Below, piece by piece: positions 1-64,000 of a stretch of DNA of 64,000 nt. The position numbers and the translations under genes are program-made. Numbering within the stretch: position 1 is the stretch's first letter; every line of letters starts with the position of its first letter. The stretch comes from Gloeocapsopsis crepidinum LEGE 06123 (GTDB lineage: Bacteria > Cyanobacteriota > Cyanobacteriia > Cyanobacteriales > Chroococcidiopsidaceae), in the NCBI RefSeq assembly GCF_015207655.1, contig NZ_JADEWN010000019.1, positions 1-64,000 on the forward strand, read 5' to 3'. Below the pieces are notes generated by a model. It was not told where the DNA came from. It searched no databases and worked only from the letters and a program-made list of their open reading frames with translations.

Positions 1-2
1 CC

Positions 3-110
3 CCAACTACTGCATTCAGGGTTGATCTTCTCATTGCCACTGCACTCGATTTAATTAATCCCGTGCATTTGAAAAACTGGTTTACTCACTGTTGCTACTG
101 TGCCTCATAA
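3..110 (+). CDS. IS630-type transposase, C-terminal end (partial)
   Basis: An open frame enters from the left edge and stops at 108-110. The last ten residues, WFTHCCYCAS, match the W-F-x-H-C-C-Y-C-x-S ending I associate with cyanobacterial IS630/Tc1-type transposases. Only about 35 residues are visible, so the DDE core and the integrity of the copy cannot be judged. Recognition rests on memory of the family ending, not on a search. The two transposase-like HTH genes at 5.0-6.3 kb belong to the same broad family. Confidence 0.55.
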   Translation, partial: PTTAFRVDLLIATALDLINPVHLKNWFTHCCYCAS

Positions 111-360
111 AACTGCAATAGGCTGTATTTAGTGTTGCATGTGGTTATTTATACGGTTATTTCGCTTTCTTATTCGTGCCGTTTAAAAATTATCCGTAAA
201 ATTCAGGAGGTTATTAGTAATTTATCAAGGTATTACTAAAATAGGTAAATTGACATCTAAACATTAAGGCTATTTGGATTTAACCTAATTGCTTATTTGA
301 CAGAATCTTTTTGCTGAAATAATTCTATTTTTTAACAAAAATAAAGTTTGGTGATAAAGT

Positions 361-1083
361 ATGTCTCTTCAGGTTGAAGTTTTAGAACAAAGTTTTGAAC
401 GTGTTAAACCTCATGCTAATAAGTTTGCTGCTAGCTTTTATAATAATCTGCTGACTGACTATCCTCAACTTCAGCATTTGTTTGCCAAAACTGACATGGA
501 GCAGCAGCACCAAAAATTAATTATGTCTTTGATATTAGTGATTGGAAATCTTCGTAACCCCGAATATTTAAAGATCACTCTCAAAAACCTGGGTGAAAGG
601 CACGTAGGCTATGGCACACTACAGCAACACTACCCTATGGTAGGTGCAGCGTTGTTAAAAACCTTTGAATCTTACTTGGGCACAGACTGGACACCAGAGG
701 TCAAGCAGGCGTGGGCAGATGCTTATGGAGTACTTGCTGAGATGATGTTGGAAGGAGCAGAAGCTACTGAAAAAATATTGATATCACCAAATGTACCTCA
801 ACTGAATACCGAAATGCTTGCCAGTCCGCAAGGATCAACATCCGATGCATCAAGCCAAAATTACTCTCAAGTGAAATATCGACTACAAAATGAGCCACAA
901 CCTTACATTCAACCTGTAGAGAGTAGCGATCCGATATCTGTTCCACCTACTACGTCAGGTCTAGATTGGAAGCTCATCATGCTTGCTATTGCAATAGTTA
1001 GCTTGCTAGGTCTTGGGATTTTCTACTATTCCAACTCACAACAAAATAGCAATCGTTCTCAAAGTAGTTTATTACTGAAGTAA
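361..1083 (+). CDS. Globin-domain protein with C-terminal membrane anchor
   Basis: The first ~135 residues form a single-domain bacterial globin of the Vitreoscilla/flavohaemoglobin type. The string GERHVGYG carries the likely proximal (F8) haem-ligating His at about residue 81, followed by the usual HYPMVG turn. Residues ~140-200 are a polar linker rich in Ser, Gln and Pro. Residues ~203-224 form one hydrophobic helix, followed by a short polar Ser/Asn/Gln tail. A haem domain held at a membrane suggests O2/NO binding or redox sensing there, but no reductase domain is present. It is monocistronic: the next gene is convergent. The start follows a GGTGATAAAGT stretch, and no earlier in-frame ATG fits better. 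The linker-plus-anchor architecture is unusual for this globin class. Confidence 0.8.
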   Translation: MSLQVEVLEQSFERVKPHANKFAASFYNNLLTDYPQLQHLFAKTDMEQQHQKLIMSLILVIGNLRNPEYLKITLKNLGERHVGYGTLQQHYPMVGAALLKTFESYLGTDWTPEVKQAWADAYGVLAEMMLEGAEATEKILISPNVPQLNTEMLASPQGSTSDASSQNYSQVKYRLQNEPQPYIQPVESSDPISVPPTTSGLDWKLIMLAIAIVSLLGLGIFYYSNSQQNSNRSQSSLLLK

Positions 1084-1153
1084 TTCTATGTTGGATTTTG
1101 TGCGTTCAAGCAAAAATTATTTTGGTTGACTCCACCATAGGTAACAAGGCACT

Positions 1154-2311
1154 TTAATGTAATGGTCCTGCCAATATCACCTTAGAAATTGCACTGGTGA
1201 CATCTGTTGGGTCTTCATGCGCGAGTTGTTGATACCATTTGTGAGTAATATCAGGATCGACACCGTGAATCATTTCTGCTCGTCTGCGCGCCTTCTGAAC
1301 AACAGCACTTGTTCGTTCCTTGCGTTCTGCTTCGTATCGCTGCAAGGCATATTCTACACCCATATTAGTTGTGAGCAGATATTGCGTTAAGACAAGTCCA
1401 TCTTCCATTGCTTGACAACCACCTTGCCCTAGATCAGGACAGGTTGCGTGAGCAGAATCTCCTAGAAGAGCAACTCTACCGCGCACCATACCGTTTATCG
1501 GTCCAACATCATGAATTTCAACGCGGTTTGTTTTTGATGGATCTAATCGCTCAATGAGTAACTGAACAGGTTTTGCCCATCCCTGAAAGTGTTCTGCTAG
1601 GTCACTATTGTAGTCTGGTTTGACAGGCGTGCCTTTGGGTAGAGGTACATCAAAAAAGAAATAAAAGCGATCGCGTGCTACAGGCATCATCGACACGCGC
1701 TTGTGATCTCCTACATAAATCGCCCAACTATTCTTAGGTGCTAAATCTTCACTAGCAGATACCAAACCGTTCCAGTTAACGTAAGTGCCATACTTGGGTT
1801 GAATTTCTTCTCCCAAGACATACTGCCGCAACATTGAATGAATGCCATCTGCTGCAACAAGCAGATCGCCCGTGGCACGATGTCCATTTTCAAAAATGGC
1901 GGTGACACCTTGCGCATTTTCTTCTACCCCAATGCACTTGTGATTAAGCTTCACTTCACCTGGATAGGCATCTAACAGCATTTGTTGCAAGTCTGTCCGC
2001 GCAACAGGATAAGGACGCTGTCCGACTTCTTCAACTAAGGGTTGTAAATCGATATCATTGAGCAATTCTCCTGTTTTAGTTAGGTACTGCATGCGATCCA
2101 TTTGTCCGCCGATTTGAGCCATTTTCTCACCCAAACCAAGACGATTAAGGACTTTGACTCCGTTAGACCAAAGCGAGATTCCTGCACCTGCAGGACGCAA
2201 TTCCCTAACGCGATCGTAAACTTCTACCTCGAATCCTGCTTGACGTAGTGCAATTCCTGTCGTTAAACCACCGATTCCTGCACCAATAACTACAACCTTG
2301 AGGTTATACAT
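1154..2311 (-). CDS. hpxO: FAD-dependent urate hydroxylase-like monooxygenase
   Basis: This is a class A flavoprotein monooxygenase. The N-terminal VVIGAGIGGL binds the FAD ADP moiety and GDSAHATCPDLGQGG is the second FAD motif near residue 290. Length (385 aa) and sequence fit the HpxO group, which converts urate to 5-hydroxyisourate with NAD(P)H and O2. Neighbours support the call: an NCS2 purine/xanthine-type permease lies immediately upstream on the same strand, and 5-hydroxyisourate hydrolase, the next enzyme, lies further upstream. I chose ATG at 2311 because GGAGG sits 8-9 bases before it. A TTG start at 2332 would have no ribosome site. Salicylate or other aromatic hydroxylase is the alternative reading. 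Confidence 0.8.
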   Translation of the reverse strand: MYNLKVVVIGAGIGGLTTGIALRQAGFEVEVYDRVRELRPAGAGISLWSNGVKVLNRLGLGEKMAQIGGQMDRMQYLTKTGELLNDIDLQPLVEEVGQRPYPVARTDLQQMLLDAYPGEVKLNHKCIGVEENAQGVTAIFENGHRATGDLLVAADGIHSMLRQYVLGEEIQPKYGTYVNWNGLVSASEDLAPKNSWAIYVGDHKRVSMMPVARDRFYFFFDVPLPKGTPVKPDYNSDLAEHFQGWAKPVQLLIERLDPSKTNRVEIHDVGPINGMVRGRVALLGDSAHATCPDLGQGGCQAMEDGLVLTQYLLTTNMGVEYALQRYEAERKERTSAVVQKARRRAEMIHGVDPDITHKWYQQLAHEDPTDVTSAISKVILAGPLH

Positions 2312-2419
2312 TGTGTTTGCCTCCGCTGACAATGAGTTCTTGTAGTCTTTATATGATTGAATTGTGGGATATTTTGATTCGTTGCGTGCGATCGCGTCGG
2401 GTATCCTCTTTATGAAGTT

Positions 2420-3850
2420 CTAAGCTTCTGAAGCTAAGTCTTCAGAACTCATTTCTTCTGCACTACTTTCACTTGCTTCTTGGGGTAGCAACCAGTTTAA
2501 GGCGATCGCAGTAATTCCACCTGCTGAAATTCCTGATGAAAAGATACTCCTAACTAAGGTTGGCATATTATCAAGAATTTCAGGCACATATGTAACACCT
2601 AACCCAATTGCTAGTGATGTCCCAACGACAATTAAAGCGCGGCGATCTAGCTTGACTGACGAAAGAATATTAATACCTGCGACAACAATGGAACCGAACA
2701 TAATCACAGTCGCACCCCCCAGTACAGGCTGAGGTAAACTGCGAAAAACACCACTGACTAGAGGAAACAAACCAAGTAAAGCTAGTATTGCTGCTATGAA
2801 ATAACCAATATAACGGCTACCAACTCCTGTAATTTGAATAACACCATTGTTTTGACTAAAGGTTGTATTCGGAAATGTATTGAATAAAGCAGCAATGAGT
2901 GAATTCAATCCATCTCCCAACACTCCACCTTTGATGCGACGGATATAAATACTACCTTTGATCGGTTCACCTGACACTGCAGATGTTGCAGTTAGATCTC
3001 CAATTGATTCAATTGTTGTAATTAAATAAAGCAGAATAAATGGAATAAAAGCAGCAAAGTTAAAACTCAGTCCATAGCGGAATGGAATTGGTGCTGCAAT
3101 TAAAGGTAAACCTTCTAGACCACTAAAGTTAACCATTCCTAAGAAACTAGCCACAACGTAACCTACAATTAGCCCAGCTACAACTGAACTCATCCGCAAA
3201 ATCGGATTTTTACTTGTATTGAGCACAATAATTGTAAGTAGTACAAGTCCGGCTACACCCAAGTTTTGAGGAGTACCAAAAGTATTGTTTCGCTGTGCAA
3301 TTACCCCGCCGCCGATGCTAATGATGGCTGTTTTGATCAGTGTTAGACCAATGATGCTAACAATTGTCCCTGTGACAAGTGGAGTAATAATTTTTCTGAC
3401 CAAGTGCAGAAAGCGACTTAAGATAATTTCAACAAATGAACCAAAGAAGCATAGACCAAATATTAGACTAAGCGCGTTTTCAGTTGTTCCTCCAGCCTCA
3501 ATCACTGCTGTTCCTGCAGCAATAATTGGTCCTAAAAAGGAAAAGCTTGTTCCCTGAATACTTAGTAACCCAGAGCCAATTGGCCCAATTTTTCTTACTT
3601 GAATAAACGTTGCAATTCCTGATATAAACAGTGACATGCTAACGATATAACCAGTATTTACTGGATCTAGCTGCAACGCATTACTAATCAAGAGTGGTGG
3701 TGTAATAATACCCACAAAAACTGCTAGTACATGTTGTGCTGCTGCTAATAAAGCTTCAACAAATGGTGGTTTATCATTTAGACCGTAAATTAATCCGTTC
3801 GTAGGTTTGACGTTAACACGTTCTTCAGATCTAACTTCAGCTTTTGCCAT
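2420..3850 (-). CDS. NCS2-family nucleobase (xanthine/uric acid) permease
   Basis: A 476-residue polytopic membrane protein with about 12-14 hydrophobic segments. The NCS2 signature QNNGVIQITGVGSR lies around residue 330, and the two half-helices that form the NCS2 substrate site are recognisable. The family imports uracil, xanthine or urate with H+ or Na+. Because it sits just upstream of the urate hydroxylase on the same strand (108-bp gap), urate or xanthine is the likely substrate. Substrate choice is inferred from context. The acidic, Ser/Glu-rich C-terminus is typical. It is probably co-transcribed with hpxO. Confidence 0.85.
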   Translation of the reverse strand: MAKAEVRSEERVNVKPTNGLIYGLNDKPPFVEALLAAAQHVLAVFVGIITPPLLISNALQLDPVNTGYIVSMSLFISGIATFIQVRKIGPIGSGLLSIQGTSFSFLGPIIAAGTAVIEAGGTTENALSLIFGLCFFGSFVEIILSRFLHLVRKIITPLVTGTIVSIIGLTLIKTAIISIGGGVIAQRNNTFGTPQNLGVAGLVLLTIIVLNTSKNPILRMSSVVAGLIVGYVVASFLGMVNFSGLEGLPLIAAPIPFRYGLSFNFAAFIPFILLYLITTIESIGDLTATSAVSGEPIKGSIYIRRIKGGVLGDGLNSLIAALFNTFPNTTFSQNNGVIQITGVGSRYIGYFIAAILALLGLFPLVSGVFRSLPQPVLGGATVIMFGSIVVAGINILSSVKLDRRALIVVGTSLAIGLGVTYVPEILDNMPTLVRSIFSSGISAGGITAIALNWLLPQEASESSAEEMSSEDLASEA

Positions 3851-4410
3851 TTTAAGTTAATACTGTATCAAAAAATTGAGATCATCTTTTTTTGGTTGGC
3901 TACATAACAGTAGCTTGGTAGACATTTTTTGTATCGCAATAAAGTACTGTTTGAATAATATTGCTAAAATTCCAATCTGTTGTTTCAAGCTAATTATTAA
4001 CCTTGAAAATTTACAAAATTATGGCAATTTAAATGTCAGCACTGCTAGACATTACTGCATTTTCTGCTTAGAATGCATATCATTGAGTTATTTAACAAAT
4101 TTAAGCTTCAGTGTATTCTGTATACTGCTATAACAGTACAGATCATAAGTTATAACTATGTTTACCTGTTTTTTTGTATTTAAAATAACAAAACTTGCGT
4201 TACTTCGTAAAACTAATTGTGCAAATCCTTGCTAGAAGCAGTACTTAGAGATATTAGCTAGCCAATTAATAAAACAAAATTGCGGAGATTAATTGCAGGA
4301 TTGACATAGCAGTTTTTTGTTTAGAAGCGAACAAGCTTGGCGAAGCGTTAGGATTGCGATCGCTTTAAAATTATTAAGACTTTATCGTCATTGGCATTTA
4401 TTTTCAGAAT
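3851..4410. other. AT-rich non-coding stretch between permease and HIUase genes
   Basis: About 560 bp with one HIP1 octamer near 4350. Short open frames here have no ribosome site and no recognisable product. It probably holds the promoter of the leftward permease-hpxO pair and the 3' end of the HIUase transcript. I see no clear terminator hairpin. Confidence 0.5.
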
Positions 4411-4773
4411 TTAGCTACCGCGATAAGTACTGTATGACCAAGGAGAAACTAGTAAGGGAACGTGATAATGTGCTACAAGGTCAGCAATACCAAATTGAAT
4501 AGGAATACGATTGAGAAAAGGCGGATTTGGTAAATTATCTAAAATTTTTGCAAAATAATCATGTACTACGAAAACTAACTCATAAGTACCGACTTTGAGT
4601 TCTTCATCAGATAACAATGGTACGTCGGTGCGACCATCATGGTTAGTTGCGATCGCTTTGAGCAGTGTTTTTTGTCCAGATTGAGTATCCACCAGCCACA
4701 GTTCAACGCCCACATTGGCAGCTGGACAGCCGTGGGCTGTATCTAAAACATGAGTAGTCAGTTTACCTGCCAT
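4411..4773 (-). CDS. 5-hydroxyisourate hydrolase (transthyretin-like)
   Basis: A 120-residue protein with the transthyretin-fold hallmarks of HIUases. These are the N-terminal [11 protein letters not shown] (catalytic His), a central conserved Arg in DGRTDVP, the HYHVPLL stretch, and the diagnostic C-terminal tetrapeptide YRGS. It hydrolyses 5-hydroxyisourate, the product of HpxO, to OHCU in the cytoplasm. It shares the strand with the permease and hpxO, but a 560-bp gap separates it, so it may have its own promoter. Full length for the family. The third step (OHCU decarboxylase) is not in the window. Confidence 0.93.
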
Positions 4774-5032
4774 AATCTTGAAGCTAACCCTATTCAGCCA
4801 ATGTTGCTGAATTTAAGTTTAGTACAAGAATAAAAATGCAGTGAGTGATACATTTTTTGTGCCAATAGGCGATCGCAAACCTAGATTCGCGTGAAAGTAG
4901 CTCATACGCTACTCCTGAATAAATCCATATCGACAAGTTTTGACGATCAAAAGCACAATGTGGTTTGAAGTAGTACTGTAGATTGAAGTATTACTTTGGT
5001 GCAGCCATCTGACAAAGAACGCAATCTCTTTT

Positions 5033-5494
5033 ATGCCGAAACGCTTAACTGTAAAAGCCCACCTCACCCTAGAAGAACTAGAAAGATGCTATCGTCAAGC
5101 ACGAGATACTGTCGAACTAACGCGTTATCAAACTATCTGGCTATTAGCACAAGGTAAGCAGACAAAAGACATTGCCGCTGTAGTTGGCTATACTCCTAAT
5201 TCAATTCGTCGCCTTACTCGTCAGTATAATCAACATGGACCAGAGGTGCTCAGAAACCGCCGTCGTAACCAACCTGGGGCACCCACTTTGCTCACAAAAG
5301 GGCAACAAGCTCAACTAGCCCAAGCTTTGCAAAAACCTGCGCCTGATGGAGAAGCATGGAACAGCCGTAGGGTAGCTGAATGGATGAGCAAACTTCTCAA
5401 GCGTCCTGTTGCAGTTCAACGAGGGTGGGAGTATTTACGCCTTCTACAAAAGAGCATAGAGGTAGCCCAACCTCGTAACAAGACAGAAGTATAA
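5033..5494 (+). CDS. Orphan IS630-like winged-HTH protein (no DDE domain)
   Basis: A 153-residue protein starting MPKRLTVKAHLTLEEL. It contains the two tandem HTH units typical of the N-terminal part of IS630/Tc1 transposases: a helix-turn-helix around AAVVGYTPNSIRRL and a winged HTH around RRVAEWMSKLLKRPV. After the stop no DDE catalytic domain can be followed in any frame, so it is either a truncated transposase or a domesticated DNA-binding protein. A close paralogue in opposite orientation lies 280 bp away. No mobility is expected from this copy alone. Confidence 0.7.
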   Translation: MPKRLTVKAHLTLEELERCYRQARDTVELTRYQTIWLLAQGKQTKDIAAVVGYTPNSIRRLTRQYNQHGPEVLRNRRRNQPGAPTLLTKGQQAQLAQALQKPAPDGEAWNSRRVAEWMSKLLKRPVAVQRGWEYLRLLQKSIEVAQPRNKTEV

Positions 5495-5776
5495 AAACTT
5501 AATAACTTTTGAATTGAAATTTAATAGAGTTGGGCACCAATAGAATCACACTTTCTCAAACAAAATCTGTTGTTTAATACAGAACGAAAACTCAGTGACC
5601 GTGGAGACACCATTGATAGTTAATTCTTGCAAGATCATAATACTTATGTAAAAAAAATTGAAATTAGCTTTGAGGACAGATAAAGTCCGGTAAATTATTT
5701 GTAGTTAAGCTTGTAATTCTAGTTGCAAGTAAAACAAAGAAGTATCACGCTAACTCTAAATAGGCTTTTTCTGCTC

Positions 5777-6253
5777 TCAGCAGTTGTGTTTGTTCGCTTT
5801 TTTCCACTGTTTTTGCTGCGTAGATGTCTGCAAAAAGTTTATGCGACGCAAGATTTCCCATCCCCGTTGACGGCTGATCCGTTTTCCAGTTAACTCACTT
5901 AGATAATCGGCTACTTCACGCCCATTCCACAATTTTTCGTCAGGAGACTTGCTTTGAAGAACTTGCCAAAGCTGTGCTTGCTGAAAATCACTAATTAGTG
6001 TAGGTGCACCAGAGTTCTGTTGGCGGCGATCGCTTAAGGCTTCAGCACCGCGATCGTTGTAGGCTTTGACAATTCCATAAATACGGGTACGAGTATATCC
6101 TGTTACAGCAGCAACTGCTTCACTTTTCCAACCCCTTGCTATTAGTAAAATTACTTGATAGTGACGGCTTTCAGTAACATTTGAAGCTTGACGATAGCGA
6201 CGTTCCAACTCTTCTAGATTGAGATGCGGTGCAAGTGTTAAACGTTTTGGCAT
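5777..6253 (-). CDS. Orphan IS630-like winged-HTH protein, inverted paralogue
   Basis: A 158-residue protein starting MPKRLTLAPHLNLEEL. It is collinear with and clearly homologous to the gene at 5033-5494 but diverged at many positions, so this is not a recent duplication. It has the same two HTH units (AAVTGYTRTRIYGI and the C-terminal winged part with REVADYLSEL) and the same lack of a DDE domain. The protein ends in a Lys/Gln-rich tail. The pair converges tail to tail. That two separate copies are both kept as HTH-only proteins of the same length suggests a family in its own right. Confidence 0.7.
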   Translation of the reverse strand: MPKRLTLAPHLNLEELERRYRQASNVTESRHYQVILLIARGWKSEAVAAVTGYTRTRIYGIVKAYNDRGAEALSDRRQQNSGAPTLISDFQQAQLWQVLQSKSPDEKLWNGREVADYLSELTGKRISRQRGWEILRRINFLQTSTQQKQWKKANKHNC

Positions 6254-6873
6254 AGTTAAGGTCGTTTGACTCTGCTTTTGTCATAAAAGATTATTCGGAC
6301 TGAATAAAACCTAAACTTATCTGTATCGACAAGCTTCGGTTTTTCAAAGAGTATGTGAGCAATGATTTCCGGTTAGATTTGAATCGTTAAGAGTATTACT
6401 AACCGAGATGTACAAAGGAGGATGCTAACTCAAGTAAGAAACAGTATTTGGTAGCAGTAAGTGATGTTTTAAAAACTATTATTGCTAACTCATTTTAGTT
6501 TCTTTTGAATAAAAAACAATTTTTAGGCAGCTCACATCTACTCATCACTTTCATCCTTATTCTGTTGAAATTTAACAACATAGAAGAATTTAAGGTTTCT
6601 ACATAGTCAAGGAGGAGAAAATATTTTTTGTTAATCTTAGCTTAGAGCTAGATGAACTTTAACTGTAAATGTAAATATCTTAACTCTCCAAATATTGCAA
6701 TAATAATTTGCGTACATGACAGTCGCTCGTTATAACTGCATTTTTGATATCGAGCTATTAATTTCATGTGAATTTTTAATGGCAGAAATCTATTTTTTTC
6801 ATTTGACCTGAATTTTATAAATTTCAAATATACCACTTACAAAACACTCTACTCATTTAAATCTTGTTGTTTT
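6254..6873. other. AT-rich non-coding stretch before the sugar cluster
   Basis: About 620 bp. It carries TATCGACAAG at 6324, a motif also found upstream of the sister HTH gene (near 4929), together with a shared CTGAATAAA. The remainder is AT-rich with no convincing open frame. It probably contains the promoter for the rightward cluster starting at 6874. Confidence 0.45.
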
Positions 6874-7650
6874 ATGAAAGCAGTCATTCTTGCTGGCGGG
6901 CTTGGCACTCGCATTAGTGAAGAAACCTCACTTAAGCCAAAGCCTATGGTAGAAATTGGGAGCCGTCCTATTTTATGGCACATTATGAAAATATATTCCA
7001 CCTATAACATTAATGATTTCATTATTTGCTGTGGCTACAAAGGCTATGTAATTAAGGAATACTTTGCAAATTACTTTTTGCATATGTCTGATATCACTCT
7101 TGATGTACGTTTCAATCAAATGAATATTCACTGTGGTTATGCTGAACCTTGGCGAATCACGCTTGTAGATACGGGTGAACTAACGATGACTGGTGGACGA
7201 CTTCTGCGAGTCAGAGAACATATTGGCAACCAAACATTTTGTTTCACTTATGGAGATGGAGTCAGCAGTGTCAATATTGAAGAACTCATTAAATTTCATA
7301 AACAACAACAAACCTTAGCAACATTAACTGTAGTCCAACCACCAGGACGTTTCGGCGCAGTCTGTTTAGAACAAGAGCAAACCAAAATCAGTAGTTTTCA
7401 AGAAAAACCAGGAGGAGATGGTGCTTGGATAAATGGTGGTTTTTTTGTCTTAGAACCTGAAGTTCTTGACTATATTGCAGATGACTTTACTGTTTGGGAA
7501 AAAGAACCACTAGAAAAATTAGCTTACATGCAACAGCTATCTGCTTTTAAACATACTGGCTTTTGGCAACCAATGGACACGTTACGAGATAAAAACTACT
7601 TAGAGAATCTCTGGAAAAATGGTAACGCTCCTTGGAAAGTTTGGCAGTAA
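6874..7650 (+). CDS. rfbF: Glucose-1-phosphate cytidylyltransferase
   Basis: A 258-residue nucleotidyltransferase. VILAGGLGTRI plus KPKPMVEIG form the nucleotide-binding signature, and the length and the stretch SDITLDVRFN fit RfbF. It makes CDP-glucose from CTP and glucose-1-phosphate, the entry to CDP-linked deoxy- or branched sugars. The usual partner, CDP-glucose 4,6-dehydratase (RfbG), is not next door. Instead an LhgO-like oxidase, an epimerase and an RfbC-type isomerase follow on the same strand. First gene of the apparent operon. Confidence 0.9.
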   Translation: MKAVILAGGLGTRISEETSLKPKPMVEIGSRPILWHIMKIYSTYNINDFIICCGYKGYVIKEYFANYFLHMSDITLDVRFNQMNIHCGYAEPWRITLVDTGELTMTGGRLLRVREHIGNQTFCFTYGDGVSSVNIEELIKFHKQQQTLATLTVVQPPGRFGAVCLEQEQTKISSFQEKPGGDGAWINGGFFVLEPEVLDYIADDFTVWEKEPLEKLAYMQQLSAFKHTGFWQPMDTLRDKNYLENLWKNGNAPWKVWQ

Positions 7651-7720
7651 AATACCACCATCTTAAGATTTAGTTTTAATAAAGCGATCTCATTTCTTTT
7701 AAACTTAGCAGGCAAATTCA

Positions 7721-7882
7721 ATGTTTATAACAGGGTTCTTAGTTGGTTTTGCTACTGCTTTTATTAGTTCGTTTATACTTTCTGTCTTGATTATGAGTTT
7801 ATTGAGGTTTAATTCTCAAGTACCTAAAGAATCAAAACGTCATCTGTATTTAGGGAAGAATATGTCAAAGGAAGGGGAATAA
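7721..7882 (+). CDS. Small single-pass membrane protein coupled to lhgO
   Basis: A 53-codon ORF with one hydrophobic helix (residues ~2-28, containing FLVGFATAFISSF) followed by a basic cytosolic tail. Its TAA stop overlaps the ATG of the next gene by one base (TAATG), a typical translational-coupling arrangement. It also fills the 231-bp gap between rfbF and the oxidase. No family recognised. The coupling, the same strand and the plausible membrane helix are the evidence that it is real. Confidence 0.55.
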   Translation: MFITGFLVGFATAFISSFILSVLIMSLLRFNSQVPKESKRHLYLGKNMSKEGE

Positions 7883-9096
7883 TGTATGATTTCGCAATTA
7901 TAGGTGGAGGTATTGTTGGTCTTTCCACAGGTATGACTATAGGTCAACTATACCCAAGTGCACGCATTCTAGTTTTAGAAAAAGAAAACAGTTGGGCGTT
8001 ACATCAATCAGGTAATAATAGCGGTGTTATTCATTCTGGGATTTATTACAAACCAGGAAGTTATAAGGCAAAGTTTTGTCATGAGGGTAATCGTTCTTTA
8101 GTAAAATTTTGTCAGAATTACGAAATTGATTACGAAGTGTGCGGTAAAGTTATTGTTGCTACTGTTAAAAAAGAATTAGGATTATTAGACAACCTATATA
8201 AACGGGGTTTAGAGAATGGTTTAAATGTTACTAAAATTAGTGCAGAAGAAGTGCAGGAAATTGAGCCTTATGTACACTGTTTGGCAGGTATTAAAGTATC
8301 AACTACTGGAATTGTTAACTATAGACAAGTTTGTCAAAAATATATTGTTTTGATTAGAAATCAAGGAGGAGAGCTTTGTTTTAATACTAAAGTTAGAAAA
8401 GTGCATGAGATTGGAGAAAATCTTGTACTTGAAACTAATCGTGGTACCTTTGAAACTCGCTTTTTAATCAACTGTGCTGGCTTATATAGCGATCGCATAG
8501 CAAAATTAGGGCGAAGTAATCCCAAAGCTAAAATTATTCCGTTTCGAGGAGAATACTACGAACTCAAACCAGAAAAGCGCTATCTCGTCAAAAACTTGAT
8601 CTATCCTGTTCCCAACCCAGATTTTCCCTTCCTTGGTGTCCATTTCACGCGTACGATCGCCGGAAGTGTTCATGCAGGACCAAACGCAGTCCTGAGCTTT
8701 AAGCGAGAAGGATACAAAAAAAACGACTTTGACTTACGTGATTTTACAGAAATTATCACCTACCCAGGTCTTTGGAAACTAGCAGCAAAGTATGCTGATC
8801 AAGCTATTGAAGAAATAATTCGCTCGTTTAGTAAAGCAGCATTTGTCCGCAGCTTACAAAGATTGATACCAGCAGTGCAAGCAGACGATCTCATTCCTAC
8901 CCATGCAGGAGTTCGCGCTCAAGCGTTAATGAATAACGGCAACCTCGTAGATGATTTCTTGATTGTGAAAAGTCAACACGCAATCCATGTCTGCAATGCA
9001 CCTTCGCCCGCAGCGACATCTTCGCTTGAAATTGGGAAAGCGATTGCTAGGCAAATTCCTGAACAGTCTCATTTAAAAACCAGAGTTAGTGTATAA
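7882..9096 (+). CDS. lhgO: L-2-hydroxyglutarate oxidase-like FAD oxidoreductase
   Basis: A 404-residue DAO-fold flavoprotein. The FAD-binding Rossmann motif AIIGGGIVGLSTG is at the N-terminus. NSGVIHSGIYYKPGS is the block typical of LhgO/YgaF proteins, and HAGVRAQ lies near the C-terminus. LhgO oxidises L-2-hydroxyglutarate to 2-oxoglutarate, passing electrons to the membrane quinone pool. Its position inside a nucleotide-sugar cluster suggests either a related hydroxy-acid substrate formed during sugar modification or regeneration of 2-oxoglutarate. That is inference. The start overlaps the upstream small membrane gene by one base. The next gene begins 11 bp after the stop. Confidence 0.85.
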   Translation: MYDFAIIGGGIVGLSTGMTIGQLYPSARILVLEKENSWALHQSGNNSGVIHSGIYYKPGSYKAKFCHEGNRSLVKFCQNYEIDYEVCGKVIVATVKKELGLLDNLYKRGLENGLNVTKISAEEVQEIEPYVHCLAGIKVSTTGIVNYRQVCQKYIVLIRNQGGELCFNTKVRKVHEIGENLVLETNRGTFETRFLINCAGLYSDRIAKLGRSNPKAKIIPFRGEYYELKPEKRYLVKNLIYPVPNPDFPFLGVHFTRTIAGSVHAGPNAVLSFKREGYKKNDFDLRDFTEIITYPGLWKLAAKYADQAIEEIIRSFSKAAFVRSLQRLIPAVQADDLIPTHAGVRAQALMNNGNLVDDFLIVKSQHAIHVCNAPSPAATSSLEIGKAIARQIPEQSHLKTRVSV

Positions 9097-9107
9097 ATCT
9101 TACACAC

Positions 9108-10136
9108 ATGAAAATACTCATCACTGGAACAGAAGGATACATCGGCTCTTTGTTAGCCCCAATATTAATGAAACGCGGTCACGAAATTCTGGGGATAGAT
9201 ACTGGATTTTATAAAGTTGGCTGGTTGTATAATGGTACCGATTTGACAGCCAAAACCTTGAACAAAGATATCCGGCATATTTCTAGTGAAGATCTTCAAG
9301 ATGTTCAAGCTGTCGTTCATATGGCTGAACTTTCTAACGATCCAACCGGACAACTCGCTCCTAATATCACCTACGATATTAACTACAAAGGTTCAGTACG
9401 TCTAGCTTCCTTGGCTAAAGCAGCTGGTGTACGCCGCTTTATTTATATGTCTTCGTGCAGTGTATACGGTGTTGCTACTGATGGCGATGTAACAGAGGAA
9501 ACTCCTGTCAATCCACAAACAGCCTATGCTGAATGTAAAACGCTCGTAGAACGAGATGTCAAAGCGATCGCTAATGACGGTTTTTCGCCAACGTTTGTGC
9601 GGAATGCGACAGCTTTCGGTGCTTCTCCCCGAATGCGCTTTGATATCGTCTTAAATAACTTAGCTGGATTGGCATGGACGACAAAAGAAATCAAAATGAC
9701 AAGTGATGGTACTCCCTGGCGTCCGTTAGTTCACGTACTAGATATTTGTCAGGCAATCGTTTGTACGCTTGAAGCCCCGCGTGACTTGATTCACAATCAG
9801 ATCTTCAATGTCGGAGATACCACCAATAATTATCGAGTTAAAGAAATTGCTGAAATTATTGCAGAAGTTTTCCCTGAATGTCAGTTGAGCTTCGGGAGTA
9901 ATGAGGCAGATAACAGGAGTTATCGCGTTGCTTTTGAAAAAATTCATCAGACACTACCCGAATTTAAATGTGAATGGAGTGCGCTGCGTGGCGCGCAGCA
10001 ACTGTTTAATCTATTTACTCAAATTGATCTATGTAGTGAAACCTTTCTGTTTCGAGGACACACGCGCTTAAAACAATTGGAGTATCTCATTCGCACTCAG
10101 CAAATCGATCGAGATTTCTTCTGGAGACAGTCATGA
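9108..10136 (+). CDS. NAD-dependent sugar epimerase/dehydratase (extended SDR)
   Basis: Extended short-chain dehydrogenase of 342 residues. The N-terminal glycine motif GTEGYIG binds NAD(P). SSCSVYG and YAECK provide the Ser and the Tyr-x3-Lys of the active site, and NVGDTTNNYRV is the usual substrate-loop block. It acts on a nucleotide sugar, probably as dehydratase or epimerase in the same pathway as rfbF and the following RfbC-like isomerase. The stop overlaps the next gene by four bases (ATGA), so the two are translationally coupled. The exact substrate cannot be told from sequence. Confidence 0.85.
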   Translation: MKILITGTEGYIGSLLAPILMKRGHEILGIDTGFYKVGWLYNGTDLTAKTLNKDIRHISSEDLQDVQAVVHMAELSNDPTGQLAPNITYDINYKGSVRLASLAKAAGVRRFIYMSSCSVYGVATDGDVTEETPVNPQTAYAECKTLVERDVKAIANDGFSPTFVRNATAFGASPRMRFDIVLNNLAGLAWTTKEIKMTSDGTPWRPLVHVLDICQAIVCTLEAPRDLIHNQIFNVGDTTNNYRVKEIAEIIAEVFPECQLSFGSNEADNRSYRVAFEKIHQTLPEFKCEWSALRGAQQLFNLFTQIDLCSETFLFRGHTRLKQLEYLIRTQQIDRDFFWRQS

Positions 10137-10684
10137 AATTCATCAAAACGAAGCTCAAAGATGCATTCATTATTGACGTAGAACAACGACAAGACCATCG
10201 AGGTTTTTTTGCACGAACCTTCTGTGCGCGAGAATTTGCAGCGCATGGTCTTAAACCAGTTGTTGCACAAGGCAATCTATCTTTCAACTATAAAAAGGGA
10301 ACAGTGCGGGGAATGCATTATCAAATTGCCCCAGCCCGCGAAGTAAAGTTGATTCGCTGTACTCAGGGTGCGATCTATGACGTCATTATCGATATGCGTC
10401 CTGATTCTCCAACTTTTTTAGAACATATTGGCGTAGAACTAACCGCTGAAAATCGTCGGGCTTTATACGTACCAGCAATGTGTGCCCACGGCTATCAAAC
10501 TCTCGTTGATAACACTGAGGTAGTGTATCAAGTTAGTGGATTTTATGCTCCAAACCATGAGCGTGGTCTGCGCTATGACGACCCAACCTTTAGTATTGCA
10601 TGGCCTCTCCCTGTTAGTGAAATTTCCCAGAAAGATATGGCTTGGTGTTTATTTCAATCTTTTTTTATAGGAGTTAAATCGTGA
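10133..10684 (+). CDS. rfbC: dTDP-4-dehydrorhamnose 3,5-epimerase-type isomerase
   Basis: Cupin-fold sugar isomerase of 183 residues, the usual RfbC length. RGMHYQ carries the catalytic His near residue 62. VSGFYAPNHERGLRYDDP carries the Tyr and the conserved RYDDP block. RfbC enzymes invert C3 and/or C5 of a 4-keto-6-deoxy nucleotide sugar. In this context the substrate may be CDP- rather than dTDP-linked. It overlaps the upstream epimerase by 4 bp and the downstream dehydrogenase by 1 bp. Confidence 0.9.
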   Translation: MKFIKTKLKDAFIIDVEQRQDHRGFFARTFCAREFAAHGLKPVVAQGNLSFNYKKGTVRGMHYQIAPAREVKLIRCTQGAIYDVIIDMRPDSPTFLEHIGVELTAENRRALYVPAMCAHGYQTLVDNTEVVYQVSGFYAPNHERGLRYDDPTFSIAWPLPVSEISQKDMAWCLFQSFFIGVKS

Positions 10685-11994
10685 TGATTGTCGATAGGGC
10701 ACTGCAAGCCCGTGCTGCCGCTGACAATCCAATTAGAGTTGGTATGATTGGCGCTGGCTTTATGGGGCGAGGAATTACCAATCAGATCGTTAACTTTGTT
10801 CCTGGAATGGAGATAGTCGCTATTGCTAATCGCCATCTAGAAGGCGCTCAGCAAGCTTATACTGAGGCTGGTGTAGAGGATGTCCAAGTAGTTTCAAGTG
10901 TTAGTAAGTTAGAAGATGCGATCGCTGGTGGACAATATGCAGTCACTGAAGATGCACTATTGCTGTGTCAAGCGGAAGGGATTGATGCACTCATTGAAGT
11001 AACTGGCACAATTGAGTTTGCTGCGCAGATCGTGATGTCCGCGATCGCCCATCGCAAACATATGATTCTCATGAACGCAGAACTTGACGGCACAATTGGT
11101 CCGATTCTTAAAGTGTATGCCGATCGTGCTGGAGTTATTCTCAGTGCATGTGATGGCGATCAGCCTGGCGTTCAAATGAACCTCTACCGCTTCGTCAAAA
11201 GCATCGGCCTCACTCCACTATTATGCGGTAACATCAAAGGACTCCAAGACCCTTACCGCAACCCTACAACCCAAGAAGCGTTTGCTAAGCGCTGGGGGCA
11301 AAAACCCCATATGGTAACGAGTTTTGCTGATGGTACTAAAATTTCTTTTGAGCAAGCGATCGTTGCTAATGCGACAGGTATGAAAGTAGCTAAGCGCGGT
11401 ATGCTGGGCTACAACTACGATGGTCATGTTGATGAGATGACCAAGATATACGATGTTGAGCAACTACTCGAATGGGGCGGAATTGTAGATTATGTCGTTG
11501 GTGCGAAACCGAGTCCTGGTGTATTTGTGTTTGCCAGTCATAACGATCCTCAGCAATGTCACTATTTAAACCTGTATAAGTTAGGTGAAGGTCCACTTTA
11601 TAGCTTCTACACGCCATATCACTTGTGTCACTTTGAAGTGCCGTTGTCAGTCGCGAGGGCTATTATATTTCAAGATGCCGTCATGACTCCACTAAGCGGA
11701 TCTTTAGTAGATGTAGTTGCAACTGCCAAAACTAACTTAAAAGCTGGAGATGTACTTGATGGCATTGGCTACTATATGACCTATGGGCAATGTGAAAACT
11801 CCGACATTACTCTACAGCAAAACTTACTACCTATGGGCTTAGCTGAAGGATGTCGCTTGCTGCGAGATATCCCCAAAGATCAAGTGCTTACTTACAACAA
11901 TGTGGAATTACCTTTAGGTAGACTTTGTGATGATTTACGCGCCCAACAAAACGCTTATTTTACCCTATCAAAATCTCCTGCCCGTGTTGCATAG
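10684..11994 (+). CDS. NAD(P)-dependent dehydrogenase with SAF domain
   Basis: Residues ~18-190 form a Rossmann domain (VGMIGAGFMGRGI) resembling homoserine dehydrogenase/GFO-type oxidoreductases. Residues ~355-430 resemble an SAF domain (LKAGDVLDGIG), seen in antifreeze-like and sialic-acid-synthase-type proteins. The family occurs in polysaccharide and branched-sugar clusters, but its reaction is not established to my knowledge. I chose ATG at 10684 because it forms a TGATG overlap with the rfbC stop. A GTG three bases earlier is possible. It closes the tightly packed part of the operon. Confidence 0.75.
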   Translation: MIVDRALQARAAADNPIRVGMIGAGFMGRGITNQIVNFVPGMEIVAIANRHLEGAQQAYTEAGVEDVQVVSSVSKLEDAIAGGQYAVTEDALLLCQAEGIDALIEVTGTIEFAAQIVMSAIAHRKHMILMNAELDGTIGPILKVYADRAGVILSACDGDQPGVQMNLYRFVKSIGLTPLLCGNIKGLQDPYRNPTTQEAFAKRWGQKPHMVTSFADGTKISFEQAIVANATGMKVAKRGMLGYNYDGHVDEMTKIYDVEQLLEWGGIVDYVVGAKPSPGVFVFASHNDPQQCHYLNLYKLGEGPLYSFYTPYHLCHFEVPLSVARAIIFQDAVMTPLSGSLVDVVATAKTNLKAGDVLDGIGYYMTYGQCENSDITLQQNLLPMGLAEGCRLLRDIPKDQVLTYNNVELPLGRLCDDLRAQQNAYFTLSKSPARVA

Positions 11995-12256
11995 CTTTTG
12001 TAAGCTAAATAAAGCAGAAGCAAGCTTGATTTCTCTCAGCAATATTTCTATATAAAAGCTCAGAATCACTGTTCTAACTGACTTCCAACCCTGAGCCAAA
12101 GGTTTGTGAGATCTCTACTATACCCAACACTAAAATTCAATTATCTGAAAACTTATCTGATGTTCTGAACTAGATGCAAAATATTAATGTTTGGCAGACG
12201 CAGTATAACTTTATACTTTAAATACTTGATCTAGAACTGAAGTAAAGCAGGTTAAT

Positions 12257-13390
12257 ATGAGCTTTGATCAATGCTTTATGCTGGCACCAAGTAAAATCAG
12301 AATTTTACTCATTGGCGACGTCATTGGGGCGTATCGTTCTCAAACTTTGATTAAGTTTTTACTTGACTCTGGCTGCTGTGTTTCATTAATTTCTCCAAAG
12401 TTTTATTCAAGACCGTACCAAATACCTTCCATCAAGAAACGTATTCTTGAATTCTTACTAACTGCTGAGTTTTATTTAAAGGCTTACTTTGCAGATGTAA
12501 TCTATGTCCTACCTATAAATAACCACTTTATCGAAAGGACAATTCGAGTAGCCAAATTTTTTAACAAGAAATTAATTGTAGAGATGTACATATTATCTTA
12601 CGATACTTTTGTAGAAGATAAGAAGAAATACTTACCTAATAGCCCACAAGCTAGACGAATAGCCGAGATAGATAGGCTTGCCCTAACACAATCAGACTAT
12701 ATTGTTACTCCAGCAAAGTATCAACTTAAACACTGGGAAAAACAATTAGATATTAAGGTAAATCCAGACAAAGTTTTTATTGCTCCTATTTTTAGTAATA
12801 ATATACTGCAATCTAGAAGAGCATTCATGCAAGATGGTCAATTAAAAATTTGTTGGTGGGGAAACTTTATTCCTCTCCATGGATTAGATAATATTCTTCA
12901 AGGTCTCCAAATTTTAATAAAAAAAGTGCATTTTACTTGCACATTATTTGGTGTCGATAGTCCTTTGTTTGAAGTATACGAAAACAAAATTCATTCATAT
13001 CAACTTGAAAATTACGTTGTTTTGAGAAAAGATTTAAAATTCTCAAATTATTCTTTGCCTTTGTACTTAATTGATAATTGTGACTTGGCATTAGGCATTT
13101 TTGGTAATACAAAAAAAGCATACAATGCTGTGCCTAATAAACTAATTGATGCCTTATCGATGGGTATACCAAGTTTAACAATGAAATCATCAGCTTTAGA
13201 GGAATTTTTTGAACCAGAAGATTTCTGGACGTGTGAACCTTCACCTGAATCTATAGCTCATGCAATATATACAATTGCAAATAACACTGCTCCCCAAATT
13301 AACTGGGAGCAAACTCGTCAGAAAGCACTAAGAATTTTTAATCCTATTCAATATCAAGACATTATCAGTCACATTTTGCACACAGTTTAG
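12257..13390 (+). CDS. Glycosyltransferase, GT4-like
   Basis: A 377-residue two-lobed glycosyltransferase. The N-terminal lobe begins KIRILLIGDV, and the second lobe starts near LKICWWGNFIPLHG. The C-terminal donor-binding block NAVPNKLIDALSMGIPS is the GT4 acidic/nucleotide-sugar site, with the family's EX7E reduced or shifted. It probably adds a sugar in assembly of the surface glycan whose precursors the upstream genes make. It is more AT-rich than its neighbours. Donor and acceptor unknown. Confidence 0.8.
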   Translation: MSFDQCFMLAPSKIRILLIGDVIGAYRSQTLIKFLLDSGCCVSLISPKFYSRPYQIPSIKKRILEFLLTAEFYLKAYFADVIYVLPINNHFIERTIRVAKFFNKKLIVEMYILSYDTFVEDKKKYLPNSPQARRIAEIDRLALTQSDYIVTPAKYQLKHWEKQLDIKVNPDKVFIAPIFSNNILQSRRAFMQDGQLKICWWGNFIPLHGLDNILQGLQILIKKVHFTCTLFGVDSPLFEVYENKIHSYQLENYVVLRKDLKFSNYSLPLYLIDNCDLALGIFGNTKKAYNAVPNKLIDALSMGIPSLTMKSSALEEFFEPEDFWTCEPSPESIAHAIYTIANNTAPQINWEQTRQKALRIFNPIQYQDIISHILHTV

Positions 13391-13482
13391 TTAATTAATG
13401 TAAACCAAACATTTGAAAAGGCAAAAATCACAATCTAATTTTTTACAGATGATACTAGTGCTAAATCAAAATAGATTGCTTT

Positions 13483-14376
13483 ATGTCTCTACCTAATTTT
13501 TTGATTGTTGGTGCAGCAAAGTCTGGAACAACTTCACTTTACGAATATTTGAAAGCTCATCCACAAGTTTATACAAGTCCAATTAAAGAGCCTAAATTCT
13601 TTGGATTAGAAGGAGAACAATTAAATTTTCAAGGACCAGACGATGCAAAGGCAAATCACACCATTATTACTGACATCAAGTCATACCAATCGCTGTTTCA
13701 AGGTGTTTCAAATGAGATAGCAATTGGTGAAGCATCTCCGTGGTATCTCTACCTTCAAAAAGCTCCTATCCAAATTTATAAATATGTGCCTCAAGTAAAA
13801 ATAATTGCTATTTTACGCAATCCCGTTGATAGAGCATACTCTAATTTTTTGCATCAGTGTCGATTTGGTGCTGAACCAGTAACTGATTTTGCTCTGGCAC
13901 TTCGCGAAGAGAAAATACGAATGCAGAGTAACTGGAGACCTTTTTGGTATTATAAGCAACTAGGATTTTATTATGTTCAACTAAAACGTTATTTTGAGTT
14001 ATTTGATCGCAGTCAGATAAGAATTTATCTTTATGAAGAGTTGTGCGATCGCCCGCTTTTCTTGCTAAAAGATATCTTCCAATTTTTAGGAGTAGACGAT
14101 CGCTTTGTCCCTGATGTATCCAAAAAACATAATGTCACCTTTATTCCTAAAAGTCATCAATTCTCTACCATTCATGCTCAACCAAATCTCATCAGTTTTA
14201 TTCAGCGCTTACTTCCAAACACAATCAATCAGCACCACACTAACTTCAAGAAATCATTGGTACCACTGTCGTTAAAAGTACGAAAGCAGCTTATTGCAGA
14301 ATATCGCGTAGATATTTTACAGCTTCAAGAACTCATCCAGCACGATCTTTCTCAGTGGTTAACTTGCGACCACTAA
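13483..14376 (+). CDS. Sulfotransferase (PAPS-dependent)
   Basis: A 297-residue cytosolic-type sulfotransferase. The 5'-phosphosulfate loop VGAAKSGTTSLYEYL lies at residues ~8-22, and the 3'-phosphate motif RNPVDRAYSNF is near residue 113. The PIKEPKFF stretch is common in heparan/polysaccharide sulfotransferases. It transfers sulfate from PAPS, most likely to a glycan given the glycosyltransferase upstream and the acyltransferase downstream. Cyanobacterial exopolysaccharides are often sulfated, and this gene fits that role. Confidence 0.85.
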   Translation: MSLPNFLIVGAAKSGTTSLYEYLKAHPQVYTSPIKEPKFFGLEGEQLNFQGPDDAKANHTIITDIKSYQSLFQGVSNEIAIGEASPWYLYLQKAPIQIYKYVPQVKIIAILRNPVDRAYSNFLHQCRFGAEPVTDFALALREEKIRMQSNWRPFWYYKQLGFYYVQLKRYFELFDRSQIRIYLYEELCDRPLFLLKDIFQFLGVDDRFVPDVSKKHNVTFIPKSHQFSTIHAQPNLISFIQRLLPNTINQHHTNFKKSLVPLSLKVRKQLIAEYRVDILQLQELIQHDLSQWLTCDH

Positions 14377-14417
14377 GTACGTACGACGAGATATTACTGA
14401 CTATCTAGAAATTAACT

Positions 14418-15146
14418 ATGATACCTGCGTTACCTCAGCGTATTTGGTCTCGTTTTTCCCATGCCAAGCGATTGGCTAGCGTGCACAGCATTGTCTTAAC
14501 CAAATGGTCGATGTTTTGGATGCAATTTGCTGGATTAAGTTATTTAGGACGAACTGCAACTTGGATTGCAACTTGGTTTGCTCCACCTTACAAAGAACGC
14601 CGTCGTTTGGCTCGTTACAACTCAAAAGGCTATGTTGCGCCTAGTGCAACTATCCATCATTCTCATCTGCAACTCGGCACGCATATTTTTATCGGCGATC
14701 GCGTCATTATTTTTCGTGACACCAATGGCGGTTTAGTAGAATTAGCTGAACGCGTCCACGTGCATAATGATACTTGTATTCAAACAGGTGATGGCGGCAG
14801 CCTCAAGATTGGTTCTGATACGCACATTCAACCCCGCTGCCAATTCTCCGCGTATAAGGGACACATTGAGATTGGTTGTGGCGTTCAAATTGCACCAAAC
14901 TGCGCTTTCTATCCCTATGCTCACGGTATAGCCCCAAAAGAGTTAATTAAGCAACAACCGTTGCAGACAAAAGGAGGCATTATCGTTGATGACGACGCCT
15001 GGTTAGGTTTCGGTGTCATTGTCTTAGACGGAGTCAGAATTGGCAAGGGTGCTGTAGTTGGTGCTGGTGCTGTTGTCACCAATGATGTACCTGATGGCGC
15101 GATCGCAGTAGGTGTGCCAGCGCGGGCGATCGCTATGCGCAGTTAG
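14418..15146 (+). CDS. Left-handed beta-helix (hexapeptide) acyltransferase
   Basis: A 242-residue protein with hexapeptide repeats (for example VIVLDGVRIGKGAVVGAGA) forming a left-handed beta-helix. It ends in the classic V-P-A-R block (GVPARAIAMRS). The N-terminal ~60 residues are basic/hydrophobic and probably not catalytic. Such enzymes O- or N-acetylate sugars from acetyl-CoA. Clustered with a sulfotransferase and a glycosyltransferase, it probably decorates the same glycan. Confidence 0.82.
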   Translation: MIPALPQRIWSRFSHAKRLASVHSIVLTKWSMFWMQFAGLSYLGRTATWIATWFAPPYKERRRLARYNSKGYVAPSATIHHSHLQLGTHIFIGDRVIIFRDTNGGLVELAERVHVHNDTCIQTGDGGSLKIGSDTHIQPRCQFSAYKGHIEIGCGVQIAPNCAFYPYAHGIAPKELIKQQPLQTKGGIIVDDDAWLGFGVIVLDGVRIGKGAVVGAGAVVTNDVPDGAIAVGVPARAIAMRS

Positions 15147-15162
15147 ACAAACAAAGTCCATC

Positions 15163-15440
15163 ATTTATGAGTGTCGAGTGTTGAGTTTAAGAGAGTTATG
15201 AGTGATGAGTGTTGAGTTATGAGTTTAAGAGAGTTATGAATGTTGAGTTACGAGTGAGAAAATCTTTAGAATTCAAAACTCTTTCACTAGCCACTAGTCA
15301 CTACTCTTTAGAACTCAAAACTACAAAACTCAAAATAATTGCCTCCGGCACCTTTCTTCGCTTGCCAAAACTCAAAACTTAAAACTTTGTTTAGGTAGCC
15401 CCGAAGGAAGTCGGAGGACATTTGTAATTCATTGAGTAAA
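15163..15440. repeat. Degenerate TGAGTTxTGAGT / ACTCAAAAC intergenic repeat tract
   Basis: The left part repeats TGAGTGTTGAGTT-like units and GTTTAAGAGAGTTATGA twice (around 15184 and 15225). The right part carries the inverse sense as AACTCAAAACT units (15310-15380). The segment 15386-15420 (TTTGTTTAGGTAGCCCCGA) resembles the two-hairpin repeat found at 42.7, 48.4 and 50.8 kb. Such low-complexity tracts are common between cyanobacterial genes. No ORF crosses it. Confidence 0.6.
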
Positions 15441-15447
15441 AACAATT

Positions 15448-17184
15448 ATGTTAATTGATACATTGATGTTACCGGAAGATACTCTGATTGAGAGTGATGT
15501 TTGTATTGTTGGTGCTGGTGCTGCTGGCATTACACTAGCGCGAGAATTGCGCGGTCAACCATACAAAATTTGCTTGCTAGAAAGTGGAGGATTAGACTTT
15601 GATGAAGTTGCGCAATCACTTTATCAGGGTGCAAATGTAGGTGTTCCCTACTTTCCTCTAAGTGAGTCACGCGCTCGATATTTTGGTGGTTCTACTAATC
15701 TTTGGGGCGGTACTTGCCGACCACTTGACGACATTGATTTTGAATACCGCTCATGGATGCCTTATAGTAGCTGGCCTTTCACTAAGGCAGAGTTAAACCC
15801 GTACTACGAGCGATCGCAAAAAGTTTGTGGGTTGGAACGTTTTGATTACGAGTTTGCTGATTGGGAAAACGATTTAAGACGCCAGCATCGTTTTAATCTG
15901 CCACTATCACAAGAGCGAGTTGTTACTTATATTTTTCAAGTCATGTCGCGGGAACGGTTGCGCTTCGGTGAAGTTTACAAAGCAGAATTTGAGCAGGCAG
16001 CGAACATTAACATCTACCTTCATGCAAATGTTGTAGACATTGAAACCAACGATACTGCTAAAGCTGTAACGCGGCTACGTGTTGCTAATTTAGCAGGTCA
16101 CAAATTGTGGGTATCAGCAAAAATCTTTATTCTCGCGTGTGGTGGAATCGAGAATCCCCGCCTTTTGCTAGCCTCAAACAGCGTTTGCAACAACGGATTA
16201 GGAAATCAGTATGACCTTGTGGGGAGATTTTTTATGGAGCATCCTTATATTAGATCAGGTAAAGTTTTATTGACAAAGCCAAATGCTTTATATCCCACAG
16301 GTCCGCAGCAAAAGATTCAAGTTGCCCAAACTCGTTTATTTACAGCCTTAGCTCTTTCTAAAACAGTTCAAGAACGCGAACAAATTCTCAATTTTGCGAT
16401 TAGACTCGTGCCGATTGTTCCAGAATGGCTGAAAGCTTTGCAACGCCTTAAGAGTCGAGATTGGCAGAAAAAGGGGCTTGACGATCGCTTATCTGCTGTT
16501 GTTGGTGACTTGAGCAAACTTATTGCTAATCTAGATGAGGTCATTGCGCGAATTTGGGTAAAACAGATTAAACATCCGCCATTTCCCCAGCAATTTTTTG
16601 AAACTCACCTGATATCAGAGCAAGCTCCTAATCCTGATAGTCGCGTTATGCTTAGCTGTGAACGTGACAAGTTAGGAATTCCTCGAATTCAACTAGACTG
16701 GCGTTTGAGTTCGATCGACAAGTATACAATTTACCGATCGCAGCAGTTAATTAAAGAAGAACTAGCACAGACTCGGCTTGGGAGCATGCAAATTGAACTG
16801 GCAGATGATGCTTCCTGGCGATCGCTCCTCGAACGCTCGCAGCAGATTCTTGATGAAGCGATTGCGCGTTCTGATTCGCGTCAGCTTGAAATCGTACTGC
16901 ATGAAGATAAATATTGGCAATCGCTGCGCGGTTCCTACCATCACATCGGTACAACCCGCATGAGTACTAACCCCAAACTTGGTGTCGTCAACGCAGATTG
17001 TCAAGTTCACGGAATTAGCAATTTATATGTCACCGGTAGCTCTGTTTTCCCGACAAGTGGTCTTTCTAATCCGACACTGACTATTGTGGCGCTAGCGATC
17101 CGGCTTGCTGACCACATTAAAGATCAAATGCAAGTTGGAGTCTATCAGGAAGCGATACCGTTTTGCTATCAAGTAAATCCATAA
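15448..17184 (+). CDS. GMC-family FAD oxidoreductase
   Basis: A 578-residue glucose-methanol-choline oxidoreductase. The N-terminal VCIVGAGAAGITLAREL binds FAD. GGSTNLWGGTCRPLDDIDF is the second GMC block. The C-terminal HHIGTTRMS carries one active-site His, and TSGLSNPTLTIVALA closes the FAD site. It oxidises an alcohol, probably a sugar hydroxyl given the cluster. About 300 bp of repeat separates it from the acyltransferase, so it may be transcribed alone. Substrate unknown. Confidence 0.85.
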   Translation: MLIDTLMLPEDTLIESDVCIVGAGAAGITLARELRGQPYKICLLESGGLDFDEVAQSLYQGANVGVPYFPLSESRARYFGGSTNLWGGTCRPLDDIDFEYRSWMPYSSWPFTKAELNPYYERSQKVCGLERFDYEFADWENDLRRQHRFNLPLSQERVVTYIFQVMSRERLRFGEVYKAEFEQAANINIYLHANVVDIETNDTAKAVTRLRVANLAGHKLWVSAKIFILACGGIENPRLLLASNSVCNNGLGNQYDLVGRFFMEHPYIRSGKVLLTKPNALYPTGPQQKIQVAQTRLFTALALSKTVQEREQILNFAIRLVPIVPEWLKALQRLKSRDWQKKGLDDRLSAVVGDLSKLIANLDEVIARIWVKQIKHPPFPQQFFETHLISEQAPNPDSRVMLSCERDKLGIPRIQLDWRLSSIDKYTIYRSQQLIKEELAQTRLGSMQIELADDASWRSLLERSQQILDEAIARSDSRQLEIVLHEDKYWQSLRGSYHHIGTTRMSTNPKLGVVNADCQVHGISNLYVTGSSVFPTSGLSNPTLTIVALAIRLADHIKDQMQVGVYQEAIPFCYQVNP

Positions 17185-17486
17185 TTGGCTTTAAGATGTT
17201 TGGTGTTAGAGGCAATTTTGATCTTTAATATTTGGAAGTACGATCGCAGGATTTTTTAAACATTAAATAACTATATAAATATGTTGTTTAGTTTGTGCAG
17301 TTTTTACATTTGTTTCTGCTTTGCATGTAGTAAAAGACAGAAATAATATGCTATTGTAGAAAGACATGAGAGTAAAATTCGGTTGCAGCGTTTGTTTTTA
17401 GAATTGATGGGCTTTTTCCTTTTAGTTTTGACAGGCTTCTCTCCGAAATCTAGATCTCTACACCTTTCTGATTTAGGAGATAAAGT
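17185..17486. promoter_or_regulatory. Upstream region of the RRM protein gene (probable long 5' UTR)
   Basis: About 300 bp, AT-rich, with no open frame. A good ribosome site, TTAGGAGATAAAGT, precedes the start at 17487. Cyanobacterial rbp genes are known to be cold-induced through long leaders, so a structured 5' UTR is plausible. I see no defined motif. Confidence 0.4.
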
Positions 17487-17795
17487 ATGTCAGTTTATGT
17501 AGGTAACTTATCCTACGAGGTTTCACAAGAAGACCTCAGTGCAGTTTTTGCAGAATATGGTTCTGTAAAGCGCGTTCAGCTACCCACTGACCGTGAAACA
17601 GGTCGGGTGCGTGGCTTTGGTTTCGTAGAAATGGATACAGATGCAGAAGAAGACTTAGCAATTGATGCGCTAGATGGTGCAGAATGGATGGGTCGGACTT
17701 TGAGAGTTAACAAAGCAAAGCCCAGAGAAGACAGAGGCTCATTTAATGGCGGGGGCGGAAACCGCAGAAACAATAGTTTTTCGGCTCGCTACTAA
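17487..17795 (+). CDS. rbp: RRM-domain RNA-binding protein (Rbp, cold-responsive type)
   Basis: A 102-residue protein with a single RNA-recognition motif (RNP2 VYVGNL at residues 3-8, RNP1 RGFGFVEM at ~43-50). A short Gly/Asn/Arg-rich tail with GGGG and RRNN follows. This is the standard cyanobacterial glycine-rich Rbp, which binds RNA and is usually induced by cold. An excellent Shine-Dalgarno (GGAG) lies before the ATG and a terminator hairpin follows 107 bp downstream, so it is monocistronic. Confidence 0.95.
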   Translation: MSVYVGNLSYEVSQEDLSAVFAEYGSVKRVQLPTDRETGRVRGFGFVEMDTDAEEDLAIDALDGAEWMGRTLRVNKAKPREDRGSFNGGGGNRRNNSFSARY

Positions 17796-17901
17796 ACATA
17801 GCAAACTAGTGCAATAGCGCAGCACTGCTGGGTTCACCTTTGGCGTTCCCGAAAAATAGCGCAGACTGCATTAGTTGTGAAAACCAAATTTAATATTTAA
17901 G

Positions 17902-17932
17902 AGGCTTAGGCAAGTTGCTTGAGCCTTTTTTT
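17902..17932 (+). terminator. Rho-independent terminator of the rbp gene
   Basis: AGGCTTAGGCA pairs with TGCTTGAGCCT (two G-U pairs, 3-base loop) and is followed at once by a run of T residues. Its position just after rbp fits transcription termination. Confidence 0.8.
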
Positions 17933-18057
17933 GTATGAGTGTCGCATATTGTGTAAGTATCTAACTGCATCAAGCTAGCGTTTCACGATTTCAGAAGCAC
18001 AAAGTGTAAACTCAGATGTTGCGATCGCAAAATTCTAAAATGACGGAGATTTAAATC

Positions 18058-18699
18058 TTGGGTATAGAATTACGCAGTTATGTATTTCTAGACAGGTTGC
18101 AGCCTCAGCACGCAGCTTATATGGGGACAGTAGCTTTAGGGTTTTTGCCCTTGCCAGGTGACGCCTCACTTTGGATTGAAATTTCGCCAGGTATTGAAAT
18201 TAACCGAATTATGGACATTGCTTTAAAAGCTACCTCTGTACGTCCAGGAGTGCAAGTTGTCGAACGACTTTACGGGCTTCTCGAAGTTCATTCGAGCAAA
18301 CAAGGCGATACACGAACGGCAGGTAAAGCTATTTTAGATGCATTAGGTGTCCGCGAGCGAGAGCGGCTCAAACCTTACATTATGTCTAGCCAAATTATCC
18401 GCAACATTGATCCCCATCATACGCAATTAATCAATCGTACCCGCAGAGGACAAATGATTTTGGCAGGACAAACGCTGTATGTACTAGAAGTTCAACCAGC
18501 TGCTTACGCTGCTTTAGCAGCAAATGAAGCTGAGAAAGCGGCTTTGATTAATATCTTAGAAATTCAGGCTGTTGGTAGCTTTGGACGTCTCTATTTAGGT
18601 GGAGAAGAAAGAGACATTTTAGCAGGTTCGAGTGCTGCATTAGCAGCAATTGAAAACGTAGTTGGACGTGAAAACCCTGCAAGTGGGCGTAAGGAATAG
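18058..18699 (+). CDS. ccmP: Carboxysome shell protein with tandem BMC domains, CcmP
   Basis: A 213-residue protein made of two fused bacterial-microcompartment domains. It starts MGIELRSY and contains the near-invariant [16 protein letters not shown] and, in the second half, LNILEI-like and [14 protein letters not shown] stretches. Length and motifs match CcmP, a pseudohexameric trimer that stacks to make a gated beta-carboxysome shell pore. The start is TTG: GGAG lies ~10 bases upstream, while the nearest ATG (18039) runs into a stop within five codons. It sits alone, away from the main ccm operon, as in other beta-cyanobacteria. Confidence 0.95.
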
Positions 18700-18757
18700 C
18701 CTTGTGTTTGTTAAAGTTGAAAGTTGGTGCTGCTTGATTGACTGAAGGAGAATTTGG

Positions 18758-19609
18758 ATGGCGAATATCGAGCATCTTGCATTACTACAGCAGGGTGCAG
18801 TAAAGTGGCTTGAGTGGAGAAAGAAAAACATCCAAATAAAACCAGACCTTAGCGAAGCTGATTTAAGTGAAGCAAACTTTAGAGGTGCCAATTTAATCGC
18901 AGTCAACCTCCGCAGAGCCGATCTCAGCAAGACTAAGCTGATTGCAGCTAACCTCACTAAAGCTAACTTAAGCGCAGCTAATCTCAACAAATCTGAACTC
19001 ATCGATGCTAATCTGCAACAAGTCGAACTTGTCGATGCTCAGTTAACAGAAGCTCAGCTAACTGGAGCCAATTTGAGCTATGCCAATCTTATTGGAGCCG
19101 ATCTCAAAGGCGCAGACTTAAGACGAGTAGATCTAAGTCACGCCAACTTAATTGCAACTGAGTTGCGATGGGCTAACTTAAAAGAGGCAGATTTAAGTGC
19201 GGCAGACTTAAGACGCGCTAATCTCAGTTATGCTAACTTAATGGCAGCTAATTTGAGCCATGCGAACTTGAGTCATGCGAATCTTTATGAAGCTGAGTTG
19301 ATTGGTTCATACTTGCATTTAGCTCATCTTGAGCAAATTAATCTCAGTGAAGCTCATCTCAACGGTGCTTATATGTTCGGCGCTAACCTTAGCAGGGCAA
19401 ATCTTTTCAAGGCTGACTTGCGATGGACGAATCTCAGTAAAGCTAATTTTGCTGGTGCTGATTTGAGTCGGGCTAATTTTACTGGTGCTAACTTGAGTCG
19501 GGCTAATTTTACTGGTGCTATTCTAAATCAAGTTAACTTTACAGGAGCAAACTTGAGTCGGGCTAATTTTCAACATGCAGTGATGTCTGATAGTACAATC
19601 TGCTATTAA
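18758..19609 (+). CDS. Pentapeptide-repeat protein
   Basis: After an N-terminal helix (residues 1-25) the rest of the 283-residue protein is continuous A(D/N)LxX pentapeptides (ADLSE ANFRG ANLIA...), about 45 of them. They form a right-handed quadrilateral beta-helix. A GGAG site precedes the ATG, which lies 58 bp after ccmP, so co-transcription is possible. The C-terminal repeats (LSRANFTGA) are nearly identical copies, which points to recent repeat expansion. Function unknown; such proteins are very abundant in cyanobacteria. Confidence 0.88.
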   Translation: MANIEHLALLQQGAVKWLEWRKKNIQIKPDLSEADLSEANFRGANLIAVNLRRADLSKTKLIAANLTKANLSAANLNKSELIDANLQQVELVDAQLTEAQLTGANLSYANLIGADLKGADLRRVDLSHANLIATELRWANLKEADLSAADLRRANLSYANLMAANLSHANLSHANLYEAELIGSYLHLAHLEQINLSEAHLNGAYMFGANLSRANLFKADLRWTNLSKANFAGADLSRANFTGANLSRANFTGAILNQVNFTGANLSRANFQHAVMSDSTICY

Positions 19610-19972
19610 CTTGTCGCTTCAGTATATTCTTTGTTCTAAATTATTTGACAATTTAAATAAATTAAACATCAACTTAGCAGGTATTTAAAACTCTTATGGC
19701 GTAAAAGTTTTATTATTTTTGTCCTAGTTTTTGTTACCACAACCTAGTTAATAAATTCTGTGTCTAGTTCGCAAAATGTGGTAATATACTTATCCTGTAA
19801 GAAGTTTTGTTTTAATTTGCCTCTAAACAAATAGTAGTTAGAAGCTTCAGCAGCCGATTGATTTGTGCGTATTTTGTCCTGCCCAAGTACCATATTACCA
19901 GATTGAGTGGCAATTTAGGATTTAGATTCTAATATTAAAACTTGATTTCAGCAAAAATAAAAAATTGATGAA
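19610..19972. other. Non-coding stretch between convergent genes
   Basis: About 360 bp between the rightward pentapeptide gene and the leftward DUF262 gene. AT-rich, with no ORF and no clear terminator hairpin seen. Confidence 0.4.
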
Positions 19973-21168
19973 TTAATCCTCTTCACTATAGAGAAAAATA
20001 GAATTATTATCTATCTGTATATCAGGATATAAACTAATTAATTCTTTTGTTACATGGCAGTAGTAGTTTTCTATAGGAATCTCAATAAATTTATCGCGTG
20101 TTAAAATAGCAAATAAGTATTGAAATAATGAAACACTACGTGGAATTTTATTATATGAACTTGAGTTAATTTCTGTTTTGGTTTTTTTAATAATTTCTCC
20201 AATATTGTTTTCTTTTTTTGCATGAGTAACAAGACTATATAAATTATCACAAAAACGGTTCATGTCTTTTGGCTGTAACTCATCAGGAATTTTACCTTTT
20301 TCAAATAGCTTATTAATTTTGCAGGCTAACTGACGTTTTATTTTTATATCAGAATAACTATTCTCTTGAATAATGAGAGAGGTTTGTTCAAAAGCTAGAA
20401 TAAGCGTATCTAGTTGTTCAACGTTTGCTTTAATCTGTGCTGCCAAACGTAATCTTTTCCAGTCAATTTCAAAAATTTTAATTCCCAATTAATATCTCGG
20501 TCACTAAATGCTTTATCAAGATATTCTAGACTATAAGCTCTAACACCTTCTTCTAAAAAAAGTAAAAGTTGGGCTACCATCTCAACATCTTTCATTTGCT
20601 TTTTAGATTTTCGATCAATCATTGGAAAACTTCCGCCGAGATAATCAAACATCCAGCTAGTTAATTCTTCTACAGTGGTAATAAAATCTCCGTTGAACTT
20701 TGCATGACGCAGCTCCTGAGGGGTTGATTTAATGACATTACGATTAATACGATCAAATATATTACTAATTATTTTTTCGTCAGATGAGGGTATGTATTCT
20801 ATAGCAAATTGATATTTCCAAAAATCTTGTCTAACTTCGGTATCTAAATCTTTAAAATATTTGCCGCGAAATCTTTCAATTGTAGCTTTCTCATACACAG
20901 GAAACTCATTGCTTGCAAATTCAAATAAAGTAGATAATCTTTGTTTTCCATCAACTATACTAACCTTGGATACTCCTGAAGGAGTAATTTCTTGGTATAT
21001 AAATATTGCAGGTGCAGGATAACCATTAAGTACAGTATCGACAAAAAAATCTTTATAGTCTTGATTCCAAACACTACGTCTTTGATAAGGTGGATCAAGC
21101 TCAAGGAGATTTCTATTATAGAGATCCCAAAACCAAGAGATAGTTTGAAAGTTGATTGTCCTACTCAT
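19973..21168 (-). pseudogene. DUF262-family protein, frameshifted
   Basis: Two overlapping reading frames together give one ~395-residue DUF262 protein. The N-terminal part (20410-21168) has the ParB-like catalytic block: PPYQRRSVWNQ, the VDGKQRLSTL signature and FDRINRN. The C-terminal part (19973-20488) carries IFEIDWKRLRL and on to the end. The frames switch in an A4T5 run near 20475; adding one base there joins DINWELK to IFEIDW smoothly. DUF262 domains occur in GmrSD-type nucleases and phage-defence proteins. Either the gene is freshly broken or the homopolymer length is a sequencing error. Confidence 0.75.
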
Positions 21169-21729
21169 GATAGTTTTTTTATGGGAGAGTATGTTTTGTA
21201 TTTAATTTATCATATTTATTTACTGAGTTTTGCTTTAATCAAAATTTCATATCCAATTAAATTAATTTCAAATTAGCTTGATTATTTATAAGAAAGAACA
21301 GTAATAAAACTGACTTATATCGAGGTTTGATAATAAAGTAAAAATATTTAATTGTTTGGTGTGCTAACATAACAAATCCACTTACTAATTCATGTTTTTG
21401 CAAACAAAAATGAAAGTCCTTGTTTATATATTCTCTAAATACCTTCGGCAAGGTTAACATCACCATATTTTTATTAAACTACTAACTTTTCTTTCAATCT
21501 TCAATAAATTTCATCCAATGACATGGGCACCGCAAACTGACCTTTAACGATAAAAGCGATCGCTTCTTCCCAACTCACCGCAAGATCAAGCGTTGAGATA
21601 CTGTAGGTGTGGTAAAATTAAGATACTACTCCTTGGTCGGTTTTTCAGTTACATCTGCTGCCTCAAAGCTCAATCCAACTGCATAAACCTGACTAAATGA
21701 GTATACATGAGTATTAATATGCCTGAGAT
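21169..21729. other. Non-coding left flank of the integrated element
   Basis: About 560 bp. One HIP1 octamer near 21556 shows this is resident DNA. On the reverse strand a short frame ending ...VPMSLDEIY at ~21500 looks like the degraded tail of a small protein. GAGTATAC at 21699 resembles the possible integrase arm sites inside the element. Confidence 0.4.
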
Positions 21730-21774
21730 GTATGGAGAATAGGGAACTCGAATCCCTGACCTCTGCGGTGCGAT
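21730..21774. repeat. Left attachment site (tRNA 3' half copy)
   Basis: Identical over 45 bp to 37482-37526, beginning GTATGGAGAATAGGG and ending GGTGCGAT. It covers the tRNA-Ala sequence from the anticodon loop through the 3' end but lacks the 5' half, as expected for the displaced original 3' end. Confidence 0.92.
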
Positions 21775-21820
21775 GAACACACACCACGTATTATGGTTAT
21801 CCCACAGCTTCAAACTTCCA

Positions 21821-21855
21821 TGTATACCCGTATTTTGTACACGCCTGAGTATACC
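21821..21855. promoter_or_regulatory. Possible integrase arm-binding sites (left)
   Basis: TGTATACCC (21821) and GAGTATACC (21847) lie just inside the left repeat, and the inverse, GGTATACTC, lies at 37459 just inside the right one. Repeated short sites at both ends fit tyrosine-integrase arm binding. This is inferred from position only. Confidence 0.4.
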
Positions 21856-22094
21856 AGATTGTGAGTGCTACTCTTCCACTAAACAAGCATCACCAACACA
21901 ATACTAGCCTTTGGTTGTGTTGTCTGTTGAATGAACTGATACAAGCTTATGGGTTGTATATCAGGCTGGCATAGTACGAAGTATTGGTTATCGAAACGAA
22001 CGAAAACCTCATTAGCTTCTCTGCAGCTAATTCAGCCTCATTTTGCAGCCTCTCCAGGTAAGCATTATCAGCTTGAAGTTGCCTTACCTTTGCT

Positions 22095-22358
22095 TCAAGT
22101 TTGACTCAGTTTATACTCCAGTTCCTGAATGTATTCTCGCGTCTGTTGCTCAGCTCCCTGAATAATCCATTCTTTGCGTTTCTGCTCGATTCTCTCAAGT
22201 AAATCATCCTCGCATGAATTCTGATTGCTGCTAGAAGTGCTTTGTATTTGGTGGTAATGCATCAGGGCTTCCTCGGCAGGTGTAGGTGCTGCCATTATAG
22301 GACTGCTATTAACGATTAGAGCTGTAAGTGTTAACAAGCCTGCAGTTAGTAGTTTCAT
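22095..22358 (-). CDS. Small secreted protein of the element
   Basis: 87 residues. The N-terminal ~23 residues (LLTAGLLTLTALIV, then a small-residue cleavage zone ending MAA) form a signal peptide. The mature part is charged and helical, with Glu/Gln-rich stretches. No family recognised. A GGAGCAAAC ribosome site lies before the start. It is the first of three leftward genes near the left end, each with an N-terminal hydrophobic helix. Confidence 0.65.
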   Translation of the reverse strand: MKLLTAGLLTLTALIVNSSPIMAAPTPAEEALMHYHQIQSTSSSNQNSCEDDLLERIEQKRKEWIIQGAEQQTREYIQELEYKLSQT

Positions 22359-22450
22359 TTGTTTGCTCCTTGGTTGTTACGTAGATAAAAAGAACAACCG
22401 CAATTAATACGGCTGCTACAGTGAGTTTTGAACTCATCAACGATTATTTT

Positions 22451-22990
22451 TTACTCCTGAAGTGGGCATAGGTGAGCTGCAGCAGCCCAAACAGTTGAAT
22501 CAATTAAAACCTTGACATCATTTATCATTTGGTCATTAGAGTCATGAGCTGGGAGCTTGCTTATGAAGGTTGATTGCATTGTTTCCGATACGTATTTTGG
22601 TGTAGAGCTTGGATTATCAACCATTTCTTTACAAGCTGTATTGCCTAGGTTGTGAATCATCTCATAGCCATCGCCGAAGTGACTAACGTAGTAATCAAAT
22701 GAAACATCACTTGAGTCAGTAAGAATATTGGCTGAGGCATAGAACTTATCACGGTTCTCTTCTTTCATTACCCGTATAGTTGATACTGGTTCCGTTGGAG
22801 CTGTAGCTGTTTCTGGCTCTACAGGTGTAGGTTCTTCAGTAACTTCTACTTGTGGTTCCTGCTCTTGTACCGTAGTATTGCTATCGTTTTCTGAAGCCAT
22901 TTGACCGCACAACGCTAGCAAGAATAGTACTCCAAGTACTACAGCAAATTTCTTTGTCCTTTTATCAGCCGCACTTGTATCTCTTTTCAT
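22451..22990 (-). CDS. Membrane-anchored or secreted Pro/Glu-rich protein
   Basis: 179 residues. One hydrophobic helix (about residues 15-28, FAVVLGVLFLLAL) follows a basic start. A Glu/Pro/Thr-rich spacer (VEPETATAPTEP) comes next, then a ~100-residue domain with three Cys. The ACKEM...LCPL pair could form a disulfide, which vaguely recalls small DUF732-type secreted domains, but that is not a firm match. Likely exported, function unknown. Confidence 0.6.
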   Translation of the reverse strand: MKRDTSAADKRTKKFAVVLGVLFLLALCGQMASENDSNTTVQEQEPQVEVTEEPTPVEPETATAPTEPVSTIRVMKEENRDKFYASANILTDSSDVSFDYYVSHFGDGYEMIHNLGNTACKEMVDNPSSTPKYVSETMQSTFISKLPAHDSNDQMINDVKVLIDSTVWAAAAHLCPLQE

Positions 22991-23043
22991 TGTTTTGTTC
23001 TTTCAAGTTTTGTAGATGGGAGGAATTGCAGCTCCCTTATTTC

Positions 23044-23391
23044 TTATGCGAGTGCTTGTATTAGTTGTTGTTTGGTCATCGAACCGTAGCCTTTGATATG
23101 GGCTTGGCTAGCTAATTTCTTTAGTTCTCTTATTTTTAAAACACCTAGCTCTTTATTAAGTATTTCTACTGTAGGAACCTCGTCAGCCTTGCTATCAATA
23201 GCAGTAACTGTTTTAGGTATTTCATCTTTAACCTCTCCTTCATAACTATCAAGAGCTGTTTTAGTTGTGCTTAGTTTCATCCACTCTTCACACAATCCAC
23301 ATACGAAGTTTGCAACCACCAGTGTGGTGTAGGCTATACAAATTGTGTTGAAGCTGAGTGTTAGCAATGCTTGTACTTGTGTAGCGTCCAT
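23044..23391 (-). CDS. Membrane protein with C-terminal Rho-N/SAP-like domain
   Basis: 115 residues. Residues ~10-34 are a hydrophobic helix with the start MDATQVQALL. The C-terminal ~38 residues (ELKKLASQAHIKGYGSM then QLIQAL) match the Rho N-terminal/SAP-like fold, which binds nucleic acid. A membrane helix tied to a nucleic-acid-binding motif could tether element DNA at the membrane; that is speculation. It is divergent from the XRE gene at 23564, which shares the ~170-bp promoter region. Confidence 0.6.
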   Translation of the reverse strand: MDATQVQALLTLSFNTICIAYTTLVVANFVCGLCEEWMKLSTTKTALDSYEGEVKDEIPKTVTAIDSKADEVPTVEILNKELGVLKIRELKKLASQAHIKGYGSMTKQQLIQALA

Positions 23392-23563
23392 TTTTTAATC
23401 CTTTGGGAGGGGTTATCTGTAGCGTTCTTTCCTCCTCTGATGAACCTAATCTAACAGCTAACTAATACAGTAACAAGAAGTTGTAGCGTTTCTTTACAGC
23501 TAGCTGTATCAAGTATGTTATTATTAGGCTGTAATGACTAATATGGTTGAGGTCTAGCGTGTA

Positions 23564-23785
23564 GTGAGGAGAGTTAAATCAAATCTGGCTAAGTTAATTG
23601 ATGGGCAATATCCTCCGCTTAGTCAAAGGAGATTGGCAAGAGAAACGAATCTCTCACCTACAACCATTAATTTGATTTATCTAAATAAGTTCAATCGTAT
23701 AGATAACGCAACAATTGAAAAACTATGCGATTACTTCGGAGTTGAGATAGGAGAATTACTTTATCTAGAAGAAGCAAAAGATTAA
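23564..23785 (+). CDS. XRE-family HTH regulator
   Basis: 73 residues forming a compact Cro/CI-type helix-turn-helix. SQRRLARETNLSPTTINLIYLN is the HTH and LCDYFGVEIGELL the usual closing helices. The start is GTG; the preceding in-frame ATG region is interrupted by stops, and GAGG-like bases precede the GTG weakly. It is divergent from the leftward secreted-protein genes and upstream of the rightward block at 24.2-25.7 kb, so it may be the element's switch repressor. Confidence 0.8.
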   Translation: MRRVKSNLAKLIDGQYPPLSQRRLARETNLSPTTINLIYLNKFNRIDNATIEKLCDYFGVEIGELLYLEEAKD

Positions 23786-23825
23786 GGATATGGTTTTAAG
23801 TTCCATAGCCTTAATAAGTTATAGA

Positions 23826-23993
23826 TTATTCATCTTCTTCTTTTGATTTAATCGCAGTAATACCAATAGTTTCTAATAACAACGGGTAGTTATCCCGAAG
23901 TTCGGCAAGTTTCGGAGATTGTATACCAAAAGCCGAACTCAGTAATACGTAGGCAATAGGTAAAAGCAGAAAGAATTTGCTCAATTTACTCAT
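23826..23993 (-). CDS. Short exported/membrane peptide
   Basis: A 55-residue ORF (MSKLSKFFLLLP...) with an N-terminal hydrophobic helix to about residue 23 and an acidic end (KSKEEDE). It resembles in layout the other small exported proteins of this end of the element. It converges on the XRE gene. The ribosome site is weak, so support is moderate. Confidence 0.45.
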   Translation of the reverse strand: MSKLSKFFLLLPIAYVLLSSAFGIQSPKLAELRDNYPLLLETIGITAIKSKEEDE

Positions 23994-24220
23994 GAAGATG
24001 CTCACTTGTTAGTGTTCATCAATTACCTTGTAAAGCTATCTATTTTGCTTAGCAGATAGTGACGTTCATATCCTTAAAGGTTCTGAAGTTGATGTAGACA
24101 GTAATAACCTAAACCAAGGTTATTACTACTGTTCCTATGACATACCTGGAGTAGGCGAGTCAGTAACAGTAATGCTACATAAGTCTGCATTTGAGTGACA
24201 CAACAACAAATAGTACACAC

Positions 24221-24242
24221 AGCGCTTGGAGGCGCTTTTTTT
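24221..24242 (+). promoter_or_regulatory. Hairpin with T-run holding the Shine-Dalgarno of the next gene
   Basis: AGCGC-TTGGAG-GCGCT followed by eight T looks like an intrinsic terminator. The T-run ends exactly at the ATG at 24243, and the GGAGG within the loop/stem edge is the only ribosome site. Folding would both end transcription and hide the ribosome site. Confidence 0.5.
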
Positions 24243-24404
24243 ATGCCTAAATACAGGTACAAGTTTCAGATAGGGAATCACGAGATTGAGATTAAGGCAG
24301 AGAATGACCTTGAAGCAGTGAAAAGCTTAAAGGACATCATTCAGGTATTGGCTGAAATAGTACAAGAAGATAACAACACGGAGAATTACGATGAAAGCAA
24401 GTGA
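24243..24404 (+). CDS. Small acidic element protein
   Basis: 53 residues starting MPKYRYKFQIG, with a beta-rich start and an acidic helical end. I chose this ATG over a longer GTG start at 24195 because the longer form would translate through the terminator-like hairpin, and GGAGG is correctly spaced to the ATG. It overlaps the next gene by 14 bp. No family recognised. Confidence 0.6.
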   Translation: MPKYRYKFQIGNHEIEIKAENDLEAVKSLKDIIQVLAEIVQEDNNTENYDESK

Positions 24405-24867
24405 GTTGGTAAGTATATCCGAGCAAATCTCTTCTATATCTTTACAACTAGCTAACTTACAGAGATTAGTTGACTCGTCAATAGAAAGAGCGCCTACATA
24501 TGAGTCTGCAAAAGTTAGAGTAGAAGATGCAAGGAAAGAAACAAAGGGAATATTTTCACCTAGTGTAAAAGCGGTTCCCGCACAAGAGCTAATGTTTAAG
24601 AGCTTATACTTGCTGATGTTTGATTTAGGTATAAACTGGGCATCAGCTACTGACATAAAGAAAGCTCAAGCGTTAGTGACAGGCAACCAAAAAGAGAAGT
24701 GTTGCCAAAGTAACCTCAGAGTTATAAACAGAATAGGTGAAGAATATATCACTAAGAATAAGCCGACAAAATCAGCTAGAGCTACTGTCAGGTATGCATT
24801 AACTGAAAGAGGAGTAGAGAGAGCAAAACAAATTCTAGGAGTAGTAGAAAATGAAAGTGAAAACTGA
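24391..24867 (+). CDS. Hypothetical element protein, possible winged-helix end
   Basis: 158 residues. Residues ~1-30 are predicted helical (coiled-coil-like). The C-terminal ~60 residues (RVINRIGEEYITKNKPTKS and RYALTERGVERAKQ) look like a winged-helix DNA-binding domain ending in the common TERG wing. It overlaps genes on both sides (14 and 17 bp), so it is translated as part of a three- or four-gene unit. Function not known. Confidence 0.6.
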   Translation: MKASELVSISEQISSISLQLANLQRLVDSSIERAPTYESAKVRVEDARKETKGIFSPSVKAVPAQELMFKSLYLLMFDLGINWASATDIKKAQALVTGNQKEKCCQSNLRVINRIGEEYITKNKPTKSARATVRYALTERGVERAKQILGVVENESEN

Positions 24868-25609
24868 ACTTGTAGGAGAAGCGTGGAAAGTCAAAGCTAA
24901 GTACGCTGGAGTTGATGACGGTTCAGGTGAGTTTGAACCTAATGAGATTAAAAAACCTAAGCAGTTACCTCCATCATCCAGTGCTGTCGTACAAGACTTA
25001 GACTACGGTAGTCCTGAGTGGATAAAACGAACTCATGACATGGCAATGCTGTTTGAGGGAATGGCTCATACGTACAAGATGGATATGGGGCAATTCTTAC
25101 GAAGTAAAAAAGAGAAACGGGGATGGATGAAGTTTGTTGAAACTTTACCCTTTACACGTCAGACTGCCGACAACTACATTGAGTACTACGAAAAAGCAAA
25201 GGGTTTACCTCATTTAGACGTTCGGTATAAGGAAGAAAATCAAGAGCGTCGGGTAGTGCAACCGTTTTGCACTACACCGGAACCCTCGGAAAATAAGGAT
25301 TCTTCAAGTGAAAAATCTGGGGAAACTGTAAGAGAAGCAGACGCAATTACAGAATTGGTAGTGGTGAGAGACTATGAACAAGTAGTCTCCACCAAAACAG
25401 ATACTAAGAAGGAGAACAAATACAAGCGCCAGAAGGAAGACCAAGTTAGAGGAAGAGTAGAAATTTCTACTACTCCAGAAATCAAAGAAATAATTAGAAC
25501 GAGAAGAATACAGCTTGGTTATAAAACAGACTGTGACTACTTACTGCATTTAGTCATGCAAGACGCGATTAAAGCAGGTTTCACCTTACCAGAAGAGAAT
25601 GAACAATAG
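24851..25609 (+). CDS. DUF3102-like / RHH-type DNA-binding element protein
   Basis: 252 residues. The middle (GWMKFVETLPFTRQTADNYIEYYE) resembles the DUF3102/plasmid-control HTH type, in which a protein senses being one of many in a recombination or partition array. The C-terminal ~50 residues (RGRVEISTTPEIKEIIRTR) look like a ribbon-helix-helix or CopG-type domain. Between them is a Ser/Glu-rich linker. It is probably a plasmid-maintenance or transcription regulator. The family match is from pattern memory, not a search. Confidence 0.55.
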   Translation: MKVKTELVGEAWKVKAKYAGVDDGSGEFEPNEIKKPKQLPPSSSAVVQDLDYGSPEWIKRTHDMAMLFEGMAHTYKMDMGQFLRSKKEKRGWMKFVETLPFTRQTADNYIEYYEKAKGLPHLDVRYKEENQERRVVQPFCTTPEPSENKDSSSEKSGETVREADAITELVVVRDYEQVVSTKTDTKKENKYKRQKEDQVRGRVEISTTPEIKEIIRTRRIQLGYKTDCDYLLHLVMQDAIKAGFTLPEENEQ

Positions 25610-25748
25610 AATATTCACACTGCGATTCTACCGCCCTATATGGAGTGATTGGTTATCTTATCTAAGCTATCTTATAGGGCGAGTTCTTGGGTACAACATG
25701 GACTTATCTCATGTAGCTATCGAGTGGGATGGTGGAATACTAATTTAG
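25599..25748 (+). CDS. Candidate short ORF ending DLSHVAIEWDGG
   Basis: A 49-codon ORF that starts inside the end of the previous gene (ATGAACAATAG overlap). The sequence IGRVLGYNMDLSHVAIEWDGG is unlike random translation and recalls the start of permuted papain-like or NlpC-type folds, where a His follows DxSH. It stops early and lacks the rest of such a domain. The inverted repeat 25632-25681 lies within it. It converges on the next gene with 4 bp overlap. Confidence 0.4.
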   Translation: MNNRIFTLRFYRPIWSDWLSYLSYLIGRVLGYNMDLSHVAIEWDGGILI

Positions 25749-26293
25749 AATACTCCTAGGGGATAAATTTTCATTAGTTCCTTTGTAAGTCTCTCTCGAA
25801 CACCATCTTTTATTATTGCTTTCTTCTCCCATAACTTGACACCATGACAGATTTCTCCACAAAATATGTCTACTTGTAGCTGTAAAGTATGGTGCTTGTC
25901 TTTAATCACCTTATTGCAATGAGCGCCTCCATGTTTTCTCGGTGCTACAAAACAAAACTTATCTAATACCGTACGAGCTTGACTACTAATATCATCTGAG
26001 CCAGAATGCAGGTATGCACACCGCAGAGCATAAAAATCCTCAGCAGTAAGAAAAGGTTTATTAATGTGTGTGGCTTCTACATTGTTGGTTAATGAATCTA
26101 AAGGGAAGTTTAAAGACTCAGAGTAATATTCCGGCATATACTTCTTGAACCATTCTTTATAACGTTCTCCAGTTTTTCTCTGAGGTTGTTCCAACCATCC
26201 ACAGATATCTGGAAGTGTAAGAGCGAGTGCTAAAGCTGCATACCAGTTCTGTTGTTCTAGTGCTTGTTCTACAGCTTCAATAAGGTGTTGCAT
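25745..26293 (-). CDS. HEPN-like protein with R-x4-H motif
   Basis: 182 all-helical residues. The N-terminal half has the block ALALTLPDICGWLE then GERYKEWF, and residues 91-96 read RCAYLH, the R-x4-H signature of HEPN RNases. A family of small proteins with this layout (…TGERY…, then RC-x-LH-G) is widespread in bacteria and usually unannotated. HEPN proteins often act as RNase toxins or in anti-phage systems. No MNT partner is adjacent. Call from motif only. Confidence 0.6.
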   Translation of the reverse strand: MQHLIEAVEQALEQQNWYAALALALTLPDICGWLEQPQRKTGERYKEWFKKYMPEYYSESLNFPLDSLTNNVEATHINKPFLTAEDFYALRCAYLHSGSDDISSQARTVLDKFCFVAPRKHGGAHCNKVIKDKHHTLQLQVDIFCGEICHGVKLWEKKAIIKDGVRERLTKELMKIYPLGVF

Positions 26294-26421
26294 AATCTAA
26301 AAGATAAACACTTCTACTTCTACCTCATTGTGTGTGCGGGACACTTACAATTATTCAACTTCTTGATTTCTTGATTAACACTTCAAAATTACAACTACTT
26401 TGTAAAGTTATTTAGCTTGAT

Positions 26422-26625
26422 GTGACAGATGAAGGACACAATGTCCACGACTGTGGACAAACCTTAGAATGTAGTCTGGAAGCGGAAGATGAAAAGCCCA
26501 AAAAAATGTGGGAGATACACTCACATTTCAAGAACCTATACAGGGAGAGAGTTTATTTTCTCAACTGCGTAACTCCTGCAGGAGAAAAGTTAGAAACCTT
26601 ACTTATAAATAAGATTCACAGTTGA
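26422..26625 (+). CDS. Small hypothetical element protein
   Basis: 67 residues from a GTG start, with a charged, Glu-rich beginning and two Cys. No family, weak ribosome site. Kept because it is the only open frame in this rightward interval and the following two genes share its orientation. Confidence 0.35.
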   Translation: MTDEGHNVHDCGQTLECSLEAEDEKPKKMWEIHSHFKNLYRERVYFLNCVTPAGEKLETLLINKIHS

Positions 26626-26753
26626 AGAACCGGATACCTCCTATAAATTAAGAAAAATCAATTTTTGAAAACATTTTTTAAAGTTTTTACTAACAACATA
26701 AAAATTAGTCATTCTAGATATAGTTAATGATTCTATATATAGCAAGGAGACTT

Positions 26754-27116
26754 ATGTTTTACAGCACTTGCCACACTACAAAGAGTTCTTCTCAAGAAGT
26801 TATCAAGAAGGAAAAACTCGTTGAAAATCCTGTAGAGGATATAACCTTTACGCCTGAGCAACAAGAAGAAACTGTAATAAATCATGCAAAAGGAGATGAA
26901 GCTAAATTTTTACTCAATACCTACTACGGAAACAGTGAAAATCCATTTTATCTTAGTAATGGAAGGTTTTATTGGTGGTCAGATGCATCTTCTACATCAT
27001 ATTGTGGAAATGTGCAGCACTCGACCTCTTTTGATAATATGAAGTCATTTACATCTGCTGGAGTATGTCCAGATAATTATACAAAGTACACAATAATAAC
27101 CTATAGACCTATTTGA
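26754..27116 (+). CDS. Hypothetical protein, possible exported or peptide-like
   Basis: 120 residues from the ATG at 26754, chosen because AAGGAG lies correctly upstream; a start at 26727 would lack it. The N-terminal half is Lys/Glu-rich. The C-terminal ~55 residues are rich in Tyr, Trp, Ser and Asn with two Cys (SYCGNVQ and AGVCPDN) and look like a small secreted or peptide-type domain. Neighbour to the Cys-rich 27287 gene. No family recognised. Confidence 0.55.
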   Translation: MFYSTCHTTKSSSQEVIKKEKLVENPVEDITFTPEQQEETVINHAKGDEAKFLLNTYYGNSENPFYLSNGRFYWWSDASSTSYCGNVQHSTSFDNMKSFTSAGVCPDNYTKYTIITYRPI

Positions 27117-27286
27117 GCTTGCCACCTATCAATAACGCTTTACCTTTAAGAAAGCATTTATGTATGGCTAGCACCACAACCTATTTAAGATTGCTATAAC
27201 GAGTTTCTTGAATCGAAAAACAATCCTTTAGACAATTTGTAGTCTCAAGGCATTGGTATTTTTGTCACTTTTTGGAGTTAAATAAC

Positions 27287-27544
27287 ATGAAAGTTATTGC
27301 CCACGGATTTCGTAAAAGAGAAATTAATGGTGAAATAGTTTATGAAGCATTACCAGCTCCCTCTAGAGAAGAACTTGAACAAATTCAGGCTGAAGTTGAG
27401 GCTCAAACAGGAAGGAAAGTATCTTCTTCTGGTGGCTGTTATTTGATGGCAAGCGGAGGTGTATTGAGTTGTCATAATGAATCATGTGTAGGTTATTGTT
27501 ATCACCAAAGAGGAAATGATGAAAGATGTATATGTACTATCTGA
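27287..27544 (+). CDS. Cysteine-rich peptide precursor-like protein
   Basis: 85 residues. Residues 1-46 are an acidic, helical, leader-like segment (PAPSREELEQIQAEVEAQTG). It leads to SSSGG, a Gly-Gly that resembles a double-glycine leader-cleavage site. The last ~35 residues hold six Cys (two as C-x-C). The arrangement resembles RiPP or bacteriocin precursors. No modification enzyme or peptidase transporter is nearby. Start at 27287 from GGAG spacing. Function inferred only. Confidence 0.5.
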   Translation: MKVIAHGFRKREINGEIVYEALPAPSREELEQIQAEVEAQTGRKVSSSGGCYLMASGGVLSCHNESCVGYCYHQRGNDERCICTI

Positions 27545-27557
27545 TAGCTCTAGGTAA

Positions 27558-27779
27558 GCGCATCTAAGCTCGACTTTATCCATTAGGCAGCGTAGTAGTA
27601 GGAAGCTTAAGGGCAAGCCAATTAAAGAAGTTGTACCCCGCTACCAGCAGGAGCGTTTCTCCTGGTTTCAACGCAAGTATAGAAAACTCGTTGTTCGATG
27701 GGAACGCCTGAAGGTATATTTTGATGCTTTCCTTTTCCTTGCCACATCCTACATCTGGTTTCCCAAGTTAGTGGGATAG
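27558..27779 (+). pseudogene. IS5-like transposase fragment
   Basis: An open stretch ending at a TAG at 27777-27779 encodes GKPIKEVVPRYQQERFSWFQ then RKLVVRWERL, the C-terminal block of IS5-group transposases (V-x-R-W-x-x-E-R-x-x-x-W, then R-R-L-x-x-x-W-E). There is no start codon, no upstream half and no intact DDE core. It is a remnant of an insertion inside the element. Confidence 0.6.
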
Positions 27780-27859
27780 GTTCATCATTACCTTTAACCA
27801 TCTTTGTCTAGATTCTTGATTCTAGACTTAACAGGATTTCGCGCAAGCTCTCTTCTGAG

Positions 27860-28162
27860 TCATCTTCCTGCCCTACGGAGCCTTACGTTTTCAGTTGTAA
27901 CCAGGAGTCTGCGCTGAATCTGTTCTAAGTCTCTGCGCTTGGTAACGCTAGATGCTACGTTCTCACCTGTGATGTTTAACCGTCTACCTAGTTTAGTGCT
28001 ATTTGGGGCACTAATTACAGCGTGTGGGTTACTAGCTGGTTGAGGGTTTGGTACTCCGCCTATATTACCAGGAATGACTGTCTTTCGTTTCTTGGTTTTA
28101 CCTGCTTCATAAGTATTAGCATTCAAGAATTTGTTTAGTTTTTGAGCGGGTGTTGAACTCAT
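27860..28162 (-). CDS. Basic hypothetical protein at the end of the leftward operon
   Basis: 100 residues from MSSTPAQKLNKFL (start at 28162). AAGG lies upstream; a longer start at 28261 would add a hydrophobic tail-like segment without a ribosome site. Low complexity, Pro/Asn/Lys/Arg-rich, with an Arg-rich C-terminus (RLRRAGR). It could be structural or DNA-binding. It lies 165 bp after the scaffold-like gene. Confidence 0.5.
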   Translation of the reverse strand: MSSTPAQKLNKFLNANTYEAGKTKKRKTVIPGNIGGVPNPQPASNPHAVISAPNSTKLGRRLNITGENVASSVTKRRDLEQIQRRLLVTTENVRLRRAGR

Positions 28163-28326
28163 AATAATTACCTTAGTTCCTAATAGTAATTGTACAAACA
28201 TAACGTTTACAAATGTTAGAATAGAGTCATGAATAACATAAGTTTGTGCTTGTCCTTCCACTGATGTTGCATCCCAGTGGATATTTTTTGTGCCTCGACA
28301 ACTTTGTGCTTAGGAACATACGCAGC

Positions 28327-29367
28327 CTAGCGATTCAAGTCAACAAGATTTCTAGAATACGCATAATAAATTTGGTCTGCATATTTCTCATATTCAGCCT
28401 GGCTCATACGGTCTATCTCTGATTGTTTAAAACGAGTCTTAATATTGTTATTAGGTTTACTAGAAGACTTGCTGCTACCACGTTTCTCATCCCATTTCTT
28501 CTCAAGATAATTCAGAATCTTCTTGCTACCTTCTACAGAATCATAGTGTTTCTGCTTAGCAGGTGGTAACTGGTTATAAACATCAATCATGCTACTAAGA
28601 TAATAATCCCAAGTACCAGCATCAAGTTTACTCCAGCGAGGATTACTGTTTTTAATGTTGTCGAATTCCTTGGCATAGTATTCCGCTTGTGCTTCAACAT
28701 CAATCTCTTCCCGTTCTACTGGACGAGTCTTTAGCTGTTGTCGCAGGTACTCGTTCTCTTCTTTTAGTTGGCGAGTAAACGCATCTTCTTGGTAGTCTTG
28801 ACGTTCTTCCGTCCGCTCCTCAATTCCTTGAATAGGAGTTGATACCTGTTCAGTCTTCGGCTTACGGTTGAGTAAAACATCAGCAAATAGTTGTACTGCA
28901 TTATCATCGAATCCAAAATATGCAATAGCGTGCTTGGCTGTATCTGCATCAATACTAAATGTACGTTCCAAAGCACTGGCAAACTCTGGCGCTAGCTCGA
29001 TACCATCCGCTTCATCTAAGTAATCGCTGGACTCCAGATAGGCTTGGAAACCCTCATCCTCAGCCAAGGTGTAAACAGTATTAGCTACAGCTCCACCTAT
29101 CTGTAGTGATTGGTCAGGTTCGGTTAGTTCCTTCTGTTGCCGTTGGATTGCAGACTCATAAGCAGATATTTCAGAATCTAAATCTCGCTCTGGTACATCG
29201 TTAGCTGCTACAAAATCCTTCTCAAACTGTTCTGTACCTGAAGTAACCCTAGCGTCAGGGAAGTCATTGTGCCACTCGTGCTCTGGTGGTAACTCAGGAA
29301 TATCTGAAGGTGCAGGAATTGCATCAGGTAATGCGGGTGCAAGTGAACTCAAATCAAACTCAGCCAT
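28327..29367 (-). CDS. Phage-scaffold-like acidic/coiled-coil protein
   Basis: 346 residues. The start is acidic and Pro-rich. Residues ~190-215 form a heptad-type coiled coil (EDAFTRQLKEENEYLRQQL). The basic C-terminus ends RFKQSEIDRMSQAEYEKYA then a short helix, close to the FTREQIxxMSxxEFxKxE ending of many phage scaffolding/head-assembly proteins. This is the largest product of the leftward operon. No capsid, portal or protease gene is adjacent, so a scaffold role is tentative. Its start overlaps the stop of the upstream gene by one base (TAATG). Confidence 0.5.
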   Translation of the reverse strand: MAEFDLSSLAPALPDAIPAPSDIPELPPEHEWHNDFPDARVTSGTEQFEKDFVAANDVPERDLDSEISAYESAIQRQQKELTEPDQSLQIGGAVANTVYTLAEDEGFQAYLESSDYLDEADGIELAPEFASALERTFSIDADTAKHAIAYFGFDDNAVQLFADVLLNRKPKTEQVSTPIQGIEERTEERQDYQEDAFTRQLKEENEYLRQQLKTRPVEREEIDVEAQAEYYAKEFDNIKNSNPRWSKLDAGTWDYYLSSMIDVYNQLPPAKQKHYDSVEGSKKILNYLEKKWDEKRGSSKSSSKPNNNIKTRFKQSEIDRMSQAEYEKYADQIYYAYSRNLVDLNR

Positions 29368-30035
29368 TATGCCGCTCCTCCATCTGTTGGTAGTGTTCCG
29401 TTAAGTCTTTTCCGGTCGTTAAGCTGGCTTGCGTTATCCCACTTCGCTTGGATATCAGCCATGCGATTATCAGGAAGCTGTCGCACAGCGTTGTGGACAC
29501 GCCTTAGGAAGAATCTATCAATCGCTTGGTCTAGGACGTCCTGGCTCTTCATTTGGAAGGCACTGGATAGATTAATCAGATTCACCAGCAATGAGGTTTG
29601 CAACGACACCACTAAACTCTCCATATCCTGCGCCGTTGGTACAGATTTATTTCTCATCTCACCTGGTACTTCAGGCAATGGCAGATACTTCCTGTCCACT
29701 TTGGACACTACTTTAATCGTTGGTGACTTACCGTTAACGATAGTTTTAACCAAAGGATATTCAACTGTTTTGCTGTACCAAGCTTCTTTAGGCTGTGGTT
29801 CAGGTAGTGGTAAGCCTTCACAATCACTGAATAACTGTTCAAGTATTTGTGAAACAATATGCCCTGCGGGAACACCCTCATGATTGGCTAGCTTCTCGAT
29901 TCTCTGTATATCAGTTTTGTGAGCTTTGAAGCTATAGGTTTTAAAGTTCCGAAGTTCCTCACTCTTGCCTTCGTTTTTTTTCAATTCAGCCTCACGCTTT
30001 TCAGCGAATGCCTTGGCTAATTTAGTCTGTGCCAT
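29367..30035 (-). CDS. Element operon protein with RHH-like beginning
   Basis: 222 residues from ATG at 30035, which has AAGGA correctly spaced; TTG at 30044 is the alternative. The basic N-terminal ~70 residues (FKTYSFKAHKTDIQRIEKLANHEGVPAGHIVSQILEQLF) look like a ribbon-helix-helix/omega-type DNA-binding unit, followed by a mostly helical domain. It overlaps the gene before it and shares one base with the gene after it. No family named. Confidence 0.55.
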   Translation of the reverse strand: MAQTKLAKAFAEKREAELKKNEGKSEELRNFKTYSFKAHKTDIQRIEKLANHEGVPAGHIVSQILEQLFSDCEGLPLPEPQPKEAWYSKTVEYPLVKTIVNGKSPTIKVVSKVDRKYLPLPEVPGEMRNKSVPTAQDMESLVVSLQTSLLVNLINLSSAFQMKSQDVLDQAIDRFFLRRVHNAVRQLPDNRMADIQAKWDNASQLNDRKRLNGTLPTDGGAA

Positions 30036-30324
30036 CGCTATCAATTCCTTTATCTGATGGAGTTTCTTCTTTAAATGATTGAATGCTTACACCTGATTTC
30101 AGGTTGATACCAGTCATATAGTTTCTGTAGTGCGGCGGTAGTTGGGCTGTATTATATGGCTTACCATTTAACACCACATAGTATTGCCTAACTTCCTCTG
30201 GGTAATCTTCGATAGTGGTACGCTTGGGCTTCTCATGACTATCGACTGTGTACTCACCTGAGAAATAATTCCCTGAGTCAGGTATCTCAGTCGTTTGTTT
30301 TGTCGTTTTCTTTGCTCGTGGCAT
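30022..30324 (-). CDS. Small basic element operon protein
   Basis: 100 residues starting MPRAKKTTKQ with a Lys-rich start, a central Tyr-rich part (EEVRQYYVVLNGKPY) and an acidic end. It overlaps both neighbours (14-38 bp), so it is translated as part of the operon. No family recognised. Confidence 0.5.
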   Translation of the reverse strand: MPRAKKTTKQTTEIPDSGNYFSGEYTVDSHEKPKRTTIEDYPEEVRQYYVVLNGKPYNTAQLPPHYRNYMTGINLKSGVSIQSFKEETPSDKGIDSDGTD

Positions 30325-30517
30325 TACTTAATCCCTCATAAATCTTTTGTCTAAAATCTTCCATCTCTGGTGAATAACGCTCTATGCGTTGCTTCTGTGC
30401 TTCTTCCCTTGGAGTAGTATCAGGTCTATCGGTTCCTACAATGCGTGGTTTTTTTGGTTGTGGTAACTTCGATACTTCGGCGAACTTCTTGATATGTTTG
30501 GTCTGAGAACTACCCAT
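30287..30517 (-). CDS. Small basic operon protein
   Basis: 76 residues, Lys/Arg/Pro/Thr-rich and probably disordered. The start at 30517 has GGAG upstream and abuts the upstream gene's stop. It overlaps the next gene by 38 bp. No family recognised. Confidence 0.45.
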   Translation of the reverse strand: MGSSQTKHIKKFAEVSKLPQPKKPRIVGTDRPDTTPREEAQKQRIERYSPEMEDFRQKIYEGLSNATSKENDKTND

Positions 30518-30751
30518 TTAACGCTCCTGCATTACCTGTAGGAAGTTACGGCTATGTCCATTCCAGAATGTGGAGTTCTTGGTTTCGCTAGCGGGTATAG
30601 GTGCTTTAACTGGTGGTGTTATCGTGATACCGCAGTTACGCTGGAAGGTTGCAATCATCTCTGGTGTCATCTGCGATTCATGTACCTTGAGGTTATCTAT
30701 AATCCACCATCCAGCACCAAGACTGGTACAAAAGCTAGGATTGTTAGTCAT
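30518..30751 (-). CDS. Small operon protein with Trp/Cys-containing start
   Basis: 77 residues (MTNNPSFCTSLGAGWWIIDN...). GGAGG lies ~9 bases before the ATG, within the end of the upstream gene, which it overlaps by 8 bp. No family recognised. Confidence 0.45.
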   Translation of the reverse strand: MTNNPSFCTSLGAGWWIIDNLKVHESQMTPEMIATFQRNCGITITPPVKAPIPASETKNSTFWNGHSRNFLQVMQER

Positions 30752-30965
30752 TAAATGTATCCTCCATACTTGCGATTAATTTTTCCTTGTAATCATCAAG
30801 AATTACTGCCTCATTGGCAGCCAACAGGACTTCAACCGTATCTGGCTCAAAGTTGATAAATACAATGATTCTTTTGGTTCCATCACTGTCGATTGTTCTC
30901 ATATGCGCAAGCCTAGGGAATACCAGCTTAGGAATTAATGCAGATAGCAACATACGCAGCATCAT
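30744..30965 (-). CDS. Small operon protein
   Basis: 73 residues with a hydrophobic start and a mixed alpha/beta middle (RIIVFINFEPDTVEVLLAANEAV). It overlaps the gene on each side by a few bases (ATGA-type). No family recognised; operon position is the main support. Confidence 0.5.
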   Translation of the reverse strand: MMLRMLLSALIPKLVFPRLAHMRTIDSDGTKRIIVFINFEPDTVEVLLAANEAVILDDYKEKLIASMEDTFND

Positions 30966-31528
30966 TCAGTCTCCTTCATGAACTGCTTATATTGTTTACG
31001 TTGTTCAGGAGTAAAGCCAGCTATTAATCTCAAGAGATTCTCTCGTGCTGCATCATCACCGTAGTTCTTTTGCCTGAGATAATTCTTTTCGTAATCTAAG
31101 CGTCGCTGCTCCACAGCCTTATCATGTGGTGCTTTGAATCGTTTCAGCATCTCCACTTCTTCCTGCTCTAGCGTACGAAGCTGTGCCTTCTCTTCATCAT
31201 TACGAGGTGCTACGAAACGCCTAGAGAGTTTGCCTTGAGTAACCTCAGGGTCAGCAGTTATTTCATCCAACTTGGCTTGAGCCAGTCGTGCTGCTTTCTC
31301 TGCTTTCTCTCGTTCTATGCGTTGCTGTTTCTCAAGTAAAGATTTTACGTAGTTAGCACTCTTCTCTGCCTCATTCTGTCGTTGGGCATCTAACAACTCA
31401 TAGCTATCTCTGCGTATCTGTGTTGATTGTTCTGCAACACTCTTGATAGTTTCACCAGGTAAATCCTTTCTCCAAACACCTCTAGCATCTTGGTTCCAAC
31501 CAAAGTCTTGTGGATTAGCTGTTGTCAT
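30962..31528 (-). CDS. Coiled-coil operon protein
   Basis: 188 residues, very charged. Residues ~45-90 and ~110-150 form long helices rich in Glu, Lys, Arg and Gln (KQQRIEREKAEKAARLAQAK). Overlaps neighbours by 4 bp on each side. It could be structural, as in phage or conjugative scaffolds. No specific family. Confidence 0.55.
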   Translation of the reverse strand: MTTANPQDFGWNQDARGVWRKDLPGETIKSVAEQSTQIRRDSYELLDAQRQNEAEKSANYVKSLLEKQQRIEREKAEKAARLAQAKLDEITADPEVTQGKLSRRFVAPRNDEEKAQLRTLEQEEVEMLKRFKAPHDKAVEQRRLDYEKNYLRQKNYGDDAARENLLRLIAGFTPEQRKQYKQFMKETE

Positions 31529-31947
31529 ACAATCCTTCCTTGTGAAATCATATTGTTTAAATTAGCCTGCAACTTCTCAAGTTCGTGACGAGTACGCGAT
31601 AACTCAGACCTGAGACTACGATTCTGTTCTGTAAGTATTGTTGCTTCTTGTCTAGCTTCTTGAACTTTACTCTTACCAAACTGCTTGATATCTCTAAGCG
31701 ATATGTCGTATTGATGCACGTAATCTTTTAATAAGTCACGGACTAAAGCTGCAACAGTTCCATGACCTGAATACTGCATTGCAACCAATACAGCTTCTCG
31801 CAGTGGTGCATTAATCCAGAAACTATATCTGTGTTCTGTCTTCTCCTTGAATGGTGTAGGCACTGTTATCGCCCTGCTATTCCCAATGAGTGTATATACA
31901 CCTGTTATATTACATAGTGTAACATTGATTGCTACACGATTGCACAA
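31525..31947 (-). CDS. RHH/coiled-coil regulator heading the leftward operon
   Basis: 140 residues. Residues ~40-75 (YSFWINAPLREAVLVAMQYSG and VAALVRDLL) look like a ribbon-helix-helix DNA-binding unit. The last ~60 form a coiled coil (LTEQNRSLRSELSRTRHELEKLQ). It is the first gene of the operon down to 27860. The true start may be internal, since the first ~25 codons are unusual and TTACA-CTA-TGTAA, a possible operator, lies at 31910-31922 inside them. Probably autoregulatory. Confidence 0.55.
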   Translation of the reverse strand: MCNRVAINVTLCNITGVYTLIGNSRAITVPTPFKEKTEHRYSFWINAPLREAVLVAMQYSGHGTVAALVRDLLKDYVHQYDISLRDIKQFGKSKVQEARQEATILTEQNRSLRSELSRTRHELEKLQANLNNMISQGRIV

Positions 31948-32626
31948 AGGCTGTATTACCAGTAAATACGCAAAGCAAAGCTTGCTTTACTTCATAGCGT
32001 GAGTGTGACAGCTATTGTGACAGTTATGAGATTTTAGTGTATTTTATCCACCTGTTAGGATAGCTACGCCATTATAATTAAATGCTTAGTATTCCATTGG
32101 TATTCTGTAGCTACTCAGCTATTCGCTGGTAGTACGATTTATTATCAATAACTATGTATCTTTAATTCTTTAGAATTACAGGAGTATTGTAAACAATACA
32201 TTCTATAGCTATGAGTAATACTTGAATAAAGTATCACTCATAATTCTGTAGAAAAAGATTAGTCTTATAGTTCTGTCGTCCCAGCTTACACGGGGGGTAT
32301 GGCTAGCTGGGACTCCTATATTCCATGCAAGTTACAAATTATTGGCAACATAACTTGGTTACATCACTACAAATTAAAAAACACTATCCCTACACCAGGT
32401 CTACAGCACAAAGTGCATATGCTTTGCGTTAGCGGGACATATAAGTTTCACACGTACTTAGGATTAGAGACACCTTTTAGGCTTCTACAGTGTCCTCTAA
32501 TGCAACATTAGTGCATCCTTCAACCTCACTTCGTTACGGTTTCGAGTAGCTAAAGTTATTCGGAATTTCCGAATACAAAATTACTGCTTGATAAAGCGTA
32601 GCGCTATCACTTGATAAAGCGTAGCG
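31948..32626. other. Non-coding palindrome cluster, candidate origin/control region
   Basis: About 680 bp without a credible gene. It carries a 12-bp tandem repeat TGTGACAG[C/T]TAT (32004-32027) and several inverted repeats: TAATTCT/AGAATTA (32163-32178), GTATTGT/ACAATAC (32184-32199), an 11-bp imperfect pair (32213-32239), GTCCCAGCT/AGCTGGGAC with an 18-base loop (32278-32313) and ATTCGGAA-T-TTCCGAAT (32558-32574). It lies between the replication genes and the regulator-headed operon. This density is typical of plasmid origins or partition sites. Confidence 0.6.
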
Positions 32627-32638
32627 CTATCGCTTGAT
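32587..32638. repeat. 23-bp tandem repeat with GCGTAGCGC core
   Basis: Two direct 23-bp units (32587-32609 and 32610-32632) of CTTGATAAAGCGTAGCGCTA plus three variable-end bases, and a third partial unit (CTTGAT). The second copy overlaps the stop codon of the leftward gene at 32627. It could be an iteron-type site or a replication slippage product. Confidence 0.6.
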
Positions 32639-33061
32639 GAAACCATCCTCGTCTAGAGTTGCAATACAGTACCAAGTTGGATGGTTATCCCAGTAACCTA
32701 GACCTATTAAACGATTATCAGGAAGAATACAGAAACCATCACTCTGAAAATAATCAGGCGGAGCAAAACGAATAGGGTCATCCACTGTGCTTATCAGAAT
32801 CCTGCTGATGTTGAAGAATTCATCTAGGTAAGCAAATAGGTCAAATACCCGCGTCTTTAACTCTGTGGCTGTGTGAGAGTTGGGACAGGTAAAGTAAAAT
32901 TCCGTACCTGTCTTTGTGTCCCTTAGCTGTAACCCCGTGGTGTATATGACTGCACCAAGGAGTGTAGACATGTGGAAGTCTTTACTTACGGCATTGTAGA
33001 ACCTGCTTATGGCTTGCTGATTGACCTGTGTCGGTTCATTGTGCAGTATGGGGTTTTGCAT
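32627..33061 (-). CDS. Hypothetical element protein downstream of the replication gene
   Basis: 144 residues, start MQNPILHNEPTQV, separated by one base from the replication gene. It has no clear family; a region FYFTCPNSHTATELKTRVFDLF is mixed alpha/beta. Its stop codon falls in the 23-bp tandem repeat. Likely co-translated with the replication gene. Confidence 0.55.
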   Translation of the reverse strand: MQNPILHNEPTQVNQQAISRFYNAVSKDFHMSTLLGAVIYTTGLQLRDTKTGTEFYFTCPNSHTATELKTRVFDLFAYLDEFFNISRILISTVDDPIRFAPPDYFQSDGFCILPDNRLIGLGYWDNHPTWYCIATLDEDGFIKR

Positions 33062-33062
33062 A

Positions 33063-35621
33063 TCAAGTAAAGACTTTGGTTAAAAGTTCGGCGGGTATAG
33101 ACACTAACTCTTGATTCTCCATTAACTCTACCCTAGCTACCACTGGGGTATCAACCTCTTTTGCGAAAGATATAATTCTTGCTCTCTTTCCACTAAGTTT
33201 TGTATCTCCCGTTTGTATCTTAGTTGTCTCACCTACACTAAAAGTTTTGCCTGCTACAAAAACACTTGGGACACTCCCCCCCTCTATTTTTTCACCACAG
33301 TACGATTGATGGGCTGAAACTCCCTCTCTGTCTGGGTTTTGAACAATCGTAATTATGTTTTGATTTTCCAATGTAGCATCTGACACATTGCTATTCTCAG
33401 TACCATTTTTAGGTGTTTTATTATCGTAAGTATTTATTACTACGATTGATTGAAAGTCTTTCTCTGTATGGGTTTGAGTACCATCAATCGTAATCTCTAC
33501 TCTCAAACAGTGGAGGGAGTACCTTACGTCTTTTCCAGTTCGATTTTTCTTAATATTTGGTAACTTATTCAACAACTTGGACATATATTTGTATTCGCTA
33601 TCGCTGGTAATTCCAAGTAATTCTTTTAGTTCTACGCCGAGTAAACCACCACAGTGGGAGTTATCTTGTAAGACTTTGATAATACGGTTTGCCATTTCAG
33701 CCTGTTCTCGTCGTTCTGCTTCAGACAAACGTAGTTCACCCAAGTTGGTGAAGGAATTATCTTCTGTGTTCAGTTCTAGTTCATACGTAGTGCCCTCAAC
33801 ACTTTGTAAACCTGTTAGCTGTAGTTCCCGTGTATTGGTTGACTCATCCTCTACCCACTTACGCTTATCCTTGGGGTCTTTAGTCATTGGGCGCTTGAGA
33901 ATTAATAAACCCCATATAGCACCAGAGATAGCACCGCTACCTCTCAATTGGTCAACTCCTGTAGCTTGAGGGTTTTTATTTGGGTGATGAATTACCATAC
34001 AACCCACGTTAGCTTTTTCGATAATCGGGTCAATCGCGTAGAATATGTCAGCGTAAGCTTTATCGTTTTCTGAGATAGCCTTCCCTGCATTTACTGAGGT
34101 TAGTGAATCTATAACCACATTCTTGTAAAGACCAGTGGCTAAATACTTCTTCAGAATATCGACACTAAACTTAGGCAAGATGGTTACGTATTTTTTAATT
34201 AACTCCTTGTCGCCGTGAAATCTTTTCAATAGGTGGACAGCGTTCCATTTTGTACGCTCTGTACTGAAAAACAAAGTTCTACCTGGTTCCACATCAAAAC
34301 CGAGCCACTGACGTTTTGTCGCCATCGCGTACATCAAATCAATTCCTGCTATGGACTTACCTGATTTTGGTTTACCTGCAAGAATAACCACAGCACCTTT
34401 AGGCACTAAACCTGGTACTACGTAATCCTCTCCACCATCTTGGAGCAAAACATCAATATCAATTTCTAAGCCATTTTTTTCTGTTTCTCGTTTTTCCGCT
34501 CTGTGTTCTAGTAATGACTGTAGTTCAGCCTTGCCTACTCTGTGTGTAGAACAGAATTTAGCTTTTAGCCTAACCTGCTCCTCAAAATCTTCTGCCTGCT
34601 CTATGCGCTCTAGGTCTTTTCTAAACGCAGCGGAATCATCATCAAGGTTCACTGCTTCTACAAATCCGTCTTGTTGCGCCATATAAAATAAACTTCCAAT
34701 ATTAATCCCTGAGCCATTAAAACTATTCCACTTCTTCACACACTCTCCGTCCTCATACTTGCTCGATTGCTGGCTCCACTTATCCCATTCCCACAGCAAC
34801 GAATCATCGCCAGTTGAGTGAAGCGCCATGCCAATATTCTTCCACTCTTCGTAGTCATCGGCTCTATCAGATTTAAGGCTGTAAAGTGCGTCTAGGATAC
34901 GTTGCCTGTCTTTACTAGCTGAATATGGTTTAAGTGGCTTCCTGGCTTCGCTATTGACCGCTTTTTGTGGTATTAGCATCTGCTCTATAACCCACAGTGG
35001 AGCCTCTGCTATTTCAGTGAATGCCGACGAGTGAATCCAGTAATATGAACCTGTCACAGGATGTTCGCCAATAACGACAGATTGACATCCATTCCACCGG
35101 AACTCTACTTGCTCAATTTTCCCTAGCTCATCGACTACACCAGTTTTTACTTTCTTGGTTCTAATGCTGCCCCAGTATTCTTGTGGTACTCGGTAGAAAC
35201 ACGAATACCTGCCAGGTCTGCCAGATGTTACGGTTACAGTCTGTGGTAGTGCGTCACTAATCAGGTCTGTTCCAGCAAGCTTATTGATTAACTCAGTAGC
35301 ACTTTGTCCATCATGGTCAACACAAACTAAGCCGTCAGAATACTCACCTAAGAGTACTCCAACGGCTTTTATTGGTGATAGTGGATTATCGATTTCTTCT
35401 AATATCTGTTCCTTTGTTTGTGGGTGATGATTCCAATTATCTAGATATGGTCTTTTATCTTCTTTAATAGGAGTGAGCGCCCAGAAATTAGGTAGTTCTA
35501 CCAGTTGTTTTTTAAGAGGTTCCATTGATATCTTAGATATGTGGGTAGTAGTAGTAGAAATGTCAGCAGTTTTGTTGGTAGCAGAACGAAATGGCAAGCC
35601 TGATAAAACTTCTCTTCCCAT
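33063..35621 (-). CDS. Replication protein: primase-polymerase with RecA-like ATPase
   Basis: About 852 residues. The N-terminal part has a bifunctional primase-polymerase block (VGVLLGEYSDGLVCVDHDG). A PriCT-2-type domain follows (YEEWKNIGMALHSTGD then WSQQSS and IGSLFYMA). Next is a RepA/RecA-like ATPase with Walker A (AGKPKSGKSI, about residue 417) and Walker B (NVVIDSL). The C-terminal ~150 residues are less conserved. I chose ATG at 35621 (MGREV) because AAGGAAG sits upstream; the earlier ATG at 35666 lacks a spaced ribosome site. This is the element's replication initiator/helicase. Confidence 0.85.
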   Translation of the reverse strand: MGREVLSGLPFRSATNKTADISTTTTHISKISMEPLKKQLVELPNFWALTPIKEDKRPYLDNWNHHPQTKEQILEEIDNPLSPIKAVGVLLGEYSDGLVCVDHDGQSATELINKLAGTDLISDALPQTVTVTSGRPGRYSCFYRVPQEYWGSIRTKKVKTGVVDELGKIEQVEFRWNGCQSVVIGEHPVTGSYYWIHSSAFTEIAEAPLWVIEQMLIPQKAVNSEARKPLKPYSASKDRQRILDALYSLKSDRADDYEEWKNIGMALHSTGDDSLLWEWDKWSQQSSKYEDGECVKKWNSFNGSGINIGSLFYMAQQDGFVEAVNLDDDSAAFRKDLERIEQAEDFEEQVRLKAKFCSTHRVGKAELQSLLEHRAEKRETEKNGLEIDIDVLLQDGGEDYVVPGLVPKGAVVILAGKPKSGKSIAGIDLMYAMATKRQWLGFDVEPGRTLFFSTERTKWNAVHLLKRFHGDKELIKKYVTILPKFSVDILKKYLATGLYKNVVIDSLTSVNAGKAISENDKAYADIFYAIDPIIEKANVGCMVIHHPNKNPQATGVDQLRGSGAISGAIWGLLILKRPMTKDPKDKRKWVEDESTNTRELQLTGLQSVEGTTYELELNTEDNSFTNLGELRLSEAERREQAEMANRIIKVLQDNSHCGGLLGVELKELLGITSDSEYKYMSKLLNKLPNIKKNRTGKDVRYSLHCLRVEITIDGTQTHTEKDFQSIVVINTYDNKTPKNGTENSNVSDATLENQNIITIVQNPDREGVSAHQSYCGEKIEGGSVPSVFVAGKTFSVGETTKIQTGDTKLSGKRARIISFAKEVDTPVVARVELMENQELVSIPAELLTKVFT

Positions 35622-35676
35622 TGAGATAACTTCCTTTTTTGTGTAGAACAGACTGTGTAAGTACATAAGTTTTCAT
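35572..35676 (-). CDS. Possible leader peptide overlapping the replication gene start
   Basis: A 34-codon ORF (MKTYVLTQSVLHKK...) in another frame. It has a strong AGGAGGT site 10 bases upstream and runs through the replication gene's own start. Plasmids such as IncFII use short leader peptides this way to control rep translation. No conservation test is possible here. Confidence 0.4.
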
Positions 35677-35686
35677 CTTTTGGTAG

Positions 35687-35713
35687 ACCTCCTGAATTGG
35701 TAACTCAGGAGGT
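35687..35713 (-). promoter_or_regulatory. Hairpin sequestering a strong Shine-Dalgarno
   Basis: TCAGGAGGT pairs perfectly with ACCTCCTGA across a 9-base loop. The AGGAGGT arm is the ribosome site of the leader ORF at 35676. There is no T-run after it in the leftward direction, so it is better read as translational control than as a terminator. Confidence 0.5.
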
Positions 35714-35722
35714 TATTTGTTT

Positions 35723-35929
35723 TTAGTTTGTGTACGTTCTTTTCAGCTTTTCAAATGCCTCCCTAGCTTCGTAACAAGCTCTAGTATTTTTACTAAATAC
35801 TTCCTCAAAGCTTTCGAGGGAATCATCTTTCCAATCTGAATCTGATAATGCATCCTTTGCAAAATCTCCTAAAGGAGAATCGTAGTATTTTCTTTTCTTG
35901 AGAAAATCTCTAAAACTTTCTTTAGTCAT
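35723..35929 (-). CDS. YozE/SAM-like small protein
   Basis: 68 residues from ATG at 35929 (GGAG upstream; TTG at 35944 is the alternative). The sequence ESFRDFLKKRKYYDSPLGDFAKDAL matches the YozE SAM-like fold (F-x-x-[WF]-L ... P-[IL]-G-D-[LF]-A-x-[DE]). Small YozE-like proteins occur in Firmicutes and their phages. Role in the element unknown. Confidence 0.65.
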   Translation of the reverse strand: MTKESFRDFLKKRKYYDSPLGDFAKDALSDSDWKDDSLESFEEVFSKNTRACYEAREAFEKLKRTYTN

Positions 35930-35994
35930 TCTGTTAAACTCCAATTAGTACAAGTTTTGTGTAGTGCCCTGAAGAGAATTCAAGGCACTATTTT

Positions 35995-36174
35995 TTATTC
36001 ATTAGTTGTTGCTTCTAAACGCTTAGCTTTGTTAACCAAGTGGCGCTTAAAACCTCTACGCAAAGCTTCGTTAAATATTCTTGATTTGGCTCTATCTTGC
36101 GCACATGAAAGTTCATCAACCAACTCACAGATTTCAGTGTCAATGTATAAACTCACGGGTTGCTTGGTTCGCAT
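35995..36174 (-). CDS. RHH (CopG-type) regulator
   Basis: 59 residues from ATG at 36174 with AGGAGG upstream. KQPVSLYIDTEICELVDELS followed by KSRIFNEALRRGFKRHL is a ribbon-helix-helix DNA-binding protein. An earlier start at 36288 would add a hydrophobic segment without a ribosome site. Positioned between the replication cluster and the integrase, it may regulate either. Confidence 0.7.
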   Translation of the reverse strand: MRTKQPVSLYIDTEICELVDELSCAQDRAKSRIFNEALRRGFKRHLVNKAKRLEATTNE

Positions 36175-36375
36175 GGCTAATAGTAACCTCCTAGTTTGTT
36201 TGTCATAAGCTTTACTTATAACAAATATACTACAGGAGAATACACAACTTGTCAGCAACGTCAAGTTGGTTACTAAAAAACTACACAAAATTTAATAAAA
36301 GCCTGAGTGAAAAACTGCATGTCAAATCGCTGAAAGACTTACCTGGCATGGATTTGAGCCTAACTCAAATTAAGG

Positions 36376-37428
36376 CTAAAACATTGCTGGTAACTCAGGA
36401 CAGTCAATCAAATTCGCGTAGTTCTTCATTAGAACCTTGATATCGTGCCCTAGTATTTGTGCAACTGCTACGGGTGAAACGCCAGATTCTAGGAACCTTG
36501 TAGCAGCAGTATGGCGAGTGCAGTAGAACGGACGATACTCAATGGAACACGTTTCCAAGACAACCTTCCAATATCTATTGTTGAAGTTGTTTAGATTGAC
36601 CTTGTGTCCCTCAAACGTTTTAAACACCAAGTCTGTGGGTTTAGCATCGACTGGTTTCAATGTTTTTAGGACATCGCTAAGATTCTCAGGTATTGGTATT
36701 CGCCTAGCTCTATTGGTTTTTGTTGAAAGAATCCAGCAAGTCTTAAAGTCAGAGGAGATGTTACTCCAAGTTAGGTTGACCTGCTCACCTGACCGAACAC
36801 CTGTTTGAAATGCGAACTGTACGAAGGGTAGATAGTGCGGATACCAGTCTTCAAACTCAGAGATAATCATGTTTACCTCGTGTTTACTGAATGCTTCCCT
36901 AGGTTGCTTTGGTGTTACCTTGATAAGATTTTGTGCCTCAATCCAAGGATTAGCAGGCGCTTTAAGCCACTTGTAGCACGCTCCTAGGATGCAAACCTTA
37001 TCCTTTACTGTGATAGCCTCAGCATTCTCTAGGAGACTTAAAACGAACTTCTCTGCATCTTCCTCGGTAATGCTTAGATAACACTTATTGCCTAGCTTGG
37101 AGTTCTTCAGGATATTGATTAGTGCCCAGTATTTGTAGAGTGTCCCTCGTTCCACTCGTTTGGTTTTGTAAGCTGTAAACGCCTCAAAGACAGTTAGCAG
37201 ACTTTTGTTGTTATCCTTAACCTTCTCAACCTTGTACCGTTTAAGAGTCTTGTCAAATTCACCTGTATCGATATCTGTTTCAATCTGTCGTTTTAGTAGT
37301 TCGGCACGCAGGAGGTTATCTGAGGTATAACCCAATCCTGGATAAAATGCGTGCTGCTTACCATCAACTCTAAACCTCAGTCTGATGGTGTCTTTAATTC
37401 TTTCCACGGTAACTTTACCTCTTGCCAT
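36376..37428 (-). CDS. int: Tyrosine integrase
   Basis: 350 residues. The N-terminal ~65 residues are an arm-binding domain of the cyanobacterial/phage DUF3596 type. A core-binding domain follows. The catalytic domain has Arg212 (FQTGVRSGEQ), Lys near 237, Arg305 (CTRHTAAT), His328 (ILGHD) and the nucleophile Tyr337 (NYANL). In the box-II motif the usual first His is Tyr302 (YCTRH), a tolerated variant. The gene starts 54 bp inside the right attachment repeat and points inward, the classic placement next to a tRNA att site. Confidence 0.93.
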   Translation of the reverse strand: MARGKVTVERIKDTIRLRFRVDGKQHAFYPGLGYTSDNLLRAELLKRQIETDIDTGEFDKTLKRYKVEKVKDNNKSLLTVFEAFTAYKTKRVERGTLYKYWALINILKNSKLGNKCYLSITEEDAEKFVLSLLENAEAITVKDKVCILGACYKWLKAPANPWIEAQNLIKVTPKQPREAFSKHEVNMIISEFEDWYPHYLPFVQFAFQTGVRSGEQVNLTWSNISSDFKTCWILSTKTNRARRIPIPENLSDVLKTLKPVDAKPTDLVFKTFEGHKVNLNNFNNRYWKVVLETCSIEYRPFYCTRHTAATRFLESGVSPVAVAQILGHDIKVLMKNYANLIDCPELPAMF

Positions 37429-37481
37429 TGTTTACATTTGTCTACCGACTCAGGCAAAGGTATACTCGGAAACTCTAGAAC

Positions 37482-37526
37482 GTATGGAGAATAGGGAACT
37501 CGAATCCCTGACCTCTGCGGTGCGAT
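37482..37526. repeat. Right attachment site (within tRNA-Ala)
   Basis: Identical to 21730-21774 over 45 bp. It covers tRNA positions from the anticodon loop to just past the 3' end, so integration restores a functional tRNA. Confidence 0.92.
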
Positions 37527-37557
37527 CGCAGCGCTCTACCAGCTGAGCTAATTCCCC
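37485..37557 (-). tRNA. tRNA-Ala, anticodon CGC
   Basis: 73 nt. The acceptor pair GGGGAAT/ATTCTCC contains G3:U70, the alanine identity element. The D arm (GCTC/GAGC), anticodon stem CTGCG/CGCAG with loop ATCGCAC, and T arm AGGGA/TCCCT with TTCGAGT are all complete. The anticodon CGC reads GCG. CCA is not encoded, normal for cyanobacteria. The element's right end supplies the 3' half. Confidence 0.95.
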
Positions 37558-37641
37558 TAATTTTCCACTATCTTAGCATTTCATAATACTGCTTTTTTCA
37601 ACGCCATGCGTGCGTTCTGGCACCGCTCATTATGAAAGGTG

Positions 37642-39240
37642 TTATCTCCTTGTTGTAACCATACTGAACACAACTTCAGCAGCGAGTCGTCCAGTTTGAG
37701 CAGCGCCATTCATATAGCCATAAAATTCGTCGCTCAAATGCTCGCCAGCAAACACTAAATTTTCGATATTAACATCTTGCCGTTCTTCGGGGTCGTCCGA
37801 TTCAATATAGAAAAAGTCAGCAAAGTCTGTTAGTTGTCCTGGCTTAAAACTAGTATAAGCTCCCCTAGTAAAAGGATCTTGAGTCCATTGAGTGCGCAAA
37901 AACTTTCCATTGGTAGCCCTCCTAGCGTTCGGAATGACATCCTCAAATCGGCTGACAAACTTCTTGCCTTGCGATCGCGTACTACCAGATTGCATTGCTG
38001 TGACTTCGTTACCACCAAAAAAGAAAGTCAGCGCTCCATCTTTTCTATCTACCTGTCGCTGCGTTGCATCCCATGCTGAGGAAAAACCGAGATCAGTCCA
38101 AACCTCCTTCACAAATCCCTTTTCTTGTCGCCAAACTTTTTGGTCAAATCCAGCATAGATCTTTTCATTTGAGCCAAGATCAACTTCGTTGATAAAACGC
38201 CTCAGTTGTTTTGGTAAATCAACTTGAATTTTAACGCCGCGCAAAACCGTAAACGGAATTGCCATAATGACATAATCTGCATCAAATTCATGATTTTTAG
38301 AAAATGTCAAGCGAAAGCCTCTACCCCTTGCCTGAATTTGTGTAAGAGCCATGCAGGTGAAAATTTGTCCAGATAGCGCCTGTGCTAGATTGTCGATAAT
38401 CCTGCCGATACCACCCTCTACAACAAAGGTTTCATCAGAATTGCCCAAAATCTCTACTTTGTTGCCATCTACCGTAGGTAGGTTAAAAAGCAGTTGCAGT
38501 GCTGAAGAATTTTTGGGTTCGACACCGTACTCTGTGCGGATTGTATTTTCGATGAGTGTGCGGATAAACCGCTCTGGAATCTTATCAGCGTGTGTGTCTA
38601 AATATTGAGCAACAGATATCCGATCAAATTTTGGCGCAAACTGCTCGTAGTCTTCGTCTAATAAGTCAGCATCACGGGAAATTTGTCGAGCAAGTGGACG
38701 CAACTTGTCTGCAACTTCCGCGAGCGATCGCAGCCTACCATCAAAATAGTAGCCCGTTTCAGTAAAGGAAAATCTTTCTGCATCCTCAGTTCGATTGAAG
38801 AGTGTCAGACCAAATTCCTTTGCTAATTCCAGCATATCTGCATGATCTGTATTGATGAAGTGAGCGCCTGGATCAATGACTACTTCGCCCACAACACCAG
38901 TTACAGATAGTATGCGCCCTCCTAATCGCTGTCTAGCTTCATATACAGAAGCAGTCAAGCCAGCCTTTTTTAGCTGATAGGCGGCATTTAATCCGGCAAT
39001 TCCACCCCCAATAATGGCGATTTTAGGGTTCTGGCGATCGCGGCTCCAAGCTTCTGCATGAGGCAATGCATGAGTAGTGAGTGCAGTTCCTGAAGCAAGG
39101 GCTGCAAACTTGAGTAAGCGTCTTCGCGTCCATTGAGATTGCTGTTTCGTGAGTGGTAATTTTCCTTCAGCTTTCAGGTTTTCTCGTTGCGCTTGCTGTA
39201 AGGTACGGATAAATCGGCGAAATTGCGGTGTATGCGCCAT
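37642..39240 (-). CDS. Flavin amine oxidase with TAT signal
   Basis: 532 residues. Residues ~37-60 contain a twin-arginine motif TRRRLLKF followed by a hydrophobic segment, so the enzyme is exported folded. Then comes the FAD-binding block IAIIGGGIAGLNAA and the GGR-containing EARQRLGGRI. The C-terminus has FAGEHLSDEFYGYMNGA, typical of flavin monoamine/L-amino-acid oxidases. It oxidises an amine or amino acid in the periplasm and releases H2O2. Substrate unknown. It stands next to the tRNA and is not operonic with its neighbours. Confidence 0.85.
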   Translation of the reverse strand: MAHTPQFRRFIRTLQQAQRENLKAEGKLPLTKQQSQWTRRRLLKFAALASGTALTTHALPHAEAWSRDRQNPKIAIIGGGIAGLNAAYQLKKAGLTASVYEARQRLGGRILSVTGVVGEVVIDPGAHFINTDHADMLELAKEFGLTLFNRTEDAERFSFTETGYYFDGRLRSLAEVADKLRPLARQISRDADLLDEDYEQFAPKFDRISVAQYLDTHADKIPERFIRTLIENTIRTEYGVEPKNSSALQLLFNLPTVDGNKVEILGNSDETFVVEGGIGRIIDNLAQALSGQIFTCMALTQIQARGRGFRLTFSKNHEFDADYVIMAIPFTVLRGVKIQVDLPKQLRRFINEVDLGSNEKIYAGFDQKVWRQEKGFVKEVWTDLGFSSAWDATQRQVDRKDGALTFFFGGNEVTAMQSGSTRSQGKKFVSRFEDVIPNARRATNGKFLRTQWTQDPFTRGAYTSFKPGQLTDFADFFYIESDDPEERQDVNIENLVFAGEHLSDEFYGYMNGAAQTGRLAAEVVFSMVTTRR

Positions 39241-39452
39241 GATATCTCCTGAGTTGCTTAAAACAATGTAGTTGTACTAAGTAGCGCACCCCTGTGATAC
39301 CGTTTCACTTTAAGCTTGATATAAACAAAGAGTAGGAGCACAGAAGAAAAGATTTGTAGCTCTCGTATTTGATGTAGGATGACGATGCAATCAAGTTTAT
39401 AGGTAATTATTTCGTGCTTCTGCCTAGCTTAATGTAATTTTTAGATAGTCAG

Positions 39453-40385
39453 TTAATTTTTGTTCAGCAGTCGTTCTGGTATCTCAATGACTCCTTCACT
39501 CACCATGACCGATTGACCGCCAACTTGTACTGCTACTATGTGTCCATCTACCTTCTGGGCTTGCACATTTATCATGCTAGGACGGTTCATTTCAAAGCCT
39601 TGCTCGACTATCCACCGAAGTACGCCATGAGAGCTAGAATAGCGATCGCCAAGATATCCAGCTAAAGCAGATGCCGCTGCACCTGTCGCCGGATCTTCTT
39701 CAATACCCATTGCAGGTGCAAACATCCGCGCTCGTAAATCTGAGCCTTGAAGTTCTGGATCGAAGCAGAACACATATAAATGTGGTGCCCAGAAAGATTT
39801 TAGGTGGCTGTTCCAATGTTCGCGGTTTACGGATGCTTGACAAAGTGCGTTGCGATCGCGTACTGGAACAAATAAAAAGGGAACACCACACGACACAGCG
39901 GCTGAACTCCACTCACCTACAAGAACATCGTCTTCATGTAAACCAAGGATTGCTGCAATAATCGACGGTTCAGGAGGGTTGGGACCAAATTGAGGTAATT
40001 GAGCAGCAGTCAGATAAGCAGAGACAGGTTGACCGTTTTGTGCATAAATTACGACATTGACTGGACCAACTTCTTCCTCAAAAATAACTGTTGTTTCTTC
40101 TTCTAAAAGAATCTCGCCAATCGCAGCTAAAACGTGTGCTGTACCAATTGTCGGGTGTCCTGCAAAAGGCAGTTCAGTACCAGGCGTGAAGATTCTTAAG
40201 TGCTTAGTGCGATCAGGCTGTGCAGGTGGAAACACAAAAGCTGTCTCGGATAAATTAAATTCCCTAGCAATGTTCTGCATTAAACTATCAGGAATTCCTC
40301 GTGCATCTGGAAACACTGCCAATTGGTTTCCGCCAAAAATTACATCAGTAAATACATCAGCAGTATAAAATCTGTATTTTGCCAT
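39453..40385 (-). CDS. PhzF-family isomerase
   Basis: About 310 residues from ATG at 40385 (MAKYRFYTADVFTD), chosen because GAGGAATTCAA precedes it; an upstream Leu-rich extension would lack this. The conserved catalytic Glu occurs in NLSETAFV, FAGHPTIGTAH is the family signature, and DPATGAAASALAGYLG occurs near the C-terminus. PhzF-like enzymes isomerise or epimerise small metabolites, and most members have no known substrate. Confidence 0.85.
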   Translation of the reverse strand: MAKYRFYTADVFTDVIFGGNQLAVFPDARGIPDSLMQNIAREFNLSETAFVFPPAQPDRTKHLRIFTPGTELPFAGHPTIGTAHVLAAIGEILLEEETTVIFEEEVGPVNVVIYAQNGQPVSAYLTAAQLPQFGPNPPEPSIIAAILGLHEDDVLVGEWSSAAVSCGVPFLFVPVRDRNALCQASVNREHWNSHLKSFWAPHLYVFCFDPELQGSDLRARMFAPAMGIEEDPATGAAASALAGYLGDRYSSSHGVLRWIVEQGFEMNRPSMINVQAQKVDGHIVAVQVGGQSVMVSEGVIEIPERLLNKN

Positions 40386-41013
40386 TTGAATTCCTCTTGA
40401 TTTAAGGTTGCAGACTAAGGAAATGAGCAAAATCAAAGCGGCTTAATAAAAAGCTTCTTAACTCTTTAGAACCAAGCCACTACTATTTACTCAGGATAAT
40501 TATATGAATCCTGAGTAGGTTTTTTAAGATATTTGCGATCAATCACCCTGTACTCGATAAGGTACTGAAGCAGTATGCATTTGTCACTACAGAAAGTCTC
40601 TGCACTCTTTATACTTTCGCCTCAGTTTATCTCAGACAATCACAGGTTGACTCAGCTTTAAAACTATTACTCGTTTATTTACGCTTTTATGTCATACCTA
40701 TCTCAAATAAGGTAGGCAGAAGAAATACTAAGTATAAGTTTTTTAACTGTCACAGATTGATGGAATTGCAACAACACAACCAGAATTTACAGCGTAATTT
40801 TCTACGTATGGGAAATAGCTATTTTTTTTGTTTGAGAAATTAATTTGCTATAAACTATAATGCATTGTTAAAAATGAGTTTAAAAAAATACCATATAGCA
40901 CTCAATTATTTTAATTTCATATATTGCTCTAGATGAAATTGAAGAGTGCGATCGCACTCAACGTCTAATGAAGATTTTTTTAGGAGTTAATGTCTGAGCT
41001 TACAATCAACACT
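40386..41013. other. Non-coding stretch with a hairpin
   Basis: About 630 bp between two leftward genes, AT-rich and without an ORF. At 40489-40516, ACTCAGGAT pairs with ATCCTGAGT (10-base loop) and is followed by a T6 run at 40520 on the + strand, a terminator-like structure. Confidence 0.5.
40489..40525 (+). terminator. Terminator-like hairpin on the + strand
   Basis: 9-bp perfect stem and T6 tract. No rightward gene ends here, so it may cap a + strand transcript from an unseen small RNA or act against antisense transcription. Confidence 0.4.
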
Positions 41014-41664
41014 CTAAAAGTTGCGTACTATGTCTTTCACTATTTTCTTGACTGTCCGTAACTTACCTTGCGATTGACTCTTATGTTGAACAGAAGTTAC
41101 AGATATTTGAGTGCTGTTATATTTTGTTGACCATACATCTATTGCTGCGGACAAATCTCCTTGTGCGCCGATTCTCTGCCAAAACTCACAAAAGTCATTG
41201 GTCGCATTTTCTAGCTTGAAGGTCATCTGTTTAGATTTATCTTTTAGAAATAATTTAATATTTGTGTTGATAGTATCGCAGTAGTCTTTACAAATACTAA
41301 GTTGTTCTTTTTCTTTTTCCTCATCACGCATTAATATATCGCGTGCATAACCACGAATAATACTTTTTTTGTATTGCCAACGGCTGTTAAAACTTTCTGC
41401 TGTGTCATTTTGATTTCTAATTAAATGAACATAAAAAGCGCGATCGCCAAACTTTTCATCTAATCTGCCCAAAAACCAAGATAACCGATTATCAGCTTCT
41501 ATATGATTTTCTGGGTAATTAAGCCGCTCGTTTCCTAAAAGAGAAATTCTAGATTCATGAGCTGCCGTATAGTTTGAAATATGTTGACATGCTTGAATAA
41601 AAGTAGTAGAGCCACAGCGCCCTGTACATAAAATAAAAATATTCACACTGAGTTCCTTGCTCAA
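41014..41664 (-). CDS. Sulfotransferase-like protein
   Basis: 216 residues. ILCTGRCGSTTF near the start is the P-loop-like PAPS motif; HLIRNQNDTAESFNSRW is the 3'-phosphate-binding region. Shorter than classical sulfotransferases and monocistronic. Acceptor not evident. Confidence 0.7.
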   Translation of the reverse strand: MSKELSVNIFILCTGRCGSTTFIQACQHISNYTAAHESRISLLGNERLNYPENHIEADNRLSWFLGRLDEKFGDRAFYVHLIRNQNDTAESFNSRWQYKKSIIRGYARDILMRDEEKEKEQLSICKDYCDTINTNIKLFLKDKSKQMTFKLENATNDFCEFWQRIGAQGDLSAAIDVWSTKYNSTQISVTSVQHKSQSQGKLRTVKKIVKDIVRNF

Positions 41665-41736
41665 CTTAAATTTGCCTCAGTTATAGTATCCGTTTTGCAA
41701 ATTTAAGCAAGTAAAGGTGATTACAATGTTAGTCAA

Positions 41737-42684
41737 CTAATGTCCTACAAATTTGTCTGTTGCTTCAATTAAAGCCGTGCGAATTCCTGGTTCGCTCATG
41801 GAATGTCCAGCATCAGGAACGACTATAAATTCTGCTTCTTGCCAAGCACGGTGTAATTCCCATGCTGAAATCATCGGGCATACTACATCATAGCGTCCTT
41901 GAACAATGACCGCTGGAATTTGCCGAATTCGATTTACATTAAGGAGTAATTGGTCTTCGGTATCAAAAAAACCTTTGTTGATAAAATAATGGCACTCAAT
42001 TCGGGCAAAAGCGTCTGCGAAATTACTTTCACCAAACGTTTGGATTAAATTGGGATCGGGATAAAGTCTACTTGTGCTTGCTTCCCAAATTGACCAAGCA
42101 CGGGCTGCTTTTAGCCGCGTTTGAGCATCAGAACTTGTGAGGCGTTTGTAGTAAGCAACTAGTAAATCGTCGCGTTCGGCTTCAGGAATTGGTTTAACGT
42201 ATTCTTCCCAGGCATCAGGGAAGATATAGCTAGCACCTTCTTGATAAAACCAGCGCAACTCTTTTTGGCGCAATAAGAAAATACCACGGAGAATGAGTTC
42301 TGTACAGCGATCGGGATGCGTTTGACTATAGGCTAAGGATAAAGTACTTCCCCAACTACCACCAAAAACAGCCCAACGTTCAATCTGTAAGTGTTCGCGT
42401 AATTTTTCAATATCACTCACTAAATCCCACGTTGTATTTTCGCGGAGTTCTGCATGAGGTATACTTCTACCACAACCCCGCTGATCGAACATGACAACTC
42501 GCCACTTTTCGGGGTGAAAATATTGGCGATAAAATGGCGGACACCCGCCACCAGGTCCGCCGTGGAGTAGAACAACGGGCTTACCCTGTGGATTGCCTGA
42601 CTCTTCATAGTAAATTGTATGCAAGTCAGAAACTTGTAGATTTCCTTCGTTGTATGGTGCAACGAGTGGGTAAAGTTCTCGCAT
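41737..42684 (-). CDS. pip: Proline iminopeptidase
   Basis: 315-residue alpha/beta-hydrolase. HGGPGGG provides the oxyanion hole, GGSWGS the nucleophile Ser, GRYDVVCP the Asp, and DAGHSM the His. Typical family length and order. It cleaves N-terminal proline from peptides in the cytoplasm. Start at ATG 42684 (MRELYPLV). Confidence 0.93.
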   Translation of the reverse strand: MRELYPLVAPYNEGNLQVSDLHTIYYEESGNPQGKPVVLLHGGPGGGCPPFYRQYFHPEKWRVVMFDQRGCGRSIPHAELRENTTWDLVSDIEKLREHLQIERWAVFGGSWGSTLSLAYSQTHPDRCTELILRGIFLLRQKELRWFYQEGASYIFPDAWEEYVKPIPEAERDDLLVAYYKRLTSSDAQTRLKAARAWSIWEASTSRLYPDPNLIQTFGESNFADAFARIECHYFINKGFFDTEDQLLLNVNRIRQIPAVIVQGRYDVVCPMISAWELHRAWQEAEFIVVPDAGHSMSEPGIRTALIEATDKFVGH

Positions 42685-42730
42685 GAGAATAACTAGTTAT
42701 TAAGATGTTATTTATTAATCTTAAAAAGAG

Positions 42731-42783
42731 AAGCCTAGCGACTAAAGTCGCGGCTTCACAAACAAAGTCCACATTCGTGGACT
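42731..42783. repeat. Two-hairpin repeat copy
   Basis: AAGCC-TA-GCGACTAAAGTCGC-GGCTT (hairpin with inner GCGACT/AGTCGC), a ~10-base linker ACAAACAA, then AGTCCAC-ATTC-GTGGACT. Further copies lie at 48383-48432, 50794-50878 and 51897-51982. Confidence 0.7.
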
Positions 42784-42832
42784 AATAAGAGAGATATATT
42801 ACAGACTTTGCTGTTTCTATCTGTAACAATGC

Positions 42833-43858
<1,026 letters not shown>

Positions 43859-43933
43859 TTACTGCAAATTTTTTATCTTACCTCAAAACTGATAGCCAAG
43901 CTTTGATTAGTAACAACTCTATAGATAAATGAG

Positions 43934-44701
43934 TTACTGTGCGGTGTAACCGCCATCAATGACTAATTCTGCACCTGTGACAAACTTAGATTCGTCAGAA
44001 GCTAGGTAAAGAATACCATAGGCAATATCATCTGGATCGCCCATATGACCAATTGGATGCAAACTATCTAACTTTTGGCGTGCAGACTCAACATCACCTT
44101 GCTGCTGAAGAAATGACTCTACCATTGGTGTCCAAATAAAACCAGGATGCACTGAATTGACGCGAATATGATTTTTGGCATATAACAGGGCGTCGTTTTT
44201 ACTCATCAATCGCACTGCACCTTTTGAGGCATGATACGGTGGACTATCTGCTGCACCAACAAGCCCGTAAATTGAAGATAAATTGATAATACTGCCGCCG
44301 CCTGCATTGATCATCGCGGGAATTGCATATTTGGTGCATAAAAAAACACCATTGACGTTAACTGCCATTAAAGAATTCCATTCTTTTTCTGTAATTTCAT
44401 GAGTAGGTTTGTTGACTCCAGAAATTCCAGCATTATTGACTAAAACATCAATTTTCCCCCACTTTTGTAGAACCTCTGTAAAAACTTTTTCGACTTCTGC
44501 TTCTTGAGAAACATCAAGATGCCAATATGCTGCTTCACCTGCTTTATTTTTGATGTCTTCTGCAAGCGTTTTACCTTCGTCGTTTAAAATATCTGTGACT
44601 GCAACTTTAGCGCCTTCTTTTGCTAGTAAAATGCACGTTGCTTTTCCAATACCGGCTGCACCGCCTGTGACAATAACAACTTTATCTTTGACTCGATTCA
44701 T
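43934..44701 (-). CDS. SDR-family dehydrogenase
   Basis: 255-residue classical short-chain dehydrogenase. TGGAAGIG at the N-terminus binds NAD(P); SSIYG and YHASK carry the catalytic Ser, Tyr and Lys. Resembles glucose 1-dehydrogenase/3-oxoacyl-ACP reductase types. Substrate not predictable. Next to ilvC but separated by ~100 bp. Confidence 0.88.
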   Translation of the reverse strand: MNRVKDKVVIVTGGAAGIGKATCILLAKEGAKVAVTDILNDEGKTLAEDIKNKAGEAAYWHLDVSQEAEVEKVFTEVLQKWGKIDVLVNNAGISGVNKPTHEITEKEWNSLMAVNVNGVFLCTKYAIPAMINAGGGSIINLSSIYGLVGAADSPPYHASKGAVRLMSKNDALLYAKNHIRVNSVHPGFIWTPMVESFLQQQGDVESARQKLDSLHPIGHMGDPDDIAYGILYLASDESKFVTGAELVIDGGYTAQ

Positions 44702-44982
44702 GATAGATGCTCCTGATTTGAACTATTGTGGAGAGAAGGAATAATTGATAAGGTAAAGTTCCAATTTGTGAGTATGTAATTGCCTCCTAAATTCCTCATA
44801 TGGGAGACTTTAATTAGTGAGTTGGAGACTTTAAATTAGAGAAGTTCTGGAAATAGAAAGGGATACTTCAAAAACAATTTATGATTACTCTGTAGTTTTG
44901 TAAGTTGAAAGAAGTTAGGCATAATTTTGGTTTTGAATCTATTACGAAATTTAAAAAGTTGAAGGGTGGGGATCTTCGGTAG

Positions 44983-45846
44983 TTATGCAGTTATTAGAGA
45001 TGGAACTGTCTTAGAGATTCCTAAAAACTCAACTTGTTCAAGTGTGCCGTGGAAAGATTCATAATATTGGTCTGTCCCAAACCAATAACCTAGAATGACT
45101 TGTGAAGGAATGGTATATCCGCCGAAGTTGCGTTCTGCTGGAAATTCGCCACCCATAGGGATGTATGTCCAATCAGTGTCTTTTGCAAGATCGCTCCAGC
45201 GTGGGAAGGAAAGTTTTCTGAGCTTACCTTCAGCGTCAATTGTAAAGGTTAGCGTGACAAGTTCGCCATCTACTTTTAAACTTGCTTGAATTGTGTTTTC
45301 GTCAATTGCTTGCCAATTTACGCCATTTTGGGGAAGTAAGGCTGAAGGTAGCCAGATGAATTCTGCGACTAATCGCCCAATGCTAGAGCGAGTGATGTTA
45401 TGGTTACTCGCATGGACTAAGGGTAAAAGTTCCCACAGCGAAAATTGCACTCGACCGCTACCATTAGCATAGGAATCGGCTCCTTTAAATTGCAACAAAC
45501 CGCGACCAATTGTTGCTTGCCAAATAAAGCCTTTTACTGAAATAATTTCTTTAGCTCGCATCAGAAGCCAAGGTTGATCTTGCCCCATTCTCAAGCTACC
45601 AGTCATTTTTAAACGAACAGAAGTTGCAAGGGGCGTTCCTGGAGTTATAGCGTGTAAAAAGTAGCGCTGTACAGGTGCAGGTAAGGTTGCAATCATATCT
45701 TGGGTAAAATACTTACCTTCTGGTTGAGTTTCTAGCTGTCGCCAAATTTGGTTTAGCTGTTGTTTTTGTTTAGTTTGCAAAACCGCGAGAACAACAAAAG
45801 CGATCGCCCCTAATGCACCGATACTCAAAAAAACTGTAGTTAACAT
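44983..45846 (-). CDS. DUF6544 family membrane-anchored protein
   Basis: About 287 residues from ATG at 45846 (AAGGGAA upstream). Residues ~1-25 form a hydrophobic anchor (LSIGALGAIAFVVLAVL). The body matches DUF6544: PAPVQRYF, then WQATIGRGLLQFKGADSY and VILGYWFGT. Function unknown; the domain may be a lipid- or oxidised-metabolite-binding sensor. Monocistronic. Confidence 0.75.
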   Translation of the reverse strand: MLTTVFLSIGALGAIAFVVLAVLQTKQKQQLNQIWRQLETQPEGKYFTQDMIATLPAPVQRYFLHAITPGTPLATSVRLKMTGSLRMGQDQPWLLMRAKEIISVKGFIWQATIGRGLLQFKGADSYANGSGRVQFSLWELLPLVHASNHNITRSSIGRLVAEFIWLPSALLPQNGVNWQAIDENTIQASLKVDGELVTLTFTIDAEGKLRKLSFPRWSDLAKDTDWTYIPMGGEFPAERNFGGYTIPSQVILGYWFGTDQYYESFHGTLEQVEFLGISKTVPSLITA

Positions 45847-46043
45847 TTCCCTTGCCTCTTTGATGGTTTGAGTCCTCAAAAGTTCTTGTCACCATCTCTG
45901 CGTACCTACAAGTTAGGAAAACATCGTGAGGAATTTGTGAGGTGAGGGTAGAAACAACTGTATGGACAATCTATCTATTGAGTAGTTCTCGCATTGTTTA
46001 ATTTACGCTACGTCACAGGTAAAGTCTTTTGCTACATTGCCCT

Positions 46044-47648
46044 ATGGATACCAACCCGCAGTCCAAACCACCGTTTGACGAAACTAATGAGGATACACCT
46101 GAAATAGGTGGTGGGATACCTGTCATTGAGTATTGGGCAAAACATACGCTGTCGCCAGAAGGACCTAAGCTTTGGCAAACGCTGTTTCATCATAGTGCTT
46201 GTTTGTCTTGTTCTTGGGGTACAGGCGGACAAAAGGGGGGCTTTACAAACGAAGTAGGCGAAAAGCTGCAACGTTGCATGAAAAGTGTCGAAGCAATCTC
46301 AGCCGAAATTGACCAAGCATTTTTGCAAGCACACACCGAAGGATGGGAAGCAGTAGTAGAAGACGCGTGATCGCTTTCTTGGGAAACTATTACAGCTACC
46401 TGTGGAGTCTCGCAAGCAGAAATTGAAACAGCAGCAACGATTATCGGTACCATCAAAGAACGTTGTCTTTGGTTAGGCAATGGGTATCACGCAACACACT
46501 AATGGTGTTGATAATGTCTATAGCATTGCTAATACTGCATTAATAAGCGGTCAGATCGCCAAAATGGGAGTCGGTGTGATACCTATACGCGGACATTCTA
46601 ATGTGCAAGGCTTCGGTTCTATGGGCGTGACGGTTAAACTCAAAGAAGAAATTAAGCAGGCGTTAGAACAACTTCTGGGGCGATCGCTGAATTTACCAAA
46701 AGGTTATCACACTCGCGATCTGATCGAAGAGCAGCGGGCAAAGTAGACAGTCTCATTTGTGTTGGTGGTAATCTCTATGGTGCTAATCCTGACTCGACAC
46801 AAGCAAAACAAGCTTTGGGTAACATCGACACGATTATTTATCTTGCGACTAAACCTAACATTGGGCACTTCCACGGACTAGCAAAAACTAACACAATTAT
46901 TATTCCTGTCCTCAATCGTTTTGAAAACCCGCACAAAACCACAGTTGAATCAGGCAATAACTTCGTCAGGCTTAATGATGAAGGTAAAACGCATTTAAAA
47001 GATGCCGATCTGATTTCAGAAGTAGAATTTTTAACAGAACTAGCACATAGATTACTAGGCGATTATCCTGTTGAGTGGCACAAGATGCAAGATACTCGTT
47101 ATGTCAGGCAACTGATCGCGAGAACTATTCCAGGGTATGAAAAAATTGGGACTATCGATGACACCAAAGAAGAATTTACCATTTCTGGGCGCATTGTCAC
47201 CGAACCTCACTTTAAAACCTCATCAGGAAAGGCAAAGATGTTTGCAACACCTCTACCTCATCTCACCCTACCTGAAGCCAAAGATTTTGGTATTGAAGCT
47301 GTTAATAGTCTCGTTCTCGCTTTAATGACTGGACGTAGCTACTCGCAACACAACACAGTTGTTTATAAAATTGGCGATCGCTATCGCGGAATGCCTCAAC
47401 GTCACTGCATTCTGATGAACCGCATCGATGCTGAAAAAATAAATTTGGCACAAGGCGATCGCGTCACTGTACAAGGTGATGCTGGTAAATTAGACAAAAT
47501 AGAAGTCATTTACGGTGCAGTCCGAGAGGGCGCCGCGTTGATGTTTTATCCAGAAGTCAATGTCATCTTTAAGGCAACAACTGAAACGCGATCCGGTACA
47601 CCTGCTTATAAGCGAGTACCAGTATTAGTTTATGGCAATAAGAACTAA
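46044..47648 (+). pseudogene. FdhF/YdeP-type molybdopterin oxidoreductase, decayed
   Basis: Three fragments of one protein lie in different frames. The N-terminal ~108 residues (EIGGGIPVIEYWAKHTLSPEG) end in a stop at 46368. A middle part (46371-46746) begins NGVDNVYSIANTALISG. The C-terminal ~275 residues start DSLICVGG and end VPVLVYGNKN. About 250 residues are missing between the first and second pieces and two frameshifts follow. A complete gene would encode ~750 residues of a formate-dehydrogenase-like molybdoenzyme. Confidence 0.85.
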
Positions 47649-47673
47649 AATCATAATTTAGAAACTGATTTAT

Positions 47674-47934
47674 ATGATGGATATTCCTAATCTAAGTTCT
47701 GAAAGTATTGACCGCATTATTGAAATGGCATGGGAAGATCGTACGCCTTTTGAAGCGATTACTCTTCAATTTGGGCTAACAGAACAACAAGTAATTGCCT
47801 TGATGCGGCGTGAAATGAAAGAATCGAGTTTTAAGATGTGGCGTAAGCGCGTCAGTGGACGTCAGACAAAGCACCTCAAGCAACGTAGTTTTGATCGAGG
47901 ACGATTTCGCTCTCAAAATCAAAAGGGATCTTAG
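47674..47934 (+). CDS. TIGR03643 family protein
   Basis: 86 residues. The first ~50 (SIDRIIEMAWEDRTPFEAITLQFGLTEQQVIALMR) are helical and match the TIGR03643 small-protein family. The C-terminus is basic. Directly after the broken oxidoreductase, on the same strand. Function unknown; likely DNA- or RNA-associated. Confidence 0.8.
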   Translation: MMDIPNLSSESIDRIIEMAWEDRTPFEAITLQFGLTEQQVIALMRREMKESSFKMWRKRVSGRQTKHLKQRSFDRGRFRSQNQKGS

Positions 47935-47965
47935 TGTAATATCCAAAATTACTGGGAAAATAAAA

Positions 47966-48259
47966 ATGACATCGATTAATAACGAATACCCTGACAACTT
48001 AATGCCAACCTTATTAGAGATACGCGATAGTGGTCAGTGCCGCACGCTAGAGTTTTCTTGTGTCGTTGATACACTAAAAACGACAGGTCATGAGGATGTC
48101 GCTGTTTGGTTAGAAAAGCATCAAGCAAGCTATCATGAAATCGTGACGCAAGACTTTGCGCAATGGCTCAAAGAACATTTTCCTGATGAACCAGAATCTA
48201 TCGCCCAAGACGCAGCCGCAGCAACAGGCTTAGATATGCCAGAAGATTCTTTTAGTTAA
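47966..48259 (+). CDS. Hypothetical acidic protein
   Basis: 97 residues (MTSINNEYPDNLMPTLLEIRD), chosen because earlier starts at 47855 lie inside the previous gene. Helical, acidic C-terminus. No family, weak ribosome site. Confidence 0.45.
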   Translation: MTSINNEYPDNLMPTLLEIRDSGQCRTLEFSCVVDTLKTTGHEDVAVWLEKHQASYHEIVTQDFAQWLKEHFPDEPESIAQDAAAATGLDMPEDSFS

Positions 48260-48382
48260 TCCTAACAGTAGGTAGTTGAGCGATCGCTTTTCAATATTTA
48301 AACGTTTTGCCTAAATGCGATCGCCTCGCGTATTAACCGAAATTTAGATAGTACGTAGATTTACCGAAAATTATTATATTTT

Positions 48383-48432
48383 AGTGTGCGAAAGCACACT
48401 TTGTTTGCATAGCCCCGACTTTAGTCGAAGGG
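48383..48432. repeat. Two-hairpin repeat copy (compact)
   Basis: AGTGTGC-GAAA-GCACACT (7-bp stem, GAAA tetraloop), a TTTGTTT linker, then CGACTTTAGTCG. A shorter version of the repeats at 42.7 and 50.8 kb. Confidence 0.7.
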
Positions 48433-48572
48433 TATCTTATTAAGCAATATTACTTACACACTTTAGTAATTTTGTCAATGTCTGTTCATCCTAATGATAG
48501 ATGTCCAAAGCTAAAAGTAAACAATAATATACAAATGGTTGCATCTATAGCTTTGTAGTTATTTATCGCAGT

Positions 48573-48665
48573 ATGAATAAACTTTTGAATAATAGACTTT
48601 ACTTGTGGATAGGCGTAGTGTCATTTCTAGTGCTGTACTGGGTTGCAGCTAATGTATTTTTGTAA
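48573..48665 (+). CDS. Candidate single-pass membrane peptide
   Basis: A 30-codon ORF, MNKLLNNRLYLWIGVVSF then LVLYWVAANVFL, forming one strong transmembrane helix of about 20 residues. Small one-helix subunits are common in photosynthetic complexes, but this does not match any I recognise, and it has no visible ribosome site. Confidence 0.35.
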   Translation: MNKLLNNRLYLWIGVVSFLVLYWVAANVFL

Positions 48666-48760
48666 TCTTTGATGAGGAGATGGAAGTATTAGCCTTTTTA
48701 ATGAGTACTACTGCATCTCCTAGAAATTAACTCAAGATAGCTAGCCATACGTATCATTGG

Positions 48761-50620
48761 TTAGCTATTTTCATCTTTAGTCCAAATGCGCCCATAGTTA
48801 CCAGGGATAGTAATCCAAGTCTCTTCAAGTTGAGGAACATCATTCAAGTTTTCGCCGTGTAGTTCCTCACGATAGTTTCCACCCATAGGAAACCAAAAGG
48901 GTACAGTTTGCGCAGTGTCTCCAAAATTCAATGCAACTAAGCTAAAAGCATTTTGTTCGTAGCGCGAGAACAGCAAGACATTTTTAGCATGATAGCGATC
49001 AAAATGATTGTAAAAGAAATGTTCCCCTGTGCGAAACTGCGATCGCTCTCGACGAAGTTTGACTAACTTGCGTACCAAAGAAATGACACTTTTACCGATA
49101 GGATCGTAGAAGTAATCCCAACGAACAGGACGAAACAACATCACACGCCCAAAACCTTGATCGGGGATATAGTAATTTTCGCCAAACTCTTGTCCTTGCC
49201 ATAACATGGGAATACCACTCGCCGTTAGCATTCCAATCAGATACGGTTGAACTTTGTACCACAGATTGCGATCGCCTTCCTTTAACAACTCATTATCGCG
49301 GTTGATTACTCCAAAATTGCAGACAAACCGAGGATGATCGTGATTCTCAATATATTGCAGCACTGTTTTTTCGAGAGTGTCATCATTCGTTGTGACTGTT
49401 TGAGGATAATCAATCAAACCAAAGCGAAACCCCAAATTTGTTAATTCATCACGATTACCTGAAGCAACTCCTTTAACCGCACCCAGCGTTTCATTTTGCC
49501 AAGTACAGTTACTATAAGTTTTTGCTAAAATTTCTTGCGGTCCTTCTAATTGTTCTGCACACTGAATCAAATTAATCTTGTCGTTATTAAAAAATCTTTG
49601 CCAGTATCCGCCAGCACTTTGCTTATCTTTGATTGTTTGATAAGTATTGAACGTTAAACTTGCATAACCTACACCTGTTGCACCATCCCAATAGTTAGGA
49701 ACGCAATCGTAGCGAAAACCATCTACGTGATATGTCTCAATCCAGTGATAATTAACTGTATAAAAGAAGTCTTGAGTAAATTGACGATTGAAATCAGTAC
49801 TTTCGCCAAAATAATCTTTAGCAAAAGTTCCCATAAAAGGATTTTCGCGATAACCTAACTGGCGATAAACATAGCTGTAAGGAAAACTATCACTAGTATG
49901 ACCATAGACTGCATCTAAAATCACCGCAATCTTTCTTTGATGTGCAGCATCGATCAACCGTTGTAAATCTTTGCGATTACCAAATCTTTCATCTACCCCA
50001 AAATAACCAATAGGTAAAAATCCCCAATCGACAGTCATCCCCACATTAGAAACTGGCATGACTTCAATACAGTTAATACCTAAATCTGCTAGATAATCAA
50101 GTTGAGCGATCGCACCATCAATATCACCGCCAAACTCATTAATCATCAGTTCATACAGAACCAAATCCTTTAATACAGGTGTTTTCCAGTCTTTTTCTTC
50201 TTGACTCCATTCATAAGGACGATATCCTAACGTAAATGCAGATAGTTTCCCAACACCAAATTCTCTAGCAAAAGGATCGATAATCCAATCAATTTCAGTG
50301 CGATCGCGATGTCTTAAGCAATAGCGATAAACATAAGTTCCTTCACTTCCCCATGCTGAATTAGGACGCTTCCTTTGGGTAAACGCTTCACTTTTAATAT
50401 CTACTTTAACTGACCAATAATCACCGTATTCTGAATCTAATGAATGTGTTAATTCAAACTCATGGGGAGGAATATCTTGGAGAAATTGATCTTTCTCGTG
50501 AATAATTTTTAACCACAACTGATAGCCATCATTTGCAGATACCCAAGGAAGAAATAGCCCAAAATCTACAACCCCACCAGCGACTTCTCTAGCACCTAGC
50601 TTATCCAATGGTAAAATCAT
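48761..50620 (-). CDS. GH13 alpha-amylase-family enzyme
   Basis: 619 residues from ATG at 50620 with GAGG upstream. Beta-sandwich N-terminus (residues ~1-150), then the (beta/alpha)8 barrel: region I DAVYGH, region II DGFRYDCVP (nucleophile Asp), region III CAEQLEGP (acid/base Glu) and region IV ENHDHP. Resembles the branching-enzyme/maltogenic subfamily used on glycogen-related or trehalose-related glucans. Exact reaction uncertain. Confidence 0.85.
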   Translation of the reverse strand: MILPLDKLGAREVAGGVVDFGLFLPWVSANDGYQLWLKIIHEKDQFLQDIPPHEFELTHSLDSEYGDYWSVKVDIKSEAFTQRKRPNSAWGSEGTYVYRYCLRHRDRTEIDWIIDPFAREFGVGKLSAFTLGYRPYEWSQEEKDWKTPVLKDLVLYELMINEFGGDIDGAIAQLDYLADLGINCIEVMPVSNVGMTVDWGFLPIGYFGVDERFGNRKDLQRLIDAAHQRKIAVILDAVYGHTSDSFPYSYVYRQLGYRENPFMGTFAKDYFGESTDFNRQFTQDFFYTVNYHWIETYHVDGFRYDCVPNYWDGATGVGYASLTFNTYQTIKDKQSAGGYWQRFFNNDKINLIQCAEQLEGPQEILAKTYSNCTWQNETLGAVKGVASGNRDELTNLGFRFGLIDYPQTVTTNDDTLEKTVLQYIENHDHPRFVCNFGVINRDNELLKEGDRNLWYKVQPYLIGMLTASGIPMLWQGQEFGENYYIPDQGFGRVMLFRPVRWDYFYDPIGKSVISLVRKLVKLRRERSQFRTGEHFFYNHFDRYHAKNVLLFSRYEQNAFSLVALNFGDTAQTVPFWFPMGGNYREELHGENLNDVPQLEETWITIPGNYGRIWTKDENS

Positions 50621-50793
50621 GACAAATCCTCTTTGAAACGCATTTTTGGATAAAGACAAACTTATCTACCAAATGTATATGCAGATTTTCGGAAGATTCA
50701 TTAAAGATAAGCAAATTAAATCAAGACTTTAAATCATGTCCGTCTACACAATTGTAATATTTGTAAGTAAGGTCAACTATAAACACAAAACCT

Positions 50794-50878
50794 ATCTTTA
50801 TATGTTTTTATAAGTCTTTTTTTAGTTAGTCCACAGAGGTGGAATTTGTTTATATAGCTGCGACTAAAGTCGCCAAGC
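50794..50878. repeat. Two-hairpin repeat, left arm of arsS inverted repeat
   Basis: ATCTTTATATGTTTTTATAA, then AGTCCACAGAGGTGGAATTT, TGTTTATATAGCTG and CGACTAAAGTCGCC. The same sequence in reverse orientation, with few differences, lies at 51897-51982. The arm ends at the arsS stop codon. Confidence 0.75.
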
Positions 50879-51876
50879 TAATCTTCAACCAAAGCACCAC
50901 CACAACTAGAACCCGAACCAGCAGTACAACCATAGCAATAAGGTGCTGTTTGGATTTCATCAATTAAATCTAAAGTTCCAGCTTCGAGTAGTGTGGTAAC
51001 AGTTAGTACTTCGCCATTACGAGTTTTTGCAGGTAGATTCATCATTTGATTAAAATCACAATCATAAATATTTCCTAGATAATCTACTGATAATTCATTG
51101 CGGCACATTAAATGCTCTATAGTATTTGCATTAAAATTATCTTCTAAAAACTTTAAGTAGGGAACGTATAGTTTTTGACGTTGTAAATATCCAGCACTTC
51201 TACCTACGGGTAAATTGGCGATCGTAAAGAGGTGATTAAATACAATACCAAAATGTTCTTGCAAGAACATTTTATAAGTTTGTTCTAGCTTACCTTGCTC
51301 TGGAGGTAGAGAAAATTTCTCTTCACTTATAGGTAATTGAGGATTAAATACTAAATCTAAAATAAGATTTGGCTCTTTGCCATATCCTTGTTGATTGAGC
51401 CATTGTAAAGCCCGAATAGACGCATCAAATACACCATAACCACGCATCTTATCAACATTATCTGATAAATAGCAAGGCAGTGATGCTACAACATGAAGTT
51501 GATTTTGAGCAAAAAACTCTGGTAGATCCGCAAAGCCTGGTTCAAAATAAATCACCAGATTAGAACGTACAATAACTTCTTTCCTTGCAATTCTCGCAGC
51601 TTGTACTAATGGTTTGAACCCATAGTTCATTTCTGGTGCACCACCAGTTAGATCGACAATCTCAATCTCAGGAAAAGTTTGGATAACTTGAATTAATTGT
51701 TCGCAAACTTCAGGAGAAAGTTCTTCAGTACGTTTTGGTCCTGCTTCGACATGACAATGCGTACAAGCTAAGTTACAACGCCTTCCCAAATTAATTTGTA
51801 GTACTTTAACTTTGCTTTTAGTAAAAGATGAACAAAGTTTTGATTGAAATGGTGTCAGTGATAGTGTTTCTGTCAT
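50878..51876 (-). CDS. arsS: Arsenosugar biosynthesis radical SAM protein
   Basis: 332 residues from ATG at 51876. An earlier start lies inside the repeat and is rejected. The CNLACTHC motif is the CxxxCxxC [4Fe-4S] radical-SAM site, followed by DLTGGAPEMN (SAM-binding GGE-type). The Cys-rich C-terminus (YCYGCTAGSGSSCGGAL) is characteristic of ArsS. It converts dimethylarsinate to the dimethylarsinoyl-deoxyadenosyl arsenosugar precursor. Paired with arsM, though an inverted repeat lies between. Confidence 0.9.
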   Translation of the reverse strand: MTETLSLTPFQSKLCSSFTKSKVKVLQINLGRRCNLACTHCHVEAGPKRTEELSPEVCEQLIQVIQTFPEIEIVDLTGGAPEMNYGFKPLVQAARIARKEVIVRSNLVIYFEPGFADLPEFFAQNQLHVVASLPCYLSDNVDKMRGYGVFDASIRALQWLNQQGYGKEPNLILDLVFNPQLPISEEKFSLPPEQGKLEQTYKMFLQEHFGIVFNHLFTIANLPVGRSAGYLQRQKLYVPYLKFLEDNFNANTIEHLMCRNELSVDYLGNIYDCDFNQMMNLPAKTRNGEVLTVTTLLEAGTLDLIDEIQTAPYCYGCTAGSGSSCGGALVED

Positions 51877-51896
51877 GGTAAATAATTGTGTTGATC

Positions 51897-51982
51897 GCTT
51901 GGCGATTAAAATCGCAGCTATATAAACAAATTCCACCTCTGTGGACTAGCTAAAAATAAGACTTATAGAATCTTATAAAGAT
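51897..51982. repeat. Two-hairpin repeat, right arm of arsS inverted repeat
   Basis: Reverse orientation copy of 50794-50878, starting CTTGGCGATTAAAATCGCAG and ending near CTTATAAAGAT. The two ~85-bp arms tightly bracket the arsS coding region. Confidence 0.75.
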
Positions 51983-52026
51983 GTGTTTTAGCTGTGTTTT
52001 CAACTACTCAGTTCGTTTATTTATAA

Positions 52027-52995
52027 TTAGCAACAGCCACCGCCAACATAATGCCATGTTGAGTCAGTAATCATAACTTGTTGTTGTAATAAAGAGCCAA
52101 GTTTTCTGGCTGTTTTATCACAGACAACTGCTGGTACGCCACGTTGTAAAATGTGACCATTAGCATCATCAAATATTTCTTCTTTGCCGCAATATATAGC
52201 AGTTTTACCTGTAAAAATACACGCTCCATCTTGTGGAATTGGTACTTTAAAAGCTACTGAATCGAGACTTTCTAAGAGCAAATCTGCTTCTAAATTATAT
52301 GTGTCACAATCTAGTAATCGATAAGGACGACGTGCTCGAATTTCTACTTGACCAAAGCCAGCATCAACGATTTTGTCAATATACTGTTCGTAGGTAAGTG
52401 CGCCGGATAAGCACATTGCTCGCAATCTCTCGTCTTGTTGTAAATGTGTCGGTATGGGGCGAGTGGCGATTGGATCGCTCATTTGCAATCTTCCACCAGA
52501 TTTTAACACCCGAAACGCTTCTTTAAGTGCCTGAGAAAGGTCGTCTGATGCAAAAATATTGAATAAACAATTTTGGGCAACGATATCAACTGAAGTATCT
52601 GCAACGGGTAAGGTAAACGCATCACCTTCTCTAATTTCAACAAAGCTAGGATCGAACCAAGGATTCTGTTGTGCAGCAATTTCTAGATTCTGCTTCGCAG
52701 CCGAACGCATCGCTGCAACAGGTTCTACCGCAATCACACCACTAGGACGACGGGAGAAATAGGCAAACTGTAGTGCTTCTAAACCACCACCTACACCAAC
52801 ATATAGTACTGTTGGTTGATTAACAAGTTCAGCTGGATGAACAGTGGTCCCACAGCCATAGTTCATTTGTTGCATTTGCAATGGAATATTGAGTCCTGGA
52901 AATTGCAGAGGACTGCTTTGAACGCAACAAAGTCCAACTTGGGGTGTTTGGGCAACTTCACTGTAAAATTGCGCTGCGGTTTCTAAATAAGTCAT
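52027..52995 (-). CDS. arsM: Arsenite methyltransferase, arsenosugar type
   Basis: 322 residues. The Rossmann methyltransferase motif VLYVGVGGGLEAL binds SAM. Conserved Cys lie in LCCVQ, MNYGCG, AQNCLFN and RAMCLSG, and the C-terminal GGGCC is typical of cyanobacterial ArsM. It methylates As(III) to dimethylarsenite, the substrate of ArsS. Same strand as arsS, 150 bp upstream. Confidence 0.92.
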   Translation of the reverse strand: MTYLETAAQFYSEVAQTPQVGLCCVQSSPLQFPGLNIPLQMQQMNYGCGTTVHPAELVNQPTVLYVGVGGGLEALQFAYFSRRPSGVIAVEPVAAMRSAAKQNLEIAAQQNPWFDPSFVEIREGDAFTLPVADTSVDIVAQNCLFNIFASDDLSQALKEAFRVLKSGGRLQMSDPIATRPIPTHLQQDERLRAMCLSGALTYEQYIDKIVDAGFGQVEIRARRPYRLLDCDTYNLEADLLLESLDSVAFKVPIPQDGACIFTGKTAIYCGKEEIFDDANGHILQRGVPAVVCDKTARKLGSLLQQQVMITDSTWHYVGGGCC

Positions 52996-53120
52996 TCACT
53001 TTCAACGATTCCGGCGTTTTAATTCTAGCGAGAACAGCCTCAATGAGATATACATATTTAGGTGAACATAATCAAAAATCACATCTTTTTAAGTTAAGGA
53101 AATGACCAGTTACCAATTAC

Positions 53121-54026
53121 TTAATCCGACTCTTCACTCCAAGTCCGCATCTGTAAATAAACTAAAACGAGTGCGACTGCTAAGAGTACCGTAGCTGCTG
53201 CTGCTGCGTAACCAAAATCAAATTGGGCAAATGCTTCCTGATATATATAGTAAACCAATAAATTAGTCGAATTTAAAGGACCTCCCCCTGTAACGACATA
53301 AACTTGCTCAAAACTTCGTAAGGTAAATATTACAGTTGTAATCGTTGCAAATATCAGAGTTGGTCGCAATCCTGGTAAAGTAATATGCCAAAACTGTTGC
53401 CAAGCATTAGCCCCGTCAATTTCAGCAGCTTCGTAGCGACTCGGTGGAATCGCCTGTAATCCCGCCAAGAAGACAACCATATTGAAACCTAATTGCTTCC
53501 AAATGCTGAGTAAAATCAAAATTGGCATTGCCCAAACCGTACTTCCTAGCCAAGGAATTGGTTCAATTCCAAAAGAACTTAAAAAAGCGTTAACAGGACC
53601 ATTCGTTTGAAATAACCAGCGAAATCCTAATCCTGCTGCAACTAAAGAGGTAATGGAGGGAAGAAAATAGGCACTGCGGAAGAAATCTCGTAGGATAACA
53701 GCACGGTTTAGGAGTGCGGCTAGCCCTAGAGGAATGACTAAACTAGGAATAACTGTGGCAATAGTGAAGTAGGCTGTGTTTCCCAAGACTTGCCAAAAAT
53801 CAGGTGTGAGAAGTAAACGCAAGTAGTTCCTCAAACCAACCCAGCGAATACCTGCTGAGGTAAAACTACCTGTGGTAAAGCTGAGATAAAACAAGTAAGC
53901 AATTGGGTATAGCAAGAATATTCCCAAGATAATCGCTGCTGGTGCGAGAAAAACCCACGCGGCGATCGCCTGATTGTCCAACCACGATTTACTATATCGA
54001 GGAGTATCTATCTTCTTACCCTGCAT
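53121..54026 (-). CDS. ABC sugar transporter permease (MalF/UgpA type)
   Basis: 301 residues with six transmembrane segments. The EAA loop reads YEAAEIDGANAWQQFWHITLP, the ATPase contact site of binding-protein-dependent permeases. No partner permease, binding protein or ATPase is adjacent, as is common for scattered cyanobacterial sugar transporter genes. It is head-to-head with purN with only three bases between the start codons. Confidence 0.88.
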   Translation of the reverse strand: MQGKKIDTPRYSKSWLDNQAIAAWVFLAPAAIILGIFLLYPIAYLFYLSFTTGSFTSAGIRWVGLRNYLRLLLTPDFWQVLGNTAYFTIATVIPSLVIPLGLAALLNRAVILRDFFRSAYFLPSITSLVAAGLGFRWLFQTNGPVNAFLSSFGIEPIPWLGSTVWAMPILILLSIWKQLGFNMVVFLAGLQAIPPSRYEAAEIDGANAWQQFWHITLPGLRPTLIFATITTVIFTLRSFEQVYVVTGGGPLNSTNLLVYYIYQEAFAQFDFGYAAAAATVLLAVALVLVYLQMRTWSEESD

Positions 54027-54029
54027 TCG

Positions 54030-54689
54030 ATGTCCAGTAATTTAAATCAATTTAGCCTTGATTCTACTCTGAGTCTGGTTTCTCCCTCAGTATCGCTGAG
54101 TGACATAACAATAGAAGTCCCACTGAAATTAGGAATTCTCGCCTCTGGTAATGGAAGTAATTTTGCAGCCGTTGCCGAAGCGATCGCGCAAGGTAAACTT
54201 AATGCTCACATCCAAGTTCTCATTTACAATAACCCAGAAGCTAAAGCCGCACAACGCGCTCAAGAGCAAGGAATTCCAGCTACATTATTAAATCACCGCG
54301 ATTTTCCATCTAGAGAAGACTTAGATGCGCAAATTGTCAAGACTTTACGCGAATACGATGTCGAATGGGTAATTATGGCAGGTTGGATGCGAATTGTCAC
54401 TCCATTTCTGATCAATGCTTTCCCCAATCGAATAATTAACATTCACCCTAGTTTATTACCCAGCTTTAAAGGTGTCCGCGCAATTGAACAAGCACTAGCT
54501 GCAAAGGTAAAAATCACAGGCTGTACAGCACACTTTGTCACTCTTGAAGTAGACAGTGGTGAGATTTTGCTTCAAGCCGCCGTGCCCATATTACCCGACG
54601 ATACCCTAGAGACGCTTCATGCGCGTATTCAAGTTCAAGAACATCGAATCTTACCGCAGGCGATCGCACTAGCTGCCTATCAATATTAA
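54030..54689 (+). CDS. purN: Phosphoribosylglycinamide formyltransferase
   Basis: 219 residues. An N-terminal ~30-residue extension (common in cyanobacteria), then KLGILASGNGSNF, IMAGWMRI, and IINIHPSLLPSF with catalytic Asn and His. TGCTAHFVTLEVDSG carries the catalytic Asp. It formylates GAR with 10-formyl-THF in purine synthesis. Confidence 0.95.
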   Translation: MSSNLNQFSLDSTLSLVSPSVSLSDITIEVPLKLGILASGNGSNFAAVAEAIAQGKLNAHIQVLIYNNPEAKAAQRAQEQGIPATLLNHRDFPSREDLDAQIVKTLREYDVEWVIMAGWMRIVTPFLINAFPNRIINIHPSLLPSFKGVRAIEQALAAKVKITGCTAHFVTLEVDSGEILLQAAVPILPDDTLETLHARIQVQEHRILPQAIALAAYQY

Positions 54690-55023
54690 ATGTTGGTGTA
54701 ACTTAGACTAAATTAAGCCAAAAACTCAATCCAATCAGACTAGATACTCTTTTATCTGCTCACAAGTTCCTCAAATTGTTTTCATAACATTAAAGTGTTC
54801 GCAATAATGACTCAATAGTTAGATGCTAAGCAGCAAAAAATAGCACATTCAACCTAAAGACACACAAGACAGAAATTACATTCGCAAGAAAGTTGAAGTA
54901 TCTTGCAGAACTTATCGCAGATTATCTTAAATTGCCTCAATCATAACCTATGCATCATCTACAACACTGAAACTAATAAATAGGCAGTCATTCGCTAATC
55001 TCTTAAGTCAAATAGGAGGAAAT
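54690..55023. promoter_or_regulatory. Non-coding stretch with a shared upstream element
   Basis: About 330 bp. 54757-54833 (starting TGCTCACAAGTTCCTCAAAT) is repeated at 56476-56549. Followed by an AGGAGG ribosome site for the small protein at 55024. Confidence 0.55.
54757..54833. repeat. Shared upstream element, copy 1
   Basis: TGCTCACAAGTTCCTCAAATTG, then AAGTGTTCGCAATAATG and GATGCTAAGCAGC. Matches 56476-56549 over most of ~75 bp. Lies ~190 bp before the gene at 55024. Confidence 0.6.
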
Positions 55024-55212
55024 ATGTTTGCCAGCAACAAAATTAAAGCTTTTTTGCAAGCTGTATTCCAAATTCCTGTGCAATTCGTTCGTTATCTATG
55101 GGAAGGAGTAAGTAGAATTTTTAGCCCTAGTGACGATCGCTATCCATCCACTGGAGTTCAGCCCTTTGAAGGAGAACCGGCTGACGATAAAAGAAGAAGA
55201 CATGAGTGGTAA
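55024..55212 (+). CDS. Small conserved cyanobacterial protein
   Basis: 62 residues with a strong AGGAGGAAAT ribosome site. N-terminal amphipathic helix (KIKAFLQAVFQIPVQFVRYLWEG), then RIFSPSDDRYPSTG and a Lys/Arg-rich end. Proteins with this pattern occur in several cyanobacteria. Possibly membrane-surface associated. Function unknown. Confidence 0.6.
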   Translation: MFASNKIKAFLQAVFQIPVQFVRYLWEGVSRIFSPSDDRYPSTGVQPFEGEPADDKRRRHEW

Positions 55213-55268
55213 GATTGCAACAGTTTTTTGAGTGCATCGATCTTGGTTCTACATCGCAGTGAGAGTAT

Positions 55269-55629
55269 TCACAGATTAAAGTTGTAAGTTTCGCCGTGGC
55301 TGAGATACTGCACGCGATCGCTCAATCCTGCATTTTCTACTGCTTGCATAAAGTCTTCAACTGGCGACTTAAACACAGTGTAATCGTTGTAATGAATTGG
55401 TATACTTAGCTGCGGCGCAATAATTTGAATTGCCTGGACTCCTTGTTTAGCATCCATAGCCTAGATGTACGAGATCGCCTTGGTGTAAGAAGTTAGGATC
55501 GGTGAGAATCGTAAATCCAGCATAACGTAGCAAAACTGTCGCCGTACCAATAAATAGAAGTGAACCAGTTTCTAACTGAGGTACTTCACTATTGTCTGTT
55601 GGTAGAACGAGTTCTCGTACTTCACTCAT
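55269..55629 (-). pseudogene. MBL-fold metallo-hydrolase, internally deleted
   Basis: The N-terminal ~58 residues (MSEVREL... FIGTATVLLRYAGFTILTDPNFLHQG) and the C-terminal ~60 (DAKQGVQAIQIIAPQLSIPIHYNDYTVFKSP) match the two ends of one metallo-hydrolase. They are joined out of frame at 55447-55459, with the central ~150 residues, including the HxHxDH metal site, deleted. Not functional. Confidence 0.75.
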
Positions 55630-55876
55630 ATACCACTGATGAGTCGATACACCTCAACTTAGCCATCTGTGATTGCAGAAATACCCTATCTTCAGACTTA
55701 GATTCTGAATGAAGTTGCTCTCAATCTTCATTTTTTGTATTTATGAGTACAACTTATAGACACATACAAATCTATCTAGTGAATAGCTAAGACACGCTAC
55801 AAGGATGAAGTTGTGTCTTTTGGAACTATTAATAATTAAAGTATCATCTGTATTGGCATCAGGAGATCGGCATCGT

Positions 55877-56137
55877 ATGTTTAGTATTGGAGACTATGTT
55901 TTTCATCAAAATACAGGTCACATAGGTAAAGTTATTGGATATGGATACGAAATCTTTGATAACGTTTACACAACAACACTGAAAGTGCTGCTAACAAGTG
56001 ACAGCAATTCTGAACATAAAGGAGTAGTAGAGGATGTGATATCAAATTGGGTTCAATATTTATCTCAATCTGATTCAACTTTTGAAAATAAGAGTTCTCA
56101 AGCTAACAACATAACTAATAACTCAGCAGTTGCTTAA
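55877..56137 (+). CDS. Small conserved cyanobacterial protein
   Basis: 86 residues from ATG at 55877. The sequence MFSIGDYVFHQNTGHIGKVIGYGYEIFDNVYTTTLKV is a compact beta-rich unit of the type found in many small cyanobacterial proteins (…GKVIGYG-x-x-I-x-D-x-x-Y…). C-terminal Ser/Asn tail. Function unknown. Confidence 0.55.
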   Translation: MFSIGDYVFHQNTGHIGKVIGYGYEIFDNVYTTTLKVLLTSDSNSEHKGVVEDVISNWVQYLSQSDSTFENKSSQANNITNNSAVA

Positions 56138-56250
56138 TAAGTAAGTTGGCAGTGCTTCTTTTCAAATTTTAGTGTTGAATGTAACAAATAGTTCTCCTAA
56201 ATTTTTCGTAAAACTTGGTGTTGGGAGTAGAAAATAGGAGAGCGAGAAGA

Positions 56251-56298
56251 GGGAAATTGCTTGTCAAGAAAGCCTTTGTGCTGATTAAGCAGTTTCCC
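56251..56298. terminator. Long hairpin, terminator-like
   Basis: 12-bp stem with one G-U pair, 24-base loop, no strong T-run. Could end transcription of the small gene upstream. Confidence 0.35.
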
Positions 56299-56475
56299 TG
56301 ATTGCCGTAAACTCAGGAGAGTTTAGCGAAGTAAGTTTTATACTTCTATTAGAAATTCATAGTTGTGGTAGAAACGTCCAATATTAGCTAAAGCTTAAAA
56401 CACATAAGTTCATATTATTTTATATAAGTTGACTTATTAGCTGGATTTTGGGCTGATTTCAACAAAATTATTGCT

Positions 56476-56549
56476 TGCTCACAAGTTCCTCAAATTATTT
56501 TTATAAGTTCAAAGTGTTAGCACAATAATCGCTTCTTTATGCTAAGCAC
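56476..56549. repeat. Shared upstream element, copy 2
   Basis: TGCTCACAAGTTCCTCAAATTA, AAGTGTTAGCACAATAATCG, TATGCTAAGCACA. Same element as 54757-54833. Confidence 0.6.
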
Positions 56550-56747
56550 AGAGGGAGGAAAAATTTAAGGATTAAGATAATGAGCAGCAGAACACAATAA
56601 AAAATTTATAGCAACCTTATTTGAGTTGTGTCATCTTTTTGCAACGAACCGCAATGCACGCATAGGTGCATCAGTAGTTTCTTGTAGAATAGGGCACATA
56701 GAAAAATCAATAGGATAACTATTCAATAAATCAAAGAAATACAGCCG

Positions 56748-57104
56748 ATGACTAAAACAATTGTGAATTTAACTTTGCCAATTCTCTTAGAAGAAATTGA
56801 GCTAGCACTCAATCAATATCCTCATCATCCATACCAGCAAGCTTTTTCTAATCCTGACTTCCGTCAAGAATTAATTGCTTATGTTTTGAGTAGGGTTTTT
56901 AGTAAGTATGTCGTTGTTGATGATGAAAAACGGCAGCATACTGATCTTAAAAAGATGTACCAAAAACCAGATCAAAAACAAGAAAGAGAAGCTTACATCC
57001 ATGAGGGAATTCATTATCTTGTTGATAAATATGCTGAATATGTCTATCACCATATTCCCTCCGAAGTAAATTCGGGTTCTATACCTTCTAACTGGTTTGG
57101 ATAA
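56748..57104 (+). CDS. ComFB-like small protein
   Basis: 118 residues. The segment EEIELALNQYPHHPYQQAFSNPDFRQELIAYVLSRVFSKYVVVDDE resembles ComFB-type domains (EE-x-x-x, then V-x-x-Y-V-L-N/S-R-x-x-x-x-Y). First gene of the unit with the DUF5132 protein, P-type ATPase and MetK, 21 bp before the next gene. Family assignment moderate. Confidence 0.55.
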   Translation: MTKTIVNLTLPILLEEIELALNQYPHHPYQQAFSNPDFRQELIAYVLSRVFSKYVVVDDEKRQHTDLKKMYQKPDQKQEREAYIHEGIHYLVDKYAEYVYHHIPSEVNSGSIPSNWFG

Positions 57105-57125
57105 TTGACAATGAGGAGTGAATGA

Positions 57126-57644
57126 ATGACATCAAATGAGTTACATTTTGAAGTTTCAGACATGATTACTGGATTAACAGCCGCGATCCTTGCGCCGATT
57201 GTTTTTCCTGCTGCGGCAACATTAAATCATCCAGTAACTAAAGCAATTCTTAAAGAGGGAATCATTTTATCAGAGAAAGTCCAAGAAGCAACAGCACAAA
57301 CAGAAGAAACAATCGCAGATTTAGTTGCAGAAGCAAAGGCAGAATTAATTGCCCGACGTGAAGGTGAGACGAGTTCAACCTTGATAGGAAACACGCACAA
57401 TTCACGAGCTACTGAGTACATTATTGATGCATTTAAAGATATAAATACTCAAGTACGACAAGCTACTAATAATATGGCTGATTTACAATTATTACTACCA
57501 CTAGGATTAGGCGCGATCGCCTTGCGTCAACTACTCACAAAAGGGCTACAAATTGAAGAAATTCCTTGGTACGTTCTAGCTTGGTATGCTTTTGATAGTT
57601 TTATCAAACTCAACGAAACACCAACATCGCGATCGCTTGAATAA
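57126..57644 (+). CDS. DUF5132 protein
   Basis: 172 residues. GLTAAILAPIVFPAA near the start and ILKEGIILSEKVQEATAQTEETIADLVAEAKAEL are typical of DUF5132, which occurs next to metal P-type ATPases. A second hydrophobic segment near LLLPLGLGAIALRQLL. Membrane-associated, function unknown. Confidence 0.75.
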   Translation: MTSNELHFEVSDMITGLTAAILAPIVFPAAATLNHPVTKAILKEGIILSEKVQEATAQTEETIADLVAEAKAELIARREGETSSTLIGNTHNSRATEYIIDAFKDINTQVRQATNNMADLQLLLPLGLGAIALRQLLTKGLQIEEIPWYVLAWYAFDSFIKLNETPTSRSLE

Positions 57645-57664
57645 GAGGCTAAGAGGCAATTTAG

Positions 57665-60577
57665 GTGATTCAAGCAATACATAACGTAGTTCCAGGAAGA
57701 GCAAGATATCGCGTTGAAAAGCTTTATCGCTGTAAAGAACTCAAAGAGCATTTAGAATTTCATTTATCCCAGCAATTAGGCATCATTAGTACTAGTGCAA
57801 ACATTTTAACAGGAAATATTTTAGTTCTTTTTGAGTTAAATCTTAGTACTGATCGAGTTAAAGAATTAGTTGCAGAAATTGAACAAAATTACAGCCCAAA
57901 AATTGCTGTAAATCATCAAAAATTAAATAGCAATTTGCAACAAAAAAGTGATGATTGGTATGCACTCGACATCGATACTGTTTTGGCAGAGTTGCAAACA
58001 TCAGACACCGGATTAACGCAAGTAGTTGCTCATAAAAACTTACAGAAGTACGGGACAAACACATTACCAGAAACAGCAACCCGCTCAGAACTTAGGATTT
58101 TACTTGAGCAATTTCAGTCATTACCCGTTGGCTTATTGTGTATTGCAGCAGGGTTATCAGTGGCGACTGGAGGACTTGCAGATGCTGCGGTTATTATGGG
58201 TGTTGTTGGTATTAATGCAGCAATTGGTTATATTACCGAAAGTCAGTCAGAAAAAATTATTCATTCGCTCAAAAGCCGCGATCGCCCGTTAACTTCTGTC
58301 TTACGCGATCGCCAAATTGTTGAAATTAACACCGCAGAAATTGTTCCAGGAGATATTTTAGTTCTTAAAGCAGGAAACTATGTCGCCGCTGATGCAAGGT
58401 TAATAGCAACAGAAAATCTGAGTATCGATGAATCTGCACTGACAGGCGAAAGCTTACCCGTGAGTAAAAGCACTGCATCACTGATTGCTGCTGATATTTC
58501 TTTGGGCGATCGCATCAACATGGCTTACAAAGGAACGTTAGTGCTTGGGGGACAAGGTTTAGGAGTTGTTGTAGCGACAGGTAAGTTTACCGAAATCGGT
58601 AAAATTCAAGCCATGATCAGTCAAACTCCGGTACAAACAACACCCTTAGCGCGACAACTTGATGAAGTTGGTTCGCAACTTGTAATGCTTGCGAGTGGAG
58701 TTTGCACCCTCGTATTTGCTGCGGGATGGCTGCGAGGATACGGTTTGCTACAAATGCTCAAAACATCAATATCACTTGCTGTTGCAGCTGTTCCTGAAGG
58801 TTTACCCACGATTGCAACGACAATTTTGGCGCTGGGTATCCAAGATATGCGCAAGCATAAAGTCCTCGTACGAAGTCTTAATGCAGTTGAAGCCCTGGGT
58901 GCAGTACAAAAAATTTGCCTCGATAAAACTGGCACAATTACCAAAAATCAAATGTCTGTTGTCGAGATTCATACCGACACAAAATTGTCCCTCGTAGACG
59001 GAGATCTCAACATAATAGCAGATGCTTGCACTCTCAAACTTATTCAAGTTGCAGTTTTGTGTAATGAAAGTGTTGTGACACGCGATTGCCACGGCGAATA
59101 TGTTGTTACAGGTTCAGCAACCGAGAATGCTTTAGTTTACATGGCGATCGCCGCTGGTATTGATGTTTTAGCACTCCGCGAACAATATCCCTTAGTAGAC
59201 ACTAAGCCGCGTGCAGAAAATCGCAACTATATGAGGATGTTGCGTCGAGGTTCCCTCGACGCCCTGTCATCCGTGAGTACGCAACATCAGCATCAGCAAC
59301 ACTTTGCGGTTAAAGGAAGTCCTGGAGAAGTTCTTGATTTGTGCCATTGGCGGCTAAATGATGGCGCAAGAGTCCCGCTTACCGCCGCCGAACGACTGGC
59401 GATCGCACTAGAAAACGATCGGATGGCAGGTAAAGCTTTAAGAGTACTAGGCGTTGCTTACGGATATGAAAGTACTGAGTTGGTTTGGTTAGGCTTAATC
59501 GGTATGGCAGATCCGGTACGTCATGGTGTCAAAAATTTGATTGGGCAATTTCATCAAGCGGGGATTGATACAGTCATGATTACTGGCGATCAAACTCCTA
59601 CAGCTTATGCAATTGGGAAAGAATTACAGTTAAGTCGCAACGATCAAATCCAAATTTTAGATGCGCAGGATTTAGTTAACGTTGACCGCGAGGCACTGCA
59701 AGCTTTGTGCGATAAAGTCGATATCTTTGCGCGAATTAGCCCTGTAAATAAACTGCAAATCGTCCAAGCGCTACAAGCAGTGGGTAAAGTTGTGGCAATG
59801 ACAGGTGATGGAATTAACGATGCACCCGCCTTAAAATCTGCCAATGTCGGTGTTGCGATGGGAACGGGAACCGATGCTGCGCGAGAAGTTGCAGATATTA
59901 TTTTAGAAGACAACAATCTCGCAACAATGATTGTTGCAGTCAGTCAAGGACGGACAATTTACAACAATATCCGCAAAGCTGTCCATTTTTTGCTCGCTAC
60001 AAACCTGAGCGAAATTATAGTGATGGCGATCGCCACAGCAGGAGGTTTTGGTCAACCTTTAAATGCACTACAATTACTATGGCTCAATTTAGTCACAGAT
60101 ATCTTTCCCGCACTGGCTTTAGCGTTAGAACCTGCGGAACCTGATGTTTTACAAACACCGCCGCGTAGTCCAGATGAGTCAATTATCAAAGCATCCGATT
60201 TTCAAAGAATTTTGTTTGAATCAACGATATTATCTGGCAGTACTTTAGCAGCTTACGCCTACGGAGTTACTCGATATGGTATCGGATTGCGGGCAAGTAC
60301 GATCGCCTTTATGAGCTTAACACTAGGGCAACTCTTGCACGCTCTGAGTTGCCGCACTGAACGTAGCATTATTGAGAATATCCCCGCTAATCAGTATTTA
60401 AATCTAGCGTTAGCTGGGTCAATGACTTTACAGTTCGTTGTTTTAGCCCCTGGATTGCGCGATTTATTAAAGCTTGCACCGTTAGATGGATGGGATTTAA
60501 TTGTCATCGCTGGCAGTGCGTTGTTTCCGTTGGTTGTCAATGAAAGTACGAAGCAATTTCACGGTACACAGCTATGA
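57665..60577 (+). CDS. P-type ATPase, cation-transporting
   Basis: 970 residues from GTG at 57665 (AGAGG upstream). An N-terminal ~90-residue HMA-like part (HNVVPGRARYRVEKL), then the A domain TGES, phosphorylation site DKTGT with Asp near 420, and TGDGINDAP near residue 720. Eight to ten membrane helices. No CPC motif of copper or zinc pumps is seen, so a Ca2+/Mn2+ or related cation is more likely. It overlaps metK-like by 4 bp. Starts of the unit suggest co-regulation. Confidence 0.88.
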   Translation: MIQAIHNVVPGRARYRVEKLYRCKELKEHLEFHLSQQLGIISTSANILTGNILVLFELNLSTDRVKELVAEIEQNYSPKIAVNHQKLNSNLQQKSDDWYALDIDTVLAELQTSDTGLTQVVAHKNLQKYGTNTLPETATRSELRILLEQFQSLPVGLLCIAAGLSVATGGLADAAVIMGVVGINAAIGYITESQSEKIIHSLKSRDRPLTSVLRDRQIVEINTAEIVPGDILVLKAGNYVAADARLIATENLSIDESALTGESLPVSKSTASLIAADISLGDRINMAYKGTLVLGGQGLGVVVATGKFTEIGKIQAMISQTPVQTTPLARQLDEVGSQLVMLASGVCTLVFAAGWLRGYGLLQMLKTSISLAVAAVPEGLPTIATTILALGIQDMRKHKVLVRSLNAVEALGAVQKICLDKTGTITKNQMSVVEIHTDTKLSLVDGDLNIIADACTLKLIQVAVLCNESVVTRDCHGEYVVTGSATENALVYMAIAAGIDVLALREQYPLVDTKPRAENRNYMRMLRRGSLDALSSVSTQHQHQQHFAVKGSPGEVLDLCHWRLNDGARVPLTAAERLAIALENDRMAGKALRVLGVAYGYESTELVWLGLIGMADPVRHGVKNLIGQFHQAGIDTVMITGDQTPTAYAIGKELQLSRNDQIQILDAQDLVNVDREALQALCDKVDIFARISPVNKLQIVQALQAVGKVVAMTGDGINDAPALKSANVGVAMGTGTDAAREVADIILEDNNLATMIVAVSQGRTIYNNIRKAVHFLLATNLSEIIVMAIATAGGFGQPLNALQLLWLNLVTDIFPALALALEPAEPDVLQTPPRSPDESIIKASDFQRILFESTILSGSTLAAYAYGVTRYGIGLRASTIAFMSLTLGQLLHALSCRTERSIIENIPANQYLNLALAGSMTLQFVVLAPGLRDLLKLAPLDGWDLIVIAGSALFPLVVNESTKQFHGTQL

Positions 60578-61755
60578 AACAGGACTTTATGTTCACCTCA
60601 GAATCTGTCACTGAGGGACATCCTGATAAACTTTGCGATCGCATTAGTGATGCCATTGTCGATCGCTTTTTGCAGCAAGATCCTTATGCGCGAGTGATTA
60701 CCGAGTGTGCGGTTTCTACTGCAATTGTCTTTATTGCGGCGAGGTTTGAACCAAACACAAATGTTGATTTTACTAACATTGCCCGCCAAGTGATTGAACA
60801 GGTGGGTTACGATCAACCCGCGTTTAATGCCAAAACGTGTAGTATATTAACTAGCCTCAAAGAATTGCCCTGCGATCACCTGTATCATTTTGACGATCAG
60901 TTAACTGATGCAGACATTGAGCAAATTCCGGTCAAAAATCAAGTCACAGTTTTTGGCTTTGCTTGCAAACAAACTCCGGCGTTGATGCCATTACCCATTT
61001 GGCTAGCGCACAAACTAGCGAAGCAATTAAGTACTGTCAATCACAAAAACATTCTTCCCTATCTTGCGCCTGATGGTAAAACCCAAGTAGGAGTTGAGTA
61101 TCGCGATCGCAAACCTTATCGCATTCACAGTATCACCATTGTTGCAAGTCAAGACACCACTCAACCTGATTTAGCACAACTACAAGATGACATCCGTCAA
61201 ACAGTCATTGATGCGGTATTTGCTGATGAAGATATTCGTCCCGATGCTGCAACGAGAATTTTTATTAACCCTGAAGGTTTATTTATTACAGGTGGTCCTT
61301 ATGTCCATGCTGGATTAACAGGGAGAAAGAATGCAATTGATACCTACGGTGAATACTCTAAGCATAGCGGTGCAGCTTTAAGTGGTAAAGATCCGATCCG
61401 CATTGATCGCATAGGTGCATATATGGCACGGTATGCAGCAAAAAATATCGTCGCGGCAAATTTGGCAGATGAGTGTGAAGTACAACTCAGTTATTCTATC
61501 GGACTAGCTCGCCCAGTCAGCATCCAGGTTGAAACCTTTGGTACAGGCAAAATTTCTGACACTGAATTGACAACACTTCTAGAACAGCATTTTGATTTTC
61601 GCTTAGCAGCGATCGTGCGGAACTTTAAATTACGTTATCTCCCTGCACTCACTCCAGGTGGATTTTATACAAAACTTGCTGCTTACGGTCATGTCGGCAG
61701 AATGGATATACATTTACCGTGGGAAGCAACCGATAAAGTTAATGCATTGGTATAG
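60574..61755 (+). CDS. metK: Divergent S-adenosylmethionine synthetase
   Basis: 393 residues. TEGHPDKLCDRISDA is the N-terminal MetK signature; PDGKTQVGVEY carries the metal/ATP Asp and Lys; SGKDPIRID carries Lys and Asp of the active site. The usual GAGDQG flexible-loop motif is absent: the aligned stretch reads IPVKNQVTVFGFA. GGPYVHAGLTGRK replaces GGPMGD-x-GLTGRK, changing an Asp to His. It is fused by ATGA overlap to the P-type ATPase, which is unusual for MetK. Confidence 0.85.
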   Translation: MKQDFMFTSESVTEGHPDKLCDRISDAIVDRFLQQDPYARVITECAVSTAIVFIAARFEPNTNVDFTNIARQVIEQVGYDQPAFNAKTCSILTSLKELPCDHLYHFDDQLTDADIEQIPVKNQVTVFGFACKQTPALMPLPIWLAHKLAKQLSTVNHKNILPYLAPDGKTQVGVEYRDRKPYRIHSITIVASQDTTQPDLAQLQDDIRQTVIDAVFADEDIRPDAATRIFINPEGLFITGGPYVHAGLTGRKNAIDTYGEYSKHSGAALSGKDPIRIDRIGAYMARYAAKNIVAANLADECEVQLSYSIGLARPVSIQVETFGTGKISDTELTTLLEQHFDFRLAAIVRNFKLRYLPALTPGGFYTKLAAYGHVGRMDIHLPWEATDKVNALV

Positions 61756-61808
61756 ACTTGTCTTTTGAAAGAGAGTAGAGAATGATGTTATTTTAAGATC
61801 AAAAAATT

Positions 61809-62184
61809 TCACCGAATAGGCAACTTTCGATACCGCATACCATTATCTTCTATCGTAATAGCTACTCCCTCAACAAGTACTTGCTCTAACTGCGGCAAAA
61901 CTTCTAGTAACCTCTGCGATCCTAAATCAGGATGTGCAGAAGACAGCCGGAGAGTAATCAAACTAGGTTGAACATAACCACCTAAAGCAACTAATGCAGA
62001 AAAATCTAAATCTTGCGTAAGCACAATCCGATTCTCTACTCGTGCGAGTTCTAAAATCTCTGTATCGGTTGCAGTTGTAGGCAGTACTTCAGTGACACGT
62101 ATAATATCGTAGCCCTGTTTTTGCAACGCTGCGACTGTTAATGGAGTAAATATGAATGTCTGCTATAAATCTCAGTTCATTCAT
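61809..62184 (-). pseudogene. DUF5615 PIN-like toxin, frameshifted
   Basis: From ATG at 62184 the frame reads MNELRFIADIHI, then shifts at the AAA (62148-62150), and the +1 frame continues TPLTVAALQKQGYD to the end. The continuous part (61809-62126) has DTEILELARVENR and VLTQDLDFSALVALGG, typical of DUF5615. A single-base T insertion restores it. The start overlaps the DUF433 stop (ATGA). Confidence 0.75.
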
Positions 62185-62408
62185 GCAGAACGAACACTAA
62201 TAAATTGGTCTGAGACTACCCATGCAGCATAGTTAAGAGCTTGTTGAATGTCTTCAGGCTCAAGTTCAGGGTACGCCTCAACAATCTGCTGAATCGACAT
62301 ACTTGCTAGAAGTTTCAGAACGAAGGCTACTGTGATTCGCATACCACGAATAGTAGGTTGTCCAAGACAGATGTTAGGATCGATGACAATACGATTAACC
62401 TCTTCCAT
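62181..62408 (-). CDS. DUF433 antitoxin-like protein
   Basis: 75 residues. RIVIDPNICLGQPTIRGMRI and AYPELEPEDIQQALNYAAW match the DUF433 domain, which pairs with DUF5615 toxins. It overlaps the toxin by 4 bp. It binds DNA and neutralises the toxin in known pairs. Confidence 0.85.
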   Translation of the reverse strand: MEEVNRIVIDPNICLGQPTIRGMRITVAFVLKLLASMSIQQIVEAYPELEPEDIQQALNYAAWVVSDQFISVRSA

Positions 62409-62760
62409 AACGATGTAGTTTCGAGCATGAGAACTGCTGTCAGCAACAAGCTTGTAGAGCTAATACCAACTTAGCAAACAACAGGTTAACCTAGGCATTT
62501 TTCTGCATACTCAAACAATTCTAAAAATTTGAGTGCTTTATTTGAGCAATCACTAGCTTATCAATAGAAGTTTCATGGAGCATATTTCTCAAATTCCTCC
62601 AATGGCTCGTCAAAATCATCTTTGCCAGTACCCTGCAAAACATTTTACGACCAACCAGTAGGCATCTGGATTGCTGTTTAATTAACAAAAACCTATATTT
62701 TGCTCCAAGCTTCCCCAAATTTTTTAAACTTAAGGTGAAGTCAACGGAGGGAGTTTCAGT
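62409..62760. other. Non-coding stretch before the tandem-repeat protein
   Basis: About 350 bp, no ORF with a ribosome site. AAGG-rich leader and GGAGG at 62748 for the next gene. Confidence 0.4.
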
Positions 62761-63015
62761 ATGAATACCGATCATATTGAACAGGAAGCTCGTGAGGCAA
62801 TGGCACAACAGCGCCAGCAAGAAGAGCATTTGCAGCAATCAATGTTGAGCCGTTCTGAGGCGGAAGTTGATACACCACCTGGTAGTCACACCGCAGAAGA
62901 AGCGAGAGAATTGATGATTGAGCAACGCCAGCAAGAAGAGCAGTTACAACAGTCAATGCTGAATCGTTCTGCTGCTGAAGTAGGTTTGTCTCGCGATAAG
63001 TTTTCTCAGAAGTAG
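62761..63015 (+). CDS. Small protein with duplicated EAREAMAQQRQQEE unit
   Basis: 84 residues with a GGAGGGAG site. Two ~32-residue units are near-identical: (HI)EQEAREAMAQQRQQEEHLQQSMLSRSEAEV and (HT)AEEARELMIEQRQQEEQLQQSMLNRSAAEV. Highly helical, Gln/Glu-rich. Function unknown; duplication within one gene. Confidence 0.65.
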   Translation: MNTDHIEQEAREAMAQQRQQEEHLQQSMLSRSEAEVDTPPGSHTAEEARELMIEQRQQEEQLQQSMLNRSAAEVGLSRDKFSQK

Positions 63016-63124
63016 CTTGAGTTTAATTAGGATAACAAGTCTTACTGTTATTCATTGCCAAGGTAGCTATTGTGGGCTATCTTGGCTTACCGAGAAGAAA
63101 AATCAACATAGATACTAAATACGT

Positions 63125-63544
63125 TTAAGCTACATTTTTTATTCTTTCAGCATCTTGGATACCAAGCAGCTTGTTCCACACCTGAGTAATTTTTTGCCAC
63201 CATGATTGACGATTGATTCCTAGTGCCTTGTTATAACTCACGTATGACTGTTGATAGCGCCCTAAATAATGCAGGGCTGCGCCGCGAATTAACCATGCTT
63301 CTTGATGCTCAAAATCGAGTTCTAGGGCTTTCTCACAACTGATAAGGGCTTCTGAGTACCTTTCTAAATGTACCAATACAACCCCTCTCAACACCCAACT
63401 GCTAGGATCGTCATCTCGAATTGCTACAGCTTTGTTAATATTTGCTAGCGCTTCTAAGTAGTGACCTGAGTTAGCTAACGCTGCACCCCTAGCAAACCAG
63501 ACTTGGTAACTATTCATCGGTGTTGCTTTGTCGAAGCTTGTCAT
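63125..63544 (-). CDS. TPR-repeat protein
   Basis: About 139 residues from ATG at 63544. Three TPR units: (VWFARGAALANSGHYLEALANINKAV), (SWVLRGVVLVHLERYSEALISCEKAL), (AWLIRGAALHYLGRYQQSYVSYNKAL). A basic end (WWQKITQVWNKLLG). Protein-interaction module; partner unknown. Confidence 0.8.
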   Translation of the reverse strand: MTSFDKATPMNSYQVWFARGAALANSGHYLEALANINKAVAIRDDDPSSWVLRGVVLVHLERYSEALISCEKALELDFEHQEAWLIRGAALHYLGRYQQSYVSYNKALGINRQSWWQKITQVWNKLLGIQDAERIKNVA

Positions 63545-63752
63545 TATCACAGCCATATGAGTATGTCAGATAAGCCCACAATTTAAAGGTAGTATATTTG
63601 TTGCTTTCCCATGCTGTAGAAATTACGGTAACTATTGTAAATCTTTCGATAATATATTGGGAACGGCGATCGCACAAAAAATGTATTAGTTTTCTACAAA
63701 TCGGTTGTACCAATCACCTAAGGCTAAAGTGTCTATCTGTGGCTAGAACTTG

Positions 63753-64000
63753 CTAAGAGCGGTGCGCTAAAATACCTTGATGAGGGCTAAACAACAAAGC
63801 AAGCAGAAACAATCCTGAGACAACTAGAACTATAGCTGCACCTGAAGGGATATTCAAGTAATAACTAAGATACATACCACTTATACTACTAATAATGCCA
63901 AAAACTGCACCTACTACCATCATTTGATGAAGTTCTTTGACAAGCATATAAGCTGTGATTCCTGGACCAACTAATAGAGAAACAACAAGTATAACTCCTA
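63753..64000 (-). CDS. ABC-3 metal permease (partial)
   Basis: The frame runs off the right edge. Visible C-terminal ~82 residues include VSLLVGPGITAYMLV, SSISGMYLSYYLNIPSGAAIVLV and LFSPHQGILAHRS, typical of Mn/Zn ABC-3 family permeases. The amino end and the partner genes are outside the window. Confidence 0.8.
   Translation of the reverse strand, partial: GVILVVSLLVGPGITAYMLVKELHQMMVVGAVFGIISSISGMYLSYYLNIPSGAAIVLVVSGLFLLALLFSPHQGILAHRS

Follow-up and report, generated by a model that had tools for sequence, protein, structure and literature searches.

A candidate cyanobacterial phage satellite in Gloeocapsopsis crepidinum LEGE 06123 encoding a homologue of a T7-like cyanophage head-scaffolding protein

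We describe an integrative element of 15,752 bp per repeat unit on contig NZ_JADEWN010000019.1 of Gloeocapsopsis crepidinum LEGE 06123 (assembly GCF_015207655.1), of which positions 1 to 64,000 were analysed (the window). The limits of the element, which the initial annotation had not delimited, are defined here. It spans 21730..37526, with 45-bp direct repeats at its ends that match exactly; the left one (21730..21774, +) is a copy of a tRNA-Ala 3' half, and the right one (37482..37526, +) lies over the 3' half of the tRNA-Ala (CGC) that serves as the integration target (37485..37557, −; ARAGORN and Rfam). The flanks on both sides are present in a genome of the same genus (G119), with another element between them. 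The sole similarity-based pointer to the host was a match of 176 bp (86%) to a Gloeocapsopsis dulcis plasmid. The search for the operon described below in other cyanobacteria, which the initial annotation had recommended, turned up related elements in three further genomes of the same family (G102, G148, and G186).

Outside the operon, the − strand of the element encodes a tyrosine recombinase (integrase; 350 aa, 36376..37428; Pfam Phage_integrase, 6e-21; Arm-DNA-bind_2, 2e-6), a small 97-aa protein (35995..36288; 49% identity to its counterpart in the G102 element, no match in the PHROG search), an 867-aa replication protein with Prim-Pol, PriCT_2, and AAA_25 helicase domains (33063..35666; Pfam, 2e-24, 3e-22, and 2e-19), a 144-aa protein that adjoins this primase and is found in 4/4 elements (32627..33061), and a 182-aa accessory protein (25745..26293; phrog_18591 family). 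On the + strand are a 73-aa HTH repressor-like regulator (23564..23785; phrog_8, 3e-8; 85% identity in G102) and two overlapping conserved genes of 158 and 252 aa (24391..25609; 72-73% identity in G102). A near-perfect palindrome (32212..32240), inside a conserved upstream block of ~134 bp (32140-32273), recurs at the equivalent position in G102 with a paired change and is possibly an operator. Separately, window positions 26727-27116 weakly match an early gene of phage Pf-WMP4 (2.6e-4, uncorrected for 135 queries).

The operon itself comprises eight chained leftward genes (by ORF calling) followed by a ninth, small gene, all on the − strand. The initial annotation had counted seven genes abutting or overlapping by up to 38 bp; the overlaps stand, but the chain holds eight. 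Its junctions are, in order, overlaps of 4, 4, and 8 bp, one abutting pair, and overlaps of 38, 14-23, and 1 bp. The first gene encodes a 140-aa protein (31525..31947; orthologues in G102 and G148) that looks ribbon-helix-helix (RHH)-like by eye and has a coiled coil; assignment to an intermediate-filament/coiled-coil family was rejected, as the Pfam matches fell below the cut-off and were taken as compositional. It is followed by a 188-aa protein (30962..31528; relatives in 3 other elements, truncated in G186), a 73-aa ORF seen in the window's element only (30744..30965; counterpart absent from G102 and the other loci scanned), a 77-aa protein (30518..30751; 86% identity in G102, dN/dS 0.06), a 76-aa protein (30287..30517; 74-76% identity in G102, dN/dS 0.16), and a 100-aa protein (30022..30324; matches in 3/3 other elements, weakest in G148; dN/dS 0.17). 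The seventh gene (29367..30044) encodes 225 aa from a TTG start (222 from ATG at 30035); residues 27-71 form an RHH/CopG-like stretch and the protein matches the transcriptional regulator family phrog_3887 (3e-5), which makes it a possible DNA-recognition protein. The eighth encodes the 346-aa protein discussed below (28327..29367). The last small gene (27860..28261; 133 aa from GTG, 100 aa from ATG at 28162) was not seen in the other elements; the gap of ~165 bp reported ahead of it fits the in-frame ATG, the GTG start extending the gene to 28261. Most of the nine products lack relatives in the databases searched (Pfam and PHROGs among them), and none besides the 346-aa protein is larger than 225 aa.

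The elements occur in 4/19 genomes of one bacterial family, and we know of no others. Among the three relatives, one is 16.6 kb long and lies at tRNA-Ala, the same site as in the window, one is 16.2 kb long and lies at tRNA-Val, and one is broken by an IS; the intact lengths are thus 15.75, 16.60, and 16.21 kb, with two different tRNA genes in use. The 225-aa and 346-aa genes are retained in 4/4 elements, and G102 keeps the 188-, 77-, 76-, 100-, 225-, and 346-aa genes (6/8 of the chain) in the same order. Six operon genes have dN/dS values of 0.06-0.31 and are therefore under purifying selection, the 346-aa gene giving 0.20 and 0.23 in two pairs. For the 140-aa gene, the orthologue in G102 is saturated in dS; G102 lacks counterparts of both the 73-aa gene and the last small gene.

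Judged from sequence profiles, the 346-aa protein is homologous to the scaffold on which T7-like cyanophages mould their heads. This bears out the initial annotation, which had likened it to phage scaffolds in general, partly from a C-terminal motif that is present as quoted (RFKQSEIDRMSQAEY). Homology covers the C-terminal ~100 residues and extends to the scaffolds of Saffermanviridae (Pf-WMP3 ORF33, Pf-WMP4 ORF38, LPP-1 g35, and TR020 QKE60853.1). With a custom phage-scaffold HMM, the four element proteins ranked 1-4 among 934 ORFs (E values, 1.3e-10, 2.4e-8, 8.4e-7, and 2.5e-5; next ORF, 2.0; best E value among 2,000 shuffles and 4 reversals, 0.13). The reverse search, with an element-scaffold HMM, recovered the scaffolds of TR020 (1.5e-10), WMP3 (9.5e-7), and WMP4 (4.1e-5), and hhalign aligned the two families over 104 columns (97.2% probability; E value, 3.5e-11). 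In 50,697 records, the sole phage match at E values up to 1 was the Arthronema virus TR020 protein encoded in the portal-capsid interval. PHROG 19777 (head scaffolding protein) matches 8/9 members of the joint alignment, including 3/4 element proteins (none for G186); these matches are modest (window protein, 1.1e-3; G148 protein, 1.9e-3) and fall in the C-terminal third only. Between element and phage scaffolds, the N-terminal halves gave no convincing alignment. In Pfam, the 346-aa protein scored best against T4 antiholin (E value, 0.0067, below the cut-off); this match overlaps the scaffold stretch and was set aside because the scaffold evidence is stronger. AlphaFold models from single sequences reached pLDDT values of 45 for the 346-aa protein and 42 for the 225-aa protein, both too poor to show a fold.

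In 5/5 phages examined, the scaffold gene has the capsid gene on one side and a portal/head-tail-adaptor gene on the other (in Lbo240-yong1 the gene in the latter position carries no name but matches in size); the element copies have neither neighbour and so lie outside a portal-capsid interval. No capsid, portal, or terminase was recognised in the element by PHROGs (27 ORFs) or Pfam (18 ORFs), and direct comparison with three Saffermanviridae phages gave no portal or capsid match, in agreement with the remark in the initial annotation that no capsid gene accompanies the scaffold. Like a capsid-forming PICI, the element might nevertheless encode a coat protein that escaped recognition and build a private capsid from it, with the scaffold serving that coat. 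Scaffolds normally partner a coat protein, and database searches gave no relatives for most of the nine operon products; yet the largest other operon product has only 225 aa and an RHH-like stretch, the largest outside the operon besides integrase and replicase has 252 aa, and a 398-aa extra gene of the G148 element matches a ParB-like family. The scaffold C-terminus, moreover, is similar to its counterpart in phages, and the coat protein of those phages has no match in the 19 family genomes (positive control run); we regard a private capsid as very unlikely. Still less credit goes to a defective T7-like prophage of which the scaffold is the sole survivor, even though no structural gene other than the scaffold is credibly common to the element and the three Saffermanviridae phages: the operon core is kept in four elements at dN/dS 0.06-0.31 with scaffold identities to the window's copy of 22-68%, three elements with two kinds of attachment site have intact boundaries, and no further structural remnant was seen.

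A conjugative element was rejected. The plasmid search found no match, no relaxase was among the Pfam matches of 18 element ORFs, and the Relaxase profile PF03432 matched nothing in the window's genome and, in G102, G148, and G186, only positions outside their elements; the operon is not one limited to conjugative plasmids. The satellite origin suspected initially gains support from these results, from the anatomy of the element, and from the three similar intact sizes. The general marks of satellites are present (integrase, attachment repeats, replication and regulation genes, and an incomplete virion gene set).

Having its own scaffold homologue but no recognisable head protein, the element probably travels in the heads of an invading short-tailed phage and alters their form. 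We consider it likely that it is a cyanobacterial phage satellite whose scaffold homologue redirects the capsid of a T7-like helper, probably to a smaller size. We infer that, upon helper infection, the copy in tRNA-Ala would excise by its own tyrosine recombinase and replicate by its own Prim-Pol/helicase, after which the late-type operon would be expressed, with the scaffold homologue as its key product. The helper would be a T7-like short-tailed cyanophage of the Saffermanviridae or their relatives. The common C-terminal ~100 residues, the expected grip on the coat protein, would enable the element protein to displace the helper scaffold or to assemble together with it. The longer, divergent N-terminal part would set a different procapsid geometry, a smaller shell for a ~16-kb genome being the likeliest outcome; the 225-aa RHH-like protein may mark satellite DNA for packaging. 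Phages bearing this scaffold family have genomes of 39.7-44.8 kb, giving an element/helper-type length ratio of 0.35-0.42; known satellites are described as about one third of the helper genome (PMC10803314). By simple arithmetic, a T=4 shell has (4/7)^1.5 = 0.43 of the volume of a T=7 shell. The satellite reading is favoured by the scaffold homology found in both search directions, the gene order of the phages, the similar intact lengths, the purifying selection, and the beta protein described further below. Against it weigh the divergent N-terminal halves, the modest PHROG matches with none for G186, the absence of the element from the viral contigs scanned, its occurrence in only 4/19 genomes of one family, the lack of the beta protein in the window's own element, the poor fold models, and the fact that no packaging gene was recognised.

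Two other functions of the scaffold were weighed. It could be a dominant-negative decoy that poisons helper head assembly and protects the host, transfer of the element being secondary or achieved by other means. Satellites frequently block their helper, their interference is described as lowering phage titre, and the proposed action of Rcm and CpmB is competition with the helper scaffold (PMC12409344); nor was a packaging gene recognised in the element. The integrase, the replicase, and the similar ~16-kb size of three elements point instead to a mobile, packaged element, and the other operon genes, also under selection, would be superfluous for a pure defence gene, so that we judge a decoy unlikely. 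Alternatively, the scaffold could recruit helper coat into normal-size heads with element-specific features, the DNA travelling as a concatemer; the evidence here is genomic, and a PICMI concatemer can fill a full-size head (PMC10803314). The element fits 2.4-2.8 times into the 39.7- to 44.8-kb phage genomes, so no whole number is favoured. PICMIs are described in that source as lacking a remodelling gene, whereas the scaffold homologue here is kept under selection, and normal-size heads therefore seem quite improbable.

Compared with the Saffermanviridae scaffold (PHROG 19777), the element proteins share the C-terminal ~100 residues, but they are longer overall (345-373 versus 227-270 aa), with a longer and different N-terminal part. 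The ordinary phage scaffold homologous to them is, we presume, an internal one. Tycheposons, known from marine bacteria and with cyanobacteria among their reported hosts, are likewise integrated elements and proposed satellites. They are named in PMC11389934 and PMC10803314. PICMIs integrate adjoining fis and have no remodelling gene, unlike the present elements with their tRNA-Ala and tRNA-Val sites and scaffold homologue; capsid-forming PICIs carry their own capsid and head genes, none of which PHROGs, Pfam, or the three-phage comparison recognised here. With PLE TcaP and P4 Sid, a lone scaffold encoded by the satellite turns the helper's coat protein into small capsids, as proposed here, but those two are external scaffolds, and for TcaP homology searches are stated to have failed (PMC10945586). 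The SaPI capsid-size switchers CpmB and Rcm are also satellite-encoded helical proteins; they have sequence kinship to the helper's own scaffold, with which they are proposed to compete (PMC12409344); the element protein differs in being longer than phage scaffolds, in its kinship to those of T7-like cyanophages, and in being known from sequence alone.

Only few mechanisms of satellite capsid remodelling are reported, according to PMC10945586, and no paper describing such a cyanobacterial satellite with a phage scaffold homologue was found among titles and abstract openings. The element is a candidate capsid-remodelling satellite in non-marine-type cyanobacteria, its putative remodelling protein being traceable by sequence to scaffolds in a named phage family with cultured members. 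With this link the helper guess becomes concrete, and the part of the scaffold that sets size, perhaps the N-terminus, could be probed by direct exchange in a harmless host and phage.

Viral contigs were scanned by pattern with queries from the scaffold, the 225-aa protein, and the primase; these scans, which reach fairly close relatives only, confirmed no relatives and did not find the element itself. Scans of 84,980 species genomes with scaffold and beta-protein (see below) alignments likewise confirmed none. A PDB search with profiles built for the scaffold, the 225-aa protein, and the beta protein returned nothing useful. The primase matched in 60/291 genomes, and 15 loci from these were examined (the G119 stretch being a 100-base stub). 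The scaffold was seen in 0/15, although the G148:C7 copy leaves the contig end past the 144-aa gene and may carry one beyond it. Integrase-profile matches occurred in 4/15 (G148:C7, G186, G013, and, weakly, G156), whereas G148:C7 alone had the 144-aa gene (1/15); the primase is therefore unfit as a marker of the element.

A broader proposal, tentative and a little short of even chances, is that these elements form a satellite family on lytic T7-like podoviruses, in which a complete rival internal scaffold, with a conserved C-terminus to grip the coat and a new N-terminus to set the size, would make the helper's coat protein form small satellite-only heads and some members would add a head-surface protein. 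A small beta protein, absent from the window's own element, is encoded after the scaffold gene in three elements. Three phage contigs encode relatives at 39-43% identity, and in L061/L062 two genes separate the relative from a putative protease-capsid fusion gene (neighbours named by inspection).

The operon sits within a complete integrative element, the boundaries of which were missing from the initial annotation. A tRNA-Ala (CGC) gene (37485-37557) has its 3' half repeated exactly, over 45 bp, at 21730-21774, which sets the element length at 15,752 bp. From the tRNA, the gene order is a tyrosine recombinase, an 867-aa Prim-Pol/PriCT_2/AAA_25 replicase, a 144-aa protein, and the operon; on the far side lie genes without a role so far, several of them conserved in the related genome G102, and a small HTH regulator. 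The leftward overlapping operon was confirmed, but with eight chained genes (28327-31947, reverse strand) rather than seven (junctions in order, 4, 4, 8, 0, 38, 14-23, and 1 bp), and with a small ninth gene after a gap (27860-28261). The replicase is swapped between sister elements, with Prim-Pol/PriCT_2 joined to AAA_25 here (33063-35666) and to DUF3987 in G102 (stretch L007, 17038-19569). A 182-aa protein (25745-26293, reverse strand) belongs to phrog_18591, relatives of which are carried by 46 phage records (hosts mostly Arthrobacter, also Acinetobacter, Bacillus, Escherichia, and others), and gave no match in PADLOC. A small open reading frame (ORF) (27272-27544, forward strand) encodes 90 aa when started at TTG; one half of the product is charged and leader-like, and its end is Cys-rich. 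It had no match in Pfam, PHROG, or NCBIfam and is possibly a peptide precursor.

With the 346-aa protein (28327-29367) as query, matches were found in 4 of 291 genomes of the order, and with a joint profile in 4 of 388 genomes (4/19 of one family, 0/369 others); in a sample of 388 genomes of the class, the window's own genome was the sole match. The G102 element uses the same tRNA-Ala site (48-bp repeat; 16,603 bp), and that of G148 a tRNA-Val (GAC) site (16,211 bp), with a 116-bp repeat that overlaps the tRNA gene in its 5' half. The G186 element is broken by genes read as putative transposases, and a search for its ends found none. G119, a genome of the same genus, is without the element and has the window's flanks on both sides of its tRNA-Ala site, which holds a different 4.7-kb integrase element (stretch L072, 7304-12030). 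Beyond the element's boundaries, the pair at 19973-21168 (reverse strand), a GmrSD/NsnA-like gene shortened to 252 aa and its 171-aa neighbor, looks decayed, because the G119 copies are longer (355 and 328 aa). A second transposase-broken element in G186 (G186:C1:2996000-3015900) adjoins tRNA-Pro, with related integrase and primase and with small-terminase-like and tape-measure-like genes (named from our reading of the sequence); it had no scaffold match.

The proposed scaffold likeness of the 346-aa protein was supported by homology in both directions and against controls, and also by PHROG 19777 (head scaffolding protein), the profile of which did not match the G186 scaffold protein. Searched against 50,697 phage records (E limit, 1), the protein had a single match, in Arthronema virus TR020 (residues 256-341; 33% identity; E, 3e-4), to a gene between portal and capsid. 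The TR020 protein in turn retrieved 16 records at E ≤0.01 whose names or hosts mark them as cyanophages; roughly half carry a scaffold annotation. In four more phages examined, the scaffold gene is flanked by the capsid gene and, upstream, by a portal/head-tail adaptor gene (in one, unnamed but portal-sized). Homology spans approximately 100 C-terminal residues; an E-x-T-F-G-x-x-x-x-D-A-like motif further upstream may be shared too, as seen by eye in the joint alignment, with no supporting score.

No recognizable capsid gene accompanies the scaffold, in line with the first observation: when 135 ORFs (≥100 aa) of three Saffermanviridae phages (T7-like cyanophages) were compared with 239 ORFs of three elements, the scaffold was the only credible structural gene common to both. 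In the G148 element, a 281-aa gene and one that is HNH-like match Pf-WMP3/4 genes (8e-6 and 6e-4), and several further matches were near 0.01 or weaker. The Pf-WMP4 portal gene against the G148 integrase (0.0022) was taken as chance. The TR020 capsid protein, which as a query does find the Pf-WMP3, Pf-WMP4, and LPP-1 capsids, matched nothing in the 19 genomes of the family; therefore, no such helper is resident there as a prophage at that sensitivity. The scaffold had no match among plasmid records, and PF03432 relaxases in the relatives' genomes are all located outside the elements.

In G102, G148, and G186, the scaffold is followed by a small beta protein (86-104 aa); this protein was looked for and not found in the window's element. 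Its only relatives found were in three viral contigs, the neighbors being named from our own reading. In L061, of which L062 is a near-copy, two genes lie between it and a large protease-plus-capsid-like gene, followed by connector-like genes; in L063, it comes after a terminase-like gene. It had no match in PHROGs or PDB and is plausibly a head-surface protein.

The element/phage genome size ratio is 0.35-0.42 (15.75-16.6 kb versus 39.7-44.8 kb). Heads of these scaffold-bearing phages are T=7, and the T=4/T=7 shell volume ratio is 0.43; the size ratio is near both 0.43 and one third. Satellites are usually about one third of helper genome size (a passage in PMC10803314). Like the staphylococcal satellite proteins CpmB and Rcm, relatives of the helper scaffold that are proposed to act in competition with it (a passage in PMC12409344), the 346-aa protein is kin to a phage scaffold, and with TcaP one satellite scaffold is enough (an extract of PMC10945586). 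Based on the size ratio and these precedents, we propose that the 346-aa protein would redirect the coat protein of a T7-like helper, probably to build a smaller shell. The 225-aa protein (29367-30044), with an RHH-like stretch (phrog_3887; 3e-5), might, as a guess, select element DNA. Upstream of the operon, a palindrome (32212-32240) conserved in G102, with one pair changed on both sides, may be an operator. The G148 element carries an 18-base palindrome-like sequence twice (stretch L009, 6915 and 13529), one copy approximately 220 bp upstream of the operon.

No paper describing this element was found in literature (full text, mainly freely readable, judged by title and abstract opening) on satellites with cyanobacteria, cyanophages, T7-like/Autographiviridae helpers, or Chroococcidiopsis, and on tycheposons, SatelliteFinder, and Saffermanviridae. 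Cyanobacterial satellites as such are not new, since a passage in a review cites new types from Cyanobacteria and Actinobacteria (PMC11389934).

Families common to all four elements are the 144-aa, 188-aa (truncated in G186), 100-aa (G148 match weakest, 1.4e-13), 225-aa, and 346-aa proteins; the 140-aa family is present in three, and the 73-aa and last small operon genes were seen in the window's element only. Nei-Gojobori dN/dS between the window and G102, rough because dS is 1.1-1.9, was 0.20 for the scaffold, 0.11 for the 225-aa gene, 0.17 for the 100-aa gene, 0.16 for the 76-aa gene, 0.06 for the 77-aa gene, and 0.31 for the 188-aa gene; the 140-aa gene had reached saturation in dS. In the G148-G186 comparison, the scaffold value was 0.23, and saturation affected the 225-aa pair.
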